From positions 1 through 64,000 of the forward strand of contig JAFGMI010000037.1 in NCBI GenBank assembly GCA_016927595.1: a stretch of DNA of 64,000 nt, given 5' to 3'. Origin of the DNA: Melioribacteraceae bacterium (GTDB lineage Bacteria > Bacteroidota > Ignavibacteria > Ignavibacteriales > Melioribacteraceae). The notes below the pieces were generated by a model. The model was not told where the DNA came from. It worked only from the letters and a program-made list of their open reading frames with translations, and did no database searches. The position numbers and the translations under genes were made by a program. Shown here piece after piece: positions 1 to 64,000 of this stretch. Every line of letters starts with the position of its first letter. Within the stretch, counting starts at the first letter, position 1.

Positions 1-186
1 CGTAATCAGGTTTGCCTGACCTGCATCATCCCATACCGCCTCGTCCATAACGCCGTCTACTACAACTGCGCCGGAATCAGCTTTTGGCACCGTTACGATT
101 TTCCTTTCGTAATTGAGTTGAGCGAACACGCTCGAGTAAAGCATGATTAGGAGTAATACACTAAAAAAACTGTGACTGTGTTTCAT
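1..186 (-). CDS. Secreted protein, N-terminal fragment, CBM9/DOMON-like
   Basis: Only the first 62 codons are inside the window; the gene runs off the left edge. It starts at an ATG preceded by a strong AAGGAGG ribosome site. Residues 1-22 form a signal peptide ending in VFAQ. The mature start carries VDGVMDEAVWDDA, the pattern typical of family 9 carbohydrate-binding or DUF5916-type domains (family knowledge). It follows the outer-membrane barrel gene by 41 bases and looks like the last visible gene of the LacI/ABC operon. The domain assignment rests on this short motif, so the full function cannot be named. Confidence 0.7.
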   Translation of the reverse strand, partial: MKHSHSFFSVLLLIMLYSSVFAQLNYERKIVTVPKADSGAVVVDGVMDEAVWDDAGQANLIT

Positions 187-227
187 TGAACCTCCTTCTT
201 AGTTGGTTGTTGAATATTTTTTTGTAC

Positions 228-1526
228 CTAAAATCCGTACTTCAATGTTAATGTCGGTATAATTCCCGAAGTATTGTAAACACCGTTATGTACCGCAAAA
301 TCAGAGCTGTTAATTTTTTTCTTAATTCCCGTGAAATAAACCAGGCTGCCCTCCAGGGCAATATTTCCGTCAATAACAGAAAAGCCTGCACTAATCATAT
401 GCTGATCAACACCAGGTTCAAGCAAATTAATTGACTGGTCTGCGTTCGGAGATTGTGAATACCTGTAGCCGGCACTGAGTGTAAATGTTGGTGAAACTAC
501 ATACTCAACACCCAGCCCAATATCAATTGTGCTCTCGTTTGCCTGTTTAACAGATCTTATAGGAAATCCGGTCAGAGTATCAGCTATAGCGGATTTATCC
601 TGCCAGACAGGATCGTCAAAGTCTCTTTTAACTTCACTGTCAATACCGCTAAATAAGCTGTAACGAAAATCAAAATTTAATTTCAGTTCCGGAGATATCT
701 CGTATTCAATTCCGAGTCCAACTTTCCAGGGTGACTGATACTGTGTTATGAATTCAGTCTTCTGGGCTGCTGAATCAACTGTCTGGTATAATCTGCTGTT
801 CGCTGAGCCTGTTAATTCCTCATCAACTGCATTTGTCACAACAGCACCCAGCCTTAAGGATTGGTTAAGTTTATACATTATTCCAAAATTAAATTCCCAT
901 ATCCATCCGTCTTCATCTAAATCGACCTGGTAAAGCGGGAGTGAAATTGAATCTATCCAATTATAGTTTTCTCTAGGTACGGACGTTTCAACCTTCAGAT
1001 TAACAATGTTGATGGTAAGTCCCGCTGCAAAATCTCCTATCCTGTAACTTATCGCAGGAGAGATTATCTTTCTGAATTCTTTTTTCGATAGGTCAGTAGC
1101 TGTTGCGTTCGAGATTTGTCCCGATTGAATTATCAGCACATAGGGCCAGTCGACTTTGTAATTAAAAACGTCCTTATATGCAATTCCTACTGTTAAATCA
1201 TCGGAAAGGGGTAAACTGAAACCGATGCCGTAATTACCGTCTTCTTCACGCAGGGAGTTATACAATCCTCTTACATCACCATCAAACTGATTCTGCTCCG
1301 ACCTGAAGTGATAAGAAAACTCAAACAAATTACCTCCCTGCAGTGATAAACCGGCAGGATTAAGAAAAATATTTGAAATACCATCAACTCCGGCAAAGTA
1401 TAGCCCGTTAAGCGACATCGCTCTGGCGCCGAAAACAGGCGTTCTGTTTGTGCCTCCCGCAATTAAACTGCCGGGATAAATCAAGTGGAGAGTAGTAAAC
1501 AATAAAACTATTTTTATGATCCTCAT
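228..1526 (-). CDS. FadL/OmpP1-like outer-membrane beta-barrel protein
   Basis: Predicted outer-membrane channel of about 432 residues. A longer reading frame exists, but I chose the ATG at 1526: it gives a clean signal peptide (MRIIKIVLLF...) and has a GGAGC ribosome site, and the longer form would overlap the upstream gene. The mature N-terminus has GARAMSLNG and NPAGLSL, motifs of the OMPP1/FadL/TodX and PorV-like barrels. The rest is alternating hydrophobic strands, and the chain ends in a C-terminal phenylalanine as outer-membrane barrels do. It sits 25 bases after a lipoprotein gene in the sugar-importer operon, so a role in sugar or oligosaccharide passage across the outer membrane is inferred. 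FadL relatives usually carry hydrophobic compounds, so the substrate is open. Confidence 0.72.
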   Translation of the reverse strand: MRIIKIVLLFTTLHLIYPGSLIAGGTNRTPVFGARAMSLNGLYFAGVDGISNIFLNPAGLSLQGGNLFEFSYHFRSEQNQFDGDVRGLYNSLREEDGNYGIGFSLPLSDDLTVGIAYKDVFNYKVDWPYVLIIQSGQISNATATDLSKKEFRKIISPAISYRIGDFAAGLTINIVNLKVETSVPRENYNWIDSISLPLYQVDLDEDGWIWEFNFGIMYKLNQSLRLGAVVTNAVDEELTGSANSRLYQTVDSAAQKTEFITQYQSPWKVGLGIEYEISPELKLNFDFRYSLFSGIDSEVKRDFDDPVWQDKSAIADTLTGFPIRSVKQANESTIDIGLGVEYVVSPTFTLSAGYRYSQSPNADQSINLLEPGVDQHMISAGFSVIDGNIALEGSLVYFTGIKKKINSSDFAVHNGVYNTSGIIPTLTLKYGF

Positions 1527-1551
1527 CAGTTGCTCCGTTTTTCTAACTGAT

Positions 1552-2514
1552 CTACCAAGTTCTAAAAGTTGCATAAGCATAATATTTGGTTACTCTGAAT
1601 CTCTTTCCGTCCCAGTCTTCGTTCGCGATCCAGATATAATAATCTTTGTTCCGCTGAATCCCTTCTTCGGGGTACTGATTGAAAGTCTTGGTCCCGGACG
1701 GCTGATCACCCAGACGCAGCGGCATGTTTATCACGTTTTTCTTACCAAGTAAATCGCCGGCGTCAGACGGTTCAACCGACCACAAATCCCAAACGATTTT
1801 CTTTTCATCGTATTGCTGACCTTCTATAATACCTATCGCAGAGATTGCAGATTCTGTTACATCGCTTTGAATTATTGTCCAGGTTATTTCGGGGCCCTGC
1901 TCATCAACCGGTTGAGAGACATTTATTTCTCCCAGCTTTCCGAAAAACTTAAGATCTGCAACGTTCACATAAACATCTATTTGCTGGGTTGTTTTGGAAT
2001 ACGATAAAGAAGAAACTTGCAATAGAGTATCCGCCTCAACAATGAACTCACCTGCTTTAAGTTCTGAACTAAATTCGAACGGGATCCCGGTCTGATTCTT
2101 CACATTGTTCCAGGTTTCTTCTTTCATCACCCAGTATGTGTATGTATCATCTTCTTTTAATTCCTCTAGCAAAGCACCACCGTAATTTGAAGTAAGCTCT
2201 TGTGCTCCCGAAGGAGTTGTTCCGAAGAGTATGGGATACTGCAATTGATTACCATCTACCTTAATCAGCCAGACGAGCGATGAGTCGAGTTTTGCTGAAC
2301 TTCCCCTATTAACACCGATAACCGAGACGTAACCACCGACCCAGGTTATATTTGGTTTAAAGGTACCGTTCTCAATTCGTACTTTCGACATTTCAGGAGA
2401 ACCGGTATAGGAAGCCAGCGTGTTATCCTCATCCGAGCATGCAATTGCAAAAAGAACGATTGAAACAATCAGAAGTGCGATGAACGATAATGACATAAAT
2501 TTTCTTTTATACAT
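1552..2514 (-). CDS. Hypothetical secreted lipoprotein
   Basis: 320 residues. The N-terminus is a lipoprotein signal peptide with lipobox FAIAC, the cysteine at about residue 26, so the mature protein is lipid-anchored. I recognise no enzymatic motif. The body contains two stretches with ITW followed by strand-rich sequence ending in a YYIW or YTYW segment (for example EDDTYTYWV and NKDYYIWIA), which suggests two Fn3-like beta-sandwich modules. An AAGGTG ribosome site precedes the start. It lies between the GWxTD protein and the outer-membrane barrel in the ABC-importer operon. A surface or periplasmic partner of that barrel is a reasonable guess only. Confidence 0.6.
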   Translation of the reverse strand: MYKRKFMSLSFIALLIVSIVLFAIACSDEDNTLASYTGSPEMSKVRIENGTFKPNITWVGGYVSVIGVNRGSSAKLDSSLVWLIKVDGNQLQYPILFGTTPSGAQELTSNYGGALLEELKEDDTYTYWVMKEETWNNVKNQTGIPFEFSSELKAGEFIVEADTLLQVSSLSYSKTTQQIDVYVNVADLKFFGKLGEINVSQPVDEQGPEITWTIIQSDVTESAISAIGIIEGQQYDEKKIVWDLWSVEPSDAGDLLGKKNVINMPLRLGDQPSGTKTFNQYPEEGIQRNKDYYIWIANEDWDGKRFRVTKYYAYATFRTW

Positions 2515-2539
2515 AGCATAACACCTTAGATTGAAATAA

Positions 2540-3868
2540 TTAAATGCCTGAAACCAGGTCTTTCCACGAAGGGTTGTAAATTTCTCCCTCTTTGTTGCTG
2601 TGCAGCAGAACGAAGCCGCCGTTATTATTTATATCTCCGAAAACATAGTATAATTCTCTTTCGTCCCTGTATATCCATGTCTCATAAGGTTTTGAATCCT
2701 GAGAGAAACGCTGCCTGTCTATCTCATCGGGGAAACCGTACATGATCAGTACTCTTCCCATATCAGTTGACCAGCCGTCCAGTTGCTGATTCCCAAAATT
2801 CTCTTTGGCGTAGTTATATCGTTTCAATAATTCAACCAAATTTTGATTTTGGCTTCTCACCGCAACTGCGTCATCTCTTATGAAATAATTTACCAGAAAC
2901 TGCATCTTTCCCTTATGGCTAAGATCTTCATACAACGATTTCTGACTTTCCGTAGCGACAACTGAGAGTATGCTTTCTAACGCTTCAAATTCCTGATCTG
3001 TAAGCATTATCATAGTTTGGAAATAGTCAGCTTGTAAAATTTCGAATGCCCGCGATACTTTTCCATTCGGGAGGTTCTCATTCGTAATACTTACCGTAAG
3101 ATTATAGGAACCAGAATTTAAATTCTTCACGTCGATATTTTGAATTAAGCCGACAGTTTTCTCCTTAAAAACAATACTACTTCCCTGTAGTGCCTGCGAA
3201 TAACCGTTACCGATGCCTTCAATAGTATATTCAGGTATAACGCTTTCACCATCTAATAAACCCGAACTGTATATCTCGTAATAAAACTGAAGAGTCGGAT
3301 TCAGAAGCCCATATCGCCTGGACGGATTGGGCGTATGAATAATTCGTCCGCCTTCTTCCCGCTTTATCCCGTTTATGAATTTAATGTCGCTGAGACACGA
3401 TTCCGAAATCGATAAACTGTGGATCATAACATTACATCTTATTCTGCCGATCGAAGATGAGTATCTGTCGCTTACATTTAGTTCTACCGCATATTGCCCT
3501 GGCAGCAATTGAATTGACCACTCATCGTAAATAACCTGTGTTCTCATATCTGAATCAGTATTGATGGCAGCTTCGGTACTCCATTGGCTTTCATCAACTA
3601 CATTACCCGACAAATCAGTGATTAAGAAATTGATATCAACAACAGCCTGTGTTCCGTAAGCGGATTCACTAGTCTTTAACTGATCAGCAAAAAGCATGAG
3701 ATAAAATTCCACATGGTTATTATCTGTATTGCCCTGAAATGAAGCGTGATCCAGGTAAAACTGAAGTTTGCCGGAGCTCGCTGAGGGCACATCGTCAGTC
3801 TGAGCCGGAATGACGGCACTGAAGACCAATAAAAGTAAAAGCGTTAGATATTTGACAGAGCGTATCAT
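2540..3868 (-). CDS. GWxTD domain-containing secreted protein
   Basis: 442 residues from the chosen ATG at 3868, which starts a signal peptide (MIRSVKYLTLLLLLVFSAVIPAQ) and overlaps the stop of the upstream permease as TAATG, so the two are probably translationally coupled. The C-terminal part carries the DGWSTDMGRVLIMYGFPDEI motif of the GWxTD domain (TIGR04514 family), followed by ETWIYR. The N-terminal 300 residues are beta-rich. GWxTD proteins are common in the FCB group, usually beside outer-membrane or surface systems, and their biochemical role is not established. Membership in this sugar-import operon suggests an envelope accessory function. Confidence 0.78.
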   Translation of the reverse strand: MIRSVKYLTLLLLLVFSAVIPAQTDDVPSASSGKLQFYLDHASFQGNTDNNHVEFYLMLFADQLKTSESAYGTQAVVDINFLITDLSGNVVDESQWSTEAAINTDSDMRTQVIYDEWSIQLLPGQYAVELNVSDRYSSSIGRIRCNVMIHSLSISESCLSDIKFINGIKREEGGRIIHTPNPSRRYGLLNPTLQFYYEIYSSGLLDGESVIPEYTIEGIGNGYSQALQGSSIVFKEKTVGLIQNIDVKNLNSGSYNLTVSITNENLPNGKVSRAFEILQADYFQTMIMLTDQEFEALESILSVVATESQKSLYEDLSHKGKMQFLVNYFIRDDAVAVRSQNQNLVELLKRYNYAKENFGNQQLDGWSTDMGRVLIMYGFPDEIDRQRFSQDSKPYETWIYRDERELYYVFGDINNNGGFVLLHSNKEGEIYNPSWKDLVSGI

Positions 3869-4716
3869 TAGTCCTTTATCCCGCTTAATGTGATTCCCTT
3901 TATAAAATATTTTTGCGCAGCAAAGAATACAATTAAGATCGGCAGTACTGATGCAACCGAGCCAGCCATTAATAAATCCCATTGAGTGAGATATCTATCT
4001 CTGAATACAGCCAAACCCAATTGAACTGTCCTCATTTCATCCGAGTTTGTTACGATCAATGCCCAGATAAAATCATTAAATACACCCATAAATGTAAATA
4101 CGGCAAGTGTAGCCAAGGCAGGTTTCGCCAGGGGCATCAGCACTTTCCAAAGGACCTGCAATTTTGTGGCACCGTCGATGTAAGCAGCTTCTTCGAGTTC
4201 TTTCGGTATTGTAATAAAGAACTGACGTAATAAAAATGTGCCGAACGCGGATGCAAGTCCCGGCACTATAAGTGCGCTGTATGTATCTATCCATCCAAGC
4301 CAATGAAGCACAAGAAATCCAGGTATCATTGTTACGTTAAACGGTATCATCATCGTTGCGAGGAATAAATAAAAAATAGTGTCTCTCCCTCTGAACTGCA
4401 GTCTGGCAAAAGCGAATGCCGCCATTGAGCATGTTATAATCTGCCCCAGCGTCACAGTAACAGCCACTAAAATACTGTTCAAATAGTATCTGTCGAACGG
4501 TGCAGCTTCGAATACTTTTGAATAATTATCAAGATGCACTTCACTTGGTAGGAACTGGGGAGGATACTGGTAAATATCCGACATATCCTTTACGGAAGTC
4601 AGAATCATCCACAAGAAAGGTGCGAATGTAATAACTGCCATTATGTAAATAATTACATGTCTCAGAGAGCTTTTGAGTAATTTTATAGAACGATATCCTC
4701 TTTCAGTTCGGTTCAT
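3868..4716 (-). CDS. ABC sugar importer permease, MalG type
   Basis: 282-residue inner-membrane permease with about six membrane segments and the cytoplasmic EAA loop EEAAYIDGATKLQVLWKVLM, which docks the ATPase in CUT1 (carbohydrate uptake) transporters. The start follows the stop of the first permease with one base between (TAGAATG), and its own stop overlaps the next start. It would form a heterodimer with the neighbouring MalF-type permease. The C-terminus ends ITLSGIKD, a usual ending for MalG relatives (KGITLGAVKG-like). The substrate cannot be told from sequence; context suggests a mono- or oligosaccharide controlled by the upstream LacI regulator. Confidence 0.9.
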   Translation of the reverse strand: MNRTERGYRSIKLLKSSLRHVIIYIMAVITFAPFLWMILTSVKDMSDIYQYPPQFLPSEVHLDNYSKVFEAAPFDRYYLNSILVAVTVTLGQIITCSMAAFAFARLQFRGRDTIFYLFLATMMIPFNVTMIPGFLVLHWLGWIDTYSALIVPGLASAFGTFLLRQFFITIPKELEEAAYIDGATKLQVLWKVLMPLAKPALATLAVFTFMGVFNDFIWALIVTNSDEMRTVQLGLAVFRDRYLTQWDLLMAGSVASVLPILIVFFAAQKYFIKGITLSGIKD

Positions 4717-4717
4717 T

Positions 4718-5635
4718 CTAATACTTAACCTTCATAAGTTTTATCTGAATTATGGTGAAAATGAACAGGATAGCGAATAAAACATACGCGATTGCAGAAG
4801 CGTATCCCATCTCGAAAAACTTGAATGCGTATTCATAAACCTGGAACACAAGCACCTTTGTTGAGCCAAGCGGACCACCGGAAGTAAGAACATATACAAT
4901 GTCGAAAACCTGAAGCGAAGCAATCATAGACATTATCATAATGAAAAGTGTCGTGGGCGTTAGCAGCGGAATAGTTATATGCCAGAACTTAGAGAACTTT
5001 CCTGCGCCGTCAATGTCAGCAGCTTCATAATAATGTTCAGGTATAGCCTGCAAACCTGCTGAGAAAAGAACCATGTTGATCCCGAAGGTTTTCCAAACCC
5101 CCATAATTATTAATGCAATCATTGCCGCATCGGGATCGTTAAGCCAGTTTACAGAACCGATTCCGAAAATGTCGAATACATAATTAATGATACCAACGTT
5201 TGGGTCATACAGCCACCGCCAGATAACCGCCGCTGCAACAGGTGAAATTACAACAGGAGCAAAGAAGAGCGTTCGAAGAAATTTTTTCCCTATTATTCTT
5301 TTATTAAGCTCGTTAGCGACAAAAAGCGCTACAACCATATTAAGCGGCACGGTTCCGACAGTATAAATAAGCGTGTTCTTCAGTACCTGCCAGAATTCAG
5401 GATCGGCTATCAATCGGGAATAATTTTCTAAACCGACAAATGTGCTCTGACTACTGAACATGTTCCACTTCTGGAAGCTGAGGTAGAATGAAAAGAATAC
5501 GGGAAACAAAACGAATAATCCGATGATCACGATTGATGGGGAGAGAAATGCGAATGGTGTAAGAAAATCGACAACCTTTCTCTTCGTTAATCGCTTACCA
5601 AAAGCTGAACCGTAATATTTGGCGACAAGATTCAT
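4718..5635 (-). CDS. ABC sugar importer permease, MalF type
   Basis: 305-residue permease of the CUT1 family with six predicted membrane helices and the EAA loop YEAADIDGAGKFSKFWHITI. The start ATG overlaps the stop of the binding-protein gene as TAATG. Length and the N-terminal PFAFLSPSIVIIGLF segment fit UgpA/MalF relatives without the extra MalF periplasmic domain. It pairs with the MalG-type permease just downstream. No ATP-binding subunit is encoded in the operon, so a shared ATPase of the MsmX/MalK kind elsewhere in the genome is needed (inference from known systems). Confidence 0.9.
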   Translation of the reverse strand: MNLVAKYYGSAFGKRLTKRKVVDFLTPFAFLSPSIVIIGLFVLFPVFFSFYLSFQKWNMFSSQSTFVGLENYSRLIADPEFWQVLKNTLIYTVGTVPLNMVVALFVANELNKRIIGKKFLRTLFFAPVVISPVAAAVIWRWLYDPNVGIINYVFDIFGIGSVNWLNDPDAAMIALIIMGVWKTFGINMVLFSAGLQAIPEHYYEAADIDGAGKFSKFWHITIPLLTPTTLFIMIMSMIASLQVFDIVYVLTSGGPLGSTKVLVFQVYEYAFKFFEMGYASAIAYVLFAILFIFTIIQIKLMKVKY

Positions 5636-6966
5636 TACTTCTTGTTAGCTCCCCATTTAGAGTCCAGAAGCAGATTCGACTTATAAGCTGCTTCGTTTAA
5701 TGATTTTTTAACATCCATATTGCCAAGCATAGATTTCTCCATTGCTTCTGCTATATGTCTGTAAATCTCAAGTCCTCCGTAATCTATTGGTCGCTGAGCC
5801 TGAGAATAATCCATTTGTTCGAAAAACACTCTAAAATGCGGATGATCTTCCAGATACTTTTTAAACTCCGGTATTTCAACCACATCCTTCCTTACGGGAA
5901 GATATCCCGAGGTCATCGCCCATTTAGCCTGGGTTGAAGGAGAAATGATCCATTTTATGAACTCCCATGCAGCATCCGGATGTTTACTCTGTTTGAAAAT
6001 CGCCAGATACTCACCACCCACAACAGTTGCTCTTTTATCTGGACCTTCAGGTAAAAATGCAAAACCGTAATCAAAATCCTTAACTATCTCTGCATATCTG
6101 GGCAGGTTCCAAGGTCCGTCCATAGCCATTGCCAGACGTTGGGATGCGAATGCGATATCATAATCGTTTGTAAATTTATTTAATGACTGAGCCCTGTATA
6201 AGTCTTTCCAAAGAGTCAGTGCATCAACTCCCGGCTGTTCGTTGTAAAGCACTTTGGACTGATCTGTCGAAATTAAATAACCACCTGCCTGCCAGATGAA
6301 TGAACTGAACTGCCAGACCATCCAGTTACCGAGGGGACCAGCAGCCGGATAATTTGGTACAAAAAATCCAACTTGTTCAAAATTCCCGTTATTATCCTCA
6401 TCAATTGTAAGTTTAGTGGTGTATTCCCGTAACTCATCCCAGGTTGCCGGTGGTTTTTCAGGATCCAATCCCGCCTTTCTGAACATATCTTTATTGTAAA
6501 TAAGCGCAAGATTAGTTGCTTCCATGGGCAGACTGTAAAGTGTGCCTTGCCAGGAAGAATACTGGATCAGTGCCGGATAAATTTTGTCCAACTCTCCATC
6601 AGGCAGACCGTTTTCACCATTTACAAACTCTTCCATTTTAAAGACTGCATCAGCTTCCACCAAATCTTCCATAAAATCCGCATGCAGCCATGATATATCC
6701 GGAGCCGTTTTGCTTTGTACCGATGTGATCAGTTTTTGAATCAATGCATCTCCTGACGGAATATATTGTGCGTTGATCTTTATTCCCGGATGTTCAAGTT
6801 CGAAATCCTTTATCAGATCATTCAGTGCAGGTATGGTAGATGCAACAAAACTATGCCAAAAAGTAATGGTTTTTGAACCATCTGCTGAAGGCGATTTTTC
6901 TCCTTTTCCACATGATGCAATGAAGTATGTTAACGCCACCACTAATAGTATGGTTGTTTTCTTCAA
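5635..6966 (-). CDS. ABC sugar importer substrate-binding lipoprotein
   Basis: Family 1 extracellular solute-binding protein of about 443 residues. The start is a TTG at 6966 giving MKKTTILLVVALTYFIASC: a lipoprotein signal with its cysteine in IASC, placed seven bases after GGAG. A longer frame begins at another TTG at 6996, but that codon lies inside the palindromic operator at 6990-7007. Family landmarks are ITFWHSF near the mature N-terminus, LIYNKDMFRKAGLDPEKPPATWDEL in two adjoining pieces, MAMDGPWNLP and the helix HPDAAWEFIKWI. It captures the sugar in the periplasm and delivers it to the two permeases encoded next. The ligand is unknown. Confidence 0.9.
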   Translation of the reverse strand: MKKTTILLVVALTYFIASCGKGEKSPSADGSKTITFWHSFVASTIPALNDLIKDFELEHPGIKINAQYIPSGDALIQKLITSVQSKTAPDISWLHADFMEDLVEADAVFKMEEFVNGENGLPDGELDKIYPALIQYSSWQGTLYSLPMEATNLALIYNKDMFRKAGLDPEKPPATWDELREYTTKLTIDEDNNGNFEQVGFFVPNYPAAGPLGNWMVWQFSSFIWQAGGYLISTDQSKVLYNEQPGVDALTLWKDLYRAQSLNKFTNDYDIAFASQRLAMAMDGPWNLPRYAEIVKDFDYGFAFLPEGPDKRATVVGGEYLAIFKQSKHPDAAWEFIKWIISPSTQAKWAMTSGYLPVRKDVVEIPEFKKYLEDHPHFRVFFEQMDYSQAQRPIDYGGLEIYRHIAEAMEKSMLGNMDVKKSLNEAAYKSNLLLDSKWGANKK

Positions 6967-6989
6967 GGTTAACTCCAGAATGTTTAAAA

Positions 6990-7007
6990 AGCACAATCGA
7001 TTGCGCT
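6990..7007. promoter_or_regulatory. Candidate LacI-family operator upstream of the ABC operon
   Basis: The plus strand reads AGCACAATCGATTGCGCT, an 18-base palindrome with eight of nine pairs matching and the central CG typical of LacI-family operators. It ends 24 bases upstream of the binding-protein start. The operator candidate in front of the regulator gene (8077-8094) has the same length and the same outer half-sites, AGCGCAA and TTG-G-T. It lies between the lacI-type gene and the importer genes, so it could let the regulator control the importer separately from itself. The site is visible in sequence; binding is inferred. Confidence 0.6.
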
Positions 7008-7018
7008 ATTAACGCAAA

Positions 7019-8053
7019 TTAAATACTAACAGGTTTTGAAACGCTTACAACTGAATTTCTGATTACTAACTTTGGTTTTAAAATTATCTTCGGTTTCTCA
7101 AATTCATCATGCCCGTTTTGAATTTCTTCGATAAGAAGTTTAACTGCTATCTCTCCCATCAGTTCCTTAGGCTGCTTCACTACAGTGAGAGGAGCACTAA
7201 GATAAGGTGCAAAGTCGGTATCATCAAATGCAACAAGTGAAATATCATCAGGTATTTTAAGATTCTCTTCTGCCAGAGCTTTTAAAGCTCCGACTGTAAT
7301 AATATCACTTGTCGCAAATATTGCAGTCGGCGGTTTCTCAAGATTTACTAGAAATTTTGTTTCGATATATCCGGTCTCAATCCTGAAATCATTTCCGACT
7401 ATGTATTTCTCATTAATCTCGATACCGTTATCAATCAAAGCCTGTTTATAACCCTCCAGTCTTTCATTCGTAGTAGAGGTATTTCTGAGACCGAGAACAA
7501 TTGCTATCGCAGTATGACCTTTATTTATAAGGTGCTGAGTGGCATCATACGATCCTTTAAAATTATCAACCAACACCATGCCTGCTTTGACATTTGCAAG
7601 GGTTCGGTCAAGAAGTACGACCGGCAGTTCATTATTTATAAGGTATTCTATATGATCGGATTGTGTCCCTACAGGCATAATGATGAATCCGTCCACTCCC
7701 TTGCTGATTAAAAGATTTACCTGTTCCACTTCCGATTCGATATTCTCATCTGTATTACAAACGATTAGGCTGTAACCATTGTTATGTGCATGTAGTTGTA
7801 TTATTCTTGTAATAAAGGCGAAGAAAGGATTTGATATATCCGGAACAACCAAACCGAGAGTATGTGTTTTCTTTAATCTTAATCCCCTTGCCAGAGCATT
7901 AGGCTTGTAGTTCAATTCTTCTGCTACTTTGAAAACAAGGTTAGCAGATTTATCGCTGATCCGGTATTTGCGTTGTTGCCCGTTAAGTATCCTTGATACA
8001 GTCGATACTGAAAGCCCTGCTTTCTTAGCTATGTCAACTAGAGTTATATTCAT
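7019..8053 (-). CDS. LacI-family transcriptional regulator
   Basis: 344 residues from the ATG at 8053, chosen because it gives the canonical N-terminus MNITLVDIAKKAGLSVSTVS. Residues 3-50 form the helix-turn-helix (VSTVSRILNG) and the hinge helix (KPNALARGLR). Residues about 60-340 are the periplasmic-binding-protein-like effector domain (LGLVVPDISNPFF, DGFIIMPVG, VAFDDTDFAPYL). It is the first gene of the leftward importer operon, 52 bases before the binding-protein gene. Operator-like palindromes lie on both sides of it, so self-regulation and control of the importer are likely. The effector would be the transported sugar or a metabolite of it. Confidence 0.92.
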   Translation of the reverse strand: MNITLVDIAKKAGLSVSTVSRILNGQQRKYRISDKSANLVFKVAEELNYKPNALARGLRLKKTHTLGLVVPDISNPFFAFITRIIQLHAHNNGYSLIVCNTDENIESEVEQVNLLISKGVDGFIIMPVGTQSDHIEYLINNELPVVLLDRTLANVKAGMVLVDNFKGSYDATQHLINKGHTAIAIVLGLRNTSTTNERLEGYKQALIDNGIEINEKYIVGNDFRIETGYIETKFLVNLEKPPTAIFATSDIITVGALKALAEENLKIPDDISLVAFDDTDFAPYLSAPLTVVKQPKELMGEIAVKLLIEEIQNGHDEFEKPKIILKPKLVIRNSVVSVSKPVSI

Positions 8054-8076
8054 TTTACCCGAAACCTGAAGCAAAT

Positions 8077-8124
8077 AGCGCAAACCTTTGCGTTAAAGTT
8101 AAGGGTATTTTTATTCCTTGTCAA
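8077..8124 (-). promoter_or_regulatory. Promoter and operator of the lacI-ABC operon
   Basis: On the minus strand a TTGACA -35 box (8119-8124) is followed after 17 bases by TAACTT (8096-8101), a plausible sigma-70 -10 box. Directly downstream, 8077-8094 reads AGCGCAAACCTTTGCGTT on the plus strand, an 18-base imperfect palindrome (AGCGCAAA facing TTTGCGTT) that would cover the transcription start. A repressor bound there would block RNA polymerase, which fits autoregulation by the adjacent LacI protein. The boxes are seen directly; activity is inferred. Confidence 0.55.
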
Positions 8125-8400
8125 GAAAAAATTGCTTCATTAAAAAGATTGTCCGGTTTTTAAAACCAAGGGTCGTTTTTTTGAAATTATTTTTAATTCT
8201 CGCTTGTATTCGATTATTTGAGTTCCGGTATAATTTAAATTTGTCCCGAACTACCAGTCTATACTGAAATTGCAATTAAAATATTTATTATAATTTTATT
8301 CTTAATTACTTATGAATATATGAGAGAATAGATGTTTTCCGCTTCCTTCGGAGTTCATTTACTGAATACTACAACCTCTGTCGATATTCATCACTATCAT
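8125..8400. other. Intergenic stretch without a gene
   Basis: Non-coding AT-rich DNA between the lacI promoter and the end of the anti-sigma gene. A 13-base palindrome GGTTTTTAAAACC lies at 8155-8167; it is a possible protein-binding site and too weak a hairpin for a terminator. I see no RNA gene or clear terminator. Confidence 0.5.
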
Positions 8401-9168
8401 TCAAACCGTTTTATGATCTTCTTCCGAACGGCGAAACAATAAAGCGGAGACTAAAAACAACATAGCAAAGAAGGCATTAAGCATAAAGACACCTACTATC
8501 CCTGGCGGGTTATCCAATGTGGGTCTCCAGATAAAAAAAGCTATCACAGGGACCAACATTTGTACTATAGCAGTAGCGTACATTGTATAAGCCATCCCTT
8601 TTGATCTTAAGCGCGAAAATCCCGCACCTATAATACCTGCAGCAAAAACTCCCATGTACAATGCATTTGCGGGATTGTTTTCCGATCCGATAATTCCCAC
8701 AGCAAGGTTTATCCAGATAAGAAAAAATCCTGTTACCACGGCAATCCCTACAGCAGCCCTGTATGCGATGCTCTCAGAAATCCTTGTAATAAAAACATAA
8801 GTTGAACCGGTACCGAAGATTAGTATACCCATTATAATAAAATCAAATAAACTCCAGTCCACTTCCCTCGTGAAAATCATTGCAAATAATGGTGCCATCA
8901 AAATAAATGTGGTTACCAGTGCTACATAAAGCATTTGACGGCGAATACTGCTGCGAACGCGTTTTATAGTTTTCATTTCCACGTCATCCGGAAGCGAAAT
9001 TTTTGATGACATTTCTTCGGGTTGCAAAGTCTTTATGCGGATCAACCTTGCAATCTGCGGATCGTTTTTCGCAAACTCTTCTACCAGGGTTCGGGATTCT
9101 TCGCTTGCTTCACCTGCTATATATGCCGGCAATAAATCAATTACAACATTTTTCGGAATTTTCTCCAT
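8401..9168 (-). CDS. Putative membrane anti-sigma factor
   Basis: 255 residues, starting with GGAGG seven bases before ATG and overlapping the sigma-factor gene by 32 bases, so translation is probably coupled. Residues 1-75 are cytoplasmic and resemble anti-sigma N-termini (IDLLPAYIAGEASEESRTLV), but without the zinc-binding H-x3-C-x2-C motif. About six membrane helices follow from residue 85 to 245. The role as partner of the upstream ECF sigma factor is inferred from position and layout. Which signal its membrane part senses is unknown. Confidence 0.7.
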   Translation of the reverse strand: MEKIPKNVVIDLLPAYIAGEASEESRTLVEEFAKNDPQIARLIRIKTLQPEEMSSKISLPDDVEMKTIKRVRSSIRRQMLYVALVTTFILMAPLFAMIFTREVDWSLFDFIIMGILIFGTGSTYVFITRISESIAYRAAVGIAVVTGFFLIWINLAVGIIGSENNPANALYMGVFAAGIIGAGFSRLRSKGMAYTMYATAIVQMLVPVIAFFIWRPTLDNPPGIVGVFMLNAFFAMLFLVSALLFRRSEEDHKTV

Positions 9169-9673
9169 TTAATCCTCCAATTATTTCATTTTCCTTCATT
9201 TCACAATTCATCCGCCATTCAGCCAGCTTTAACCTCATGCGGTGTACTTTTACCTTTGCAGATGCCAGAGAGATATTAAGGGCACCAGCGATTTCGTTAT
9301 AGGACAGACCGTCCGCACGAAACAGCAATGCAGCCCGGTCAACTTCGGAAAAAGTCTGTAGAAATTCCTGCAAATTTTCTAATTCATTTTTGAGGCTGAC
9401 CGAATCTTCGGGATCGGGACCTGAACACGGTATTGCCGGTGTCAGTTCCGATAACTTCTTACGTCGTCTGACGGACTCGAGAAACAGATTTTTTGCGATA
9501 GTTAGCAGATAACCTTTAACAGTAGCGGAAACAAGTGGTGACTTTCCTGTTATGGCGCGTACAAATGTTTCTGCAGTTATATCTTCAGCGTCCACCGAAT
9601 TCCCGCTCAGAAACAGGGCAAATCGGTAAATGTCGCCGGCATATTTAGTGTAAAGTTCGTGGAAATCTGTCAT
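9137..9673 (-). CDS. ECF RNA polymerase sigma factor
   Basis: 178 residues with the two ECF regions. Region 2 is near residues 8-75 (YTKYAGDIYRFALFLSG, DAEDITAETFVRA). Region 4 is near residues 105-155 (EVDRAALLFRADGLSYNEIA, then a helix-turn-helix with ISLASAKVKVHRMRLKL). The linker holds SVRRRKKLSEL. It would direct RNA polymerase to a small stress or envelope regulon and be held by the membrane protein encoded downstream. Three AGTTACAA boxes lie in its upstream region and may be part of autoregulated promoters. Confidence 0.88.
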   Translation of the reverse strand: MTDFHELYTKYAGDIYRFALFLSGNSVDAEDITAETFVRAITGKSPLVSATVKGYLLTIAKNLFLESVRRRKKLSELTPAIPCSGPDPEDSVSLKNELENLQEFLQTFSEVDRAALLFRADGLSYNEIAGALNISLASAKVKVHRMRLKLAEWRMNCEMKENEIIGGLNGENSEKCCN

Positions 9674-10071
9674 AACTTCTCTGTTCAGGACATAATATGA
9701 AATAGACCCTCAAAAGTTACAACACTTTTAAAGAATTATTCTGTGAGGCAATATTTTTAATATATTTATTCTGCATTCAGATCTGAAAACAATAGAAGCT
9801 GTTCATTAATTTGTGTATTAAAAATGATATCGGCTAAAACTAGTATCCGGATATTCATCAGGTTATGCTGTTAATTATTGAACAAATTGCAATTAGTTAC
9901 AACCTAGTTGAATCTAATTAATGAAGCGGATTTTCATTATTGGAATAATCAGGGAGTAATGCAGTATTAAATATAAGAACGACAAGCAGTTACAATTCCT
10001 CGGTCTATTTATGAATAAAAAAAGTGCAACAGCGATAAGCAATAAAAATTAAATTGTATCATACCGTAATA
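9674..10071 (-). promoter_or_regulatory. Sigma-factor upstream region with three TTGTAACT boxes
   Basis: This 398-base gap holds no gene. Read toward the sigma gene, the octamer TTGTAACT occurs three times, at 9715-9722, 9895-9902 and 9988-9995. TGTAAC resembles -35 elements used by ECF sigma factors, and the copy nearest the gene is followed by GTCTAT. The spacing is shorter than a usual ECF promoter, so I claim only a repeated box that could be a sigma or regulator site. The end of galK is on the right; no terminator hairpin was found. Confidence 0.35.
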
Positions 10072-11325
10072 CTAGTCTGTTAAACAGACAGATCCCGTGT
10101 TCCTGATTGACAATACTTTCACTGATTCTGAATCAAATGCCGCAGAGAGAAATGATTTGTAATCTTCTACAAATTGGTCGGGAATAAATGCCTCTATTGT
10201 TCCTGCAAACCCTCCCCCATTTATCCTGCATGCACCATCACCGATTTGATTTATAAAAATCTCACTCAATGCTAGGGCGATTGAAACTCCCTGGGATTGT
10301 AAATTCTTTGTTGAATATATATTCTGAAGGTATTTGAAAGAAGAATTCCCCGATTGATTAACAAGGGTTAAAAACTCTTTGAAATCATTTTTAATTAATG
10401 CTTCAATTTGCCTGGAAACTCTTTTGTCTTCCTCAAAAAAATGAATTGCACGTAACACAGCTCTGTCGCCTGCCGTTTCCCTGAGTTCACTTAATCTGGA
10501 AAGGAATTCACTTTCATCACATTCACGCAGATGTAATTTCCCCAGTTCTCCGGCGATCTTTTTCATTTCATTCGGTATAGCAGCATAATCCTCGGTCAGA
10601 TCCGCATGATTTCCACCGGTATTTACTATAATCAACTTGTATCCAAGTTCTGCCAGGCTGAACTTCATTTTTTTTATTGAAGGATTATCCGGTCTTTCAA
10701 AATCAATAGCTACTATTCCACCGGCTGCGCACGCAATCTGATCCATCAAACCGCATGGTTTGCCAAAAAAGTTATTTTCTGCATACTGCCCGATAATAGC
10801 AATTTGTTCGAATGATACAGAAGAATCGTTGTAAAGCTTATTGAAGATTGTTCCAATAAGCACCTCAATTGAGGCAGATGAACTTAAACCGGAACCGACA
10901 AGTACCTCACTTGATAGGCATGCATTGAATCCGCCTATATTATAACCGTATTTTCTCAATCCGAAAGCGACACCTCTTATAATCGCGCGTGTATTGCCTT
11001 CTTCCGACTCAACGGGATCAAGGTTATCAAGATCAACAATAAATGGTTTATCATATCCTTCAGAGTAAATCGTTACAACATTATCATTATTTAAGCCAGC
11101 TGCTGCAATACTGTCTAAATTTATGCTGGCAGCTATTACACATCCGTGGTTATGATCTGTATGATTACCGCTTAATTCAACCCTGCCTGGTGTTGAAAAC
11201 AGATGCAATGGAACCGAGTCGAAGTAATCAGAAAATTCTGAAATTAACTTTGAAAATCTATCGCGGTTTGATTCACGTTTATCGCGATAAATTAAATTAA
11301 AAAGCTCATTATTAATATTCATCAT
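10072..11325 (-). CDS. galK: Galactokinase
   Basis: About 418 residues. It phosphorylates alpha-D-galactose to galactose 1-phosphate in the Leloir pathway, in the cytoplasm. It is a GHMP-family kinase: the substrate signature is GRVELSGNHTDHNHG, the phosphate loop GSGLSSSASIEV, and the C-terminal motif RINGGGFAGT. The signature has Asn where the classical GEHTDY has Glu, a variant I know from clostridial-type galactokinases, so it need not mean loss of function. I chose the ATG at 11325 (a second ATG follows at once at 11322) because it overlaps the galT stop by 14 bases, which implies coupling. Upstream in-frame codons lie well inside galT. Confidence 0.92.
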   Translation of the reverse strand: MMNINNELFNLIYRDKRESNRDRFSKLISEFSDYFDSVPLHLFSTPGRVELSGNHTDHNHGCVIAASINLDSIAAAGLNNDNVVTIYSEGYDKPFIVDLDNLDPVESEEGNTRAIIRGVAFGLRKYGYNIGGFNACLSSEVLVGSGLSSSASIEVLIGTIFNKLYNDSSVSFEQIAIIGQYAENNFFGKPCGLMDQIACAAGGIVAIDFERPDNPSIKKMKFSLAELGYKLIIVNTGGNHADLTEDYAAIPNEMKKIAGELGKLHLRECDESEFLSRLSELRETAGDRAVLRAIHFFEEDKRVSRQIEALIKNDFKEFLTLVNQSGNSSFKYLQNIYSTKNLQSQGVSIALALSEIFINQIGDGACRINGGGFAGTIEAFIPDQFVEDYKSFLSAAFDSESVKVLSIRNTGSVCLTD

Positions 11326-12361
11326 TAGTTGTTGTTTTATAATGTATAGAAGAAACATTTTTTATAATTTCGCAGGCTTTTTCGGGTGTAATGTCTCTTT
11401 GAGCATTACCCAGCATTTCATATCCCACCATAAATTTTTTTACTGTCGCGGATCTAAGTAAAGGCGGGTAGAAATGCATATGAAAATGCCATTCTTCGTG
11501 CGGTTTACCGTCCGTTGGCGCCTGATGAATTCCGGCTGAATATGGAAATGAGGTATTAAAAATATTGTCATATTTTACAGTAGTTCTCTTCATAATATCA
11601 GCGAAGTCGTTCAACTCATCATTGTTAAATTCCAGAATACTGGAAATACTTCTACGCGGGAGAATCATAACTTCAAAAGGCCAGGTAGCCCAATAAGGTA
11701 CAAGAAGCACGAAGGTGTTATTTTCGTATACTATTCGTTCATTCTTTATTAATTCTAATTGAAGATAATCATAAAGAAGAGTCCGCTTATGTCTGTTGAA
11801 ATATTCTAACTGGTTAAGCTGTTCCTTGTACGGTTTTACCGGAATTGATTCCTGCGCCCATATTTGTCCATGAGGATGCGGATTGCTGCATCCCATTATC
11901 TCGCCTTTATTTTCAAAAATCTGCACATAATTTATATCAGGATTTGCACCTAACCCTTTGTATTCTGTCTGCCAGGTTTTTATAATTCTACTGATTTCAT
12001 CATTATTCAGTTCAGCCAGTGTGAGATCATGACGCGGCGAGAAGCAGATTACTCTGCAAATGCCTTTCTCAGAAGCGGCAACTATAAGATCAGAATCATT
12101 AATTTGTTCTTCATCCAGGTCTGACTGAAGTGCACTGAAATCGTTGTCGAATACAAATGTACTTTGATAATCGGGATTGATATTTCCATTAGCCCTTTTA
12201 TTCCCGGGACATAAATAACAATGCGGATCGAATTGCGGTCTAGATTCAGGTGAATTGGCTTCCACCTTCCCCTGCCAGGGACGTTGCGATCTGTGCGGTG
12301 AGACTAGTACCCACTCACCGGTTAGAATGTTTTTTCTTTTGTGCGAACCCTCTATCAGCAT
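11312..12361 (-). CDS. galT: Galactose-1-phosphate uridylyltransferase
   Basis: 349 residues. It swaps UMP between UDP-glucose and galactose 1-phosphate, giving UDP-galactose and glucose 1-phosphate. The active-site histidine triad is visible as CSNPHPHGQIWA. Zinc and structural landmarks include CYLCPGNKRANG near residue 50 and EWHFHMHFYPPLLRS near residue 290. The N-terminus RKNILTGEWVLVSPHRSQRPW is standard for the family, split here only by the usual start. It is the first gene of a galT-galK pair. No galE or galM is visible in this window. Confidence 0.94.
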   Translation of the reverse strand: MLIEGSHKRKNILTGEWVLVSPHRSQRPWQGKVEANSPESRPQFDPHCYLCPGNKRANGNINPDYQSTFVFDNDFSALQSDLDEEQINDSDLIVAASEKGICRVICFSPRHDLTLAELNNDEISRIIKTWQTEYKGLGANPDINYVQIFENKGEIMGCSNPHPHGQIWAQESIPVKPYKEQLNQLEYFNRHKRTLLYDYLQLELIKNERIVYENNTFVLLVPYWATWPFEVMILPRRSISSILEFNNDELNDFADIMKRTTVKYDNIFNTSFPYSAGIHQAPTDGKPHEEWHFHMHFYPPLLRSATVKKFMVGYEMLGNAQRDITPEKACEIIKNVSSIHYKTTTNDEY

Positions 12362-12405
12362 TAGTTTTTTCTAATGAAAAAAATTGTTCAGCAAAATTTA
12401 ATATA

Positions 12406-12441
12406 ATTCGTTAAAAATACCTCTCTAAATATTTAACGAAT
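12406..12441. repeat. 10-base inverted repeat upstream of galT
   Basis: ATTCGTTAAA at 12406-12415 is matched exactly by TTTAACGAAT at 12432-12441, with 16 bases between. It lies 45 to 80 bases upstream of galT, in the divergent gap shared with the gene at 12618. It could be a paired half-site for a regulator of the gal genes. A transcription terminator is unlikely because both flanking genes point away from it. Confidence 0.4.
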
Positions 12442-12617
12442 AATGCCCTTGCCTGTTTTGAATGTGCTGAATAATAATTACATACATTTAATTATGATCC
12501 GGAGAATTCGGTTGCCGGCTTTTCTAAAACATCGTAATAATATTTCTGAATATTACATAAATTATATTAGTATAATTAATTCATCTTATAAATTTCCAGT
12601 AATAATAAGGAGTAATT

Positions 12618-12938
12618 ATGTCGCTACCAAAACGTTACACTAAATTCAAAGAAGACTATTCAGAAGCCGCCCAGGCGTATGAAACTATGGGAGAAGCTGT
12701 TCACAAAGCAGGTCCTCTCGATGATAAAACACGTGCACTTATCAAACTTGCCATTTCCACAGGTTCACGAATGGAAGGCGCTGTACATTCACATACACGC
12801 AAAGCATTGGATGCAGGATTAACACCTGAGGAGATCCGTCATGCTGTACTTTTAGCTCTCCCTACTATCGGATTACCATCAACTATGGCAGCGTTGTCAT
12901 GGGTTGATGATATCTTAGATGATAATGTCCAGGCATAA
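12618..12938 (+). CDS. Carboxymuconolactone decarboxylase-family protein
   Basis: 106 residues with a clear AAGGAG ribosome site seven bases before the ATG. The CMD/AhpD fold is indicated by DDKTRALIKLAISTGSRMEG, AVHSHTRKALDAGLTPEEI and the terminal LPSTMAALSWVDDIL. The CxxC redox pair of AhpD is absent, being replaced by EGAVHSH; this subtype is common and its members are not peroxidase partners in the AhpD sense. The specific role is unknown. It is transcribed with or just before moeA and mobA, with about 86 bases between. Confidence 0.88.
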   Translation: MSLPKRYTKFKEDYSEAAQAYETMGEAVHKAGPLDDKTRALIKLAISTGSRMEGAVHSHTRKALDAGLTPEEIRHAVLLALPTIGLPSTMAALSWVDDILDDNVQA

Positions 12939-13024
12939 TTATACTTAAGACAGAAAATTTATATGACAACCATAATGTCACTATTATAATTCCATCATAA
13001 TTCATAATCTAATTTGAGTTATAT

Positions 13025-14221
13025 GTGATCAGTTATAATGATGCAAAAGAATTAATAGCAATTGAATTTTACAAACTAAAGCTGAAAACCGAACTTATTC
13101 GTCTTGAAGATGCATCGCTACGTACACTTGCTGATGATGTATATGCAGATATAAATCTGCCACCTTTCGATAACGCCGCGGTTGATGGGATAGCAATTAA
13201 ATATAACGATGGTAACCGCGGATGGAAATTAATTGGTGAAATATCAGCAGGCAATTATAAGGAATTAAAGATAGATGCCAATTCAGCTGTTGCAATAATG
13301 ACAGGCGCAAAAATTCCAGATGGATGTGATACTGTAATTCCAATGGAAGATATTTTAATTGAAGACAATCTGGTTTCCCTGAAAAATGATGTCAAATCTA
13401 AGAGAGGTATGAACATAAGGAGAACTGCGAGCGATATCGCAATTGATGAACTGGCAATTGCGAAAGGTACATTGTTAAAATCAAGACATCTGGCATCTCT
13501 TGCTTCATGCGGTAAAGATAAAGTTTTAGTCTATAAAAAAATGACAGTGGGTGTTTTGGTTACGGGTGATGAATTGATCCCCGTCGCTTTAAAGCCGGAA
13601 TCGGATAAGCTCCGCGTTTCAAACAATTATTCGCTTTGCGGAATAATCCGCGAACTCAATCAGTATGCAGTGAATTTAGGATTTGCAGGAGACAATCGAG
13701 ACAGATTAAAAGTCACGCTAGCTAATACTCTTTCATCCGAACTTGATATACTTATCACAACGGGCGGAGTATCGATGGGAAAACATGATTACATCAGGGA
13801 TTTATTCCACGAACTTGGTGTTAAGGAAATATTCCGGAAAACCGGAATCAGACCAGGCAAGCCCGCTTTCTTTGGTAAATGGAGGGATAAACTTATTTTT
13901 GCATTACCGGGCAATCCCGTTTCATGTCTTGTGAATTTCGAAATCTATATTAAACCTTTTATAATGAATTTGTACGGCATGGGAGAAGTTGAAACTGTTA
14001 ATGCAAGACTTCAAAATGATTTACAAAAAAGGGATAGTAAACGTCATTTCTTTAATGCATTTTTATCTGAAGCAAAGGATGGACGTCACAAAGTTACATC
14101 GCAACTATCACAGTCATCCGGAAATGTGATCGGGTTAAGCAAAGCCAATTGTTTAATTGAAATAAGTGAAGAGAAATTAAATCCTCGCAAAGGAGAAATT
14201 GTAAAGTGTATAAAAATATAA
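13025..14221 (+). CDS. moeA: Molybdopterin molybdotransferase
   Basis: 398 residues from a GTG start with only a weak ribosome site. MoeA inserts molybdate into adenylylated molybdopterin, the last step of Mo-cofactor synthesis. Landmarks are LPPFDNAAVDGIAI near residue 45, the substrate-loop VLVTGDELIPV, TTGGVSMGKHDYIRD with GGVSMG near residue 250, GIRPGKPAFFGKW and ALPGNPVSCLVNFEI. Its 3' end overlaps mobA by 16 bases, so the two Mo-cofactor genes form a coupled pair. The first segment reads NAAVDG instead of the more frequent SAMDG. Confidence 0.93.
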   Translation: MISYNDAKELIAIEFYKLKLKTELIRLEDASLRTLADDVYADINLPPFDNAAVDGIAIKYNDGNRGWKLIGEISAGNYKELKIDANSAVAIMTGAKIPDGCDTVIPMEDILIEDNLVSLKNDVKSKRGMNIRRTASDIAIDELAIAKGTLLKSRHLASLASCGKDKVLVYKKMTVGVLVTGDELIPVALKPESDKLRVSNNYSLCGIIRELNQYAVNLGFAGDNRDRLKVTLANTLSSELDILITTGGVSMGKHDYIRDLFHELGVKEIFRKTGIRPGKPAFFGKWRDKLIFALPGNPVSCLVNFEIYIKPFIMNLYGMGEVETVNARLQNDLQKRDSKRHFFNAFLSEAKDGRHKVTSQLSQSSGNVIGLSKANCLIEISEEKLNPRKGEIVKCIKI

Positions 14222-14832
14222 CAGGAATTATACTTGCCGGCGGTAAGAGTACTAGGATGGGGGAAAACAAAGCATTACTTAAAGTGAACGATGACCGTAT
14301 AGTTGATCTCGTCGTTAACTTAATGCGGTCAGTGTTCGATCATAATATTATTATTACCAACACTCCGGAAGATTTTGAACATCTTAATATTCCACTTTAT
14401 AAAGATATTTATGAGTATCAGGGACCACTTGCGGGTATACATTCAGGACTTAAACACTCTGCCACAGAACAGAATTTTGTTATGTCCGTTGACATGCCCC
14501 TTATGACATCTGAAATAATAAGATACATTGTTGATTACCCGACAGACAAACCAGTTACTGTATGTCGTGCGGACGGTTTTATACAGCAGCTTGCCGGAAG
14601 ATATTCCAGTGAAATCTCCGGTAAGGCTGAAGAACTGCTTAGACAAAATACTGAATTAAATAATAGTAACACCCGGCTGAAAAACAAATGCGCGGTACTA
14701 AGGTTACTTGACGAAACTGGTGTTGAAATAATTGATGCACATAATCTCGGATTTTATGCAGAAGGTTCATTTTATAATATGAATCGTCCTGAAGATTACG
14801 AATTTATTCTGTCAAAATTGGGGTCAGCTTAA
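14206..14832 (+). CDS. mobA: Molybdenum cofactor guanylyltransferase
   Basis: 208 residues from a GTG start placed after AGGAG inside the end of moeA. MobA adds GMP to Mo-molybdopterin to give the bis-MGD form used by DMSO-reductase-type enzymes. The nucleotide-binding signature is GIILAGGKSTRMGENKALL at the N-terminus; the metal-binding aspartate lies in SVDMPLM, and QGPLAGIHSGL is also present. Its presence suggests at least one bis-MGD enzyme in the cell, not encoded here. Confidence 0.9.
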   Translation: MYKNITGIILAGGKSTRMGENKALLKVNDDRIVDLVVNLMRSVFDHNIIITNTPEDFEHLNIPLYKDIYEYQGPLAGIHSGLKHSATEQNFVMSVDMPLMTSEIIRYIVDYPTDKPVTVCRADGFIQQLAGRYSSEISGKAEELLRQNTELNNSNTRLKNKCAVLRLLDETGVEIIDAHNLGFYAEGSFYNMNRPEDYEFILSKLGSA

Positions 14833-15182
14833 ATAAATTCATCATTCAGAAACTTGCAATGATTGTTAATCCGTTGGACATAGTAATCTGTACTTATATA
14901 ACATTGTATCGTAACACCCTGCGAAATTAAATAAACAATAATCTGACGAATACCCCAGCTTTTTTTTCACCTTCCTTAATCTTACAAAATATACGGATCC
15001 GCCACTTCGATCAATGTTACAATTTCAGCTTTTCCAAAACTCCAGACTTCACCTGGACTTTTATTCATATACCTTATATTATACGTCATAATTGGTATGA
15101 TAATACTTGGACTAAGCATATAAATTATTAGCAGGCAGGGTTTGCTCTTTTTATATGTTTCTATTTTTATGGCTGCAGTTTT
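14833..15182. other. Intergenic gap between convergent mobA and GH31 genes
   Basis: 350 bases with no open frame of note. A weak hairpin with wobble pairs, AGCA facing TGCT at 15130-15146, is followed by CTTTTT on the plus strand and might end transcription coming from mobA, but it is 300 bases from the mobA stop. Otherwise I see nothing. Confidence 0.3.
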
Positions 15183-17627
15183 TTAGTCATTAATTCTGTT
15201 TATAATGATTTTCATATCATCTGAATAATCCGTCTTAATAATAACGACATTCTTTTCAGGATCATACTTGTAAGAATTTGTGCCATTCCTATCTTCAGTA
15301 AGTTTTATTACTTCATCATTCATCTCCATAGTAATTGACAATATATTTTTCATATTATATAACTCAAAGATATAGCTACTATATGGCAGTTGATACTCTT
15401 TCATTTCGGTATTTAAATACAGAGACACTTTTTCTCCATCGTCGTTTAGCGTTATCTCAGTTAACGAAAAACTATTATTAGTAAATTGCATCGTCGAACC
15501 GTCATCTTCATACAGAGAATATACAGCTTCATCAGCCGGGAGTATTTTAAATGCCAGCTCTTCAACCGGCATTTCACCGACATAATTTTGAGCTTTCTGA
15601 AGTGGAATCACTCCGCCTTCCCTTATGTAAATTGGTAACTTCCATATAGGTGCATCAACAATAATCCAGTCACCGCCTTCAACAACTTCGCCAGACCACC
15701 AATCAAACCATCTTCCCTCAGGCAGATACAACTTTTTAAACTCAGCTTTTTCATCAATAACTGGTGCAACAAGCATACTGCTGCCGAACATATACTGGAA
15801 ATTAGCTTCCGTTTTATAACATTCGCTGTCATTCTGAAATTCCAGAAACATCGGACGCATAACCGGAAGTCCGGTTATACTTGAGTTTCTGAACTCATTA
15901 TATATATACGGTAAAAGAGAATAGCGTAATCTGATTGCGCTTTTAGCAATGCTTTCAACATATTCTCCGAAAGCCCACGGTTCCTGATCTTTCGTATTGA
16001 TTATTGTATGACCTCTGAAGAAAGGAGTAAGAGCGCCCATCTGAATCCATCTTGCATAAAGATTTTCAGATGGTTCTTCGAAGAAACCCCCGACATCACT
16101 ACCGACAAAAGGTAATCCGCTGAGACTCATACTCTGAAGCATAGTACAAGCAAGCTGCAAATGTTCTTCGTTGGCAATATTATCACCTGTCCAGACTGCC
16201 GCATATTTCTGTATACCCGAAAAACCTGCACGGGTTAGTATAAATGGTCTTTTGTTTGGGTGATATTTCCTGATACCATCGAATGTGGACTTAGCCATTG
16301 CAAGGGCATATATATTATGAATCTTTTTATGATTGGCTCCAAAACCGTTATCATCGAATTCAACTATATCAGGGAATGCCTGTCCCCATATTGCAGGTTC
16401 ATTCATATCATTCCAAATACCTGCTATTCCCTGCGTAAGCCAGCCGGCGTTCAACTTCCCCCACCACTCACGGGTTGTAACTTTTGAGAAGTCCGGGAAA
16501 TATGACCAGGAAGGCCATACTTCACCAAGGAACAATTCTCCGTCCGGATATTTAGCGAAAACAACCTTTTCAATTCCGTCGCGTGCTATTTCATATTCAG
16601 TTTTAATGTCAGCCTTTACCGCAGGATCCACTATAGTTATAATTTTGAAACCCTTTTTCCCCAGATCATCAATCATTTTTACCGGATCAGGAAATCTTTC
16701 TTCATCCCAGCTGAAAACTCTGTATCCATTCATGTAATGGATATCAAGATATATTACATCACATGGTATTTCTCTTGACCGGAATTCATTGGCGAGATTT
16801 CGTACTGTTGATTCAGGGTAGTAACTCCACTTGCACTGCTGGTAACCGAGCGCCCATTTGGGAGGAAGCGTCATACGACCGGTTAAAGCTGTGTATGAGG
16901 ATATAACACGTTTGATTTCAGGTCCCCAGATAAAATAATAATCAAGTTCGCCTTTTTCTGCACCGAACCAATAAAAGCGGTCATTACTGGCGCCCATATT
17001 AAAGCGGGATTTAAATGTATTATCAAGAAAAATTCCATATGCCTTAAAATTCCTTACTCCGATAAAGAAAGGTATTGACTGGTAGAGGGGATCGTCTGTT
17101 TTGGTAAAAGCAGGATGATCAGTATTCCACATAGTATACTCGCTGCCGTTGCGTGAAAGGTTACCTGCTTTCTCACCCAGACCGTAAAATAATTCATCTT
17201 TAAAAAGTTTTTTAAAGCACCTTATATCCTCGCCCTCATATGCCATCCCGAAGCTTTTTTCATCCTCATTAATAACATTACCGTTTTTATCTTCAATAAC
17301 AACACGGCATGGATTTTTTCTGATTTTAATGTACAGTTCGGAAGTTGAAAAATAATAGTAATCATTGTCCTCTTTTAATCTTATCGTTTTGTAACTTATA
17401 TTCTCAGTCACCGCATACGAAGGCGCCTGATCAAATTCATTGCCGCTTATAAACCTGAACCTGATCAGATTATCGTCAATTAAATAAACACGGAATAATC
17501 CATTGGATAATTTAAGCTCGATAAATTCACTTTGTGTATAGTGATTTACGATTTCTCCGGCAAACTGAAACTGTGCTTTTGAGTTCATAGCAGATATCAT
17601 AATTAAAATTAATAAGTATTTTTTCAT
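15183..17627 (-). CDS. Secreted GH31 alpha-glycosidase
   Basis: 814 residues from the ATG at 17627 (an upstream TTG two codons earlier is not needed). A signal peptide ends near NSKAQ. The GH31 catalytic barrel spans about residues 250-600: nucleophile aspartate in GIWNDMNEPAIW (about residue 407), acid/base aspartate in WTGDNIANEEHL (about 482), plus LPFVGSDVGGF. The N-terminal beta-sandwich contains FYGLGEKAGNL and the C-terminal sheets contain EDDGSTM. GH31 includes alpha-glucosidases and alpha-xylosidases; the substrate cannot be fixed from sequence. It lies 187 bases downstream of the pectinesterase gene, as the possible last gene of the pectin cluster or its own unit. Confidence 0.9.
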   Translation of the reverse strand: MKKYLLILIMISAMNSKAQFQFAGEIVNHYTQSEFIELKLSNGLFRVYLIDDNLIRFRFISGNEFDQAPSYAVTENISYKTIRLKEDNDYYYFSTSELYIKIRKNPCRVVIEDKNGNVINEDEKSFGMAYEGEDIRCFKKLFKDELFYGLGEKAGNLSRNGSEYTMWNTDHPAFTKTDDPLYQSIPFFIGVRNFKAYGIFLDNTFKSRFNMGASNDRFYWFGAEKGELDYYFIWGPEIKRVISSYTALTGRMTLPPKWALGYQQCKWSYYPESTVRNLANEFRSREIPCDVIYLDIHYMNGYRVFSWDEERFPDPVKMIDDLGKKGFKIITIVDPAVKADIKTEYEIARDGIEKVVFAKYPDGELFLGEVWPSWSYFPDFSKVTTREWWGKLNAGWLTQGIAGIWNDMNEPAIWGQAFPDIVEFDDNGFGANHKKIHNIYALAMAKSTFDGIRKYHPNKRPFILTRAGFSGIQKYAAVWTGDNIANEEHLQLACTMLQSMSLSGLPFVGSDVGGFFEEPSENLYARWIQMGALTPFFRGHTIINTKDQEPWAFGEYVESIAKSAIRLRYSLLPYIYNEFRNSSITGLPVMRPMFLEFQNDSECYKTEANFQYMFGSSMLVAPVIDEKAEFKKLYLPEGRWFDWWSGEVVEGGDWIIVDAPIWKLPIYIREGGVIPLQKAQNYVGEMPVEELAFKILPADEAVYSLYEDDGSTMQFTNNSFSLTEITLNDDGEKVSLYLNTEMKEYQLPYSSYIFELYNMKNILSITMEMNDEVIKLTEDRNGTNSYKYDPEKNVVIIKTDYSDDMKIIINRIND

Positions 17628-17814
17628 AACCAATCTGTTTGAATAAATTGTTACATATAAATTGGTAAAAAGATATTAAAAGTAGTAATAAATATTTTGG
17701 AAAAACTTAAAGCTTGATAATTGCGGATGATTTAAATGATTTAGTTTTAGTAACTCCGGCAGGACAGATCCTCCACGAATATTTAATTTTATTTATAGCC
17801 AGTATCATATGATG

Positions 17815-20800
17815 CTATTTTAACAGGAGCATTTTTTTAATTTGTATAAAATTGCCGGCATTAAAACTGTAGAAATATACTCCGCTGGTTAATTCAGATG
17901 CATTGAAACTCACTTCATAATATCCTGCCGGTTTTTCTCCATTTACCAGTGTTTTAACAACCTGACCAAGAATATTGAATACCTTAATCTCGACATTACT
18001 TTTCTCGGGTATCTGATATTTAATTTTTGTTGATGGATTAAACGGATTAGGGTAGTTCTGCCAAAGCTTAAATGAACCCGGCTGCTGAATCCCATCATCT
18101 CCCTTATTAACTCTTGTAATAATATTTTGTGAAGGCATCCAGTCGTATCCGAAACTTTTATAAGTGGCAGCTCCGAAAATGTTTTCCATAGTATAAAGAG
18201 TCGCTTCCTGATCAGTCAACTGGCGCGAAATAGAAATTCTGTTTGAATAATCCGAACCCGTACCAAAACATTTATATTCAGCATACAATCCGGGTGTAAC
18301 ATTCCAGGTCGACCAGCCTGCGGCACTCAATGCAGCCGGCTCATCGCAATTAATAAAAACCGTTCTCGGAGCTCCCTGCCATGGACGTCCGAGTAAAAAA
18401 GAAGTAATCGGCTCACCATTGAATCCGATTGAATCAGAAGTAATCTTACAGTCCCTGAACACATAACCGAACAAGGCATCAGGTTCCGTTGATGCTGCAG
18501 TTAGCGTGCCTCCGTTCCTGTTGATATTAATTTGACAACTATCGAACAGAACCACATTCCTTCCGAAAATAAAATCTACTGAACCTTCAATATAGCAGTT
18601 CTTCATATATGTCCTGCCGGTTCCTCTGCCGCCCCAGGTATAATATGTATCCTGATACCCGAGCAGGTTACAGTTATAGTAAGCCTGCCGGTCACCGTTA
18701 ACTCTCAGTGCAACTCCCTGCTGGTCAGCGAATGACCCGTCATTTTTTACAGTATTCCGGAATGTTATATTCATCGCCAGAAAATCATCAGGATCAATTG
18801 CCACACTGTAAGAATTGGATGTTCCGCCCGCTTTACCAGCATAATCATCATATGTCAGAATCGTTTCATCCCTATCCTCTCCTTCAAGAATCACATTTAC
18901 CTTATTCCTGTCAAGGAACAATTTTTCGTAGTATACACCTTTTCTGATGAATATCCTGTATTCACCCGTATAAAAATCCGGTACATCATCAAATGCAGCC
19001 TGAACAGTGGTATAATCACCTGAACCATCCTGGGCTACGGTCTTAACAACATCAGGTGCAGGAGCCTGCGTTATGAATTCTAGAATATCGCCGTATCCCG
19101 TTCCCTTTCTGTTAGAAGCAAACGCTCTCACATAGTACCTGGTTGAAGCTTCGAGCGGAAACATTACGCTTATAAATGCACCTGAGCCGCTGCCATTTTC
19201 GGTTTTAAAATCACTAATGGTAGGATTGCCTGTTGTATTCCAGCATACACCCCTAACCATTACAGTATCGCCCCCCCACAAAGTAAAATTACCCCCGCTC
19301 TGTGCTGACCTGACAAGAATATTGCTTACAGATGATGTAACTATAGTTGGTACCGCAATTGAATCAAGTGTAGTGAAGTATTTTTCCTCACCGTAAGAAG
19401 TGCCGGCATCATTCATTGCATAAGCGCGTAAAAAATATTTTGTACCCGGGAGAAGGTTTTCAGGATGACTAATAAACGAACCTGATCCGCTGCCGTCCGT
19501 TGTCTTTGAATCGTTAATAGTTGGTGAGCCTGATGTGTTCCATACAACTCCTCTTGCAGCTACCAATGAACCTCCATCAGATGGAATACTGCCACCGCTT
19601 GTTGCATGTGTCGTGGAAATATAACTTACACCGGCAGTTAGAACTGTAGGAGGATCAGCAGTAACACCAACTGTAGTCCCTGATATCACTACATTATAGA
19701 CAGCAACCAGCTTTGCCCAGCCCTGAGCTTCGGTATTATACGGATATATTCTTAGATAAAATGTTTCACCTGTATTTACAGTTTCAGATACGGAAGCATT
19801 TAATGGCATTACTGCATCACCGATCAAAGCAGTATCAGTAATCATCATCTTTTTTGCCGAGAAATCAGAATCTTTAGAATAATATAATTCTGCTCTAAGC
19901 TTATCGGTAAACCAGCCACCTATATATAATGATACCGAGTCTACGAAAAATGTCGCGCCGAATTTAGGTGACACCTCGTACTGAAAATACAGGCTATCGC
20001 TTGGTTCAGACTCTGCGTTCCATTCTTTTGAAATAGTTTGTATTGCTCCAACTGTAACATCTCCACCATCGGTTTTAGGTAAAGTTGTAAGTCCATAAAA
20101 CTTCATCGATGGGCTATAACTCGAATTACCTGCAATTACACCTCCGACATTCACAGGTTTGTCATCTGACTGATATGACCAGGTAGCTGAAGCCTGTACC
20201 GGATTACCCTCTACCTCTCCTCCTATTACCACATTTTGTAATGTTATATATTTCCCTGTTCTGACACTCGGATCGTTATCAACCCATGGATAAATCCGCA
20301 AATATAATGATTCGCCAGAATTAACCTTTGAGTTTAGTGCCACAGTTATTGCCTGCAATGAATCTCTCCACAGGTAATTATTATCTTTGCCCGTAACATA
20401 TTCTATCATTGTAGCTTCGGTAAAAGCAGGATCGGTCGAATAATAAATATTCGCTTTCATTGTATTTATACTCATCTGAGAGATTTGCAGAGAAATCGTA
20501 CTTGCATAAAAAGTAAAACCTGTTTTCGGAGATAATGAGAACTGCACAAATACAGTATCGATCTGAGTTGTCTGATTAGCGGGCCATGCGTTCCCTGCTA
20601 TACGAAGTCTCTGGCTGCCGTTTGGACCGGTATATTGATTTATTTCCATGTTGTTCAGATACTCATTTTCAGCTGTAACCTGACCACTTGTAGCAACCAT
20701 CTGCCCCGTTCCGCTTTCAGACGGATTAGTAAGTTCCCACACCGCAGAAGCAGGATAGGTTACACCCATTGTACTTCCCGAAATTGTAACTTCGCGTAGG

Positions 20801-21372
20801 TAAACATATTTACTTGTGGAAGTACTTCCCGTATACCAGGGATAAATCCTGACGTATAAAGTCTCCCCCGATTCTATAATTTCATCTAATACAAAATTAT
20901 AAAGTGAATCATTGTCTTTAACCAGAGTAAGTTCAGTATCATTAATTAATGCTGCAGTAGTGAAGCTAGTGTCCTTTGAATAATAAATGTTTGCTTTAAT
21001 ATTTCCGGTTCCTTTAGCACCAAGATATAATGCTATTGATTCTGAATTAAAGACGTGATTCGGTTTGGGGTGGACACCGAACTGGATCCACCGTGTATCA
21101 ACCTGCCCGGTTTCATTTCCCCAGAGAACCGCTGATCCGTCTGCAAAAGGATACCAGCGTTGATCAGGACCGGGACCGTTATTATAATCCCTGACAACAA
21201 AACCGGGGCTACCGACCTGGGGAAGCCCTTCAACCTGACCGGCGACAGAAGAAACGCGGTGACTGTCGGGCAGCATGCAGCTCCAGTAAACTGAAGCGAT
21301 ATCTTGTGCTTTAACACTTAATGTAAAAAACAGGATGAGTATACAAGTATTTATTATTCCTTTTGAGTGCAT
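17815..21372 (-). CDS. Large secreted CE8 pectinesterase with repeats and T9SS tail
   Basis: 1185 residues. Pectin methylesterase removes methyl esters from homogalacturonan so that lyases and hydrolases can act. Order: signal peptide 1-22; three related modules of about 180 residues (roughly 25-205, 205-395, 395-590), each with a KANIYYS-D-F or RAELYYSKDSDF strand and a GE-(T/L/S)-(F/Y)-LRIYP strand; two Fn3-like modules (about 600-770) sharing VWNTSGSPTI/CWNTTGNPTI; the CE8 beta-helix 773-1080. Catalytic residues are seen as YQDTYYT (Asp about 908), GSVDFIFG (Asp about 933) and LGRPW (Arg about 996). The tail 1100-1185 is a type IX sorting domain (LWQNYPNPFNPSTKI), so export to the cell surface or medium is expected. 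Confidence 0.93.
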   Translation of the reverse strand: MHSKGIINTCILILFFTLSVKAQDIASVYWSCMLPDSHRVSSVAGQVEGLPQVGSPGFVVRDYNNGPGPDQRWYPFADGSAVLWGNETGQVDTRWIQFGVHPKPNHVFNSESIALYLGAKGTGNIKANIYYSKDTSFTTAALINDTELTLVKDNDSLYNFVLDEIIESGETLYVRIYPWYTGSTSTSKYVYLREVTISGSTMGVTYPASAVWELTNPSESGTGQMVATSGQVTAENEYLNNMEINQYTGPNGSQRLRIAGNAWPANQTTQIDTVFVQFSLSPKTGFTFYASTISLQISQMSINTMKANIYYSTDPAFTEATMIEYVTGKDNNYLWRDSLQAITVALNSKVNSGESLYLRIYPWVDNDPSVRTGKYITLQNVVIGGEVEGNPVQASATWSYQSDDKPVNVGGVIAGNSSYSPSMKFYGLTTLPKTDGGDVTVGAIQTISKEWNAESEPSDSLYFQYEVSPKFGATFFVDSVSLYIGGWFTDKLRAELYYSKDSDFSAKKMMITDTALIGDAVMPLNASVSETVNTGETFYLRIYPYNTEAQGWAKLVAVYNVVISGTTVGVTADPPTVLTAGVSYISTTHATSGGSIPSDGGSLVAARGVVWNTSGSPTINDSKTTDGSGSGSFISHPENLLPGTKYFLRAYAMNDAGTSYGEEKYFTTLDSIAVPTIVTSSVSNILVRSAQSGGNFTLWGGDTVMVRGVCWNTTGNPTISDFKTENGSGSGAFISVMFPLEASTRYYVRAFASNRKGTGYGDILEFITQAPAPDVVKTVAQDGSGDYTTVQAAFDDVPDFYTGEYRIFIRKGVYYEKLFLDRNKVNVILEGEDRDETILTYDDYAGKAGGTSNSYSVAIDPDDFLAMNITFRNTVKNDGSFADQQGVALRVNGDRQAYYNCNLLGYQDTYYTWGGRGTGRTYMKNCYIEGSVDFIFGRNVVLFDSCQININRNGGTLTAASTEPDALFGYVFRDCKITSDSIGFNGEPITSFLLGRPWQGAPRTVFINCDEPAALSAAGWSTWNVTPGLYAEYKCFGTGSDYSNRISISRQLTDQEATLYTMENIFGAATYKSFGYDWMPSQNIITRVNKGDDGIQQPGSFKLWQNYPNPFNPSTKIKYQIPEKSNVEIKVFNILGQVVKTLVNGEKPAGYYEVSFNASELTSGVYFYSFNAGNFIQIKKMLLLK

Positions 21373-21409
21373 TTATAAATTTCCGGTTCTTATTGAAGGT
21401 TTGAACTTA

Positions 21410-22768
21410 CTATTCATATTTATAATGATAAGTACTGTTAATACTATTCGGTTTCGCTTTATCTATCCTGATGTGAGTATTATTTAAGAGTCTTATCATT
21501 TCAGCTGCTGCAAACAGAACAGGTCCGTAACCATGAGTTGCGTCATAGCTTTTACCGCGGTTAAAATAATATACGTTGTCATGTGCGAATGTAGTTGCCT
21601 CACACGTACCGTCAACAGCTCCGTTTTCAAGTATCCTGGTCGCAACTGCATTCCATCCGGTTTGTGCGACCGGACCGTAAACATGACTTATCCAGCCTTC
21701 GTTAATACCCTTTGCGATACCATATGTAAACATAGCGGTACATGATGTTTCAAGATAAGTATCAGATTTATCGAGCATGTTATGCCAGAAACCCGTTCCA
21801 TCCTGGAGCTCCGTTACCGAACGAATTAGTGATTTATAAATATGAAGAATTTCATCGCGTCCTTGAAAATCGTGCGGAAGAACCGTTAACAGATCTGCCA
21901 TTGCCATCACAGTCCAGCCGTTTGCTCTCCCCCAGTAAAAGCGCGGATCGTAATCTGCAGAATTTTCATTCCAGCCATGATCAAACAAATCCTTACCACC
22001 GATAAATAATCTTTTGGACATCTGCAGTACCTGATTAACCGCATCATTCCAGTATTTCTCATCTTTAGTTAAGTCCCCCATCTGAGAGAGGAACGGAACC
22101 GACATATACATATCATCCGCCCATACAGATACTGGTTGCGGGCGCTCTCTTGCGAGTGTACCATCATCAAGTCTGAATTGAATATTTGAAACGTGCTTAT
22201 CAACAATATCAATTAACTCCCTGTATTCCGGATTATTATGTTTCTTGAATGTTCTTACTAAAGCTGCACCGATCGATCCACAATGATCAAGAGCATCCAT
22301 ATACATTATTCTGCGCCATCCGCAGGCACTTCTTCCGTACTCTTCATTATTTCTTCTGAAATAAGGAAGATGCTTTCTAACAAAATCATAAAACTTTATG
22401 TTATGTGAAAAATATGAATCGTCCCCGGTTAGTTCGGATATGTAATCAAATGCAGACAGCACCACGCCATGTGTATAGGTCCATTCGCTCGATAATCCTT
22501 CTGATACAACAGCATACTTATTTGGTTGAGTGAAGTCTCTAATAACCGCTCCCGTTTCTCTGTTTAATATCTGCTGTGTACTCGAGTTTTCATAATATGA
22601 AACAATTTTATCGATTTTTTCCATGATGCTTTCAACACTCGGCAGCACATACGGAACCGGATAATCCGGCACGCGCCCTGCACTATTCTGTCCGTTGACA
22701 TAACTGTTAAGAATAATTATAAGTGTTATTTGAAAAAACCTTTTAATCGTATTCATGCTAAATGGCAT
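21410..22768 (-). CDS. GH105 unsaturated rhamnogalacturonyl hydrolase
   Basis: 452 residues with a signal peptide ending near SYVNGQ. GH105 enzymes hydrate and release the unsaturated uronic acid left by lyases at the non-reducing end of pectic oligosaccharides. The (alpha/alpha)6 barrel is indicated by the catalytic aspartate region SVWADDMYMSVPFLSQ, by YWGRANGWTVMAMADLL and by YLETSCTAMFTYGIAKGI. AAGGTGAG lies just before the first ATG; a second ATG four codons on is possible. It lies 19 bases after the PL1 gene and 37 before the pectinesterase gene, so it fits a pectin depolymerisation operon. Rhamnogalacturonan rather than homogalacturonan fragments is the typical substrate (family knowledge). 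Confidence 0.9.
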   Translation of the reverse strand: MPFSMNTIKRFFQITLIIILNSYVNGQNSAGRVPDYPVPYVLPSVESIMEKIDKIVSYYENSSTQQILNRETGAVIRDFTQPNKYAVVSEGLSSEWTYTHGVVLSAFDYISELTGDDSYFSHNIKFYDFVRKHLPYFRRNNEEYGRSACGWRRIMYMDALDHCGSIGAALVRTFKKHNNPEYRELIDIVDKHVSNIQFRLDDGTLARERPQPVSVWADDMYMSVPFLSQMGDLTKDEKYWNDAVNQVLQMSKRLFIGGKDLFDHGWNENSADYDPRFYWGRANGWTVMAMADLLTVLPHDFQGRDEILHIYKSLIRSVTELQDGTGFWHNMLDKSDTYLETSCTAMFTYGIAKGINEGWISHVYGPVAQTGWNAVATRILENGAVDGTCEATTFAHDNVYYFNRGKSYDATHGYGPVLFAAAEMIRLLNNTHIRIDKAKPNSINSTYHYKYE

Positions 22769-22787
22769 AACTCACCTTTCGGAATAA

Positions 22788-24167
22788 TTATTTTGAAACA
22801 AGTTCATTTAAATAAATTTCTATATTATCATAAGATTCACTCAGATCCCTGCCGTTTGAATCGTATATATCAGGATTCAGATCTTTACTCTGTTCCCATG
22901 CATCCGGCATACCATCATTATCAGAATCGGTTGCTGCAATACCTTTTTCCAATTCGGGATAATCCCCTACGTCCTTCTGCGAATCGATTATTCCGTAAAA
23001 TCCGTTCATACTTCCTTTAAAGGCTGCTGTCCCGTTTCTTACTTCCACGACAAGCCTTTCGTCGACAGAATCTCGCGAATGAGAAGCTCCTGCTGTATCA
23101 AGCACCGAATCGAATGCTTCGGTTGCACCTTGTGTTGTAACCTGTGCTATATAGAAAGGTTTATCTGCTGTAACTTTTTCCGGATGATCACACTGTATTC
23201 CTCCATTCCGATTATTCTCCGATATCTTCGGATCACCGAATACATAATTCCCATCAACGTAAAATTTTCCGTATGGTTCAGAAGGATTTATAATTCTGCT
23301 TCGGATACGTTTGGGTGTAGCAGGTCCGTACTTATAATAATTATTAACTATATTATGTTCTCCTTCCTCACCTCCGTAAGCGCTGTTTCCTTTCCAGTTG
23401 TAGATTACATTGTTGCGGAAGTCAACGTTTCTGCTGGGCACATCACCGTCACCGCTTATTCCTGAAAAACGGGGATTCCTGCTTTTGTGATGAGCAATTA
23501 AATTATGATGAAATGTCGCTCTTACTCCTCCCCAAATACCGCCATAACCATGCTCGCCTTTTCTGTGAACAGAATTATTAAGACTTTCCGAAATGATGCA
23601 CCACTGAAGTGTAAAATCCTCGTTTGTATAGAATGATGCACACTCATCTACTGCCCAACTGAATGAGCAGTGATCTATTATCACATTTTTACTAAACCTT
23701 ACGCTAATTGCATCATCCTGCTGTTCGTATTCATCTCCAAGCCTCGACCTAATGTATCTGATAATAATATTATCAGCATGAATGGACAACGGATAATTTT
23801 TCAGACAGATACCATCTCCCGGAGCGGACTGTCCGGCAATTGTAATATTTCCATACTTAATTACCAGCGGGGATTTCAGTTCTATATAGCCTGATACGCG
23901 GAATACCACAATTCTCGGCTCTTTCATCTTTACGGCTTCTCTTAAGCTTCCTGGACCGTCATCATTAAGATTAGTAACGGGAATAACTATTCCGCCTCTT
24001 CCACCGGTTGCGAACCTTCCGAATCCTTCTGCACCCGGGAAAGATATTATGTTTTCCGAATCCTGCGCATGGATGTGAAACGGCAGAAAATACAAGACCG
24101 CATTAAACAATAAAACTTTTAAAATACTTCCGGTATAACTTTTCATTGCTGATAATTTTTTGATCAT
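22788..24167 (-). CDS. Secreted PL1-family pectate lyase
   Basis: 459 residues, signal peptide to about residue 35 (HIHAQ). It would cleave polygalacturonate by beta-elimination outside the cytoplasm. The parallel beta-helix is seen in FPGAEGFGRFATGGRGG, TNLNDDGPGSLREAV, ITIAGQSAPGDGICL, VIIDHCSFSWAVDE (calcium site) and SRNPRFSG, which holds the catalytic arginine at about residue 233. The C-terminus has DSDNDGMPDAWE, a thrombospondin type 3-like calcium motif usual in this PL1 group. It starts two bases after the GH28 stop. No sorting domain is present, so it is probably periplasmic or released. Confidence 0.92.
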   Translation of the reverse strand: MIKKLSAMKSYTGSILKVLLFNAVLYFLPFHIHAQDSENIISFPGAEGFGRFATGGRGGIVIPVTNLNDDGPGSLREAVKMKEPRIVVFRVSGYIELKSPLVIKYGNITIAGQSAPGDGICLKNYPLSIHADNIIIRYIRSRLGDEYEQQDDAISVRFSKNVIIDHCSFSWAVDECASFYTNEDFTLQWCIISESLNNSVHRKGEHGYGGIWGGVRATFHHNLIAHHKSRNPRFSGISGDGDVPSRNVDFRNNVIYNWKGNSAYGGEEGEHNIVNNYYKYGPATPKRIRSRIINPSEPYGKFYVDGNYVFGDPKISENNRNGGIQCDHPEKVTADKPFYIAQVTTQGATEAFDSVLDTAGASHSRDSVDERLVVEVRNGTAAFKGSMNGFYGIIDSQKDVGDYPELEKGIAATDSDNDGMPDAWEQSKDLNPDIYDSNGRDLSESYDNIEIYLNELVSK

Positions 24168-24169
24168 AA

Positions 24170-25864
24170 TTACTTCATAATAATAGTGAATGGATTTTTT
24201 CCGACTCCTTCCTTTACTTCAATGTGTTCTTCGAGGAGTTTAGTCTGATTATTCCTGAATTCAATGTTTCCTGTTTTATATCCTGCAAGTATAATTTTTA
24301 ATGAACTTTCTTCATGAAACACTAAACCGTCAAATATAATATTATTGCCTTGAATTATTTTGACAGCAGGATTTTTTTCTGCAAACAATGTAGTATTCTT
24401 AATATCGATAAATTCGCCATCATAAATAGCCAGTCCTTTTTTAGCTTTCATCACTGTGTTCTCGATTACAATGTTTTTTATCGGCAGTTCCGGTAATCCC
24501 TGCAGCACAATCGCTTCATCTGCACCGTCGCAATAAATTTTATTTAAGTATATATCTCTGAAAACCGGAGTCTCAACAGTAACAGGTACTTTTTCTGCCT
24601 TAGCTGATTCTTCTGAAGCAGCCGCGGCTTCTGTAGGTGCCATTCCTCCATAGAACATATTAAAACTGACAGCTCTTGTCGGAATGTCTTTCATATATAT
24701 ATTATCGATATAAATATTTTCAACAATACCACCTCTTCCGCGGGTGCTTTTAAATCTTAGTCCGACATCCGTTCCAATAAAATTGCAATTACTCACTTTA
24801 ATATTTCTTACTCCTCCTGACATTTCGCTTCCAATGGTGAATCCACCGTGACCATGATAAACGATACAATCTGCTATTATTAAATTTTCAGTCGGTATAC
24901 CTCTTTCTCTGCCGTACTCGTTTTTACCGGACTTCATACAGATTGCATCATCACCCACATCGAACTTGCATTTATATACAATTGAATTTTTACAAGATTC
25001 TATATCGATACCATCGCCGTTCTGAGAATACCAGGGATTCCTCACAAATAAATTCCTGGCGATCAGGTTTTCACACATTAAGGGATGAATATTCCACGCG
25101 GGGGAATTCTGGAAAGTTACACCATCGAGCAGTATATTTTTGCATCTGACAAGACTTACCATTACCGGTCTTAAAAAATCCCGTACAGGCTTAACATCTT
25201 CGATTGTTAAATTCTTTTTTTCTTTTAACAAGTTATCTATAATTTCCGCTCCGTTCATTGCTGCTTCCGAAGGATACCACATTTTCCCATCCTTTGTAAC
25301 CACACCGCCGTTGTTTACTAATTCCTTCCATTGATTACCAGTCATTTTAAACTTCTTTACAGGACGCCAGGCTTCACCGCCTCCGTCAATTATTCCTTCT
25401 CCAGTAATTGCTATATTTTCAAGATCAACTCCATTGATCGGGGATGTACATCTGTATTGGCGCGTACCTTCATATGTTGCATCAATTATCGGGTAGTCAT
25501 CAAAATTCTGACTGAACTGTACATGCGCACCGATTAGCAAATGAAGATTCACATTACTTCTCAGATAAACCGGACCTGTCTTCCAAATACCTGATGGAAT
25601 TACTACCTTGCCGCCTCCTTCTTCAGCGCATGCCTTTATTGCACTATTGATAGCATCAGTGTTATCATATAAACCGTCACCTACAGCACCAAAATCAATA
25701 ATCGAATACTCTTTCTCGGGAAAGACAGGGATAATCAACTCAGGCATTTCGAATCTGATATCTTCGTAATAAGACTTAATTTCTGTTTCGATTTTTTCCT
25801 GTGCTGTTATACACGATGAAATAAGAAGTACTGCGGACAAAAAATATAATTTAATTTTTTTCAT
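24170..25864 (-). CDS. GH28 polygalacturonase
   Basis: 564 residues. GH28 hydrolyses alpha-1,4-galacturonosyl bonds with inversion. The N-terminus MKKIKLYFLSAVLLISSC may be a lipoprotein signal with its cysteine near residue 18. After IDFGAVGDGLYDNTDAI (about 56-72) the beta-helix carries the catalytic set: Asp284 in NGDGIDIES, Asp305/Asp306 in VGDDAICMKSG, His339 in GHGGFTIGSE, and RFKSTRGRGG at 370-379. An insertion around residues 165-225 (GGEAWRPVKKFK and onward) is typical of exo-acting or rhamnogalacturonase-like bacterial forms, so release of monomers is likely but not proven. It is the second gene of the pectin operon. Confidence 0.92.
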   Translation of the reverse strand: MKKIKLYFLSAVLLISSCITAQEKIETEIKSYYEDIRFEMPELIIPVFPEKEYSIIDFGAVGDGLYDNTDAINSAIKACAEEGGGKVVIPSGIWKTGPVYLRSNVNLHLLIGAHVQFSQNFDDYPIIDATYEGTRQYRCTSPINGVDLENIAITGEGIIDGGGEAWRPVKKFKMTGNQWKELVNNGGVVTKDGKMWYPSEAAMNGAEIIDNLLKEKKNLTIEDVKPVRDFLRPVMVSLVRCKNILLDGVTFQNSPAWNIHPLMCENLIARNLFVRNPWYSQNGDGIDIESCKNSIVYKCKFDVGDDAICMKSGKNEYGRERGIPTENLIIADCIVYHGHGGFTIGSEMSGGVRNIKVSNCNFIGTDVGLRFKSTRGRGGIVENIYIDNIYMKDIPTRAVSFNMFYGGMAPTEAAAASEESAKAEKVPVTVETPVFRDIYLNKIYCDGADEAIVLQGLPELPIKNIVIENTVMKAKKGLAIYDGEFIDIKNTTLFAEKNPAVKIIQGNNIIFDGLVFHEESSLKIILAGYKTGNIEFRNNQTKLLEEHIEVKEGVGKNPFTIIMK

Positions 25865-25900
25865 TTTTCTCTTTATCTGTTATTAATAAATATGAATAAA

Positions 25901-27538
25901 TTAAAGGGGACTCACTCTTACCCAGTCATATAGAACATCGCTTCCTTTTTCATGTTTGGAATGAATGTTGAAAAGACCTATCTTAGCACCAACCCATCTT
26001 CCCGCTTTCGCACGGAAGGCTTTACCTGAAAGTATATAATTTGCATTGTCAATACTATATGCAAAATTGCAGACCGCTCCTTTACTAATGTATACTTTTA
26101 AATAAATGATACCCGGATTGATTTCTACAGAATCACTTATTGTTTCTTCCCCGCTTTTATCAGCATCTGAACAAATCGTCCGGCTTATAAACAGCTTTTT
26201 ACCGAGATTGCGAACCTCCAGAGAAGAATAATCCTGCCCAAGTATTATAAGCCCCGTTCTGCCAAGCATGTCTGCATCGTTAATTTTCAATTTTGCAGTA
26301 AAAGTAAATTCCTCAGACGGAAATTTCTGAGCCAGAATATTTGGTAAATCTCTCAGGTTTCCGGAATTCTCGGGAATTAAAACTGAATTAAGCGTAAGAT
26401 GATCTTTATTCTTCTGCAGTGAGTACCAGCTGCTGCTGCCAATAGCCTCCCATTGCCATTGGTAACCCAGTTGGTTAGAGTCGAACTCATCGTCCGTTTG
26501 AGGCACATTAACAGGATATTTTCTGCCAACATCAGGCTTATTAAAAATATGAACCGGCTCTCCGATGCCATTGCCATCTAAATCTATTCCCATTAATGGC
26601 CAGTCGTCAATCCAATAAACCGGATTCAAGTGAACAACTCTTCCATATGCATCTCTGTCCTGAAAGTGTACGAACCACGATTCCCCTGATTCAAGCTCAA
26701 CCCAGCCTCCCTGGTGAGGACCATTAATATTCGTGCTTCCCTGTTCTAGCACAATTTTATCCTCATAAGGTCCGTAAATATTCTTTGATCTTAATACAGT
26801 TTGCCAGCCAGGTTTTACTCCCCCTGCAGGAGCGAATATAAAATAGTATCCGTTCCGCTTATACATTTTAGGACCTTCGATTGTAGGATGATTAACATGC
26901 CCGTCGAATATAGTTGTTCCACTATCAAGCAGTGTTTTTCCATCATAGCTCATCCGGTGCAAAGAAAGTATACTGTTTATTCCTGAACGGCTTTTTGCCC
27001 AGGCACGAATTAAGTATGCATTCCCGTCATCATCCCAGAACGGACATGTATCTATCCAACCTTTTGCTTCTTTAACCAGATGTAGTGGTTCCCATGGTCC
27101 TTCAGGTTTTGAAGACGTCGACATAATCACACCATGATCCGGATCACCAAAGAAAACCCAGAACTTGTCATCGTGAAACCTGATGCTTGGAGCCCAAATT
27201 CCTTTTCCGTGCTGTGGTCTCTTAAATTCATCGAATGGATAATCCAGAGCCACGTGACCAATAATATGCCAGTTAACGAGATCCTTTGAATGGAGTACTG
27301 GTATTCCTGGGAAATGCGAAAAACTTGAAGATACCATAAAAAATTCGTTATTAACCCGCACTAAATCCGGGTCGCTATAATCTGCGAATATGATTGGATT
27401 TTTGTATGTACCATCGCCGTTATCAGCACCACAGACAGAAGAATTCTTAGAGACTTCTTGCTTCTGCGAATAGAACGCATGATTAAAAACAAACAATAAA
27501 ATAACAGATGCTCTGAAAAAATCGTTAACGAATCTCAT
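25901..27538 (-). CDS. Secreted GH43 beta-xylosidase/arabinofuranosidase
   Basis: 545 residues with signal peptide to about residue 25. The five-bladed propeller (residues 40-330) shows the GH43 triad: base aspartate in FADYSDPDLV, the middle aspartate in GWIDTCPFWDDDG, and acid glutamate in HPTIEGPKMYKRNGYYF. The C-terminal 200 residues form a concanavalin-like module (GLIILGQDYSSLEV), as in the beta-xylosidase C-terminal domain. It would trim xylose or arabinose from pectic or xylan side chains; released xylose could feed the divergent xylulokinase. It is the first gene of the leftward pectin operon, 36 bases before the GH28 gene. Confidence 0.9.
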   Translation of the reverse strand: MRFVNDFFRASVILLFVFNHAFYSQKQEVSKNSSVCGADNGDGTYKNPIIFADYSDPDLVRVNNEFFMVSSSFSHFPGIPVLHSKDLVNWHIIGHVALDYPFDEFKRPQHGKGIWAPSIRFHDDKFWVFFGDPDHGVIMSTSSKPEGPWEPLHLVKEAKGWIDTCPFWDDDGNAYLIRAWAKSRSGINSILSLHRMSYDGKTLLDSGTTIFDGHVNHPTIEGPKMYKRNGYYFIFAPAGGVKPGWQTVLRSKNIYGPYEDKIVLEQGSTNINGPHQGGWVELESGESWFVHFQDRDAYGRVVHLNPVYWIDDWPLMGIDLDGNGIGEPVHIFNKPDVGRKYPVNVPQTDDEFDSNQLGYQWQWEAIGSSSWYSLQKNKDHLTLNSVLIPENSGNLRDLPNILAQKFPSEEFTFTAKLKINDADMLGRTGLIILGQDYSSLEVRNLGKKLFISRTICSDADKSGEETISDSVEINPGIIYLKVYISKGAVCNFAYSIDNANYILSGKAFRAKAGRWVGAKIGLFNIHSKHEKGSDVLYDWVRVSPL

Positions 27539-27580
27539 AATATTCCCAGATAAAAATATTCAAGTAATGCTTAACTATAA

Positions 27581-27594
27581 CATTTACTTTATCG
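27581..27594 (-). promoter_or_regulatory. Shared 14-base motif, copy 1
   Basis: The plus strand reads CATTTACTTTATCG. It matches 13 of 14 bases of CGTTTACTTTATCG at 40907-40920. Both copies have the same orientation and lie 40 to 90 bases in front of the first gene of a pectin/uronate operon (GH43 here, uxaC there). It could be a common operator or activator site. The regulator is not identified. Confidence 0.4.
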
Positions 27595-27612
27595 TTTTAG
27601 TATAATTACAAA

Positions 27613-27633
27613 AAAATGCTTTTTTAGCATTTT
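27613..27633. repeat. AT-rich inverted repeat in the GH43/xylB gap
   Basis: AAAATGC (27613-27619) and GCATTTT (27627-27633) form a perfect 7-base inverted repeat around a 7-base T-rich centre, between divergent GH43 and xylB. Divergent flanking genes make a terminator unlikely; an operator or a chance AT-rich palindrome are both possible. Confidence 0.25.
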
Positions 27634-27804
27634 ACAATATTTTCAAAAGATTTTTTACAGGTTACAGATAAATGAATCTCGTACTTCCAAATCAAAGTTT
27701 TCCGGAGCAATATTATGTCTCGGCTTACAATTTCTTGTTTTGAATATAGCTGAAATACAAGTTAAAAACAAACATTTCCATATCATATTTGCCGAAATAT
27801 TCCA

Positions 27805-27812
27805 TATATTTG
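27805..27812 (+). promoter_or_regulatory. Possible -7 element of the xylB promoter
   Basis: TATATTTG matches the TAnnTTTG -7 consensus known from Bacteroidetes and would start transcription roughly 38 bases before the xylB ATG. No well-spaced -33 TTTG box accompanies it, so this is a weak call in AT-rich sequence. Confidence 0.25.
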
Positions 27813-27856
27813 TTCTAATATTTTACAAAAATTTCAAACCGGTTCAAAGGATTCAA

Positions 27857-29356
27857 ATGGACACGAAATATTTAATAGGATATGATATTGGCAGCTCGTC
27901 AATAAAAGCAAGTATAATAAATGCATTTACAGGCGAAACAATTTATTCAACTTTTTCACCCAAAGAAGAGATGAGCATTGATTCCCCCGAGATCGGCTGG
28001 GCTGAGCAGGATCCTGAAGTATGGTGGAATCATTTGGTAACTGCAACTCATGAGATGACGCAAAATTGTGAGATTGATAAAACAGCTATCAGCGGAATAG
28101 GAATATCCTACCAGATGCACGGACTTGTTTTAATTGATAAGGATAAAAAAGTATTACGCCCTTCAATTATCTGGTGCGACAGCAGAGCAGTCGAATATGG
28201 CGACAAAGCATTCGGCGAACTTGGTAATGAATATTGTCTTTCAAATCTGCTTAACTCCCCCGGCAATTTTACAGCCTCGAAACTTAAATGGGTAAAAGAG
28301 AACCAACCGGAAATTTATAATGATATATATAAAATTCTGCTTCCAGGAGATTATATAGCTCTTAAACTGACCGGGGAAGCAAGGACTACCATTTCGGGAC
28401 TATCGGAAGGAGTTTTCTGGGACTATAAAAAGGCAGATATCTCCACCGGACTGTTGGAATATTATGGATTAAAGAAAGAACATATTGCCGATATTGTCCC
28501 TACCTTCGGAATACAAGGCAGATTAACCGATGATGCTGCTGCAGAATTAAGCCTGGTGCCTGGAATAATAATCGGTTACAGAGCAGGCGATCAGCCGAAT
28601 AATGCTTTTTCGCTTAATGTGCTTAATCCAGGAGAAGTAGCTGCTACAGCGGGCACATCGGGAGTTATTTATGGTGTAACCGATAAAATCACATACGACC
28701 CGCAATCACGTGTTAACAGTTTTGCCCATGTAAATTATTCGAAGGACAATCCGATTCTTGGTGTGCTGCTCTGCATAAACGGTACAGGCATACTTAACAG
28801 CTGGATGCGCGGGACTATTCTTGATAAGAAGTACTCTTATCATGAAATGAATGAACTTGCTGAGAGTGTTCCGATTGGTGCAGACGGACTAATGACAATT
28901 CCTTTTGGCAACGGCGCTGAACGGGTTTTGGCTAATAAGGATGTGAGGGCACAATTTGTCGGTTTCAATTTTAACAAACATAAAACTGCACATATATTCA
29001 GATCGATTCAGGAAGGTATTGTTTATTCTTTCAAATACGGACTGGACATAATGCACGAAATGGGTCTGAATGTGAGTGTAGTCAGGGCTGGCAATGCTAA
29101 TATGTTCCTGAGTCCACTTTTCTGCGAAGCATTATCAAACACCTGCAATATCTCGATAGAACTTTACAACAGCGATGGTTCAATTGGAGCCGCAAGGGGC
29201 GCGGGTGTTGGTGCCGGAATTTATAAAGATTTATCCGAAGCATTTAACGGTTTCGAAAAAATAAGGACGTATACACCGGATAAACAAAAAGTTGAATTAT
29301 ATACAGCTGTTTATAAAAAATGGGAAATGCACCTGAATAATATTCTGAAAAACTAA
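27857..29356 (+). CDS. xylB: Xylulokinase (FGGY kinase)
   Basis: 499 residues. FGGY-family kinase that would phosphorylate D-xylulose to xylulose 5-phosphate for the pentose phosphate pathway. The reading frame extends 39 codons upstream, but I chose the ATG at 27857 because it follows AAAGGA and starts the canonical first phosphate loop YLIGYDIGSSSIKASI. Other landmarks are QDPEVWWNH, GIGISYQMHGLVLIDKD (substrate-contacting MHG), IIWCDSRA, GDYIALKLTG, and the ATP-site region VRAGNANMFLSPLFCEALSN. It is the only plus-strand gene within the saccharolytic part and is divergent from GH43. Xylulose is the best fit, though other FGGY substrates cannot be excluded. Confidence 0.85.
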   Translation: MDTKYLIGYDIGSSSIKASIINAFTGETIYSTFSPKEEMSIDSPEIGWAEQDPEVWWNHLVTATHEMTQNCEIDKTAISGIGISYQMHGLVLIDKDKKVLRPSIIWCDSRAVEYGDKAFGELGNEYCLSNLLNSPGNFTASKLKWVKENQPEIYNDIYKILLPGDYIALKLTGEARTTISGLSEGVFWDYKKADISTGLLEYYGLKKEHIADIVPTFGIQGRLTDDAAAELSLVPGIIIGYRAGDQPNNAFSLNVLNPGEVAATAGTSGVIYGVTDKITYDPQSRVNSFAHVNYSKDNPILGVLLCINGTGILNSWMRGTILDKKYSYHEMNELAESVPIGADGLMTIPFGNGAERVLANKDVRAQFVGFNFNKHKTAHIFRSIQEGIVYSFKYGLDIMHEMGLNVSVVRAGNANMFLSPLFCEALSNTCNISIELYNSDGSIGAARGAGVGAGIYKDLSEAFNGFEKIRTYTPDKQKVELYTAVYKKWEMHLNNILKN

Positions 29357-29377
29357 AAGTAGTCTAATAAATCTGTA

Positions 29378-30379
29378 CTAAAGATTATTAATCTCATTCC
29401 ATATATCCGGATGAACCTCGATACCATTTACTGAATTATGCTGAACAGAATTTAACACTCTCTCACCGGGGTATAATACTTCTTTCCGTTCATCAGCCGG
29501 CAATGAGGATTTTACATTAAGTATTATATCGTCAGCAATCATATCAATTTGTTTATACGACATGCTTTTTACTGGATCAAAACAAATAAAAACCTGTGAC
29601 ATCCCCGTATCGATATTTTTAACACCCAGATCATGTGTTGCATTTCCGCCGGATAAAATAGCAGCTATAAGATCAAATAATATTGCAAGTCCGGCACCTT
29701 TCCAGTATCCTATCGGAAGTGCCCGATAAGAATCAAAAATTGCAGCTGCGTTTTCGGTAAGGTTACCTGATTGATCATATCCTCCGGGATAAGGCAGCGG
29801 TCTGTTTTCTCTGCGATAATTTGCGAGCTGACCATATGAATACTGAGATAATGCAAGATCTACAACCACATGCCCTTTCTTTCTCGGTACTGCAAGCGTT
29901 ATTGGATTGTTGCCTATTTTAGGTTCTTTAGATTCCCAGGCGGGCATTATTGGTATTGTGTTTGTCCAGCAGATTAATATGTAGCCTGCCTCGGCTGCTT
30001 TCCACCCGTATGCGCCGGGACGCATCCAGTGATTTGAATTTTTTAATGTGACACAGCCTATACTATATTCTTTTGATAATTCAATTGCTCGGTCTGTAGC
30101 AAACCAGGCATTCAGCGGACCAGGTCCGTAATTAGCATCCCACTGTTCCCATGCTCCGTTAGATCTTATTAATGATGGTTTAGCTCCCGGTCGTACATAA
30201 CCATTTTTAACCATATCAATTAATTCCGGAAAGCGATTCGTTCCGTGTGAAGCTACTCCGGCAAGATTATTTTTTGCCATGATATCAGCACATAGTTCTG
30301 CATCGTCTGATTTAAAACCATTTTTTATAAGTTTGCCAGCTAACAAACTTTTTAGTTCTTCAAATTTTATAATCGGCAT
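29378..30379 (-). CDS. Ldh2/YiaK-family keto-acid dehydrogenase
   Basis: 333 residues of the malate/L-lactate dehydrogenase family that binds NAD(P)H in a non-Rossmann fold. GVASHGTNRFPELIDMV, CVTLKNSNHWMRPGAYG and GNNPITLAVPR are typical of the YiaK (2,3-diketo-L-gulonate reductase) branch. It would interconvert a 2-keto acid and 2-hydroxy acid of a sugar acid. It is the last gene of the uronate operon, 62 bases after the aldo/keto reductase gene. No other yia-type gene is nearby, so its step in uronate metabolism is unassigned. It ends 21 bases from the convergent xylB stop. Confidence 0.8.
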   Translation of the reverse strand: MPIIKFEELKSLLAGKLIKNGFKSDDAELCADIMAKNNLAGVASHGTNRFPELIDMVKNGYVRPGAKPSLIRSNGAWEQWDANYGPGPLNAWFATDRAIELSKEYSIGCVTLKNSNHWMRPGAYGWKAAEAGYILICWTNTIPIMPAWESKEPKIGNNPITLAVPRKKGHVVVDLALSQYSYGQLANYRRENRPLPYPGGYDQSGNLTENAAAIFDSYRALPIGYWKGAGLAILFDLIAAILSGGNATHDLGVKNIDTGMSQVFICFDPVKSMSYKQIDMIADDIILNVKSSLPADERKEVLYPGERVLNSVQHNSVNGIEVHPDIWNEINNL

Positions 30380-30441
30380 GAATGAATTCCGATAAGACTG
30401 ATAAGATTAACAGAATTAAATAATAAATAACCTACTCACGA

Positions 30442-31431
30442 CTAGAAATAGCGTGCATAGATCGTATCAATTTCTGAAATATCATCAGAATCTAAATTAA
30501 TGTTACCCGACTCAGCATTCGAAAGAGTTTGCTCAACAGTTCTCGCACCGCATAATAAATGAGTTATACCTTTTCGGTTAAAAGTCCAGGCAAGAGCTAT
30601 TTGTAATACACCAGTGTTATGCTTATCAGCTATTCTTTCAGATTCTTTGAGCATAGAATTTATTTTAAGGATTGATTCCCTGGAAAAGAGCAATGTATTT
30701 TTCCTTACATCACCATCTGAAAATTCTCTGTCCGGTTTTATTTTCCCGGTTAACAATCCCTGAGCCAGCGGAGAATATGCGAGCAACGCAATATTATTTT
30801 CATAACAGTATTGAGCGTTACCTTCCTCTTCTGCCTTTCTGACAAGCATGCTGTACTTTTCCTGATCAGCATCCAGGGCACCATATCTTTTCATCTGCTC
30901 AACTGTGGCATTGGATGCCCCAATCGCTCTTATTTTCCCTTCCTCTTTTAGTTTAAGGAGTTCCGCCATGGTGTCTTCAATTGGTGTTGTCGAATCCTGC
31001 CAGTGAGTCTGGTAAAGATCAATATAATCTGTCTGAAGTCTTTTTAAACTTCTTTCAATTTCCACACGTATCGATTCCGGTCCGAGATATTTATAGACCT
31101 TGTATTTTGAATCTGATTTTCGCACAGTATCTTCATCAGTATTAAAATAGAAGTCACCTTTTTCGAGATCCCATCTCATACCGCATTTTGTTGCAAGAAT
31201 AATTTTGTCGCGTCTGTCTTCAAGAGCCTTTCCGACAATTTCCTCCGATCTCCCGAAACCATATATAGGAGCTGTGTCGATAAAATTTATACCGGCATCA
31301 ATACTTGCATGAATGGTTTTAATGCTGGTTTCGTCATCTGCTCCTCCCCACATCCAGCCACCCATAACCCACGTACCCAGAGCAATTACGGAAGCATTCA
31401 TATCTGTATTACCAATCCGCCTGTAAAGCAA
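30442..31431 (-). CDS. Aldo/keto reductase
   Basis: 329 residues from a TTG start that lies seven bases after a strong GGAGG. The AKR barrel carries the usual tetrad: Asp and Tyr in FIDTAPIYGFGRSEEIVG, Lys in ILATKCGMRWD, His in YQTHWQDST. C-terminal CGARTVEQTLSNAES binds the NADPH phosphate in this family. It resembles IolS/YajO-type reductases acting on sugar aldehydes or ketoses. Position between kduD and the YiaK-like gene suggests a reduction in uronate or pectic-sugar metabolism; the exact substrate is unknown. Confidence 0.82.
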   Translation of the reverse strand: MLYRRIGNTDMNASVIALGTWVMGGWMWGGADDETSIKTIHASIDAGINFIDTAPIYGFGRSEEIVGKALEDRRDKIILATKCGMRWDLEKGDFYFNTDEDTVRKSDSKYKVYKYLGPESIRVEIERSLKRLQTDYIDLYQTHWQDSTTPIEDTMAELLKLKEEGKIRAIGASNATVEQMKRYGALDADQEKYSMLVRKAEEEGNAQYCYENNIALLAYSPLAQGLLTGKIKPDREFSDGDVRKNTLLFSRESILKINSMLKESERIADKHNTGVLQIALAWTFNRKGITHLLCGARTVEQTLSNAESGNINLDSDDISEIDTIYARYF

Positions 31432-31458
31432 GTTCCCTCCTTATCATTAAGTTTAGAA

Positions 31459-32220
31459 TTACCTTCCCATCCAACCGCCATCTACAGTAACAACCGACCC
31501 ATTTAAATAGTCCGATGCATCCGAGCATAGAAATACAACCGTTCCCATTAAATCTTCGGGAGTACCCCATCTGCCTTGCGGTATTCTATCCAGTATTGCT
31601 TTGTTACGTACAGAATCTTCCCGTAAAGCTTTTGTATTTGCAGTTGCAATATAACCAGGAGCTATTGCATTTACCGTAATGCCTTTCGATGCCCATTCAT
31701 TTGCAAATGCCATAGTAAGTTGTTTAATTCCTCCTTTTGAAGCTGCATATCCTGGCACTGTAATTCCACCCTGAAACGAAAGAAGCGAGGCAATGAATAC
31801 TACTTTTCCGTAGCCTCTCTGAAGCATTTCTTGTCCAATCTCCCTTGTAAGGACAAACTGAGCAGACAGATTAACCTCTATAACTTTATCCCAGTATTCA
31901 TCGGGATGCTCTGCAATGGGTTTTCTGAGAATTGTTCCGGCATTGTTTACGAGTATATCAATTTTAGGGTGTTCAGCTTTAACATTTTTAATAAAATTGT
32001 ACAGGTCATGCCGATCTGAAAAATCACAAACATATGAATAAAAATTTCTTCCGGTTTCCTTTATTAATTTCTCGCTTTCATCAAAATCGCTTTGATACGA
32101 CACAGTTATTATATCGGCTCCTGCCTGTGCAAGTGCGAGTGCGTAATACTGTCCGATGCCCTGGTTACCACCGGTTACCAGTGCAACTTTATCATTGAGC
32201 TTGAACTTATCAAGAATCAT
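31459..32220 (-). CDS. kduD: 2-dehydro-3-deoxy-D-gluconate 5-dehydrogenase
   Basis: 253-residue short-chain dehydrogenase that interconverts 2,5-diketo-3-deoxygluconate and 2-keto-3-deoxygluconate (KDG) with NAD(H). SDR landmarks are VTGGNQGIGQYYA, NNAGTILRKP, and the catalytic Ser-Tyr-Lys in FIASLLSFQGGITVPGYAAS plus KGG. The start MILDKFKLNDKVALVTGG and LRKPIAEHPDEYWDKVIEVN are typical of KduD. It is placed 19 bases after kduI, the enzyme that makes its substrate. Together they take the lyase-derived unsaturated monomer to KDG, for KdgK and Eda. Confidence 0.9.
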   Translation of the reverse strand: MILDKFKLNDKVALVTGGNQGIGQYYALALAQAGADIITVSYQSDFDESEKLIKETGRNFYSYVCDFSDRHDLYNFIKNVKAEHPKIDILVNNAGTILRKPIAEHPDEYWDKVIEVNLSAQFVLTREIGQEMLQRGYGKVVFIASLLSFQGGITVPGYAASKGGIKQLTMAFANEWASKGITVNAIAPGYIATANTKALREDSVRNKAILDRIPQGRWGTPEDLMGTVVFLCSDASDYLNGSVVTVDGGWMGR

Positions 32221-32239
32221 ATTACACTCCGGTTTAATT

Positions 32240-33073
32240 TTATTTTAGTTTATCCATAGGTATCCAGTCCATATCTTCAAATTCCTGATTCTCACCACCC
32301 ATAGCCCAGATGAATGAATAATTTTTTATACCGCAGCCTGCATGCATCGACCAGCTTGTGGAAAGAACTGCCTGCTTATCGCGGATAATTATATGCCTGG
32401 TTTCTTCCGGATCACCCAGAATATGGAACAGTAAAGAATCTTTTTCGATATTGAAATACATATAAACTTCAGAACGACGCTGATGCGTATGAGCAGGCAT
32501 CGTATTCCAGACACTTCCTGATTCAAGTTCCGTCAGTCCCATAACCAGCTGACAGGTAGGCATTGTACCGGGATGAATATATTTATATATAGTTCTTTTA
32601 TTCGCGCTTTCTGTAGTTCCGAGCTTTACTGGCGTGGATTTAGCAAAGCTTACATGAGTGGTAGGGTATTCTGTATGTGCCGGGTAACTGACAAAATAAA
32701 ACTGCGCAGGTTTATTTGCAGTGGAACTCTTGAATTCAATAACCTTAGACCCGCGTCCAATATACAATGCATCTTTATGATTCATTGTGTAAGTTTTTTG
32801 GTCAATTTTAATAGAACCTTTATCGCCTATATTAATAACGCCTATTTCTCTGCGTTGAGTAAAATATTCTGCAGCCATTTCTTTTTTAGATGCTGTTAAT
32901 TTTAACGGCTTTTTGGTCGGTACTGCAGAACCGGTTATTGATCGGTCAATATCCGAATAGACCATCGGGATTTTATTTTTTTGAAACAATGAATCAATTA
33001 AAAAACTATTTCGGATTTCATCAGTCGTCATTTTCCTGAATCCATTTGCATCAGGTGAATATCTTACTTCCAT
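32240..33073 (-). CDS. kduI: 5-keto-4-deoxyuronate isomerase
   Basis: 277 residues, the usual length. KduI isomerises 4-deoxy-L-threo-5-hexosulose uronate to 2,5-diketo-3-deoxygluconate. The cupin zinc site is seen in PAHTHQRRSEVYMYF (two His and Glu), with the fourth ligand in SWSMHAGCG. The N-terminus MEVRYSPDANGFRKMTTDEI and IDRSITGSAVP are family signatures. AGGAG precedes the start. It joins the pectin lyase products to KduD, its immediate neighbour. Confidence 0.95.
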   Translation of the reverse strand: MEVRYSPDANGFRKMTTDEIRNSFLIDSLFQKNKIPMVYSDIDRSITGSAVPTKKPLKLTASKKEMAAEYFTQRREIGVINIGDKGSIKIDQKTYTMNHKDALYIGRGSKVIEFKSSTANKPAQFYFVSYPAHTEYPTTHVSFAKSTPVKLGTTESANKRTIYKYIHPGTMPTCQLVMGLTELESGSVWNTMPAHTHQRRSEVYMYFNIEKDSLLFHILGDPEETRHIIIRDKQAVLSTSWSMHAGCGIKNYSFIWAMGGENQEFEDMDWIPMDKLK

Positions 33074-33112
33074 ATCTAACTCCTGTCATAATTTTAATCT
33101 GTAATAAATTTC

Positions 33113-34564
33113 TTAGACTATATATGTTGATGAAGCTGTATCCCCGCCTCTTCCGGTCCAGTTAGTATGGAAAAATTCGCCCCTGGGTTTATCGATTCTC
33201 TCATACATATGAGCACCAAAATAATCCCTCTGAGCCTGAAGAAGATTTGCCGGAAGTCTTTCGTTTCTGTATCCATCAAAATAGTTCAGGGCTGTTGACA
33301 TCGCCGGAATCCAAATGCCGCTGCTTACTGAAGTGGCAACAACCCTTCGCCATGATTCCTGAGCACTTTCAATTTTCCCCTTGAAGAACGGATCCAGAAG
33401 CAGATTAGTTAAGGCAGGATTTTTGTCGAATGCTTCTTTAATCTTACCCAGAAATACTGATCTTATGATACAACCGCCGCGCCACATCAGAGCTATTCCG
33501 CCGTAATTTAAATTCCAATTAAACTCTTCGGCGGCATATCGCATCAGTACATAACCCTGTGCATACGATACCAGTTTACTTGCATAAAGCGCATTCTTAA
33601 TATCATTTATAAATTGCTTTTTATCACCTTTAAATTCTGGTTTGGGTCCTTTTAATATTCTGGATGCTTCAACCCTGTCGTTCTTCATTGCGGATAAACA
33701 TCTTGCATATACTGCTTCACCGATAAGTGTAAGCGGAATGCCAAGTTCCAGTGAAACAATACCTGTCCATTTGCCCGTTCCTTTCTGACCCGCGGTATCC
33801 AGGATCTTGTCAACAAGCGGCTGACCATCCTCATCCTTAAAGGCAAGAATATCACGGGTAATTTCTATTAAATAGCTGTCCAGGTCGCCTTCATTCCATT
33901 CTTTGAAAACTTCGTGCATATCATTGGCTGACATTCCCAGTAAATCTTTCATAATCTGATATGCTTCGGTTATCAACTGCATATCGCCGTACTCTATCCC
34001 GTTATGTACCATTTTGACGAAATGCCCCGCACCGTTCTCACCTACCCAATCGCAGCAGGGTGTTCCGTCCTCAACTTTTGCAGCAATTGACTGAAAGATA
34101 GGTTTAACATGTTCCCATGCTTCGGGAGAGCCGCCAGGCATAATAGACGGACCTTTAAGAGCCCCTTCCTCACCTCCGGAAACACCGGTACCGATGAACA
34201 GAAAGCCTTTCTCTTCAAGATATTTTGTTCTTCTTATACTGTCCGGGAAATGCGAGTTTCCGCCGTCGATTATTATATCTCCTTCCTCAAGAAACGGAAT
34301 AACCTTTTCTATAAAATCATCAACAGGTTTACCGGCTTTAACCATAAGCATTACTTTTCGTGGTCTCTTTAACTTCTTAATCATCTCTTCTATAGTGTGA
34401 AACCCTATAATATTTTTATCTTTTGCCCTGCCATTAATAAAATTATCTACCTTCTCAACAGTTCGGTTGTAAACTGCAACCGTATATCCATGACTTTCCA
34501 TATTCAGCACTAGATTTTCGCCCATAACAGCAAGACCAACGAGTCCGATATCAGCTTTACTCAT
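33113..34564 (-). CDS. gnd: 6-phosphogluconate dehydrogenase, decarboxylating
   Basis: 483 residues, full length for the long form. It converts 6-phosphogluconate to ribulose 5-phosphate and CO2 with NADP+. The N-terminal Rossmann fold has IGLVGLAVMGENLVLN and VYNRTVEK, where the NRT after the second strand favours NADP. Then come GGNSHFPDSIRRTKYL, GVSGGEEGALKGPSIMPGG, the active-site Lys in HFVKMVHNGIEYGDMQL, and the all-helical C-terminal domain with the tail FHTNWTGRGGDTASSTY. It lies 20 bases after the LarA-like gene inside the uronate operon, not with zwf or pgl. That points to 6-phosphogluconate being formed here from a sugar acid rather than from glucose 6-phosphate. Confidence 0.95.
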   Translation of the reverse strand: MSKADIGLVGLAVMGENLVLNMESHGYTVAVYNRTVEKVDNFINGRAKDKNIIGFHTIEEMIKKLKRPRKVMLMVKAGKPVDDFIEKVIPFLEEGDIIIDGGNSHFPDSIRRTKYLEEKGFLFIGTGVSGGEEGALKGPSIMPGGSPEAWEHVKPIFQSIAAKVEDGTPCCDWVGENGAGHFVKMVHNGIEYGDMQLITEAYQIMKDLLGMSANDMHEVFKEWNEGDLDSYLIEITRDILAFKDEDGQPLVDKILDTAGQKGTGKWTGIVSLELGIPLTLIGEAVYARCLSAMKNDRVEASRILKGPKPEFKGDKKQFINDIKNALYASKLVSYAQGYVLMRYAAEEFNWNLNYGGIALMWRGGCIIRSVFLGKIKEAFDKNPALTNLLLDPFFKGKIESAQESWRRVVATSVSSGIWIPAMSTALNYFDGYRNERLPANLLQAQRDYFGAHMYERIDKPRGEFFHTNWTGRGGDTASSTYIV

Positions 34565-34584
34565 TTTTCGTTACTCCTTTAAAA

Positions 34585-35865
34585 TTATTTTTTGTTCTCA
34601 AATTTATTTTTATATGACCATAATCCTAGAGCAGGATTTGATATATAATATATGCTTTCCCCATCAGGCATTGTATTAAATCCATCTCTCAAATTCTGAA
34701 TATCATATTTTTTCAGCATTGAACTTAAATCTGCATAATTAAAATTCACACTCTCAATTTCCTCCTTCGTAAGGTGACCCGGACAGTATGTAATTTTAAA
34801 CCGGTTTTCAGACGAACCGTGAATCAGATGTGCAGCAGCACTCAGGTTATTACGCAGTTCTTCATTTTCATCAACAAACTTCAGTATTTCAGGAGTTGTT
34901 ACATAACCATATTTTCTGATCAGCCTGTCAATTTCCACATCTTCCCCGAATTCACGCAGTCCGGGTGCAAGTACAATCAACTCTCCATTATCGGCAATTG
35001 CCATCCTGGTTCTGTAGATACTCTTATTGCCGAGCCATGTGCTTTTAAATTCATGAGGATCGAGATATACCACAACCTTGTCTAAAGGTTCATCCAGCAT
35101 TTGAAAATTAACCTTAAGAGATAAATCCGCGGCTAGTTTGAATACTTCGTAATCGTCTCCTATATACAGACCTCTCATAACTAATCTATTTTCATCGTCT
35201 TTCCCGATTACTGTCAGCACATATATAACCGGCAAATGCTTTGCAAAATTATCCGAAGCATAATTCAGTACTTTTCTTACGGGCGTATCAGCTCTGCCCA
35301 TCATTCTCTCAAGACCGTAAACAGCTCCCAGGAAATGACTTTTATTAATGCCATCCTGACCACCTGTGCCTACAAAAATATTTTTGTTGTGGTTTGCCAT
35401 ACCTACTACCTCATGCGGCACGACCTGTCCTATGGAAAGTATTAATTCATGTCCTCCCTGTTCAAGCAGTTTATTAACCTGGGCGGGCCAGCTGTAATTT
35501 ACCTTACCCTCAGAGACATCATAAACAAATTCTTCAGGTACAATACCGAGTGTAACAAGATCCTCTTTCCACTTGTGTACCCTGAATAAATCTCGTGGGA
35601 TGTTGCCGAACATTTCTTCAATCTCGTTTTCACTCATAGGAGAGTGGGTTCCCAAAGCAGGCAGTATATCGGTTAATTTGTCGCTGTAATATTCATAAAC
35701 ATATCGTGTCAGTTTGCCTGCCATTGAGTGATATCTTGTAAAATCCGGAGGGATTGCAAGCACTTTTTTTCTGTTTCCCAGTTTTTCGAGAGAGGAAAAC
35801 AGCCCTTCTTTTATCTCATTTTGACTTAAGGAAATATTTTCAGAACCTTTCGCAAAATATATCAT
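34585..35865 (-). CDS. LarA-superfamily nickel-pincer epimerase, candidate mannonate/gluconate 2-epimerase
   Basis: 426 residues of the LarA (DUF2088) family, whose known members racemise or epimerise 2-hydroxy acids with a nickel-pincer nucleotide cofactor. The family residues are all present: Asp41 and Arg44 in PPDFTR, His74 in ALGTHSPM, His151 in VPHEVVGM, Lys161 in ANHNKNIF (the lysine that holds the cofactor in LarA) and His177 in NKSHFLG (the nickel ligand). The spacing from the second His to Lys (10) and to the third His (26) equals that in LarA. Its start overlaps the kinase stop as ATGA, and gnd follows after 20 bases. With uxuB making mannonate upstream and gnd using 6-phosphogluconate downstream, epimerisation at C2 between mannonate and gluconate is the best inferred activity. 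A lactate racemase role fits the operon poorly. Confidence 0.85.
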   Translation of the reverse strand: MIYFAKGSENISLSQNEIKEGLFSSLEKLGNRKKVLAIPPDFTRYHSMAGKLTRYVYEYYSDKLTDILPALGTHSPMSENEIEEMFGNIPRDLFRVHKWKEDLVTLGIVPEEFVYDVSEGKVNYSWPAQVNKLLEQGGHELILSIGQVVPHEVVGMANHNKNIFVGTGGQDGINKSHFLGAVYGLERMMGRADTPVRKVLNYASDNFAKHLPVIYVLTVIGKDDENRLVMRGLYIGDDYEVFKLAADLSLKVNFQMLDEPLDKVVVYLDPHEFKSTWLGNKSIYRTRMAIADNGELIVLAPGLREFGEDVEIDRLIRKYGYVTTPEILKFVDENEELRNNLSAAAHLIHGSSENRFKITYCPGHLTKEEIESVNFNYADLSSMLKKYDIQNLRDGFNTMPDGESIYYISNPALGLWSYKNKFENKK

Positions 35866-36941
35866 CGCTTTACTCTCGCATTACCTTCCCAGATACTCCA
35901 AACCATTTCTTCATCTGCAGGAACAGCATAATCGGTCAGGAATGTTGTAGCTAATGCTCCGGTAGCCCAACCGAATTGTATCCATTTTTCGGGAGCCCAG
36001 TTTTTCAGAATACCATACAGCAGACCGCCTACAAATCCATCACCGCCTCCTATTCTATCAAGCACACTTATTTCACGCGGCATAACCAGATGCCAGTTTT
36101 CATCTTCGAGCATTATTCCGCCCCACATATGTTTATTTACGCTGATAACTTCTCTGAGCGTTGTTGCAAAAACTTTTGCGTTTGAATACTTTTGCTTAAC
36201 TCTGCTTATCATTTCTTTAAAGCTCTCAATTTTCGCTTCAATATTCTCTCCACCAGGTTCAGGACCTTCTATCCCGAGACAAAGCTGGAAATCTTCTTCA
36301 TTACCAACAAGTATATCTGATAGAGAAGCTATTTCGGCGAATGCTTCGCTTAATTCTTTTTCTCTTCCCTTCCAGAAAGAAGCTCGGTAGTTCAGATCGA
36401 AAGAAATGGCTGTACCGTGTTGTTTTGCTTTTCTGGAAATTTCGAGACAAAACTGACTGGTTTCCGGCGAGAGTGCTGCAATTAATCCCGATAAGTGGAC
36501 AATCTGTACTCCTTCATCAGCGAAAATTCTGTCTAAATCGAAATCCTTAACATTCAATGTCCTTCCTACTTCTCCTGCTCTATCATTATGAACTCTGGGA
36601 CCTCTGCTTCCTGAACCGCTGTCTGCAATATTAAATTGATGGCGATAACCCCAGGGACCGCCCTGCTCAACTTCAGGTCCTTCGTAATCCATGTTTCTGC
36701 TTTTAAGATTGCTTTTTATCAATTTCGATATCGGACTGCCCTTCACGAAAGCAGTTAAAACTTTTACCGGCATACCTAAAAAGGAAGCAATACTGGCAAC
36801 ATTAGTTTCTGCGCTTGTAGTCTGCATTCTGAAAGTTTCGCTGCTATGGACCGGTTGTCCATCTATAGGTGAAATTCTAATTCCGATGCTCGTGGGCACC
36901 AGGATGGAGTACTTACAATTCTGTTTTAATTTAATTCCCAT
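35862..36941 (-). CDS. PfkB-family sugar(-acid) kinase, divergent
   Basis: 359 residues of the ribokinase/PfkB family. The ATP and catalytic motif is intact (LDRIGGGDGFVGGLLYG, with catalytic Asp in GGGDG). The usual N-terminal GG-x-N-A sugar-binding motif is altered to TTSAETNVASIASFLG, unlike the GGGEANVAVAL of the KdgK encoded at 51189-52223. Thus the cell has a standard KDG kinase elsewhere, and this enzyme may use another acid. Lying between uxuB and the LarA-like gene and before gnd, it is a candidate gluconate kinase producing 6-phosphogluconate. The alternative is a second KDG kinase. It has an AAAGGAA ribosome site and a 4-base ATGA overlap downstream. Confidence 0.82.
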   Translation of the reverse strand: MGIKLKQNCKYSILVPTSIGIRISPIDGQPVHSSETFRMQTTSAETNVASIASFLGMPVKVLTAFVKGSPISKLIKSNLKSRNMDYEGPEVEQGGPWGYRHQFNIADSGSGSRGPRVHNDRAGEVGRTLNVKDFDLDRIFADEGVQIVHLSGLIAALSPETSQFCLEISRKAKQHGTAISFDLNYRASFWKGREKELSEAFAEIASLSDILVGNEEDFQLCLGIEGPEPGGENIEAKIESFKEMISRVKQKYSNAKVFATTLREVISVNKHMWGGIMLEDENWHLVMPREISVLDRIGGGDGFVGGLLYGILKNWAPEKWIQFGWATGALATTFLTDYAVPADEEMVWSIWEGNARVKR

Positions 36942-36976
36942 TCTATTCCTTTATACTTGTGTCTGTTAATAATTAT

Positions 36977-37825
36977 TCAAACACCTGAGTAGGCGTTAAA
37001 TCCACCATCTACCGGAATTACAACTCCTGTAACAAATTTTGAGATATCGGAAACAAGATAAAACAATGTTCCCAATAAATCTTCAGGTTTGCCGAATCTG
37101 CCAAGAGGAGTTCCGGAAATAATTTGCTGTCCCCGCGGAGTAAGTTCCTTAGTTTTCTCATCAACGAGTAAGAATTCGTTCTGACTGGTGAGGAAAAAGC
37201 CCGGTGCAATTGCGTTAACTCTTACATTAGCTTTTGCAAGATGAACAGCCAGCCATTCGGTAAAATTATTAATTGAAGCCTTGGCGGCTGAATAAGCCGG
37301 TATTTTTGTTAACGGTCTGTACGAGTTCATCGACGAAATATTTATTATGGATCCGCCTCTGCCTAGCATATCCTCGGCAAATACCATTGTCGGCAATACA
37401 GTACCAAGAAAATTAAGATCAAAGACGTGTTTAAAACCATCCAGCTCAAGACCGAAGAAAGAACCATTGAGATCCGATAGATTCTCCGGAGTCATAAACG
37501 TATTTTTTGTCGTTGCATTCGGTGCATTTCCTCCCGCACCATTAATCAGGACATCTATCTGACCGAATTTATCATTGATTTCTTTTTTCGCATCGACAAG
37601 AGTTTCTTTCTTGAGGACATTTGCTAAAATGCAATGAGCCGGTCCGCCTGATTCCTTTATAAGATTGACTGCACATTCATCGCACCGCCCCTGTTTATAG
37701 TCTATCACTGCAACCTTTGCACCGAGACCGAGCAATCCGACGGCAAATTTGTTGCCGAATACTCCACATGCTCCTGTAATTACACATACTTTATCTTTAA
37801 TATCGCTGAAACTGCTATTACTCAT
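36977..37825 (-). CDS. uxuB: SDR-type fructuronate reductase (mannonate oxidoreductase)
   Basis: 282-residue short-chain dehydrogenase. It would reduce D-fructuronate to D-mannonate with NAD(P)H. Landmarks: VITGACGVFGNKFAVGL nucleotide loop, INGAGGNAPNATT, and catalytic Ser-Tyr-Lys in INISSMNSYRPLTKIPAYSA plus AKAS. The long insertion around LNGSFFGLELDGFKHVFDLN matches the SDR-type UxuB known from Bacillus (YjmF) and Thermotoga rather than the unrelated E. coli UxuB. It follows the tagaturonate epimerase gene by 13 bases, the order expected if fructuronate is its substrate. Confidence 0.85.
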   Translation of the reverse strand: MSNSSFSDIKDKVCVITGACGVFGNKFAVGLLGLGAKVAVIDYKQGRCDECAVNLIKESGGPAHCILANVLKKETLVDAKKEINDKFGQIDVLINGAGGNAPNATTKNTFMTPENLSDLNGSFFGLELDGFKHVFDLNFLGTVLPTMVFAEDMLGRGGSIINISSMNSYRPLTKIPAYSAAKASINNFTEWLAVHLAKANVRVNAIAPGFFLTSQNEFLLVDEKTKELTPRGQQIISGTPLGRFGKPEDLLGTLFYLVSDISKFVTGVVIPVDGGFNAYSGV

Positions 37826-37838
37826 AAATGCACCTTTT

Positions 37839-39407
37839 TTATTCCTGTTCGAACGGTTTTAAGTGTTTTCTAAAGTGGTTTACCAATAATTCATAATGTG
37901 TTTCTTCATTGTTCCTGAGGCAGTTTAAGATTTCATCCTTATATTTATTGCTGCCCGTCTCATTTTTCACTGTAAGCACCTTCCCGAATGCTACATGAAG
38001 TATTTGTCTAACATCATTTGAGTTGAAAAGCTCTGCAAGTTCAGCGTCGGTATAGTCTGACGCATCTTTAACATTATTTGCATCTGCTGAAACATGATAA
38101 GTTTTTTTCTCATCCTCATAGAGAGAAACTGAAAAGTCAAGTATATCTCTGAACAGTTCAGGCTGCTTGACAGCAACTACCCTCAACGCCTCAAGGTAAC
38201 TTGTTCCTGCTGTCTTTACATGCGTAACAGCATTTTTAATCCCACCTATTACTCTGTAAGCGGAAAATTTATCACTTCCGGAATGCAGGCTTATCTTGTA
38301 AGTGCCAAAGTGATTTATTATTGCAACGTGCTTTTCATATTCAGTCCTGAATATTTCCGGATCACCTTTGTAATCAATCCCCTTCTCAAAATCACCAACA
38401 AATCTCGGTGCCAGACTTATAAATCTCACACCAAGTCTTACAAGTTCATTTGCAAAAAAGTAATGCTCGAACGGCGTAGTAACAGATTCGGTTTCATCAA
38501 CCGATACTTCAACTTCAAACGGCTGAGCATTGTAGTTGTTTTTCAGATATTCATAAAGCGTCTTTATATGCAATACAGCATTACCATATTTAACATAAGC
38601 GCGTTTGAGACTTAATTCGTCGACGCTTATACTGAACTGATCATCGACTATTATCGGCTGGTCGAGATAGCGTTTAACTGCTGATTGTAGTTTATCGGAT
38701 AGTTTTCCCCAGTTAACCGAAGAAAACTTTTGTGTAAGTTCTGCTTCATTATAATTATCAGCATTATTATCGACGTACTCGCTGGGATCGAATGTAAACA
38801 TAGTGTATCCGGCATTTGCCATAAGGTCTATATCGGCGGTTGTTTTTAAATGATCCGCATCCGAACCCCATGTATTTTTATAACCTTCCTGCATAACCGA
38901 CCATACGGCTGCATCCATTACCTCATCGGGAGTTCTGTTCGTACGGGTCAATTCTCTTATCGACTGCTGTGCAAGAATCGGCAGAAAAGATGAGTTACCA
39001 AGTGATCTTAAATGTGCAGCATTTGCAAGCCCAAGCCTGTCACCGAATCCAAATGAATTTTTTAATCCGATTACTTTGGGGTTCAGATAATCAATATTTT
39101 TCTGGAGTATTTTTCTGTTCGATGTATTCAGCAGGCATTTAATTATAACAAAACCGTCTGAAGCATAAGTGTCCGAAAATTTTATTTTGTTGAAATCCTC
39201 CCAATCGGGCAAACTGTTTTTATCGTAAGCAATAAAAAAGAATTTTTCCGTGTTGCAGAGTCCGAAAAAAAGTATTGAGTTTTTCAATTCTTTAAGTGAT
39301 TTCGGATATACTTTTATCTCAGGACAACCATCTGTTTTATAAGTTAACAGTACGTTGGAGATGCCGCTTGCTCTCCCTATTTTTTCCTTTAGAAGATAGT
39401 ATGACAT
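37839..39407 (-). CDS. uxaE: Tagaturonate epimerase
   Basis: 522 residues of the UxaE family (PF16257 as I recall), which epimerises D-tagaturonate to D-fructuronate and thus replaces the UxaB/UxaA branch. The recognisable block is SFGFGDRLGLANAAHLRSL, followed by FLPILAQQSIRELTRTNRTP, VMDAAVWSVMQEGY, and YKISLHSGSDKFSAY further on. AAAGGCG precedes the ATG. It sits between uxaC (9 bases upstream) and uxuB (13 bases downstream), exactly in pathway order. Metal ligands are probably among the conserved His and Asp of these blocks, which I cannot assign individually. Confidence 0.9.
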   Translation of the reverse strand: MSYYLLKEKIGRASGISNVLLTYKTDGCPEIKVYPKSLKELKNSILFFGLCNTEKFFFIAYDKNSLPDWEDFNKIKFSDTYASDGFVIIKCLLNTSNRKILQKNIDYLNPKVIGLKNSFGFGDRLGLANAAHLRSLGNSSFLPILAQQSIRELTRTNRTPDEVMDAAVWSVMQEGYKNTWGSDADHLKTTADIDLMANAGYTMFTFDPSEYVDNNADNYNEAELTQKFSSVNWGKLSDKLQSAVKRYLDQPIIVDDQFSISVDELSLKRAYVKYGNAVLHIKTLYEYLKNNYNAQPFEVEVSVDETESVTTPFEHYFFANELVRLGVRFISLAPRFVGDFEKGIDYKGDPEIFRTEYEKHVAIINHFGTYKISLHSGSDKFSAYRVIGGIKNAVTHVKTAGTSYLEALRVVAVKQPELFRDILDFSVSLYEDEKKTYHVSADANNVKDASDYTDAELAELFNSNDVRQILHVAFGKVLTVKNETGSNKYKDEILNCLRNNEETHYELLVNHFRKHLKPFEQE

Positions 39408-39416
39408 TTTTCGCCT

Positions 39417-40835
39417 TTAAAGTTTATATGCTTTTTTAACCAAGTTATATGTCAGGTCTTCAGCAATCTTTTTTGCCTCGCTTATAGAGATGATATGCCG
39501 TGCTACAAGTCCAGCTAAAAAATTTGCATCAATTCTTCTGGCTACATCATGTCTTGCCGGAATTGATACGAAAGCCCTTGTGTCGTCATTGAATCCGACG
39601 GTATTATAAAAACCGGCGGTCTCAGTAACCATTTCTCTGTAACGTGTTATGCCTTCAATACTGTCGTGAAACCACCAGGCAGGACCGAGTTTCATGGACG
39701 GATAATGTCCCGCGAGAGGTGCAAGTTCTCTGGAGTAAGTGGTTTCATCCAGAGTAAACACAATTACAGTAAAATCAGGATTATTACCATACTTATTAAG
39801 CAGTGGCTTAAGATTTTTTGTAAACTCAGTTTGAACCGGAATGTCGCATCCTTTATCCAATCCGAACCTGTTGAATACAAACTCATTATGATTTCTGAAA
39901 GAACCGGCATGTATCTGCATTACCAGCCCGTCTTCAGTACTCATCCTTGCCATTTCCATAAGCATGTGCGCAGTAAATAACCCGGCATCTTTTGAATCAG
40001 CTTCGCCGTTAAGTGCTTTATCGAATATTTCTGAAGCCTGTTTATCGGTGAGCTCAATCGTGAAAGGTGAATAAACACCATGATCTGTTGAAGTCGCACC
40101 TAATGTCTTGAAGAACTTCCGTCTTTTTTTCAAAGCTTCAATGTATTGTTCATAGTTTTTTATTTCAAAGTCAACTGCCAGAGAAAGAGCGCTTATGTTA
40201 TTTTTCCAGTTTTGAACTGAAATATCTGTTACGGCATCCGGACGAAAGCATGGAACTATCCTGCCTTTCCACCCTGATTCCAGTATCTTCTGATGGTTGC
40301 CAAGATTGTCTGATGCAGCATCAGTGGTCGACAATACTTCAATTCCGAACCTTTCGAACAAGCTTCTCGGTAAAAATTCCGTTGAATTTATTTTTTCGTT
40401 TAATTCATCGTATAACCTTTGGGCATTATCGCCATTAAGCTTTTCATTTATCCCAAAAACTTCCGTAAACTCATAATCCAACCATACACCGGATGGAGTC
40501 CCGTTAAAGAGATAATAATTTTCGGCAAATATCTGCCATATTTTTCTTGGATCCGTCTCAACCTCAGTTCCGTCAATGGTTGGTATGCCGAGAGCTTCTA
40601 TTTTAATTCCCTGTGAGTACAGCATCCGAAATATATAATGGTCGGGGATTAAGAAGAGTTGAGCCGGATTCGGAAATGGTTTATTATGAACAAATATTGA
40701 CGGATCTACATGACCATGAGGGCTGATAATTGGTAATTTTGCAATTTTACTATAAATTTCCACTGCAATTTTTCTTATCTGCGGATCAGGATTAAAAAAT
40801 CTGTTAGGGTTTAATTCAAACCTGTTATTATCCAT
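39417..40835 (-). CDS. uxaC: Uronate isomerase
   Basis: 472 residues, normal length. It isomerises D-galacturonate to D-tagaturonate (and glucuronate to fructuronate) in the cytoplasm. It is an amidohydrolase-fold enzyme with the metal-binding HGHVDP near residue 39. Further landmarks are DHYIFRMLYSQGI, ILSTTDAASD-like EVLSTTDAASDNLGNHQ, FRNHNEFVFNRFG and PAWWFHDSIEGITRYREM, and near the end FNDDTRAFVSIPARHDVARR. It is the first gene of a ten-gene leftward operon with gaps of 62 bases or less. Confidence 0.95.
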   Translation of the reverse strand: MDNNRFELNPNRFFNPDPQIRKIAVEIYSKIAKLPIISPHGHVDPSIFVHNKPFPNPAQLFLIPDHYIFRMLYSQGIKIEALGIPTIDGTEVETDPRKIWQIFAENYYLFNGTPSGVWLDYEFTEVFGINEKLNGDNAQRLYDELNEKINSTEFLPRSLFERFGIEVLSTTDAASDNLGNHQKILESGWKGRIVPCFRPDAVTDISVQNWKNNISALSLAVDFEIKNYEQYIEALKKRRKFFKTLGATSTDHGVYSPFTIELTDKQASEIFDKALNGEADSKDAGLFTAHMLMEMARMSTEDGLVMQIHAGSFRNHNEFVFNRFGLDKGCDIPVQTEFTKNLKPLLNKYGNNPDFTVIVFTLDETTYSRELAPLAGHYPSMKLGPAWWFHDSIEGITRYREMVTETAGFYNTVGFNDDTRAFVSIPARHDVARRIDANFLAGLVARHIISISEAKKIAEDLTYNLVKKAYKL

Positions 40836-41186
40836 ATAGTGCTCATTTTAATTCTATTATTAAAAGCTGAATTATGGTTTTTTTCAGAATTTCATATTGA
40901 CTTTAGCGTTTACTTTATCGATTAAAATCATATATCGAAATGTAATAATTTTTTCAAACAAAAATAATTAAATGAACAAAAATTTTTTTATTTGAACCGT
41001 TTTAATGTTTAATATTATTTTGTTTGATCCGTGTGCTTGCAATTCACCAATTTTTTGATTTATCCAGTGATGATATCAAATCCGCAACCAACGACTTTCA
41101 TAAGGAATTTTATCAAATTAGGAATAAAACGAGTGTATGCAAGTAAATGACAAATCTTATCTGTTCAATTATGGTATGAACACATC
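40836..41186 (-). promoter_or_regulatory. uxaC operon upstream region with shared motif copy 2
   Basis: A 351-base gap without a gene, very AT-rich. At 40907-40920 the plus strand reads CGTTTACTTTATCG, 13 of 14 identical to the motif in front of the GH43-led pectin operon (27581-27594). On the minus strand 40959-40966 reads TATTTTTG, which fits the TAnnTTTG -7 consensus, but such matches are frequent in AT-rich DNA. If it is the promoter, the shared motif lies just downstream of the start, a repressor-like position. No terminator for the upstream glycerate kinase gene was found. Confidence 0.4.
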
Positions 41187-42308
41187 TCATTTTAATGATA
41201 GTAAATAATCTGAAATTCTTCCGCAATAAGTCTTTAAGCCCTGGGCATAATATCTTATTGAATCCTTTTCCGATTTATACAATTTTTTAAGCTCGAAAAT
41301 TTTCACATTACTTTTAGCCAGTTTTGCAGAGTATGATTTGTTGGTCCCGACCAGCAAAAATATATGTTTATTATATTTTAATGCCTGATCGATGATTATC
41401 CCTGTAGCCTTATTCATAAAACTCTGTTCGTCCAAATTGCCTTCACCTGTTATTACTGCGTCTGAATTTTTAATTGATTCTTTTAATCCCAACTGATCCA
41501 AAATAAATTGCTGCGACATCGTTAATTTTACTCCCGAAATAAGACTCAATCCCAACGCCAGCCCTCCGCCGGCACCAATCATTTCATTATAAAAGTCCAG
41601 ATTATGATTTTTTTTTAATATTGATAAAATATTTTTTACACCTGCTTCCAGAACAGCGAGTTCTTTTTTATCTGCGCCTTTTTGAGTTGCATATGTATAA
41701 CTAGTACCCTTGCCTCCGAATAATGGGTTTGATACATCCATAATGACATTAACACGCAGGTTCAGTTTCTCGGGCAATATAATTTGCCGGGCATACTTAT
41801 AGAACTTCGGTAAGATAGGCAATCCGGCGCCTGATTTATCGTACAGCCGCAAACCGAAAATTCCGGCAATCCCCAGACCAAGATCACTTGTCCCAGTCCC
41901 GCCAAGTCCGATTGTTAAAGCTTTTAAACCGCGATGTATCCTATATATTTTTTTTATCAGCTCCCCAAAATTACCAGAGTTAATGAGTGTCGGTTTTCTG
42001 TATTGCAAGGGGATGGTTTTTAATCCGATAATATCTGCGGATTCGACATATAAAATTTGCCTGTCATAATCCAATCCTGTTCTGACTGTATAAGAGGATT
42101 CATTATAGCAGGTATTAACTTTATAATTTCTGATTTTGAGTTTAAATATACGTCTGCATACTTCTAAAAAACCATCACCGCCATCAGAGACAGGTACCTG
42201 AGTAAGTTCTCCGAGATGATACTTATCGAGTTCTTTTGTAATTATATTTGAAATATCAACTGAGGATGCACATTCTTTGAAGCTGTTCGGGGCGATAAGT
42301 ATTTTCAT
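41187..42308 (-). CDS. Glycerate kinase (GarK/GlxK family)
   Basis: 373 residues of the glycerate kinase type 1 family, which phosphorylates D-glycerate (2-phosphoglycerate product in this family). Landmarks: N-terminal KILIAPNSFKECASSVDIS, QVPVSDGGDGFLEV, GLGGTGTSDLGLGIAGIFGL, GAGGGLALGLSLISG and VITGEGNLDEQSFMNKA. It is the last gene of the long alginate-type cluster, 49 bases after the heparinase-like gene. No tartronate-semialdehyde reductase or other glycerate source is visible in the window, so its place in uronate breakdown is open. Confidence 0.9.
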   Translation of the reverse strand: MKILIAPNSFKECASSVDISNIITKELDKYHLGELTQVPVSDGGDGFLEVCRRIFKLKIRNYKVNTCYNESSYTVRTGLDYDRQILYVESADIIGLKTIPLQYRKPTLINSGNFGELIKKIYRIHRGLKALTIGLGGTGTSDLGLGIAGIFGLRLYDKSGAGLPILPKFYKYARQIILPEKLNLRVNVIMDVSNPLFGGKGTSYTYATQKGADKKELAVLEAGVKNILSILKKNHNLDFYNEMIGAGGGLALGLSLISGVKLTMSQQFILDQLGLKESIKNSDAVITGEGNLDEQSFMNKATGIIIDQALKYNKHIFLLVGTNKSYSAKLAKSNVKIFELKKLYKSEKDSIRYYAQGLKTYCGRISDYLLSLK

Positions 42309-42357
42309 TTTTCCAAATAAATACTGGCTACTTTATACCTTTTATTAATCAGTACCA

Positions 42358-44604
42358 TCAATAATCGATGACTCTTAACTTAATTATTTTACCACAAGAA
42401 AATTTAAATTCATTAAGATCAATTATCCTGCCGTATTCATCTTCTAACGGCATACTGCATATTACAGCTACCGTCTTATCATCAATATTTGCAATTTCAA
42501 AATAATCATTATGTCTTGTGATCAATAAATCAGTTTTATCTGAGAATAGTATTTCTCCGGTTTCTGTTTGGATTTTCCCGCATGAAAAAGTAATTCTTCG
42601 TTTATCTGATTGTAAATGAATCCTATCCTTATTTTTTTCAGCCAGAGTAATGATCCACTCACCAACCTTCAGGTCGGACATATGGCGGTCTATAATCATG
42701 CGTTCATCGAAATGTGCGAAGGGAAATAACAAAGTTATAAAATCATGTTCATCCTTCGATGCAGTATTAAACACACTAGTACCCTTCCCCCTGAAATCAT
42801 CCTGATCAATATTAATGATTGAATTGTTCATCTGCACAATATCAAGTCCGCTGCCGTTCTGGAAAGTAGATCTTAAATGTATATTGTTTAACTCAATTGA
42901 ATAATGCCCCTGCCAGATCTGCTGATAATTATGTGGTGATTCTGATTTAAAACTATCCTTTACAATCCAGAATCCGTCTTTAATAAATATTACTTTGCGT
43001 TTGTATTCCACTCCGATATTTTCGTAAGCATTATGTGAACCGATAAAGACATCATAATTCTTATCAGTCTTCCAAAATCTTGTAACAGGATCAGGCAGAT
43101 CCATCCATTTACCGAAACCTGAACCTCCTTTGTTAGCTTTCCACAACGAAGCCTGAGGGATTGAATCTACTAATGCAACATTCTTTACAAATGAACTTTT
43201 AAAGAAACGGTAATCATCCAGGAAGTATCTTACCTGATAATTCGGCAAAACACAATTGCCGTTCGAATACGCTGCAATACCAAGCATATCGGCATGCTGA
43301 TGATCGGGCTTGCGATCCGATTTCCCGGCATTTATAACCATATAATCGCTTCGGGAAGACCAACCGTTCCGCATAACGTAGTACCCGGTATTAACTAAAC
43401 TCGTTGATTCATAATCCGGAACCGTCGGTTTTAGGTTTTTCAAATATGAATATAATTCAGGTTTAATGAACCAGTAATAAGATTCCGATACGGTATTTTC
43501 AGCAAAGTATTTATATAATTGATCGTTAAATATCAGCGCACCGAGCAGCATCACCGATCCGATAGTATTGAATTCTCCCCATGGTTCGTCAGTATCATCC
43601 TGTAAAACAGGTAATGTTCCGTCAGGTTGAGCAAGCAGTGCCAGTGATTTAAACATTGAGCGAAACTTTTCAGTGTAATTATCAGGTAATACTATTTCAT
43701 TTAAATCGGCGAGCATAAAGATATAAAAATAATTATCTATATCACCTTTATGGTAATGGACTGATCTCTCGAACTGGAAACCATCCGGATTAATTTCTTC
43801 ATTAAGATGACGCGTTAACATGTTGATCGAATGATGGAACCACTTTTTACCTGTATCGAATTCGGGAAACAGTATTGAGATCATTGCAAGAGACATCAGA
43901 CCTTTGGTGTGGTGGTTACCGGAATTAAATTTTTTAGTGCTTTCAAACAGATTCGCCCCGTGCATTAAAAAGGTTTTAATCAGAGTAAGCTGATGTTCAG
44001 TTGAGTAGTTATCAGATGCCAAAAACATATTATGAACAAACAACCAGTTGAATACCCTGTAGCCTGCTCTGAAGTATTCAAAAACATCGTTTCCTCCGGT
44101 TTCGACTTCCAGCCTGCTGTACTTATCATTCAGCGACTTGACCTGATCGATAAAGTAGTTTAGATAAAAGTAATTTTCGTTTTCGTAATAGTACATGAAG
44201 GCAATATCAAGCATCTTATGCTGACGTGCCAGATGTCTTAGTTGATAAGGAGTAATTAACGCACCGGACTTTGATTTAAACGGTAATTTCCATTCGGTCT
44301 CAGCATTGAACAATTTAATATGCTCGTTTGCTCTTTGATAATGCTTCAGTTCACGGTCTTTATACAATCTTTTATATTCATCAAATCTTTCATGGAAGTT
44401 TCTGTGATCGAAGAAAAATCTTTCACCCATTTTATCTTTAAAATGACTGATAAACGAATTTTTACTTACTGATGAGTCGGTGTTTGCGGAGAATATTTCC
44501 AATAATTCTTCATCTGATAATAACCTTGTGGCGGGGATCTGCCCTAATATATTTAGCGAAGAAATTATTAGTAATAAGTGAACAAATTTTAGTTTTCTCA
44601 TCAT
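42358..44604 (-). CDS. Secreted heparinase II/III-family polysaccharide lyase
   Basis: 748 residues with signal peptide MMRKLKFVHLLLIISSLNILG. The helical barrel (about 60-380) includes NSGNHHTKGLMSLAMISILF and INPDGFQFERSVHYHKG. The C-terminal beta-sheet domain (about 400-745) opens with GYYVMRNGWS and carries DHQHADMLGIAAYSNG, the His-rich signature of heparinase II/III proteins. This layout is shared by lyases of alginate, heparin and other uronans, so the exact CAZy family is uncertain. Its start overlaps the phosphoesterase stop by four bases (ATGA). Context favours a uronic-acid polysaccharide. Confidence 0.82.
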   Translation of the reverse strand: MMRKLKFVHLLLIISSLNILGQIPATRLLSDEELLEIFSANTDSSVSKNSFISHFKDKMGERFFFDHRNFHERFDEYKRLYKDRELKHYQRANEHIKLFNAETEWKLPFKSKSGALITPYQLRHLARQHKMLDIAFMYYYENENYFYLNYFIDQVKSLNDKYSRLEVETGGNDVFEYFRAGYRVFNWLFVHNMFLASDNYSTEHQLTLIKTFLMHGANLFESTKKFNSGNHHTKGLMSLAMISILFPEFDTGKKWFHHSINMLTRHLNEEINPDGFQFERSVHYHKGDIDNYFYIFMLADLNEIVLPDNYTEKFRSMFKSLALLAQPDGTLPVLQDDTDEPWGEFNTIGSVMLLGALIFNDQLYKYFAENTVSESYYWFIKPELYSYLKNLKPTVPDYESTSLVNTGYYVMRNGWSSRSDYMVINAGKSDRKPDHQHADMLGIAAYSNGNCVLPNYQVRYFLDDYRFFKSSFVKNVALVDSIPQASLWKANKGGSGFGKWMDLPDPVTRFWKTDKNYDVFIGSHNAYENIGVEYKRKVIFIKDGFWIVKDSFKSESPHNYQQIWQGHYSIELNNIHLRSTFQNGSGLDIVQMNNSIINIDQDDFRGKGTSVFNTASKDEHDFITLLFPFAHFDERMIIDRHMSDLKVGEWIITLAEKNKDRIHLQSDKRRITFSCGKIQTETGEILFSDKTDLLITRHNDYFEIANIDDKTVAVICSMPLEDEYGRIIDLNEFKFSCGKIIKLRVIDY

Positions 44605-45782
44605 TTATCTGCTTTTATGCTGTCAATTAGTTCCCCGTCAGCGCCATAAGATAATATTTCCATTGAATCCCCGGAAAATTCAATAATGTGGAATGCCTGT
44701 AAATTATCCATCATCACTTCGTGCAATTTCTTAAAAGTAGAATTCAATTCATACTGTTTAGTACCTGCAACCGATGTGAGGTAAATAGTGCCGCGCTCAC
44801 CTGTGTGGACCAGTTCATTATTCCGTAAAGGGAAAGTTCTGCCGAAAGCATGATCGTGACCATTCAGAACAAGATCGACTTCATGCTTATCTATGACCGG
44901 CAGCATTATCTCACGCAATTCTGTATTATCCCGTCCTCTGGCAATAGAGTAAACAGGATAATGAAAACAAATAACTTTCCACTTAGCCGAGGATTCAGCC
45001 AGTGTTTTATCCAGCCATTCGGCTTGTAAGTCAAGCGGACCTTTTGAATCAAGAATTATTATCAGAACGTTGTTGTATTTGATTTTGTAGCATGTCTCCG
45101 GAAGCAGATCAACGCCGTTTTCAGGAAATGTAAAAGTTGGTCTCCACAGTTTTGTTATTGAGTTATCAGGACCTCTGTATTCATGGTTGCCGGCAGCAGC
45201 AATTACCGGCATTGTTCTGAATATCCAGCCTCCGCTTTCAAACAACTCACCCCATAATGAATCGTCAAGACCATCGGTAACCAGATCTCCTCCGAATAAA
45301 AAGAAAGCTGAATTAGGGGATGTTTTATATGCCTCTCTTATTACTCTGGATCCCTGCGATAATATATCGTTCTGAACATCACCAAAATAGGTAAATCTGG
45401 TATTCTCAAATTCTGTGTCTGCTGTACTGAAATGATTCCATTCCGACCAGCTATCAGCGTCACCAACACGATACGCATATTTTTTACCTGGTACCAAGTC
45501 AGAAATCACAACGGAATAAGTATAGACTATATTTACCGAATCTATCAAGACACTATCTGTGTCTGCATTGTATGAAGCAGACAATGATAAATCTTTAACC
45601 GGTGAGACAGAAGCCTGGAGAATTTGCGTCCTGGGTTGCGAAGATTTAACATAATTCCTCCATGTAACTGCAATTGAATTAGACGGAGTTTCTGTTAAGT
45701 TAAGTATAATCCTTTCCGGTTCCGATTGCGCAAGCAAAGAAATGCAAAGCAGAAAAACCCAAAAACTAATAATCAGTTTCAT
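44601..45782 (-). CDS. Secreted purple-acid-phosphatase-like metallophosphoesterase
   Basis: 393 residues with signal peptide to about residue 18 (LLAQ). Residues 22-125 form the purple acid phosphatase N-terminal Fn3-like domain (TPSNSIAVTWRN, PGKKYAYRVGD). The calcineurin-like domain has all five metal blocks: FTYFGDVQND, LFGGDLVTDG, AAAGNHEYRG, CFHYPVYS and LVLNGHDHAFGRTFP. A secreted phosphatase or phosphodiesterase of unknown substrate is expected. It is fused into the operon by a 4-base overlap with the lyase gene downstream and 4 bases of spacing to the transporter gene upstream, which is an unusual neighbour for uronan lyases. Confidence 0.88.
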   Translation of the reverse strand: MKLIISFWVFLLCISLLAQSEPERIILNLTETPSNSIAVTWRNYVKSSQPRTQILQASVSPVKDLSLSASYNADTDSVLIDSVNIVYTYSVVISDLVPGKKYAYRVGDADSWSEWNHFSTADTEFENTRFTYFGDVQNDILSQGSRVIREAYKTSPNSAFFLFGGDLVTDGLDDSLWGELFESGGWIFRTMPVIAAAGNHEYRGPDNSITKLWRPTFTFPENGVDLLPETCYKIKYNNVLIIILDSKGPLDLQAEWLDKTLAESSAKWKVICFHYPVYSIARGRDNTELREIMLPVIDKHEVDLVLNGHDHAFGRTFPLRNNELVHTGERGTIYLTSVAGTKQYELNSTFKKLHEVMMDNLQAFHIIEFSGDSMEILSYGADGELIDSIKADK

Positions 45783-45786
45783 AAAT

Positions 45787-47055
45787 TTATTTCTCTTTTT
45801 TAAGATCTACTTTTTTAATCTCGCCACCGAAAATAAATACCGAAGCCACGCCAAGGGGCACAAGTACTGCGCCGAGCATAAAAAAAGGTACATAACTCGA
45901 TACTGTTAGAGCCGGGACGAGATAGGTAGTTATTATCACTCCGATCGCTGCTGTAGTTCCGCCCAGCCCCGCCAGAGAACCGACTGATTTACCACTGAAA
46001 AAATCACTTGGGAGAGTCTGTATATTGCCAATGGATACTTGAAATCCAAAAAGAATAAAAGCGATGAGTATTATTGCTATCAAAGGAGTACTTGCTACTG
46101 ATGTGAGCAGAAGCGAAGGAAGCATAATTGCTCCTCCTAGTATAATAGATGATTTACGCGCTTTATTGACACTCCATCCTGAGTTGATCCATCTTCCTAC
46201 AATCCACCCTCCGAAAATTGCACCCGAAGCGGCACCGACATACGGCATCCAGGCGAACAAGCCGATCTGCTTAATATCGAATCCGAATTTATCTGCAAGG
46301 TAAATTGGCAGCCAAAATACAAACAGCCACCATATTGGATCTAAGAATAATCTCGAAACCAGCACAGACCACGATTGTTTCTGTTTTACTATCTGGAACC
46401 ATGACGGAGCGTCTTCCTCTCTTTCCTCTTCCGTTTGTTCAGAAACAATATGTGCTTTTTCTTCCTCCGTTATCCAGGGATGATTCCTGGGAAGAGATCT
46501 ATTAATTATTAGCCATGGAACAATCCACAGTATACCCAGTATTCCGAGCATTAAAAATGTTACCCTCCATCCGATCCACAGATACAGAAATGCGATTAAT
46601 GGCGGTGAAATTATTGAACCTACCGAAGCTCCCGAATTGAATATTCCCTGCGCTAAAGCCCGTTCGCGGGCAGGGAACCATTCAGCGTTTGATTTGGTTG
46701 CACCTGGCCAGTTACCAGCTTCTCCTATCCCAAGTAAAAAACGGAAAATGCTGAACGAAACAACTCCTCTGGCTAAACCGTGCATCGCTGCTGAAAACGA
46801 CCATACTACTATCGAAATTACAAAACCCATTCTTGTACCGATCCAGTCATAAACTTTTCCCGAAACAGTTTGACTTATTGCATATGCTATCGTAAACATT
46901 ATTGCAATTGTGGAATATTCCTCTTTAGTCATCCCAAGATCTTTTGAAATATCGGGCCACATTATCGCAAGTGCACTTCTGTCGATATAATTTATTACTG
47001 TTGCGAAAGCGACCAGCGAAATAATCCACCAACGCAATCCCTTTATTTTCTTCAT
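45787..47055 (-). CDS. exuT: MFS hexuronate transporter
   Basis: 422 residues, twelve membrane helices, anion:cation symporter family. WWIISLVAFATVINYIDRSA at the N-terminus, KVYDWIGTRMGF between helices 2 and 3 and FLLGIGEAGNWPGATKSNAEW are signatures of ExuT-like hexuronate permeases. It would bring uronate monomers, or the unsaturated monomer DEH, across the inner membrane by proton symport. In alginate loci a related permease carries DEH (established for marine bacteria). It follows the kdgF-like gene by 56 bases. Its presence agrees with extracellular or periplasmic conversion to monomers by PL17 and GH88/GH105. Confidence 0.85.
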   Translation of the reverse strand: MKKIKGLRWWIISLVAFATVINYIDRSALAIMWPDISKDLGMTKEEYSTIAIMFTIAYAISQTVSGKVYDWIGTRMGFVISIVVWSFSAAMHGLARGVVSFSIFRFLLGIGEAGNWPGATKSNAEWFPARERALAQGIFNSGASVGSIISPPLIAFLYLWIGWRVTFLMLGILGILWIVPWLIINRSLPRNHPWITEEEKAHIVSEQTEEEREEDAPSWFQIVKQKQSWSVLVSRLFLDPIWWLFVFWLPIYLADKFGFDIKQIGLFAWMPYVGAASGAIFGGWIVGRWINSGWSVNKARKSSIILGGAIMLPSLLLTSVASTPLIAIILIAFILFGFQVSIGNIQTLPSDFFSGKSVGSLAGLGGTTAAIGVIITTYLVPALTVSSYVPFFMLGAVLVPLGVASVFIFGGEIKKVDLKKEK

Positions 47056-47111
47056 GTACTTCTCCAGATTTAATTCAAAGAGATGAAATTATTTTAATAA
47101 CTAATGCTGCA

Positions 47112-47450
47112 TTACAGAAAATCTTCCCGAATAGGACTGAATACATCGATCAGCAAGCCTTCTTCAAGACATACAGCACCGTGTTCAAGCTCGGGCGGCA
47201 CATAAAACCCATCCCCTGAATTCAGAATTTTCTTTTTATCGCCCATAGTGACTTCAAATTTACCGCTGACGATATAAGTTGTCTGACTATGAAAGTGTTT
47301 ATGTCTGACTCCCACACCGCCTTTATCAAAATGTACTTTAACCATCATTATTTCATCATCGTATCCCATTATTTTCCTTTTCATCCCGTGAGCAACTGTC
47401 TCCCACTCGATAACGGAAGTTTCAATAAATTTCTCACTTCGATATTTCAT
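47112..47450 (-). CDS. kdgF: KdgF-like cupin, unsaturated uronate linearisation
   Basis: 112-residue single cupin. KdgF proteins convert the 4,5-unsaturated monouronate to its linear keto form, the entry point for DEH metabolism from both pectin and alginate. The metal site is visible as VRHKHFHSQTTYIVSG (His50, His52, Gln56) and His90 in PPELEHG. The C-terminal D-x-F-x3-R (Asp102, Phe104, Arg108), important in characterised KdgF, is kept in IDVFSPIRED. GAGGAGG precedes the start. It is flanked by the PL17 gene (12 bases) and the transporter gene, which supports the assignment. Confidence 0.85.
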   Translation of the reverse strand: MKYRSEKFIETSVIEWETVAHGMKRKIMGYDDEIMMVKVHFDKGGVGVRHKHFHSQTTYIVSGKFEVTMGDKKKILNSGDGFYVPPELEHGAVCLEEGLLIDVFSPIREDFL

Positions 47451-47462
47451 TAACTACCTCCT

Positions 47463-49649
47463 CTATTTGTGAACAGCAACCGGGCCGGTCCATTTGAGTA
47501 TTTTATCAGCCGCTGAAAGCTCATGTTGTGAACCGGGATCAGCATCAGCATTAGCAATAGTAATGATCCAGTTAATATTATTATTACCCTTTATATTAAC
47601 AGCTGTGTACTTTTCGTCCGAACTTAAAACAATTATATCTTTGAACGTGCTGTAGGAGTCTTTGGTAAATTCCAATGTAGGATCAAAAATTCCGTGTGGT
47701 TCAAGAACAGATACAAAGACCGTGTTTTTATCTCTCTTTCTGACAATAAATCCCGGCTCATTCCTCAGATTAAATTCAGGATCGCTTCCTCCGATACGTG
47801 TAAAATATATTTCATCAGTCCTGGATGTGTTTATCGTGAGTGAATAAAACCTTTTTCCGTTCCACCAGGTTAACTGAGAGGTTGAATCAGGCTTACCCAT
47901 CGCCTCTTTCCATAAATGCTGATATCCATTGTCATCCCCCATCAAACTCCTTTGCTTAGTATATGCATCGTACCGGAAATTCGAATAAATGAAATGACCC
48001 ATGTAGTAAAAAGGAAGGTCATATTCATGACTGATTCCGGAATTAATTCTGTAAACATCTATTACAACAGGTCTGTATAATTTATCATCATTTACCAGTA
48101 TCATAGTTCTATGTTGATTGACTCCGGGATAGGCTTTATCCTCTTTTGCACTAACATATTGGAAGTCAGGTTTATCGCTGTTGAAACAATACCTGTAAGC
48201 GTGATATTTCTCGGATTCCGAACGTATTCCGCTAAACTGTGATTTTTGATCAACCACTACGGTGTTATGAGCAACCGTCTGCTTTGCATATGTATTATTT
48301 TCTTCAAGATATCGCCCTCCGAATTTCTGTTCGACATTCAAAAATCTTGCGGCACCATAATCTTGAATTATTTCGCGTGCCTGGTCATAAAAACAAAATG
48401 TGAGTTTATCGAAATGACCATGCGAAAGTCCGTGGGAGCCATATTTCATCAGCAGTGTCTCCTGATCCTCGGGAGTACCGTACCTTAAAATTCCTACTCC
48501 TCCCATATTCCCTTCCGGACCGTCAGTGTACTCAACACTTTTCCAGTTGAATTCAGGGACAGGTTTATCATCCGATAAATCCCGCGCCGCCATCATTCCG
48601 GGTCCTGTAAGTGAAACCTGATCATGAAGTTTTACAATACTAAGCAGCTGTCTGTCCTGACCGTAATGTGCATAAACAAAATTTGTGGCAAAGATCAATT
48701 CAGGCGAGAGCCAGGTTTTTTCTTTCAGTGCATCATTAATAGGTATAAAAGTCCCGTCTGTATATGTAACCTGTAATGCGGAGTACAATGCTTTCTTTAA
48801 AATTTGATCCCGGTAGTTGTAGATTTCAAGTTCGGGTTGATTATTGTGTATGACTTCGGCGAATATAAAAAATGGCCACAGAGCATATCGCACATAATAT
48901 CCTCCCTCGGTATAATAACCATCGGGAGAAAACAGATTATCGAGTTGAGCGATGAATCCGCTTTTACCATCTTTCTTCGAGCCATGCAATGCCATCTCTA
49001 CATAATCATCGTTCCCGATTACATACCCCGCCATACCTACTGCTGCTACAATCCAGGTTCCATGATTATGTATCAGATCGAATTCGTGTGTACATTCATT
49101 TATAAAAAATTCGCTCATCGGTATAAAGATATTTTGTTCGTAGTTATTTCTATCGGATTCAGACAGCCAGTCGTATATACAGTCGTATGCCTGTATCGTA
49201 TGCAGCAGCCACACGGTTTCATTAAGACTCTGCCAGAACATTCTTCCGGGGGTTTGTTTTTTACCCTGCGGATGTCTGCCAAGCTGAGGATATAATTCAG
49301 CGTATTCATCCAGCATGCTTTTTATAAATACGGCATATCTTTCATCACCTGTTACGGAATACAAAATACCGGCATTATACATTTCGTTGTAGTTCTGTTT
49401 ATGTCTTTCGTGTGTATAACCGCCACCCGGATCTTTGGGATAGGGAACATCAATTCTGGAATTCATAGCAGACTCTACAAAATCTTTGGCGAGCTGCAAT
49501 GATTTATCGAATAATGGAACTGACCCCAAATGAACTTTAATATTTGCAGCATCTTCCCCTGTAATAACAAGATTCGGATGAGAACTCTGTCCGCTGGTAG
49601 AAATATTAACAATGCAAATAGCCCAAAAAACTATAAACAATTTTCTCAT
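47463..49649 (-). CDS. PL17 oligoalginate lyase
   Basis: 728 residues, signal peptide to about residue 20 (STSGQ). PL17 enzymes remove unsaturated monomers exolytically from alginate oligomers. The alpha-barrel carries MFWQSLNETVWLLHTIQAYD, the catalytic Asn195-His196 in LIHNHGTWIVAAVGMAGY, and the tyrosine-rich DGYYTEGGYYVRYALWPF (about 243-260). The heparinase II/III-like sheet domain carries HGLSHGHFDKLTFCFYDQ. These blocks fit PL17 better than other heparinase-fold lyases. It sits between the SDR gene and kdgF, the classical alginate operon order. Beta-mannuronate-rich or mixed alginate is the usual substrate. Confidence 0.88.
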   Translation of the reverse strand: MRKLFIVFWAICIVNISTSGQSSHPNLVITGEDAANIKVHLGSVPLFDKSLQLAKDFVESAMNSRIDVPYPKDPGGGYTHERHKQNYNEMYNAGILYSVTGDERYAVFIKSMLDEYAELYPQLGRHPQGKKQTPGRMFWQSLNETVWLLHTIQAYDCIYDWLSESDRNNYEQNIFIPMSEFFINECTHEFDLIHNHGTWIVAAVGMAGYVIGNDDYVEMALHGSKKDGKSGFIAQLDNLFSPDGYYTEGGYYVRYALWPFFIFAEVIHNNQPELEIYNYRDQILKKALYSALQVTYTDGTFIPINDALKEKTWLSPELIFATNFVYAHYGQDRQLLSIVKLHDQVSLTGPGMMAARDLSDDKPVPEFNWKSVEYTDGPEGNMGGVGILRYGTPEDQETLLMKYGSHGLSHGHFDKLTFCFYDQAREIIQDYGAARFLNVEQKFGGRYLEENNTYAKQTVAHNTVVVDQKSQFSGIRSESEKYHAYRYCFNSDKPDFQYVSAKEDKAYPGVNQHRTMILVNDDKLYRPVVIDVYRINSGISHEYDLPFYYMGHFIYSNFRYDAYTKQRSLMGDDNGYQHLWKEAMGKPDSTSQLTWWNGKRFYSLTINTSRTDEIYFTRIGGSDPEFNLRNEPGFIVRKRDKNTVFVSVLEPHGIFDPTLEFTKDSYSTFKDIIVLSSDEKYTAVNIKGNNNINWIITIANADADPGSQHELSAADKILKWTGPVAVHK

Positions 49650-49661
49650 TTTGATTCCTTA

Positions 49662-50417
49662 TTAAATAAAATATGTTCCGCCGTTGATTTCTACACTTGC
49701 ACCGGTTATGAAAGAAGATTTTTCGGATAACAGATATAATACCAGATCTGCTACCTCGGAAGCCTCGCCTTCTCTTCTTAACGGCGTGGAGGCTGCAACT
49801 TTTTCGCGCACTTCAGGTTTCGTAAACGTATCATGAAATGTCGTATTAATCATTCCGGGCGACACCGCATTTACTCTTATATTTTGGGGACCAAGTTCCT
49901 TTGCCATACTTTTAGTGAATGTAAGTACTCCTCCCTTGGAAGTAGCATAGGCAGAAGCACCAGGACCACCGCCGTCGCGGGCAGCCTGAGATGAAAAATT
50001 TACGATTGCACTGCCTGCGGTCATATATGGAACTACTTCTTTTGTTAACAGAAAGGCACTTGTCAGATTCAGGGTAAGCACTCCATTCCAGAATTCCAGG
50101 TCCATCTCCGAAATCGTTTTACGGGCTACCAATCCACCTGCCACATTTACAAGATAATGTATATGTTCGCCAAAATTTTTCCTGCATTGTTCCACTACAT
50201 TTTTCACATCTTCACTTCTTGTCATATCACCCTGGACTATAATAGCATTGCCCCCTGCTTCAGCGATTGTATTTTTTGTTTCTTCGGCTTGTTCGGGATT
50301 ATCAAAGTAATTAATACATACCGATGCTCCCTGTTCCGCCAGCTTAACAGAGCATTGTCTTCCGATATCTCTCGCTCCACCTGAGATAATTGCAACTTTG
50401 TTTGTGAATTCTGACAT
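49662..50417 (-). CDS. SDR oxidoreductase, candidate DEH reductase
   Basis: 251-residue classical SDR with ISGGARDIGRQCSVKL, VNVAGGLVARK (Val in place of the usual Asn of NNAG), and catalytic Ser-Tyr-Lys in NFSSQAARDGGGPGASAYAT plus SKGG. In alginate operons such an SDR (DehR, A1-R) reduces 4-deoxy-5-keto uronate (DEH) to KDG with NAD(P)H. The neighbours, PL17 12 bases downstream and gntR, kdgK and eda upstream, match that layout. The window also has kduI and kduD, so two routes from DEH to KDG may coexist. The start follows AGGAGAA. Confidence 0.78.
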   Translation of the reverse strand: MSEFTNKVAIISGGARDIGRQCSVKLAEQGASVCINYFDNPEQAEETKNTIAEAGGNAIIVQGDMTRSEDVKNVVEQCRKNFGEHIHYLVNVAGGLVARKTISEMDLEFWNGVLTLNLTSAFLLTKEVVPYMTAGSAIVNFSSQAARDGGGPGASAYATSKGGVLTFTKSMAKELGPQNIRVNAVSPGMINTTFHDTFTKPEVREKVAASTPLRREGEASEVADLVLYLLSEKSSFITGASVEINGGTYFI

Positions 50418-50450
50418 AGTATTCTCCTGTTTTAATAATTTATATTATCT

Positions 50451-51164
50451 TCAATCATTCCCGTTAAATATCGACCTCGCATGTTTTTCGGCTATCTTCA
50501 AATGCTCGACCATACAATTAAAAGCCTTTTCGCCATCTCTTTGCTCAACTGCGTTTAATATTTTAGTGTGCCACTCAACAGCTGATTCTTTTGCATCGTT
50601 TACATTGGCATAAACTGCAGATTTAAGCTGGGGCATCAGGTTATGAATCGGGGTAATCAGCAACGGTATCACCTTGTTCTTGGTTGCACGGGCAAGCAGC
50701 TGGTGAAATTCCATATCCAATTCCGCAAGGACTTCAAATCCGCCTGAATGATTCTTCAACTGCTCGATGTTTACTTTCATCAGATGAATATCTTCAGCAT
50801 CATGATGAATCGATGCATCTTTAGCAATCGAGGGTTCGATCATCTGTCGTGCATTAACAAGATCTATGATATAATTTTTGCTCAGATTAAGTTTAAGATA
50901 CTTCTCAAGCGGATTCACAACGCTTTCCGATGTAATCCGGTTAACAAAAATACCTCTGCCTTTTTCTATTGTAATAAGCCCGTGAGCAGAGAGAACCTGC
51001 AATGCCTCTCTTACCGAAGTTCGGCTAACATTAAACTGTTCACAAAGCTCATTTTCCGACGGAAGTCTATCTCCCGGTGCATATTGTTTGGTTAGAATTG
51101 CATCTTCTATCTGGGACGCAATTATCTGTTTGATGGGTATCCTTTCATCGATTGAATTAAACAT
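50451..51164 (-). CDS. GntR/FadR-family transcriptional regulator
   Basis: 237 residues. The winged helix-turn-helix at residues 10-75 reads GDRLPSENELCEQFNVSRTS, VREALQVLSAHGLI and KGRGIFV. The all-helical FCD effector domain (about 95-225) has the metal-binding style of FadR-group members (DMEFHQLLARAT, EWHTKILNAVEQRD). GntR regulators of this group (UxuR, ExuR, KdgR-like) respond to uronate or KDG-type ligands. It lies mid-operon between kdgK and the SDR, so it probably controls the cluster in which it lies; the operon promoter is outside the window. Confidence 0.9.
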   Translation of the reverse strand: MFNSIDERIPIKQIIASQIEDAILTKQYAPGDRLPSENELCEQFNVSRTSVREALQVLSAHGLITIEKGRGIFVNRITSESVVNPLEKYLKLNLSKNYIIDLVNARQMIEPSIAKDASIHHDAEDIHLMKVNIEQLKNHSGGFEVLAELDMEFHQLLARATKNKVIPLLITPIHNLMPQLKSAVYANVNDAKESAVEWHTKILNAVEQRDGEKAFNCMVEHLKIAEKHARSIFNGND

Positions 51165-51188
51165 GATTTATCCTCCAAGGATATAATA

Positions 51189-52223
51189 TTATCTTTCTAC
51201 TCTTCCCGAACCACCGCTCTCAATAAGTTTATTAACTTCATCCTTCGATACCAGGTTGAAATCCCCCGGTATTGTTTGCTTAAGGCATGAAGCCGCAACT
51301 GCAAATTCAAGAGCTTCTTTCGAATTGTTGAGTTCTAACATACCGTAAATCAAACCGCTCGCAAACGAATCTCCGCCGCCAACCCTGTCGATAATCTGAA
51401 TATCATATTTTGAAGATCTGTAAGGCGGGTTGCAGTCTTTATCATCATACATCAGTGCGCTCCAGCCGTTTCTCGAAGCTGAAAAGCTTTCCCTGAGTGT
51501 GATGGCTACCGACTTGAATGAAAATTTATTTTTTAAATCTTCGGCAAGTCTGAAGTAACCTTCCTCATCAATTTCAGCTTTATGCACATCGGTTTCCCCC
51601 GCTTTCATCCCCAGACTTTTTTCAGCATCCTCTTCATTTGCAATACACACATCAACATGTTCCATCAACGGTATCATTATCTTTTGAGCATCGCTTTCGG
51701 TCCACATTTTTTTTCTGAAATTAAGATCACAGCTTATTGTCAATCCTTTTTCAGAAGCAGTCTGACAAGCCATTCTTAATGCAGCCTGTGCTTTGCTACC
51801 CAGAGCGGGAGTAATGCCAGTCCAGTGAAACCAGTCCTTGCCTTCGAATATTTCATCCCATCTGAACTCACCGGGATCGGCTGTGCTGATTGCAGAATAG
51901 TTGCGGTCATAGATAACTTTCGAAGGTCTCTGCGAGGCGCCCGTTTCGAGAAAGTAAATCCCTATTCTTTCGCCTCCTCTGACGATGTAACCGGTATCGA
52001 CTCCGAATTTGCGCAATAAATTAATTGCGGATTGCCCGATTTCATGTCTGGGCAGTTTTGTAATATAATAGCTGTCCAAGCCATAATTGGCTAGCGCAAC
52101 TGCAACATTAGCCTCTCCTCCACCGAATGTAACATCAAAGTTATCTGATTGCACGAACCTTTTGAATCCCGGCGTTGAGAGCCTGAGCATAACTTCACCA
52201 AATGTTACAACCTTCCTGACCAT
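51189..52223 (-). CDS. kdgK: 2-keto-3-deoxygluconate kinase
   Basis: 344 residues, PfkB family. It phosphorylates KDG to KDPG. N-terminal sugar motif FGGGEANVAVALANYGLDSY and the KDG-specific-looking GIYFLETGASQRPSKVIYDR are intact; the ATP motif is DRVGGGDSFASGLIYG with catalytic Asp. It lies three bases downstream of the KDPG aldolase gene, the standard pair. It serves both pectin (via KduI/KduD) and alginate (via the SDR) branches. Confidence 0.93.
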   Translation of the reverse strand: MVRKVVTFGEVMLRLSTPGFKRFVQSDNFDVTFGGGEANVAVALANYGLDSYYITKLPRHEIGQSAINLLRKFGVDTGYIVRGGERIGIYFLETGASQRPSKVIYDRNYSAISTADPGEFRWDEIFEGKDWFHWTGITPALGSKAQAALRMACQTASEKGLTISCDLNFRKKMWTESDAQKIMIPLMEHVDVCIANEEDAEKSLGMKAGETDVHKAEIDEEGYFRLAEDLKNKFSFKSVAITLRESFSASRNGWSALMYDDKDCNPPYRSSKYDIQIIDRVGGGDSFASGLIYGMLELNNSKEALEFAVAASCLKQTIPGDFNLVSKDEVNKLIESGGSGRVER

Positions 52224-52226
52224 TTA

Positions 52227-52892
52227 TTAATTACTCCTTTTTTTGCTATTGTTTTCATACTCTCGAATACTGTTCATCAATGTAACAGCATTCGCTTCAA
52301 TCTTCCTGTAATCATCCTTCTCGATTGCATTTTTATCAAGAAGTGCACTGCCAACACCTACGGCACAAGCACCTGCTTTAAACCAATCTCCGGCATTGGT
52401 AAGTGTTACTCCACCGGTCGGCATAATCTTTAAATGCGGCATAGGTGCAAGCACACCTTTAAAAAATGCCATACCGAGAACATCGGCTGGAAAAACTTTA
52501 ACAACATCAGCGCCTTTTTCAAATGCAGTTAATATTTCTGTCGGCGTAAAAGCTCCTGGCATTGCCGGAATGCTAAATTTGTGTGCTTCCTCAACTATCT
52601 CACTTTTATAAACCGGACTAACAATATATTTGGCACCGATATCAGCACAACGTTTAACCTGTTCGGCACTCAGAACAGAACCCACCCCGATTACCGATTC
52701 ATCCCCGAATTCATTTACAAGGTTTCTCAGCACATTGTAAGCGTCCGGGGTAGTCAAAGTAAGTTCAATGTTTTTTATTCCGCCTGATATTATTGCTTCT
52801 ACTGTCGGGACAACTTTCTCCGGAGCGTTCAAGCGTACTACCGCGAATGCTTTGTTATTTAATACGTCAATCAGAATTTTATTCCTTTCCAT
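52227..52892 (-). CDS. eda: KDPG aldolase
   Basis: 221 residues. It splits 2-keto-3-deoxy-6-phosphogluconate into pyruvate and glyceraldehyde 3-phosphate. Landmarks: AFAVVRLNAPEKVVPTVEAI, the glutamate in NIELTLTTPDAYNV, VIGVGSVLSAEQV, IVSPVYKSEIV, the Schiff-base lysine in GADVVKVFPADVLG, and MPTGGVTLTNAGDWFKAG. The start overlaps the upstream lyase gene by 14 bases. Together with kdgK it ends the DEH/KDG route. Confidence 0.94.
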   Translation of the reverse strand: MERNKILIDVLNNKAFAVVRLNAPEKVVPTVEAIISGGIKNIELTLTTPDAYNVLRNLVNEFGDESVIGVGSVLSAEQVKRCADIGAKYIVSPVYKSEIVEEAHKFSIPAMPGAFTPTEILTAFEKGADVVKVFPADVLGMAFFKGVLAPMPHLKIMPTGGVTLTNAGDWFKAGACAVGVGSALLDKNAIEKDDYRKIEANAVTLMNSIREYENNSKKRSN

Positions 52893-54150
52893 AATTACCG
52901 TTGTTTCCTTTCATTTTATTATTAAGTCTTATTTTCACAATCATATTTAAAAAATACCTGAATGGATCGTCAATAGAAGAGTTCACAGTTTCATCATCTT
53001 CATTTTTTATCCGTAAGTATAAATCTAAATAATTCTGATCATCTTTTAATAATCCGGCAAACGCCAGATAGGCAGGGGCATCTTCTGAAACTGGTTTAAT
53101 CTGGATCTTATTCCATTTGCCAGGTTCTTCTAAGAACGGGGTAAGATAACTGATAGCAGTTTCTAACGATGCATTCTGTGGATTACTATAATTATACAAA
53201 TTATATCCGTATTTTTTTAAAGCTGCAGACAACGTAAGCAGAGCCGACAAATTGAAAGAAGAGTAATTCAGCGACAACGTTCTGATCTCTTCCAATGGCT
53301 GTGCACCGTTTGATTCAATCTGGTTGTCTATTAAGAAGTGCCTGGAATAATCAAATAGACCACCTATGCCGCTGCTGTCTCCCGTGAAGAATGAATAGAC
53401 GGCTATCTGAGCCGCATACCAACTTGAGTGGTTATTACCCCGTAGCTTTTCATCAAGCCCATACTCGCTTTCTTTCAGCCAATGCAAAAAATCTCTGAAC
53501 CAGTTTTTCGTTTTGAGTGCACTCTCATCACGCCAGTATCCTGTGATGTAAAGAAAATTAAATGCTTCAGTTAACAAAGTAAATCTGTGGGTTTCTATTA
53601 TACCGACACCTCTCACAACAGGTTTATTTCGAATTAACTGAGCATATTTAAGATTAGGATTCATCCTTGTTTCAGGATTATTAAACCAGGTATCTATAAA
53701 TTCTACAGCTTTATTTGCATAACGCATATCATCATACAGATAAGCCGCAAACGATAATGCAGATACTGCTACATACATCTTAAGCAGAAGATTTTTATGA
53801 TCCTGGAATCTGTCAGGATTTCTGATTCCGTCTTTCCTGATAAAGGCAGCATCGGGGTCTTCGGGATCGGGCCACCAGTAAGGACCTTCACTGATATAAT
53901 TATGCGGATCACTGCATATATCGGGTCGTACCGAGGAGACTATTGTAAAAGGCTCTTCATTCATAAATGATTCGGCAAGTTTCTTAATTTTACCAGCATT
54001 TCCCAGATAGTACGTCTCTCCGTTTACAAGAGCTGTTTTAAGACCAGTCATATCATCTGTCCTGAAATACAGAAATTCATTCTGCTGTGCAACCGTATCA
54101 CTACAGACAATAACTAACAGTGTTATGATAATTTTTATAAACCTAATCAT
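52879..54150 (-). CDS. Alginate lyase-family (PF05426-type) polyuronate lyase A
   Basis: 423 residues with signal peptide to about residue 21 (DTVAQ). The helical toroid shows the family blocks EGPYWWPDPEDPDAAFIRKD, WFNNPETRMNPNLKYAQ, RGVGIIETHRFTLLTEA and RGNNHSSWYAAQIAVYSF, where Asn-His and a nearby Tyr are the likely catalytic set. This type covers alginate and glucuronan lyases (PL5/PL38-like); I cannot choose the substrate. It is a clear paralogue of the protein at 58452-59609. It overlaps the ThuA-like gene by 8 bases upstream and eda by 14 downstream. Confidence 0.82.
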   Translation of the reverse strand: MIRFIKIIITLLVIVCSDTVAQQNEFLYFRTDDMTGLKTALVNGETYYLGNAGKIKKLAESFMNEEPFTIVSSVRPDICSDPHNYISEGPYWWPDPEDPDAAFIRKDGIRNPDRFQDHKNLLLKMYVAVSALSFAAYLYDDMRYANKAVEFIDTWFNNPETRMNPNLKYAQLIRNKPVVRGVGIIETHRFTLLTEAFNFLYITGYWRDESALKTKNWFRDFLHWLKESEYGLDEKLRGNNHSSWYAAQIAVYSFFTGDSSGIGGLFDYSRHFLIDNQIESNGAQPLEEIRTLSLNYSSFNLSALLTLSAALKKYGYNLYNYSNPQNASLETAISYLTPFLEEPGKWNKIQIKPVSEDAPAYLAFAGLLKDDQNYLDLYLRIKNEDDETVNSSIDDPFRYFLNMIVKIRLNNKMKGNNGNYGKE

Positions 54151-54877
54151 TTTTTGAAACCCAGATTATTCCGCCGATAATATGTTTTAAAAAGCCTGTA
54201 TCATCATAGTGTTCGGATTTATGACCCAGAGCAGTGTACCATGATCTTCCACCATCGAATTTGTGATACCAGCTGATAGGATGATGGTCTTTGTGTTTGC
54301 CGCCGGAGTATGTCGATTCGTCAACGGTCAGCAAAATATTTATATCATCTCCGGGCAGTTCTTTCCAATTATACCATTCATCGTTCCATTCATAACTCAA
54401 AGGCAAATGAAGCGTGGAAATGTGTGAAGTATCCTCAACATAAAGTGTTGCTTTCTGAATCTTAGGATGATTATCAAAAAAAGCACCTAAAAGCCTGCCA
54501 TACCATTTCCAGTCATATTCGGTAGCCGCGGCACCATGAATTCCAACAAATCCACCACCCGATCTGATGAAATCGATAAAACTTTGTTGTTCAGCTTCAC
54601 TAAAAATATTACCTCCTGTATTCAGGAATACCACAACATCTATATTATCAAGATTTTCTTTTCTGAAATAGCTGGAGTCATCCGTTGAAATTACAGAACC
54701 CCCGTATTCTTCAATCTGCTTCGTAAGTGCTATAGTGGCATGTTCCCTTGACTCGTGTTGATAGTCATTTGAGAACGAAAATATTAATACGTTTTTATTT
54801 TTAAGATTATTCACTTCGTCTTCCTGATAAAACATTGCTGAAATAATTCCCATTATTATTATCAATAAATGCATCAT
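54143..54877 (-). CDS. ThuA-like domain protein
   Basis: 244 residues of the ThuA (trehalose utilisation) fold, a glutamine-amidotransferase-like alpha/beta domain. Landmarks: NVLIFSFSNDYQHESREHAT, VVVFLNTGGNIFSEAEQQSF, GGGFVGIHGAAATEYDWKWY, PISWYHKFDGGRSWYTALGH and KHIIGGIIWV. The N-terminus MMHLLIIIMGIISAMFYQ looks like a short signal. ThuA proteins in polysaccharide loci are frequent but their activity is not settled. It overlaps the lyase gene downstream by 8 bases and follows the GH88-GH2 gene by 27. Confidence 0.85.
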   Translation of the reverse strand: MMHLLIIIMGIISAMFYQEDEVNNLKNKNVLIFSFSNDYQHESREHATIALTKQIEEYGGSVISTDDSSYFRKENLDNIDVVVFLNTGGNIFSEAEQQSFIDFIRSGGGFVGIHGAAATEYDWKWYGRLLGAFFDNHPKIQKATLYVEDTSHISTLHLPLSYEWNDEWYNWKELPGDDINILLTVDESTYSGGKHKDHHPISWYHKFDGGRSWYTALGHKSEHYDDTGFLKHIIGGIIWVSKND

Positions 54878-54904
54878 AAGCGTCGTGACCTATTTTAACT
54901 TAAC

Positions 54905-57900
54905 TTAATATATAATTTTAATATAGCTCCCTTTAAAGTCCTGATTTCTCGCCTCGATAATCGTTTCTTCAAAAGGTACAGGTTTAAATTCAATTTCCGC
55001 AAGACCATTTGCAAATTCTATTACTGAGCTTCCGCTATACGTACCATAATTCTCCAGCAGTTTCCCATTACCGCTTATTGAGAAATAGACTCTGCTGTTA
55101 TAGTCCAGGCATCTTCGTCCATTTACATCCGACATAACGGCTTTTATTAAATAATTACCATTAATCAGTTTTTCTGAGGATAGTAATATCTTGTCAGGTT
55201 TCCTGTTGGGTTGTGTAAAATAATCTATACTAATACTATCTTCAGCAGCATCATGATCATGGACTGATTCAGCAACAATTATATTCTTCCCTTCTATAAA
55301 AACAACATCCCACGATAATCCTTGTGCCGGATACTCTTTCTTGTCTCTGGTTTTAATTCCCTGTGATAAACCGTTTACAAAAAGCTCAACTTTATCACAG
55401 TTGCTGAATACATTTACTTCATTCATCTCACCCGGTTTTCCCGTTCTATCGGTCCAGCTGTGAGATTCTATATAACAAAACTTAGGATTATTACTCCAGT
55501 AACTTTTAAAAACATAATATGCATCTTTAGGATTACCTTCCCGATCAACTAATCCTTTTTGATTTATATAAGGCAGAGCATTTTCCGGACGCAATGGTGT
55601 TCCGAAATCCTTAAAAGCCCATTGAGCGTTTCCTGTAAATTTTTCATAGCTTTCCGAAATTCTGAGATGCCAGTCAAATAAATCAACTATATAAGATTCA
55701 CTCCAGTCACCAATCTGAGCAACATTTTTCACCTTTACCTGATTTATCTCTTCCGCCCACTCATCAGGATTAAGATAGCCGTCACCGGTGATAGGCGATT
55801 CAGTATGTCTGCCTTTATGACTTGATCCGCCGTACTCTGCGTGAAAAAACCTTTTATACTTTTGTACTGCATCGTTAATAGCATTGGAGTAGCTTTTATA
55901 AACACCTGAATACCAGCCAGCCCAAATTGAAGGTGAAAAAACATCAACGAGATCAGAACCTTCATAAAATTTTCTTATGGCTGTCAATCTGTAAGGATCG
56001 AGTTCATGTGTATAGTTATCAAGCAATTCTACAAATGTCCTAAGAGAATCAATATCATCTCCGTTTTCGAAATCAGGAAGCCAGTAAATTTCATTTCCTA
56101 AAGACCATATAATGATTGACGGATGGTTATAATTCTGATCTATCATTTCTTTAAGAAGTCTTTTAGTATTACTTTTCCAGATATCGTCCCCAACTCCTCC
56201 GCGGCACCACGGCAATTCATCCCAGACAAGAATTCCAAGTTCGTCGCAGGTCTTATATACTTCAGGATCCTGAGGATAATGAGCAAGGCGGACAAAATTA
56301 GCTCCCATTTCCTTAATCATCTCAAGGTCTTTCCGGTGCAGTTCATTCGGCATAGCATTTCCCATCCCAGCATGCTCCTCATGCCTGTGAGTACCCCTTA
56401 ACAAGAGTTGTTTGCCGTTAAGATAAAACGCACCGTATTCCTTGAACTCAAACCACCTGTAACCAAATTTTTCTTCGACCTGATCTAGCATGCCAGTTTC
56501 ATTGTACAGGCTTAACCTAAGCTTGTATAAATTAGGTTGAGAAGTCGACCATAATTGAGGATTCTCAATTTTCGGGAGCGCAAAACCGAACTGCTTTTCT
56601 TTTTGATCCGGATTTATTTCGCGTCTCAGTTCAATTTTTTGCAACCCTGTCGGATCAATCAATTCTAGAAAAACCTCACCGTGTGCAAAATTTAAATCAT
56701 CAAGTTCAAACAGGACGTGAGTGTCAGCACTCTTTTCATTGACAACGGGAGTTGATATCTTCAGGTTCTTAATTGATGTTGCTGGTATGGACTTCAGGTA
56801 AACGTCCCTGGAAATTCCGCCATAAATAAAAAAGTCGGACTTTTGAGACGGAATAAGACGGGGATCAATTGAATTATCGGCTTTCACTGTAATCGTATTA
56901 ATACCTTCGGTGATAAAATCTGTAATATCAATATCGAATCCGATATATCCTCCTGAATGGCTTCCTGCAAAATTTCCGTTTATGTAAATTTCGCTTTTAA
57001 GATTGATGCTCTCAAATTCCAGTAAATATTTCAGATTGTAATCTATATTGCGAAGCAAAAGTTCTTTCATGTACCAGCTGATCCCTCTCCTGTAGCCCGG
57101 TTGCTGGTCGACCGCATCGAAGGCATTCCATGTGTGCGGCAAGTCGACTAATTCCCATTTGTGCTTTGTGAGATGAAGCTTATTATAATCTTTAATATTA
57201 TCTTCCAGATAAAACCAATTGTCATTTATACAAACCCTATTCCGCAAAGCTTTACGGTCAATAGCTGCCTCATTTAAATAATTATAGTACTTACTTATAA
57301 CCTCGGTAAGATAATAATCACCGCATGGAAATGATTCGTCAACTCCCCAGTCCTTATGGTAATTATAAACTGTATGAATCAGTAGCCCCTCTTCTATGTT
57401 TCTTTCGGAATTATAAAACATATAACCGTCAAGTATTGATTCACTTATTTTTGTAAAATAACTTTTATATAATTTAAACTGTTCTCTTGTCTCCGACAAC
57501 CCGGCAAGCATCTCCATTCCGCTTGCTGCAATCACAGCTGCCGATGCATCTTTCGGGTTTGATTCCCCCGATAAATTTAAATCCCAGTGCGGTACCAGAT
57601 CATCAGGTAAATGATATATAAAATATTCTGCCATCTTCTGCGCCACATTAAGGAATCTCTCGTCGCTTGTATATTTATAAGCTATGGAAAAGCCATATAT
57701 GCCCCATGCCTGTCCGCGAGCCCATACGGATTCATCACTATATCCCTGATGTGTAAATTTTTTAATTACATTTCCTGTCGAAGGATCAAATTCCACTACG
57801 TGATGACTTGAGAAGTCTGAGCGTACATGTTCATTCATACAGATTACCGCATGTTTATAGGCGATTTCATAAAATTCAGGTATTCCGAATTCTGCAGCCG

Positions 57901-58450
57901 CCCAGAAAAGAAGTTCCAGATTCATCATCGTATCAATTATCATTAATCCCGCTTTATCTTCACTTCCTAATTTCCCCCAGGCTCTAATATAATTGCCGTT
58001 CTTATTGAATCTTGCAGCCAGCATTCTTACCGCATTCAAGGCAGCGTCTTTGTATTTTTTTTCTCCGGTGATTTGGTATGCTTTAACAACGGACGGTAAA
58101 AAAATAAATCCCATATCATGAGTATAATCTATATACGAATAATCAATGAGTGCATCAGCAACTGACAACGCTTTTAATTTAAAAATCTCGTCTCCTGTCA
58201 CATCGTAAATATTCCAGAGTTCTCCACCGATAAAACCTGAAAGCCAGTTTATCTTGCTCCTGTAATTCCACTTGCCATTTACGGTATAGTCGGGGTATCT
58301 ACTATTAAAAATATCATATTTTTCCAGCAGTTGTTCTTTAACCTGATTTATAATGACATCAAGCTGGGCAGGCAAAAGATTCCCCGCATTACTATCATTG
58401 ATTGAAACACTGGTGAGTGTTAAGAATATTAACAGTATAATTTTTTTCAT
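54905..58450 (-). CDS. Secreted GH88-GH2 fusion: unsaturated glucuronidase plus beta-glycosidase
   Basis: 1181 residues with signal peptide to about residue 22. Residues 25-395 are a GH88 barrel: Asp112 in HDMGFIFLPS and Asp173 in IIDTMMNLELLFWA are the expected catalytic pair, followed by DESVWARGQAWGIYGF and DESFPCGDYYLTEVI. Residues 400-1181 are a complete GH2: sugar-binding sandwich (VDLPHTWNAFDA, GYRRGISWY), acid/base Glu787 in IIWSLGNEIYW and nucleophile Glu872 in FFHAEYGGSS, plus C-terminal sandwich domains. GH88 removes unsaturated uronate from lyase products; GH2 would take the next beta-linked galactose, glucuronate or similar residue. One continuous frame with no internal stop argues for a real fusion. 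It lies one base after the PF05426-type lyase B gene. Confidence 0.9.
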   Translation of the reverse strand: MKKIILLIFLTLTSVSINDSNAGNLLPAQLDVIINQVKEQLLEKYDIFNSRYPDYTVNGKWNYRSKINWLSGFIGGELWNIYDVTGDEIFKLKALSVADALIDYSYIDYTHDMGFIFLPSVVKAYQITGEKKYKDAALNAVRMLAARFNKNGNYIRAWGKLGSEDKAGLMIIDTMMNLELLFWAAAEFGIPEFYEIAYKHAVICMNEHVRSDFSSHHVVEFDPSTGNVIKKFTHQGYSDESVWARGQAWGIYGFSIAYKYTSDERFLNVAQKMAEYFIYHLPDDLVPHWDLNLSGESNPKDASAAVIAASGMEMLAGLSETREQFKLYKSYFTKISESILDGYMFYNSERNIEEGLLIHTVYNYHKDWGVDESFPCGDYYLTEVISKYYNYLNEAAIDRKALRNRVCINDNWFYLEDNIKDYNKLHLTKHKWELVDLPHTWNAFDAVDQQPGYRRGISWYMKELLLRNIDYNLKYLLEFESINLKSEIYINGNFAGSHSGGYIGFDIDITDFITEGINTITVKADNSIDPRLIPSQKSDFFIYGGISRDVYLKSIPATSIKNLKISTPVVNEKSADTHVLFELDDLNFAHGEVFLELIDPTGLQKIELRREINPDQKEKQFGFALPKIENPQLWSTSQPNLYKLRLSLYNETGMLDQVEEKFGYRWFEFKEYGAFYLNGKQLLLRGTHRHEEHAGMGNAMPNELHRKDLEMIKEMGANFVRLAHYPQDPEVYKTCDELGILVWDELPWCRGGVGDDIWKSNTKRLLKEMIDQNYNHPSIIIWSLGNEIYWLPDFENGDDIDSLRTFVELLDNYTHELDPYRLTAIRKFYEGSDLVDVFSPSIWAGWYSGVYKSYSNAINDAVQKYKRFFHAEYGGSSHKGRHTESPITGDGYLNPDEWAEEINQVKVKNVAQIGDWSESYIVDLFDWHLRISESYEKFTGNAQWAFKDFGTPLRPENALPYINQKGLVDREGNPKDAYYVFKSYWSNNPKFCYIESHSWTDRTGKPGEMNEVNVFSNCDKVELFVNGLSQGIKTRDKKEYPAQGLSWDVVFIEGKNIIVAESVHDHDAAEDSISIDYFTQPNRKPDKILLSSEKLINGNYLIKAVMSDVNGRRCLDYNSRVYFSISGNGKLLENYGTYSGSSVIEFANGLAEIEFKPVPFEETIIEARNQDFKGSYIKIIY

Positions 58451-58451
58451 A

Positions 58452-59609
58452 TTAAAACCACAGAACTGGTTGTCTAATCGGAAAATTTCTTATTACTTCT
58501 TCCTCATCGGGATCGGCTTCCAACTTTTTCCAAAGATCTATATACTTGCTTTCATTGTAAGCGAACCCAGCAATGAGCAGACTCGGATGCCTTACCGGCC
58601 AATTATCATAATACATAACATCCTTCTTATGATTCCATTCAGACTTATCACGTATAAAAGGATACATAAACTCAATCGCCTGTTTTATGTGCTTCCCGTC
58701 AGATGTTCTATACTCAAAAAGATTTTCTTTTTCTGAGTTTAATATTTTCGCAACCATAAACATAGCATCAAGATTAAATAGTGAATAGCCGTATGGCTTG
58801 GTTCGTTTCAGTTCGAGCGGGAAGCTCCCGTCTATTTCCATCTGATCGGGCAGAAGCGTACCTTTGAACATATTCCTGCAGTAGTCTAAAGTTTCTTCAT
58901 CACCAATCAGTTTTGCATATATTGCCACTTGCATCGCCCAGCAAGTGCTATGATTGTTTCCGTTATCTCTTTCATCAATTCCGAATTCATGAGTTGTAAG
59001 CCAATTCAAATAATTTTGGAACCATAAAGTAAGCTCATTTGAAACACCGTCATGCAGATAACCTGAATTTTTAAGTACAATTACAGCCTGAGCTACTTCA
59101 ACAAGATGTATTGTATCAATTATTCCGATTCCCCTTCCTTTTACTCTGCCGAATATAGCCTGTGCATATAGCAATTCAGGATTCATCAAAGTCCTTTTAT
59201 CAACAAACCATGCATTTAAATGTTTCAGTGCATGGTCGGCATATTTTGTATCTCCTGTTATTTTATAAGCTGCGGCAAGAGCGGATACATGAATTGAAAA
59301 CCTTCTCAATGCTTTCCTGTGCTCGACAAAATTTTCCGGATTTGTTAATCCGTCTTTTCTGATATAAGGCCCAGCTGGATTTGCCGGATCGGGCCACCAG
59401 TAATCACCTTCGGAATAGTAATCATGAATTCCTCCGGAACTGCGTTCACACTTAAAATCCGTGATAGTAACCGGTTCTTCCAGCAGAAATTTCTCAGCCA
59501 GAGCTATAACCCGATCTCGTTCGAAACTTTCAAGTTCAAAGCGCGAATTGTCGTCACAGGCAGATACAATTGTGAAAAACAGAATTAATATAGCAGCGTA
59601 TTTATTCAT
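58452..59609 (-). CDS. Alginate lyase-family (PF05426-type) polyuronate lyase B, lipoprotein
   Basis: 385 residues. The N-terminus MNKYAAILILFFTIVSAC has a lipobox with its cysteine at residue 18, so it is probably lipid-anchored, unlike its paralogue at 52879-54150. Shared blocks are EGDYWWPDPANPAGPYIRKD, FVDKRTLMNPELLYAQ, GRGIGIIDTIHLVEVAQA and NGNNHSTCWAMQVAIYAK. Here NNHSTCW replaces NNHSSWY, a change next to the likely active site. An endo- or exo-lyase of alginate, glucuronan or a related uronan is expected. The gene lies between the beta-helix gene (11 bases) and the GH88-GH2 gene (1 base). Confidence 0.82.
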   Translation of the reverse strand: MNKYAAILILFFTIVSACDDNSRFELESFERDRVIALAEKFLLEEPVTITDFKCERSSGGIHDYYSEGDYWWPDPANPAGPYIRKDGLTNPENFVEHRKALRRFSIHVSALAAAYKITGDTKYADHALKHLNAWFVDKRTLMNPELLYAQAIFGRVKGRGIGIIDTIHLVEVAQAVIVLKNSGYLHDGVSNELTLWFQNYLNWLTTHEFGIDERDNGNNHSTCWAMQVAIYAKLIGDEETLDYCRNMFKGTLLPDQMEIDGSFPLELKRTKPYGYSLFNLDAMFMVAKILNSEKENLFEYRTSDGKHIKQAIEFMYPFIRDKSEWNHKKDVMYYDNWPVRHPSLLIAGFAYNESKYIDLWKKLEADPDEEEVIRNFPIRQPVLWF

Positions 59610-59620
59610 ATAAGTTAACT

Positions 59621-61546
59621 TTATTTAATCAGCACCATTTTATTTGTTTTTACTCCATACTCAGATTCAAGTATACATATGTAAATTCCAGTGTTAACTT
59701 TTTCTTTAAGAGAATTCGTTCCATCCCATGATATTGAATGCAGTCCTTGGTCTGCAATACCGTCGAACATCACTTTGATTTCGCTTCCCAGTATGTCAAT
59801 TACTGTGATCTTTAACTTAGCAGGAGCTGGTATTTTATATGTAATAACTGTTGAAGGGTTGAAAGGGTTGGGATAATTATCATATAATTTATAATCATCT
59901 GCTTTAAGCTGTTCGGAATACGAGTCCTTTACTGAAACAATACTACCAATTCTTTCTTCCAGCTGAGCCATATAGAGAGAATGCGGTGTTAATCCCGGAG
60001 TATTGCTTCCTTCTATATATCCTGCAGGTTCATCAAAAGTTGCTTCCGCACTTCCGGCAATTAATTTACCAGAACATCCAATCGCATAATTCTGAGCTGT
60101 TGGCGGTTTCTGAACAACAAGATCACCGTTATGCATATCGCAATTCCACGCAACGGAATGCGCTACAGCCCATCCATGACTCGTACCATAATAACCTCTG
60201 TTGTATAAGCCGAGCAACCGTGCATTCACACCAGACCGTGGTCCGTCTATTTCAACCAGGTTATCCCACAACATTCCCATGCTCCATCGTCTGTGACCTT
60301 CGCTGCTCGTATAAGCTCCTGAAGATTTGCAATTATAGAATACAATGCCCGAAGTCCAGGACATTCCATTAGAGACATAATGATGTCTGCCGTTCGTAGC
60401 AAGACAATCCTTGAATAAAATCTGCTGAGAAGCCGTGTACACCTGGAAGTTGTATCTGTTGCCTCCGGTTATTGTTGAAACAGGATCTAATGCATTGCAG
60501 TTCTCAACAGTGATTCTGGAAGCAGTATTTGTACGGACTGCTGATAACCCGAAATGCAGCATCGTACAATCCTTTATCCATGCATCTTCTATTAAGTACA
60601 TATCAACTGCATTCCATGCATGATTTTCGTCTTCATTGTCTCCTGATGTTTCTATATCTATTCTTATATTTTCAAGACCCTGGTGGGTAATCATTCCCGC
60701 TCTCGAATATAAATAGATGTACGACTGCGCATGCGAACGGATTAAATGATTATATATTGGTACGTCCACCGTTATTCTATTACCTGCTATTGCCGTGATG
60801 TATCTGTTGAATATCAGGGGCTGACTATCAACTTCCCATGGGATATCAACACCCTCTTCAGCACCTGACTCATCTGAATGCGTACCACCGTAATCAACCG
60901 CTGCTAGCCATTCTTCGGTGCATGGATGATATACAATAATATTATCTCCTACGGAAAATGGTGATGCGTCTTCAACTTCAAAACTCTTCTCGCCAACCAG
61001 AACCGTATCTGATATAATATTAATTCTTGAACCGGATTCATGACGCCAAAGTGAACTCGAACCGCCGCCCATTGTTAAAACTGTCCGCTTCGAAGGTGTA
61101 TTGCCGGTAGCATATAATATTGTATTCGTTGCAGGATCGTCACCGTCACCTGCGCCGCGAACCACGATACCTTCCAGCTTCATGTATAACCTGCCCTTGA
61201 TTTCATATTTACCCGCTTCAAGAAGCAGTGCGCCCCGGAATCCATTCTCCTGAACAGGGTATAACGACATTTGTATTATAGCATTATTTATATGACTAGT
61301 ATTGTCCCCTTCAACAGGAGATATCGTTTTGACAACAGGGACAGAAGGGAATGATTCATTTCCATTTTTATAACCAGCATAGCTGAAATCAGGCACACAA
61401 TTTCCTTCTTTATCCCTTATGTACTGAAGTTGACCGTTTTCGTTTGTATATACAATACTTGACTGCCAGCTCTGCGGGTAAACGCTGATGGAAGTAATTA
61501 ACCCTGTTACAATTGTCATTAAATATTTTTCATAAATCTTTTTCAT
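59621..61546 (-). CDS. Secreted right-handed beta-helix protein with T9SS tail
   Basis: 641 residues, signal peptide to about residue 25 (SVYPQS). The central part (about 80-520) is a pectate-lyase-like parallel beta-helix: LEGIVVRGAGDGDDPATNTI, GLENIRIDIETSG, ASRITVENCNALDP, ILFKDCLATNGRHHYVSNGM and EGHRRWSMGMLWDN. I do not recognise a characterised lyase family; the His/Arg-rich GRHHYVSNG and GHRRWSMG loops may form the active or binding site. Residues 560-641 are a type IX sorting domain (YDNYPNPFNPSTVITYKIP). It lies three bases after the PL6 gene, so a role in uronan binding or cleavage is likely. Confidence 0.8.
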   Translation of the reverse strand: MKKIYEKYLMTIVTGLITSISVYPQSWQSSIVYTNENGQLQYIRDKEGNCVPDFSYAGYKNGNESFPSVPVVKTISPVEGDNTSHINNAIIQMSLYPVQENGFRGALLLEAGKYEIKGRLYMKLEGIVVRGAGDGDDPATNTILYATGNTPSKRTVLTMGGGSSSLWRHESGSRINIISDTVLVGEKSFEVEDASPFSVGDNIIVYHPCTEEWLAAVDYGGTHSDESGAEEGVDIPWEVDSQPLIFNRYITAIAGNRITVDVPIYNHLIRSHAQSYIYLYSRAGMITHQGLENIRIDIETSGDNEDENHAWNAVDMYLIEDAWIKDCTMLHFGLSAVRTNTASRITVENCNALDPVSTITGGNRYNFQVYTASQQILFKDCLATNGRHHYVSNGMSWTSGIVFYNCKSSGAYTSSEGHRRWSMGMLWDNLVEIDGPRSGVNARLLGLYNRGYYGTSHGWAVAHSVAWNCDMHNGDLVVQKPPTAQNYAIGCSGKLIAGSAEATFDEPAGYIEGSNTPGLTPHSLYMAQLEERIGSIVSVKDSYSEQLKADDYKLYDNYPNPFNPSTVITYKIPAPAKLKITVIDILGSEIKVMFDGIADQGLHSISWDGTNSLKEKVNTGIYICILESEYGVKTNKMVLIK

Positions 61547-61549
61547 ATA

Positions 61550-64000
61550 CTATTTAGCGAGCATTATTTTATTAGTAAATATCCTGTCTCCGGCAGTCAT
61601 TCTGACTATATAAACTCCAGTACTGCATTGTTCCAATCTGATATTCAAACAATAATATCCCGGCTGATGATAATTATTGATCAGATTTTTAACGAGCCTT
61701 CCGGTTATATCATACAGTTGTATTGACACAAATGATTGATGAGGCACCTGGTAATTAATTAATGTAGAGGGATTGAACGGATTCGGATAATTAGGCAGCA
61801 GTGCAAATTCATCAGGCATTTCTTTGTTATTATCAGCAGATACAATAGAAGTGAAAGCAGCAATCACTTCTTTATCATCATCCATTGTTACAATTACTGA
61901 TTCTTCTGTCCCCTGGGCATCGCCGCTCCACATCGAAAGCATATATCCTTCCGCCGGATGAGCAGTAAGCGTTACAATTTCACCAGGTTTATAGAATGAC
62001 TCGATTGATTGAGGATTTGCAGATACGGTTCCTTCGCCGAAAGTGACTATCTCCAGCACAAAATAATCCGGTTCGTAAACTGCCCATCTTAAGTCACCCA
62101 GTGCATTTCCGTTCTCTGATAATCTGAGTAACGGTGAAGAAGCGGAGAGAGTAAAATTCCCGGTTTCCGCTTCTTCGTACAAAGGATCGTAATCAACTAA
62201 GCCATTCCCAGCTTTAGCCCCGTTGAAATATTTAACAGGTCCGGCATTAAATATATCGCAGTAACTGATTTGTGATAACTGTCCGTAAAGCGATACAGAA
62301 TTCGGACTGTTAGAGAAAACGGAGTTTTTTATTATAGTCTGATCACAATCATGAGCATTTATAATCTCATAATTCCCGAAACCAATATTATCAAATGTGC
62401 ATTGGTCGATTTTAACGACAGGTCCGGGTGTGAATATTACATTATCTCCACCGTACAAAACCAGTGCCTCTCCGGGAATATTCCAGAAAGTACAATTTGA
62501 GATTTCCAGGTAACCTACGCTGTAAATGCCGCTGTTCAAATCCTCTGCATCAAATCGTAAACCCTCACTTCCGCAATTAGTGAAGGTACTGTTTGTAATA
62601 ATAATGGAATCAGCGAATGTGCCTCTATATGTCCTGAAAAAATTACCGAAATTTTCCACGGACACATCTTTGAATAAACAGCTGTCGATGAACAGCTTGT
62701 AATGTTTATCGAAAGGATCATCATCTGTTCTTATCAGATACTTTGCGGGTGTATTCGTTCCCGACATCCCATCAAGTTCAACGCCGGTCAAAGACAGACT
62801 GCCTCCGTTTCTTATTTCAAAAATTATTCTGGTGCTTGAAGAAGAATTGTTCTGCCGTATTACAGGCTTTTCAGTAAGATCAGCTTTCGCTCTTATAACA
62901 ACCGGTATATTTAATTCTAAATTACTGCTGTTCGTATATATCCCGCCATCAGTAACGAGTTCAATGATATCTCCCGGATTGTATTCAGTGAGAGCCTTGA
63001 TTAGCGAATCCTGACCTGCTTCTACAGAAAAAACCTTTACAGGCGTTGGTGGAGGCGGATACCAGTCAGGTCCTACATCCCTGCTCTTGAGAGGTCGTAT
63101 TTTAATACTATCACTGGAAAATTCATCTGCGCCAACATCATTACCGTCACTTCTGATTTGCCCGTCAAAATCCGTTAATACAAAATCATATAATCCGGCA
63201 GAAGCATTTATAGCCGGGCTTGATTCTGAAAGTCTCCACAAACTGTCTGCATCATATCTCAACTGGGGATCTATTATCTGAATGCCGTCCGGCTGCTCAA
63301 TTCCCAGAGGTCCGCCGTAAAATATGTTGCCTTCGTAAAAGAAATCCGAAGGTGTGTCTTCGTACTCGATAATCCTTGTTGTACACTTGACCAAATTATT
63401 TGCAATAGTACAGTCTTTCGGAGGCAAAACCAGCTCATCATCAGATCCGGAACCGATATTAAAATTTTCTAAACTGTTTATAATTGTATTATTCACTACA
63501 ATCGCATTTACTACCTGCCCATACCTGGTCGAGTCCTGTTCATAATTCTCAACTCCATTCATCATAGTCAGTGCGGCTCTGTAGCCGGTACCACGAAGGT
63601 TTTCCATGTAGTTATTATAAACTTTATGGTTTTCCCCTATTATTCTAATCCCACCGGTATTTGATTTATTATTACCGATAAAAAAGTTGCCATGAACTTC
63701 AGCCCAGTCTCCATGCCTGAGCGTAAGAGAACCTTCACTTTCATAAAAAGTATTATATCTGAAAGTATTGTGACCACTCTTATTTGAAATGATTTCTGCT
63801 TCACCGTTACATTGTTTAAAAAGGTTATACTCAACCGTGGTATATGAATCGTAATTCCACCATTGGCTGGTCCCGATTCTTATAGTCTCACCACCGTTCA
63901 CGCCAAGCTCAGGTCGGTTATCAAAATAGTTGCTGTCAATCAAATGGTAGTCGGGTACAGCATCGAGCCATACAACAAGAGTAGTACCGTTATGCTTTTT
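61550..64000 (-). CDS. PL6-family lyase with second beta-helix, InlB-like repeat and T9SS tail, partial
   Basis: The frame is open to the right edge (it reads HNGTTLVVWLDAVPDYHLID before a TTG that could be mistaken for a start), so the N-terminus lies beyond 64000; 816 codons are visible. PL6 signatures of chondroitinase B and alginate lyases are FDNRPELGVNGGETIRIGTS, CNGEAEIISNKSGHNTFRYN (catalytic lysine) and SLTLRHGDWAEVHGNFF (catalytic arginine). A second beta-helix half follows (PGDIIELVTDGGIYTN, IPVVIRAKADLTEKPVI), then an InlB-like module (GEGTVSANPQ, LTAHPAEGYMLSMWSGDAQG) and a type IX sorting domain (LPNYPNPFNPSTLINYQVP). Alginate is the best-fitting substrate given PL17 and the SDR in the same cluster. 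Confidence 0.92.
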   Translation of the reverse strand, partial: KKHNGTTLVVWLDAVPDYHLIDSNYFDNRPELGVNGGETIRIGTSQWWNYDSYTTVEYNLFKQCNGEAEIISNKSGHNTFRYNTFYESEGSLTLRHGDWAEVHGNFFIGNNKSNTGGIRIIGENHKVYNNYMENLRGTGYRAALTMMNGVENYEQDSTRYGQVVNAIVVNNTIINSLENFNIGSGSDDELVLPPKDCTIANNLVKCTTRIIEYEDTPSDFFYEGNIFYGGPLGIEQPDGIQIIDPQLRYDADSLWRLSESSPAINASAGLYDFVLTDFDGQIRSDGNDVGADEFSSDSIKIRPLKSRDVGPDWYPPPPTPVKVFSVEAGQDSLIKALTEYNPGDIIELVTDGGIYTNSSNLELNIPVVIRAKADLTEKPVIRQNNSSSSTRIIFEIRNGGSLSLTGVELDGMSGTNTPAKYLIRTDDDPFDKHYKLFIDSCLFKDVSVENFGNFFRTYRGTFADSIIITNSTFTNCGSEGLRFDAEDLNSGIYSVGYLEISNCTFWNIPGEALVLYGGDNVIFTPGPVVKIDQCTFDNIGFGNYEIINAHDCDQTIIKNSVFSNSPNSVSLYGQLSQISYCDIFNAGPVKYFNGAKAGNGLVDYDPLYEEAETGNFTLSASSPLLRLSENGNALGDLRWAVYEPDYFVLEIVTFGEGTVSANPQSIESFYKPGEIVTLTAHPAEGYMLSMWSGDAQGTEESVIVTMDDDKEVIAAFTSIVSADNNKEMPDEFALLPNYPNPFNPSTLINYQVPHQSFVSIQLYDITGRLVKNLINNYHQPGYYCLNIRLEQCSTGVYIVRMTAGDRIFTNKIMLAK

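Follow-up and report, generated by a model that had tools for sequence, protein, structure and literature searches.

An operon within the 64,000-nucleotide stretch of DNA analysed here (the window), the host of which is probably an Ignavibacteriota bacterium, is judged likely to encode a route from galacturonate, a sugar acid of pectin, via mannonate, gluconate and 6-phosphogluconate to ribulose 5-phosphate, in which a LarA homologue of LarAH group 18 acts together with a PfkB-family kinase and 6-phosphogluconate dehydrogenase (Gnd). In this route, UxaC, UxaE and an SDR-family reductase would take galacturonate to D-mannonate, the group-18 epimerase would invert C2 to yield D-gluconate, the PfkB-type kinase would phosphorylate D-gluconate to 6-phosphogluconate, and Gnd would oxidise the latter to ribulose 5-phosphate, CO2 and NADPH, repaying the reductant spent at the SDR reduction. 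The operon would add a branch feeding the pentose phosphate pathway, beside UxuA and the KDG kinase/KDPG aldolase encoded elsewhere. The preliminary description had proposed these conversions of mannonate including the redox balance; protein families, conserved residues and locus conservation argue for them, and flux through the route is predicted on this basis.

All six predicted ORFs were confirmed on the minus strand, their order following the pathway (uxaC-uxaE-SDR-kinase-larA-gnd, 33113-40835), with intergenic gaps of 9-35 bases and a 4-base overlap of the kinase and larA genes. ORFs and family matches agree with the initial gene calls: uxaC (39417..40835) for uronate isomerase converting galacturonate to tagaturonate (NF002794, glucuronate isomerase, 543.7 bits, cut-off 387; PF02614), uxaE (37839..39407) for tagaturonate epimerase forming fructuronate (PF16257, 555.5 bits), an SDR-family D-mannonate oxidoreductase in the UxaD/UxuB role of reducing fructuronate to mannonate (36977..37825; NF006132, 377.6 bits, cut-off 281), a divergent PfkB-family kinase predicted to act on gluconate or mannonate (35862..36941; PF00294, 68.2 bits, cut-off 25.8; below the cut-offs of the KDG-kinase models matched), the LarA homologue, a predicted D-mannonate/D-gluconate 2-epimerase (34585..35865; NF052594, NPN_18_hexonate, 676.2 bits, cut-off 500), and gnd for the decarboxylating 6-phosphogluconate dehydrogenase (33113..34564; TIGR00873, 786.5 bits, cut-off 426.7). 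The gene originally called uxuB retains its mannonate-oxidoreductase role; its product, however, is an SDR protein and not of the long-chain type represented by E. coli UxuB. Downstream of gnd the operon continues on the minus strand with co-directional kduI for 5-dehydro-4-deoxy-D-glucuronate isomerase (32240..33073, 39-base gap; NF002091, 414.7 bits, cut-off 250) and a kduD-like gene for 2-dehydro-3-deoxy-D-gluconate 5-dehydrogenase (31459..32220; NF005390, 347.4 bits, below the cut-off of 369). A promoter and terminator scan gave no signal (39 and 10 found versus shuffle means of 43.8 and 9.7, respectively).

Recurrence of this gene order in other genomes, a check proposed beforehand, was observed in a main sample of 22 group-18 genomes (the window genome and 21 others): within 5 kb of larA and on the same strand, gnd and SDR genes were each detected in 20/22 and a PfkB kinase gene in 17/22 (19/21, 19/21 and 16/21, respectively, without the window). 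Since these three genes recur near larA across the 22 genomes, the arrangement is not due to chance. The kinase slot is filled by a PF00365 protein in 2/22 genomes and neither kinase was recognised in 3/22; in G059, a genome of the same genus, larA has no recognised slot kinase beside it. Among 39 loci of named relatives flanked by at least 5 kb on both sides, 31 contain gnd, 31 an SDR gene and 27 a slot kinase, the latter not being recognised in the other 12; of all 80 named loci, 23 have no co-oriented gnd within 5 kb of larA, some of these 23 lying on short contigs. A transketolase cluster follows gnd in 4/22 genomes, as judged from one scanned member of the cluster.

The window LarA belongs firmly to LarAH group 18, described as putative hexonate epimerases. 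A search of the PDB returned 4nar as the sole solved chain matched, even at an E value of 10; this chain is named as Thermotoga maritima GntE2 in PMC7583248, and its residue numbers in that paper, rather than L. plantarum LarA, served as reference for the residue comparison. The NPN-binding and catalytic residues, in LarA numbering D72, R75, H108, H174, K184, H200 and K298 (PMC7583248), correspond to D38, R41, H73, H154, K164, H180 and K287 of 4nar, with which D41, R44, H74, H151, K161, H177 and K281 of the window LarA align. The earlier claim that all cofactor and catalytic residues are present is thus borne out at 7/7 positions, and the seven residues are kept in 72/72 aligned group-18 sequences (one pair identical). 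Likewise, the GntE-type loop pair (E, then V or S, after the second catalytic histidine; E155 and S156 in GntE2 according to PMC7583248) is present as E152 and V153 in the window and in the same form in 72/72 sequences. A further GntE criterion concerns the positions equivalent to LarA W358 and T359, which are expected to hold A and H (PMC11770544, section 6). A345-H346, invariant in group 18, resembles this pair in an alignment made without LarA; window N340 aligns with GntE2 N348, which PMC7583248 equates with LarA W358. According to PMC7583248, group 18 has specificity features in common with groups 19 and 20, whose members convert mannonate to gluconate by epimerisation. The hexonate reaction of group 18 itself is stated there as a supposition, and the literature passages covered contained no assay of a group-18 protein; mannonate and gluconate are accordingly given as predicted substrates.

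The route as such is not new, as it was preceded by the T. maritima locus, the assay of GntE2 and a variant in Lactobacillus suebicus; the suggestion of novelty in the preliminary description does not stand. The UxaR-regulated locus aldH-pelB-gnd-uxaRED-gntEK of T. maritima was proposed in 2012 (Rodionova et al. 2012, via PMC3750489, PMC6978723) and, like the window, combines UxaE, UxaD, GntE and Gnd in one locus, with the same proposed flow from mannonate via gluconate to 6-phosphogluconate and, as a further likeness to the window genome, with kdgA-kdgK-uxuB-uxuA in another operon. The two differ in that the T. maritima kinase is GntK and its GntE a member of LarAH group 20, and in that T. 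maritima possesses LarC. GntE2 was assayed on mannonate in 2020 (PMC7583248). Together with LarAH19/GntE1 and LarAH15 it is called a D-gluconate 2-epimerase (PMC7583248, PMC11770544); these enzymes share superfamily, catalytic and cofactor residues with the window LarA, for the group of which use of a hexonate is supposed (PMC7583248). The galacturonate pathway of L. suebicus resembles the one proposed here in its isomerase start, the conversion of mannonate to 6-phosphogluconate, the participation of Gnd and redox neutrality as far as ribulose 5-phosphate, but differs in that phosphorylation comes first and the pentose phosphate proceeds to phosphoketolase (PMC6978723).

The L. suebicus pathway provides the alternative that survives best, in which the PfkB protein would phosphorylate mannonate and LarA would be a 6-phosphomannonate 2-epimerase. 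Extracts of L. suebicus did not convert mannonate to gluconate, while addition of ATP gave 6-phosphomannonate, which was interconverted with 6-phosphogluconate (PMC6978723), and the position of the kinase gene between SDR and larA literally matches a phosphorylation-first order. This order is nevertheless considered unlikely for the window: the LarA-family GntE enzymes assayed act on free mannonate, the features placing group 18 with groups 19 and 20 speak against a 6-phosphomannonate epimerase (PMC7583248), and the passages of PMC6978723 covered do not assign the epimerase activity of L. suebicus to a gene.

A second alternative concerns the kinase more directly: it could be a further KDG kinase working with KduI/KduD and UxuA, with LarA acting on another hexonate or an aldarate and Gnd contributing to general pentose supply. 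The best solved match of the operon kinase is indeed T. maritima KdgK (2afb), likewise of the PfkB family, kduI and the kduD-like gene come next in the operon, a KDPG-aldolase cluster (identified from one scanned member) lies within the locus in 9/22 genomes, and a uronic or aldaric acid has been suggested as substrate of group 19 (PMC7583248). However, the window contains a distinct, KDG-kinase-like PfkB protein (51189..52223, minus strand; NF041633, 547.8 bits, and NF041332, 244.2 bits), which adjoins a KDPG aldolase gene (52227-52892; PF01081), groups with 2afb and appears the better candidate for the KDG-kinase role. The operon kinase scores 102.8 bits (cut-off 440) and 29.2 bits (cut-off 400) against KdgK models; such cut-offs alone are not decisive, as the protein at 51189..52223 also misses its own. 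In a tree of kinases from larA loci and the window genome, the larA-adjacent slot kinases form a clade of their own (18 sequences, support 99/96), separated from the KdgK side (100/99), so that 2afb lies across a supported branch from the operon kinase; the branch leading to the window type is, however, very long. The 18 slot kinases carry the motif GGGDG(F/Y) versus G(A/G)GDSF in 2afb and the KDG-kinase-like group of the window, and both kinds of kinase gene are co-located in the loci L061, L063 and L065. A kinase of the C3 type also stands beside larA and gnd in L083, the LarA of which is not of group 18, but in L082 the kinase adjacent to larA is not part of the slot-kinase clade. Overall, this second alternative is regarded as quite doubtful; new here is the placement of the operon kinase in PfkB lineages apart from KDG kinase, and gluconate or mannonate is predicted as its substrate. 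No gntK-type gluconokinase was found at the window locus, the PfkB protein taking its place, and a gluconokinase role of an FGGY kinase (27740-29356) is not supported, this protein being nearer XylB (gntK score 163.5, cut-off 648.55).

The absence of UxuA from the window, noted initially, was confirmed, and a whole-genome search with the UxuA family detected a single gene beyond it (C56:47974-49134, NCBIfam name UxuA), adjoining genes for a second SDR mannonate oxidoreductase and a TRAP transporter. The initial reading of the pathway as dehydratase-free is therefore rejected for this genome. The UxuA family was not found in 16/22 group-18 genomes, and uxuA resides within the same operon in 8/80 loci of named relatives. 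Because it is present in the window genome and inside the operon of these relatives, LarA is not simply a replacement of UxuA.

Activity of the epimerase is expected to depend on the nickel-pincer cofactor (NPN). New is the observation that a genome of 99.8% completeness contains none of LarB, LarC and LarE while its LarA keeps the key residues. LarC gave no match in a whole-genome search in which T. maritima LarC was matched as control; LarB and LarE had no match over cut-off, the best LarB match being PurE and those of LarE being NAD synthase, GMP synthase and MnmA. The preliminary description had counted such an absence against the route. Here it is treated as raising a question about the cofactor and not as refuting the route, since many genomes without LarB and LarC have a conserved LarA: both are missing from 15/22 group-18 genomes, three of them single-contig (G120, G184, G298), with the genomes lacking LarB over cut-off being exactly the 15 without LarC, and LarC is missing from 24/50 named group-18 genomes. 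Draconibacterium aestuarii and Maribellus sp. YY47 are examples of isolates carrying group-18 larA without a LarC match. Loss of LarC to assembly gaps is unlikely given these 15 genomes, and frameshifts do not account for it, as the search reads through stops and recovered two-piece LarC matches in G405, G415 and G423 and nothing in the window genome. A single larC loss was also rejected, at least 14 changes being required on a quick LarA tree, 5 of them forced by supported branches. In the passages and sections of the literature covered, no report of LarA without LarB, LarC and LarE was found.

That LarA is no working nickel-pincer epimerase, being either a relic or an enzyme with another or no cofactor for another reaction, would agree with the missing synthesis genes and with uxuA as a bypass, but is highly improbable, with the intact operon and larA dN/dS of about 0.04-0.07 in four within-genus pairs of larC-less genomes (of six pairs; window/L066 and L077/L078 are synonymous-saturated, with pN/pS of 0.23 and 0.24) disfavouring a relic, and the NPN/catalytic residues of PMC7583248, invariant in 39/39 larC-less and 33/33 larC-bearing sequences, disfavouring another cofactor.

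If the proposed route via free gluconate is right, the cell must either import the cofactor or synthesise it in some novel way, because the epimerase should need NPN and LarB, LarC and LarE are missing. Tentatively, a large share of bacteria with working LarA may obtain NPN without these proteins, either by sharing NPN or a precursor within the community or by a second biosynthesis; about 15% of the genomes referred to in PMC11796402 hold larB, larE and larC homologues without larA. Conservation of LarA in many genomes without known synthesis genes makes the cofactor question testable, and should NPN be obtained in this manner, the Ignavibacteriota uronate operon would offer a clean setting in which to demonstrate it. 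Next to this, the analysis places group-18 LarA homologues in a conserved operon predicted to lead from uronate to pentose phosphate and puts forward PfkB lineages as candidates for a gluconate or mannonate kinase. The route from galacturonate to ribulose 5-phosphate would be redox-neutral, a property considered highly interesting for engineering the conversion of pectin-rich feedstocks (PMC6978723). With respect to LarA itself, no residue change was observed in larC-less sequences at the twelve positions checked; the columns differing most between larC-less and larC-bearing sequences, window positions 103, 330 and 323, lie outside these twelve.

Gene calls confirmed six genes on the minus strand at 33113-40835 in the order uxaC, uxaE, SDR mannonate oxidoreductase, PfkB kinase, larA and gnd, separated by 9–35 bases apart from a single 4-base overlap. 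Family scores from profile matches are strong for five of them and identify the kinase as a clear but divergent PfkB protein, bearing out the preliminary description. Downstream of gnd lie, in the same orientation and at gaps of 19–62 bases, kduI, a kduD-like gene and genes for an aldo-keto reductase and 3-dehydro-L-gulonate 2-dehydrogenase. Within 27740-30379, an FGGY kinase gene (+), nearer XylB, faces the latter dehydrogenase gene (-), which is the distal end of the operon; this pair perhaps represents a side route that handles a different sugar acid.

The encoded LarA matches the model of LarAH group 18 (NF052594, nickel-dependent putative hexonate epimerase) with 676.2 bits (cut-off 500), and the alignment shows all seven cofactor and catalytic residues, in line with the preliminary description. 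The only solved relative retrieved by sequence search is 4nar, T. maritima GntE2 (PMC7583248). Among the specificity positions, the loop carries the pair E-V, which is consistent with a gluconate epimerase. The motif A345-H346 may correspond to the A-H pair described as gluconate-epimerase specificity positions (PMC11770544), but PMC7583248 points to a different residue, GntE2 N348, the counterpart of which is N340. According to the same source, D-mannonate/D-gluconate epimerisation is demonstrated for groups 19 and 20, and from features shared with these the substrate of group 18 is supposed to be a hexonate.

None of LarB, LarC and LarE, the nickel-pincer nucleotide (NPN) synthesis proteins on which the epimerase step of the preliminary description would depend, was found in the genome harbouring the operon (3.85 Mb, 59 contigs, 99.79 % complete). 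LarC had no match, the LarB model retrieved only PurE, and the LarE model, applied to this genome alone, yielded nothing beyond NAD synthase, GMP synthase and MnmA; all these hits were below the curated cut-offs. A phylum sample of 395 genomes yielded 41 with a LarA match at E <= 0.001, 22 of which, including the present one, exceeded the group-18 cut-off. LarC was detected in 14/41 of these genomes and in 7/22 of those in group 18, three of the 15 lacking it being single-contig genomes; LarB exceeded its cut-off in the same seven and in 12/32 genomes tested overall. Among named genomes, at least 581 relatives were met and the best 80 loci retained; of the genomes of 50 of these, picked for spread, all of unreported completeness and mostly titled as metagenome assemblies, 26 possess LarC and 24 do not. 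Locus L114 duplicates genome G089, giving an overlap of at least one genome between the two samples. Three genomes counted as larC-bearing, those of L109 and of the Carboxylicivirga loci L128 and L138, matched LarC only as two neighbouring pieces that together span positions 1 to about 230 of the 375-position model, a pattern resembling a split gene or one reduced to its first half. LarA proteins outside group 18 also occur without LarC or over-cut-off LarB, in G167 (L084), G207 (L088), G246 (L085), G270 (L087) and G179 (L081), so the missing-cofactor puzzle extends beyond group 18.

Twelve checked LarA positions are identical in all 39 larC-less and all 33 larC-bearing rows. The dN/dS of larA amounts to 0.039–0.072 in four same-genus pairs without larC, values which are only rough because dS is 1.2–1.9; two wider pairs are saturated. 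A quick LarA tree implies at least 14 changes of the larC state, five of which are forced by supported branches. Thus, LarA is conserved and under purifying selection in many genomes without a known cofactor route. The reverse case, NPN synthesis genes without larA, is reported for about 15 % of genomes (PMC11796402); together, both kinds of genomes look like producers and users, with putative uptake. A literature search of partial coverage retrieved no report of LarA without LarBCE.

The route itself, previously regarded as new, is known in outline from T. maritima, with the locus gnd-uxaRED-gntEK (PMC3750489) and assayed GntE2 activity (PMC7583248), and from L. suebicus, where phosphorylation comes first (PMC6978723). 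What sets the present operon apart is its LarAH group, the family of its kinase and the absence of NPN genes, and most of its interest lies in the cofactor question. Neither did the designation "dehydratase-free" hold for the whole genome, which encodes UxuA (C56:47974-49134) beside a second SDR mannonate oxidoreductase and TRAP transporter genes. The UxuA family is present in 6 and absent from 16 of the 22 group-18 genomes; this count covers the UxuA family alone, and absence of UxuA therefore leaves room for a mannonate dehydratase of the enolase type. G322, the 23rd genome compared, contains a LarA fragment below the cut-off and no UxuA. Inside the operon, UxuA occurs in 8 of the best 80 named loci.

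The 22 group-18 genomes (present one included) carry, on the strand of larA and no more than 5 kb away, the SDR gene in 20 cases, gnd likewise in 20 and a PfkB kinase gene in 17 (5 of the window type, 12 of the second, C3 type). The kinase gene is located downstream of gnd in two loci, a PF00365 protein occupies the kinase slot in two, and neither kinase was recognised in L066, L079 and L080, the first belonging to a genome (G059) of the same genus as the present one. A transketolase cluster, one member of which was profile-scanned, follows gnd in 4/22 loci. Six of the seven best-matching named loci carry titles of Ignavibacteria or families/orders therein, which makes an Ignavibacteriota bacterium the probable source of the window. 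By the same criteria, gnd was detected in 57 and the SDR gene in 54 of the best 80 named loci; among the 39 of these flanked by 5 kb or more on either side, gnd and SDR were each found in 31 and a slot kinase in 27, none being recognised in 12. PF00365 proteins of the pyrophosphate-phosphofructokinase kind, in the PfkB position in L067 (11616-12896, -) and L070 and on the larA strand within 5 kb in 11 of the best 80 named loci, might act as a further substitute for the kinase or in pentose phosphate steps. A HAD-family hydrolase gene adjoins larA in several operons (L067:10638-11528, -; same cluster in L070, L072 and L076), with similar proteins at L126:9033-9992 and, just below cut-off, L105:8952-9923. 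A PdxB-like 2-hydroxyacid dehydrogenase is encoded within 5 kb of larA in 27 of the best 80 named loci (e.g., L061:6683-7903, -), often between larA and gnd; L108 and L117 have a Gfo/Idh/MocA oxidoreductase instead.

In a 28-row kinase tree, the slot kinase and 17 other larA-locus kinases form one clade (support 99/96). The opposite side (100/99) comprises the second, KDG-kinase-like PfkB protein of the window (51189-52223), three locus kinases, T. maritima KDG kinase (KdgK) and two further solved chains with long branches. Window-type kinases are on a long inner branch (3.5), a placement which the tree program warns may be false. Three kinases group between the two sides; one, from L082, adjoins a non-group-18 larA, so the clade omits some larA-adjacent kinases. 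In L083, LarA is outside group 18, yet the kinase is inside the clade. Slot and KdgK-type kinases co-occur in L061, L063 and L065. We infer that gluconate is the substrate of the slot kinase, mannonate being the second candidate.

The operon is surrounded by polysaccharide-related genes, encoding GH28, GH43, GH88, alginate-lyase-type and heparinase-type proteins, a KDG-kinase-like protein and KDPG aldolase. The region 42358-54150, with genes for a heparinase II/III-type protein, an oligoalginate-lyase-like protein, an alginate lyase, an MFS transporter and the KDG-kinase-like and KDPG-aldolase proteins, suggests that, in addition to pectin, alginate or other polymers of uronates are utilised.
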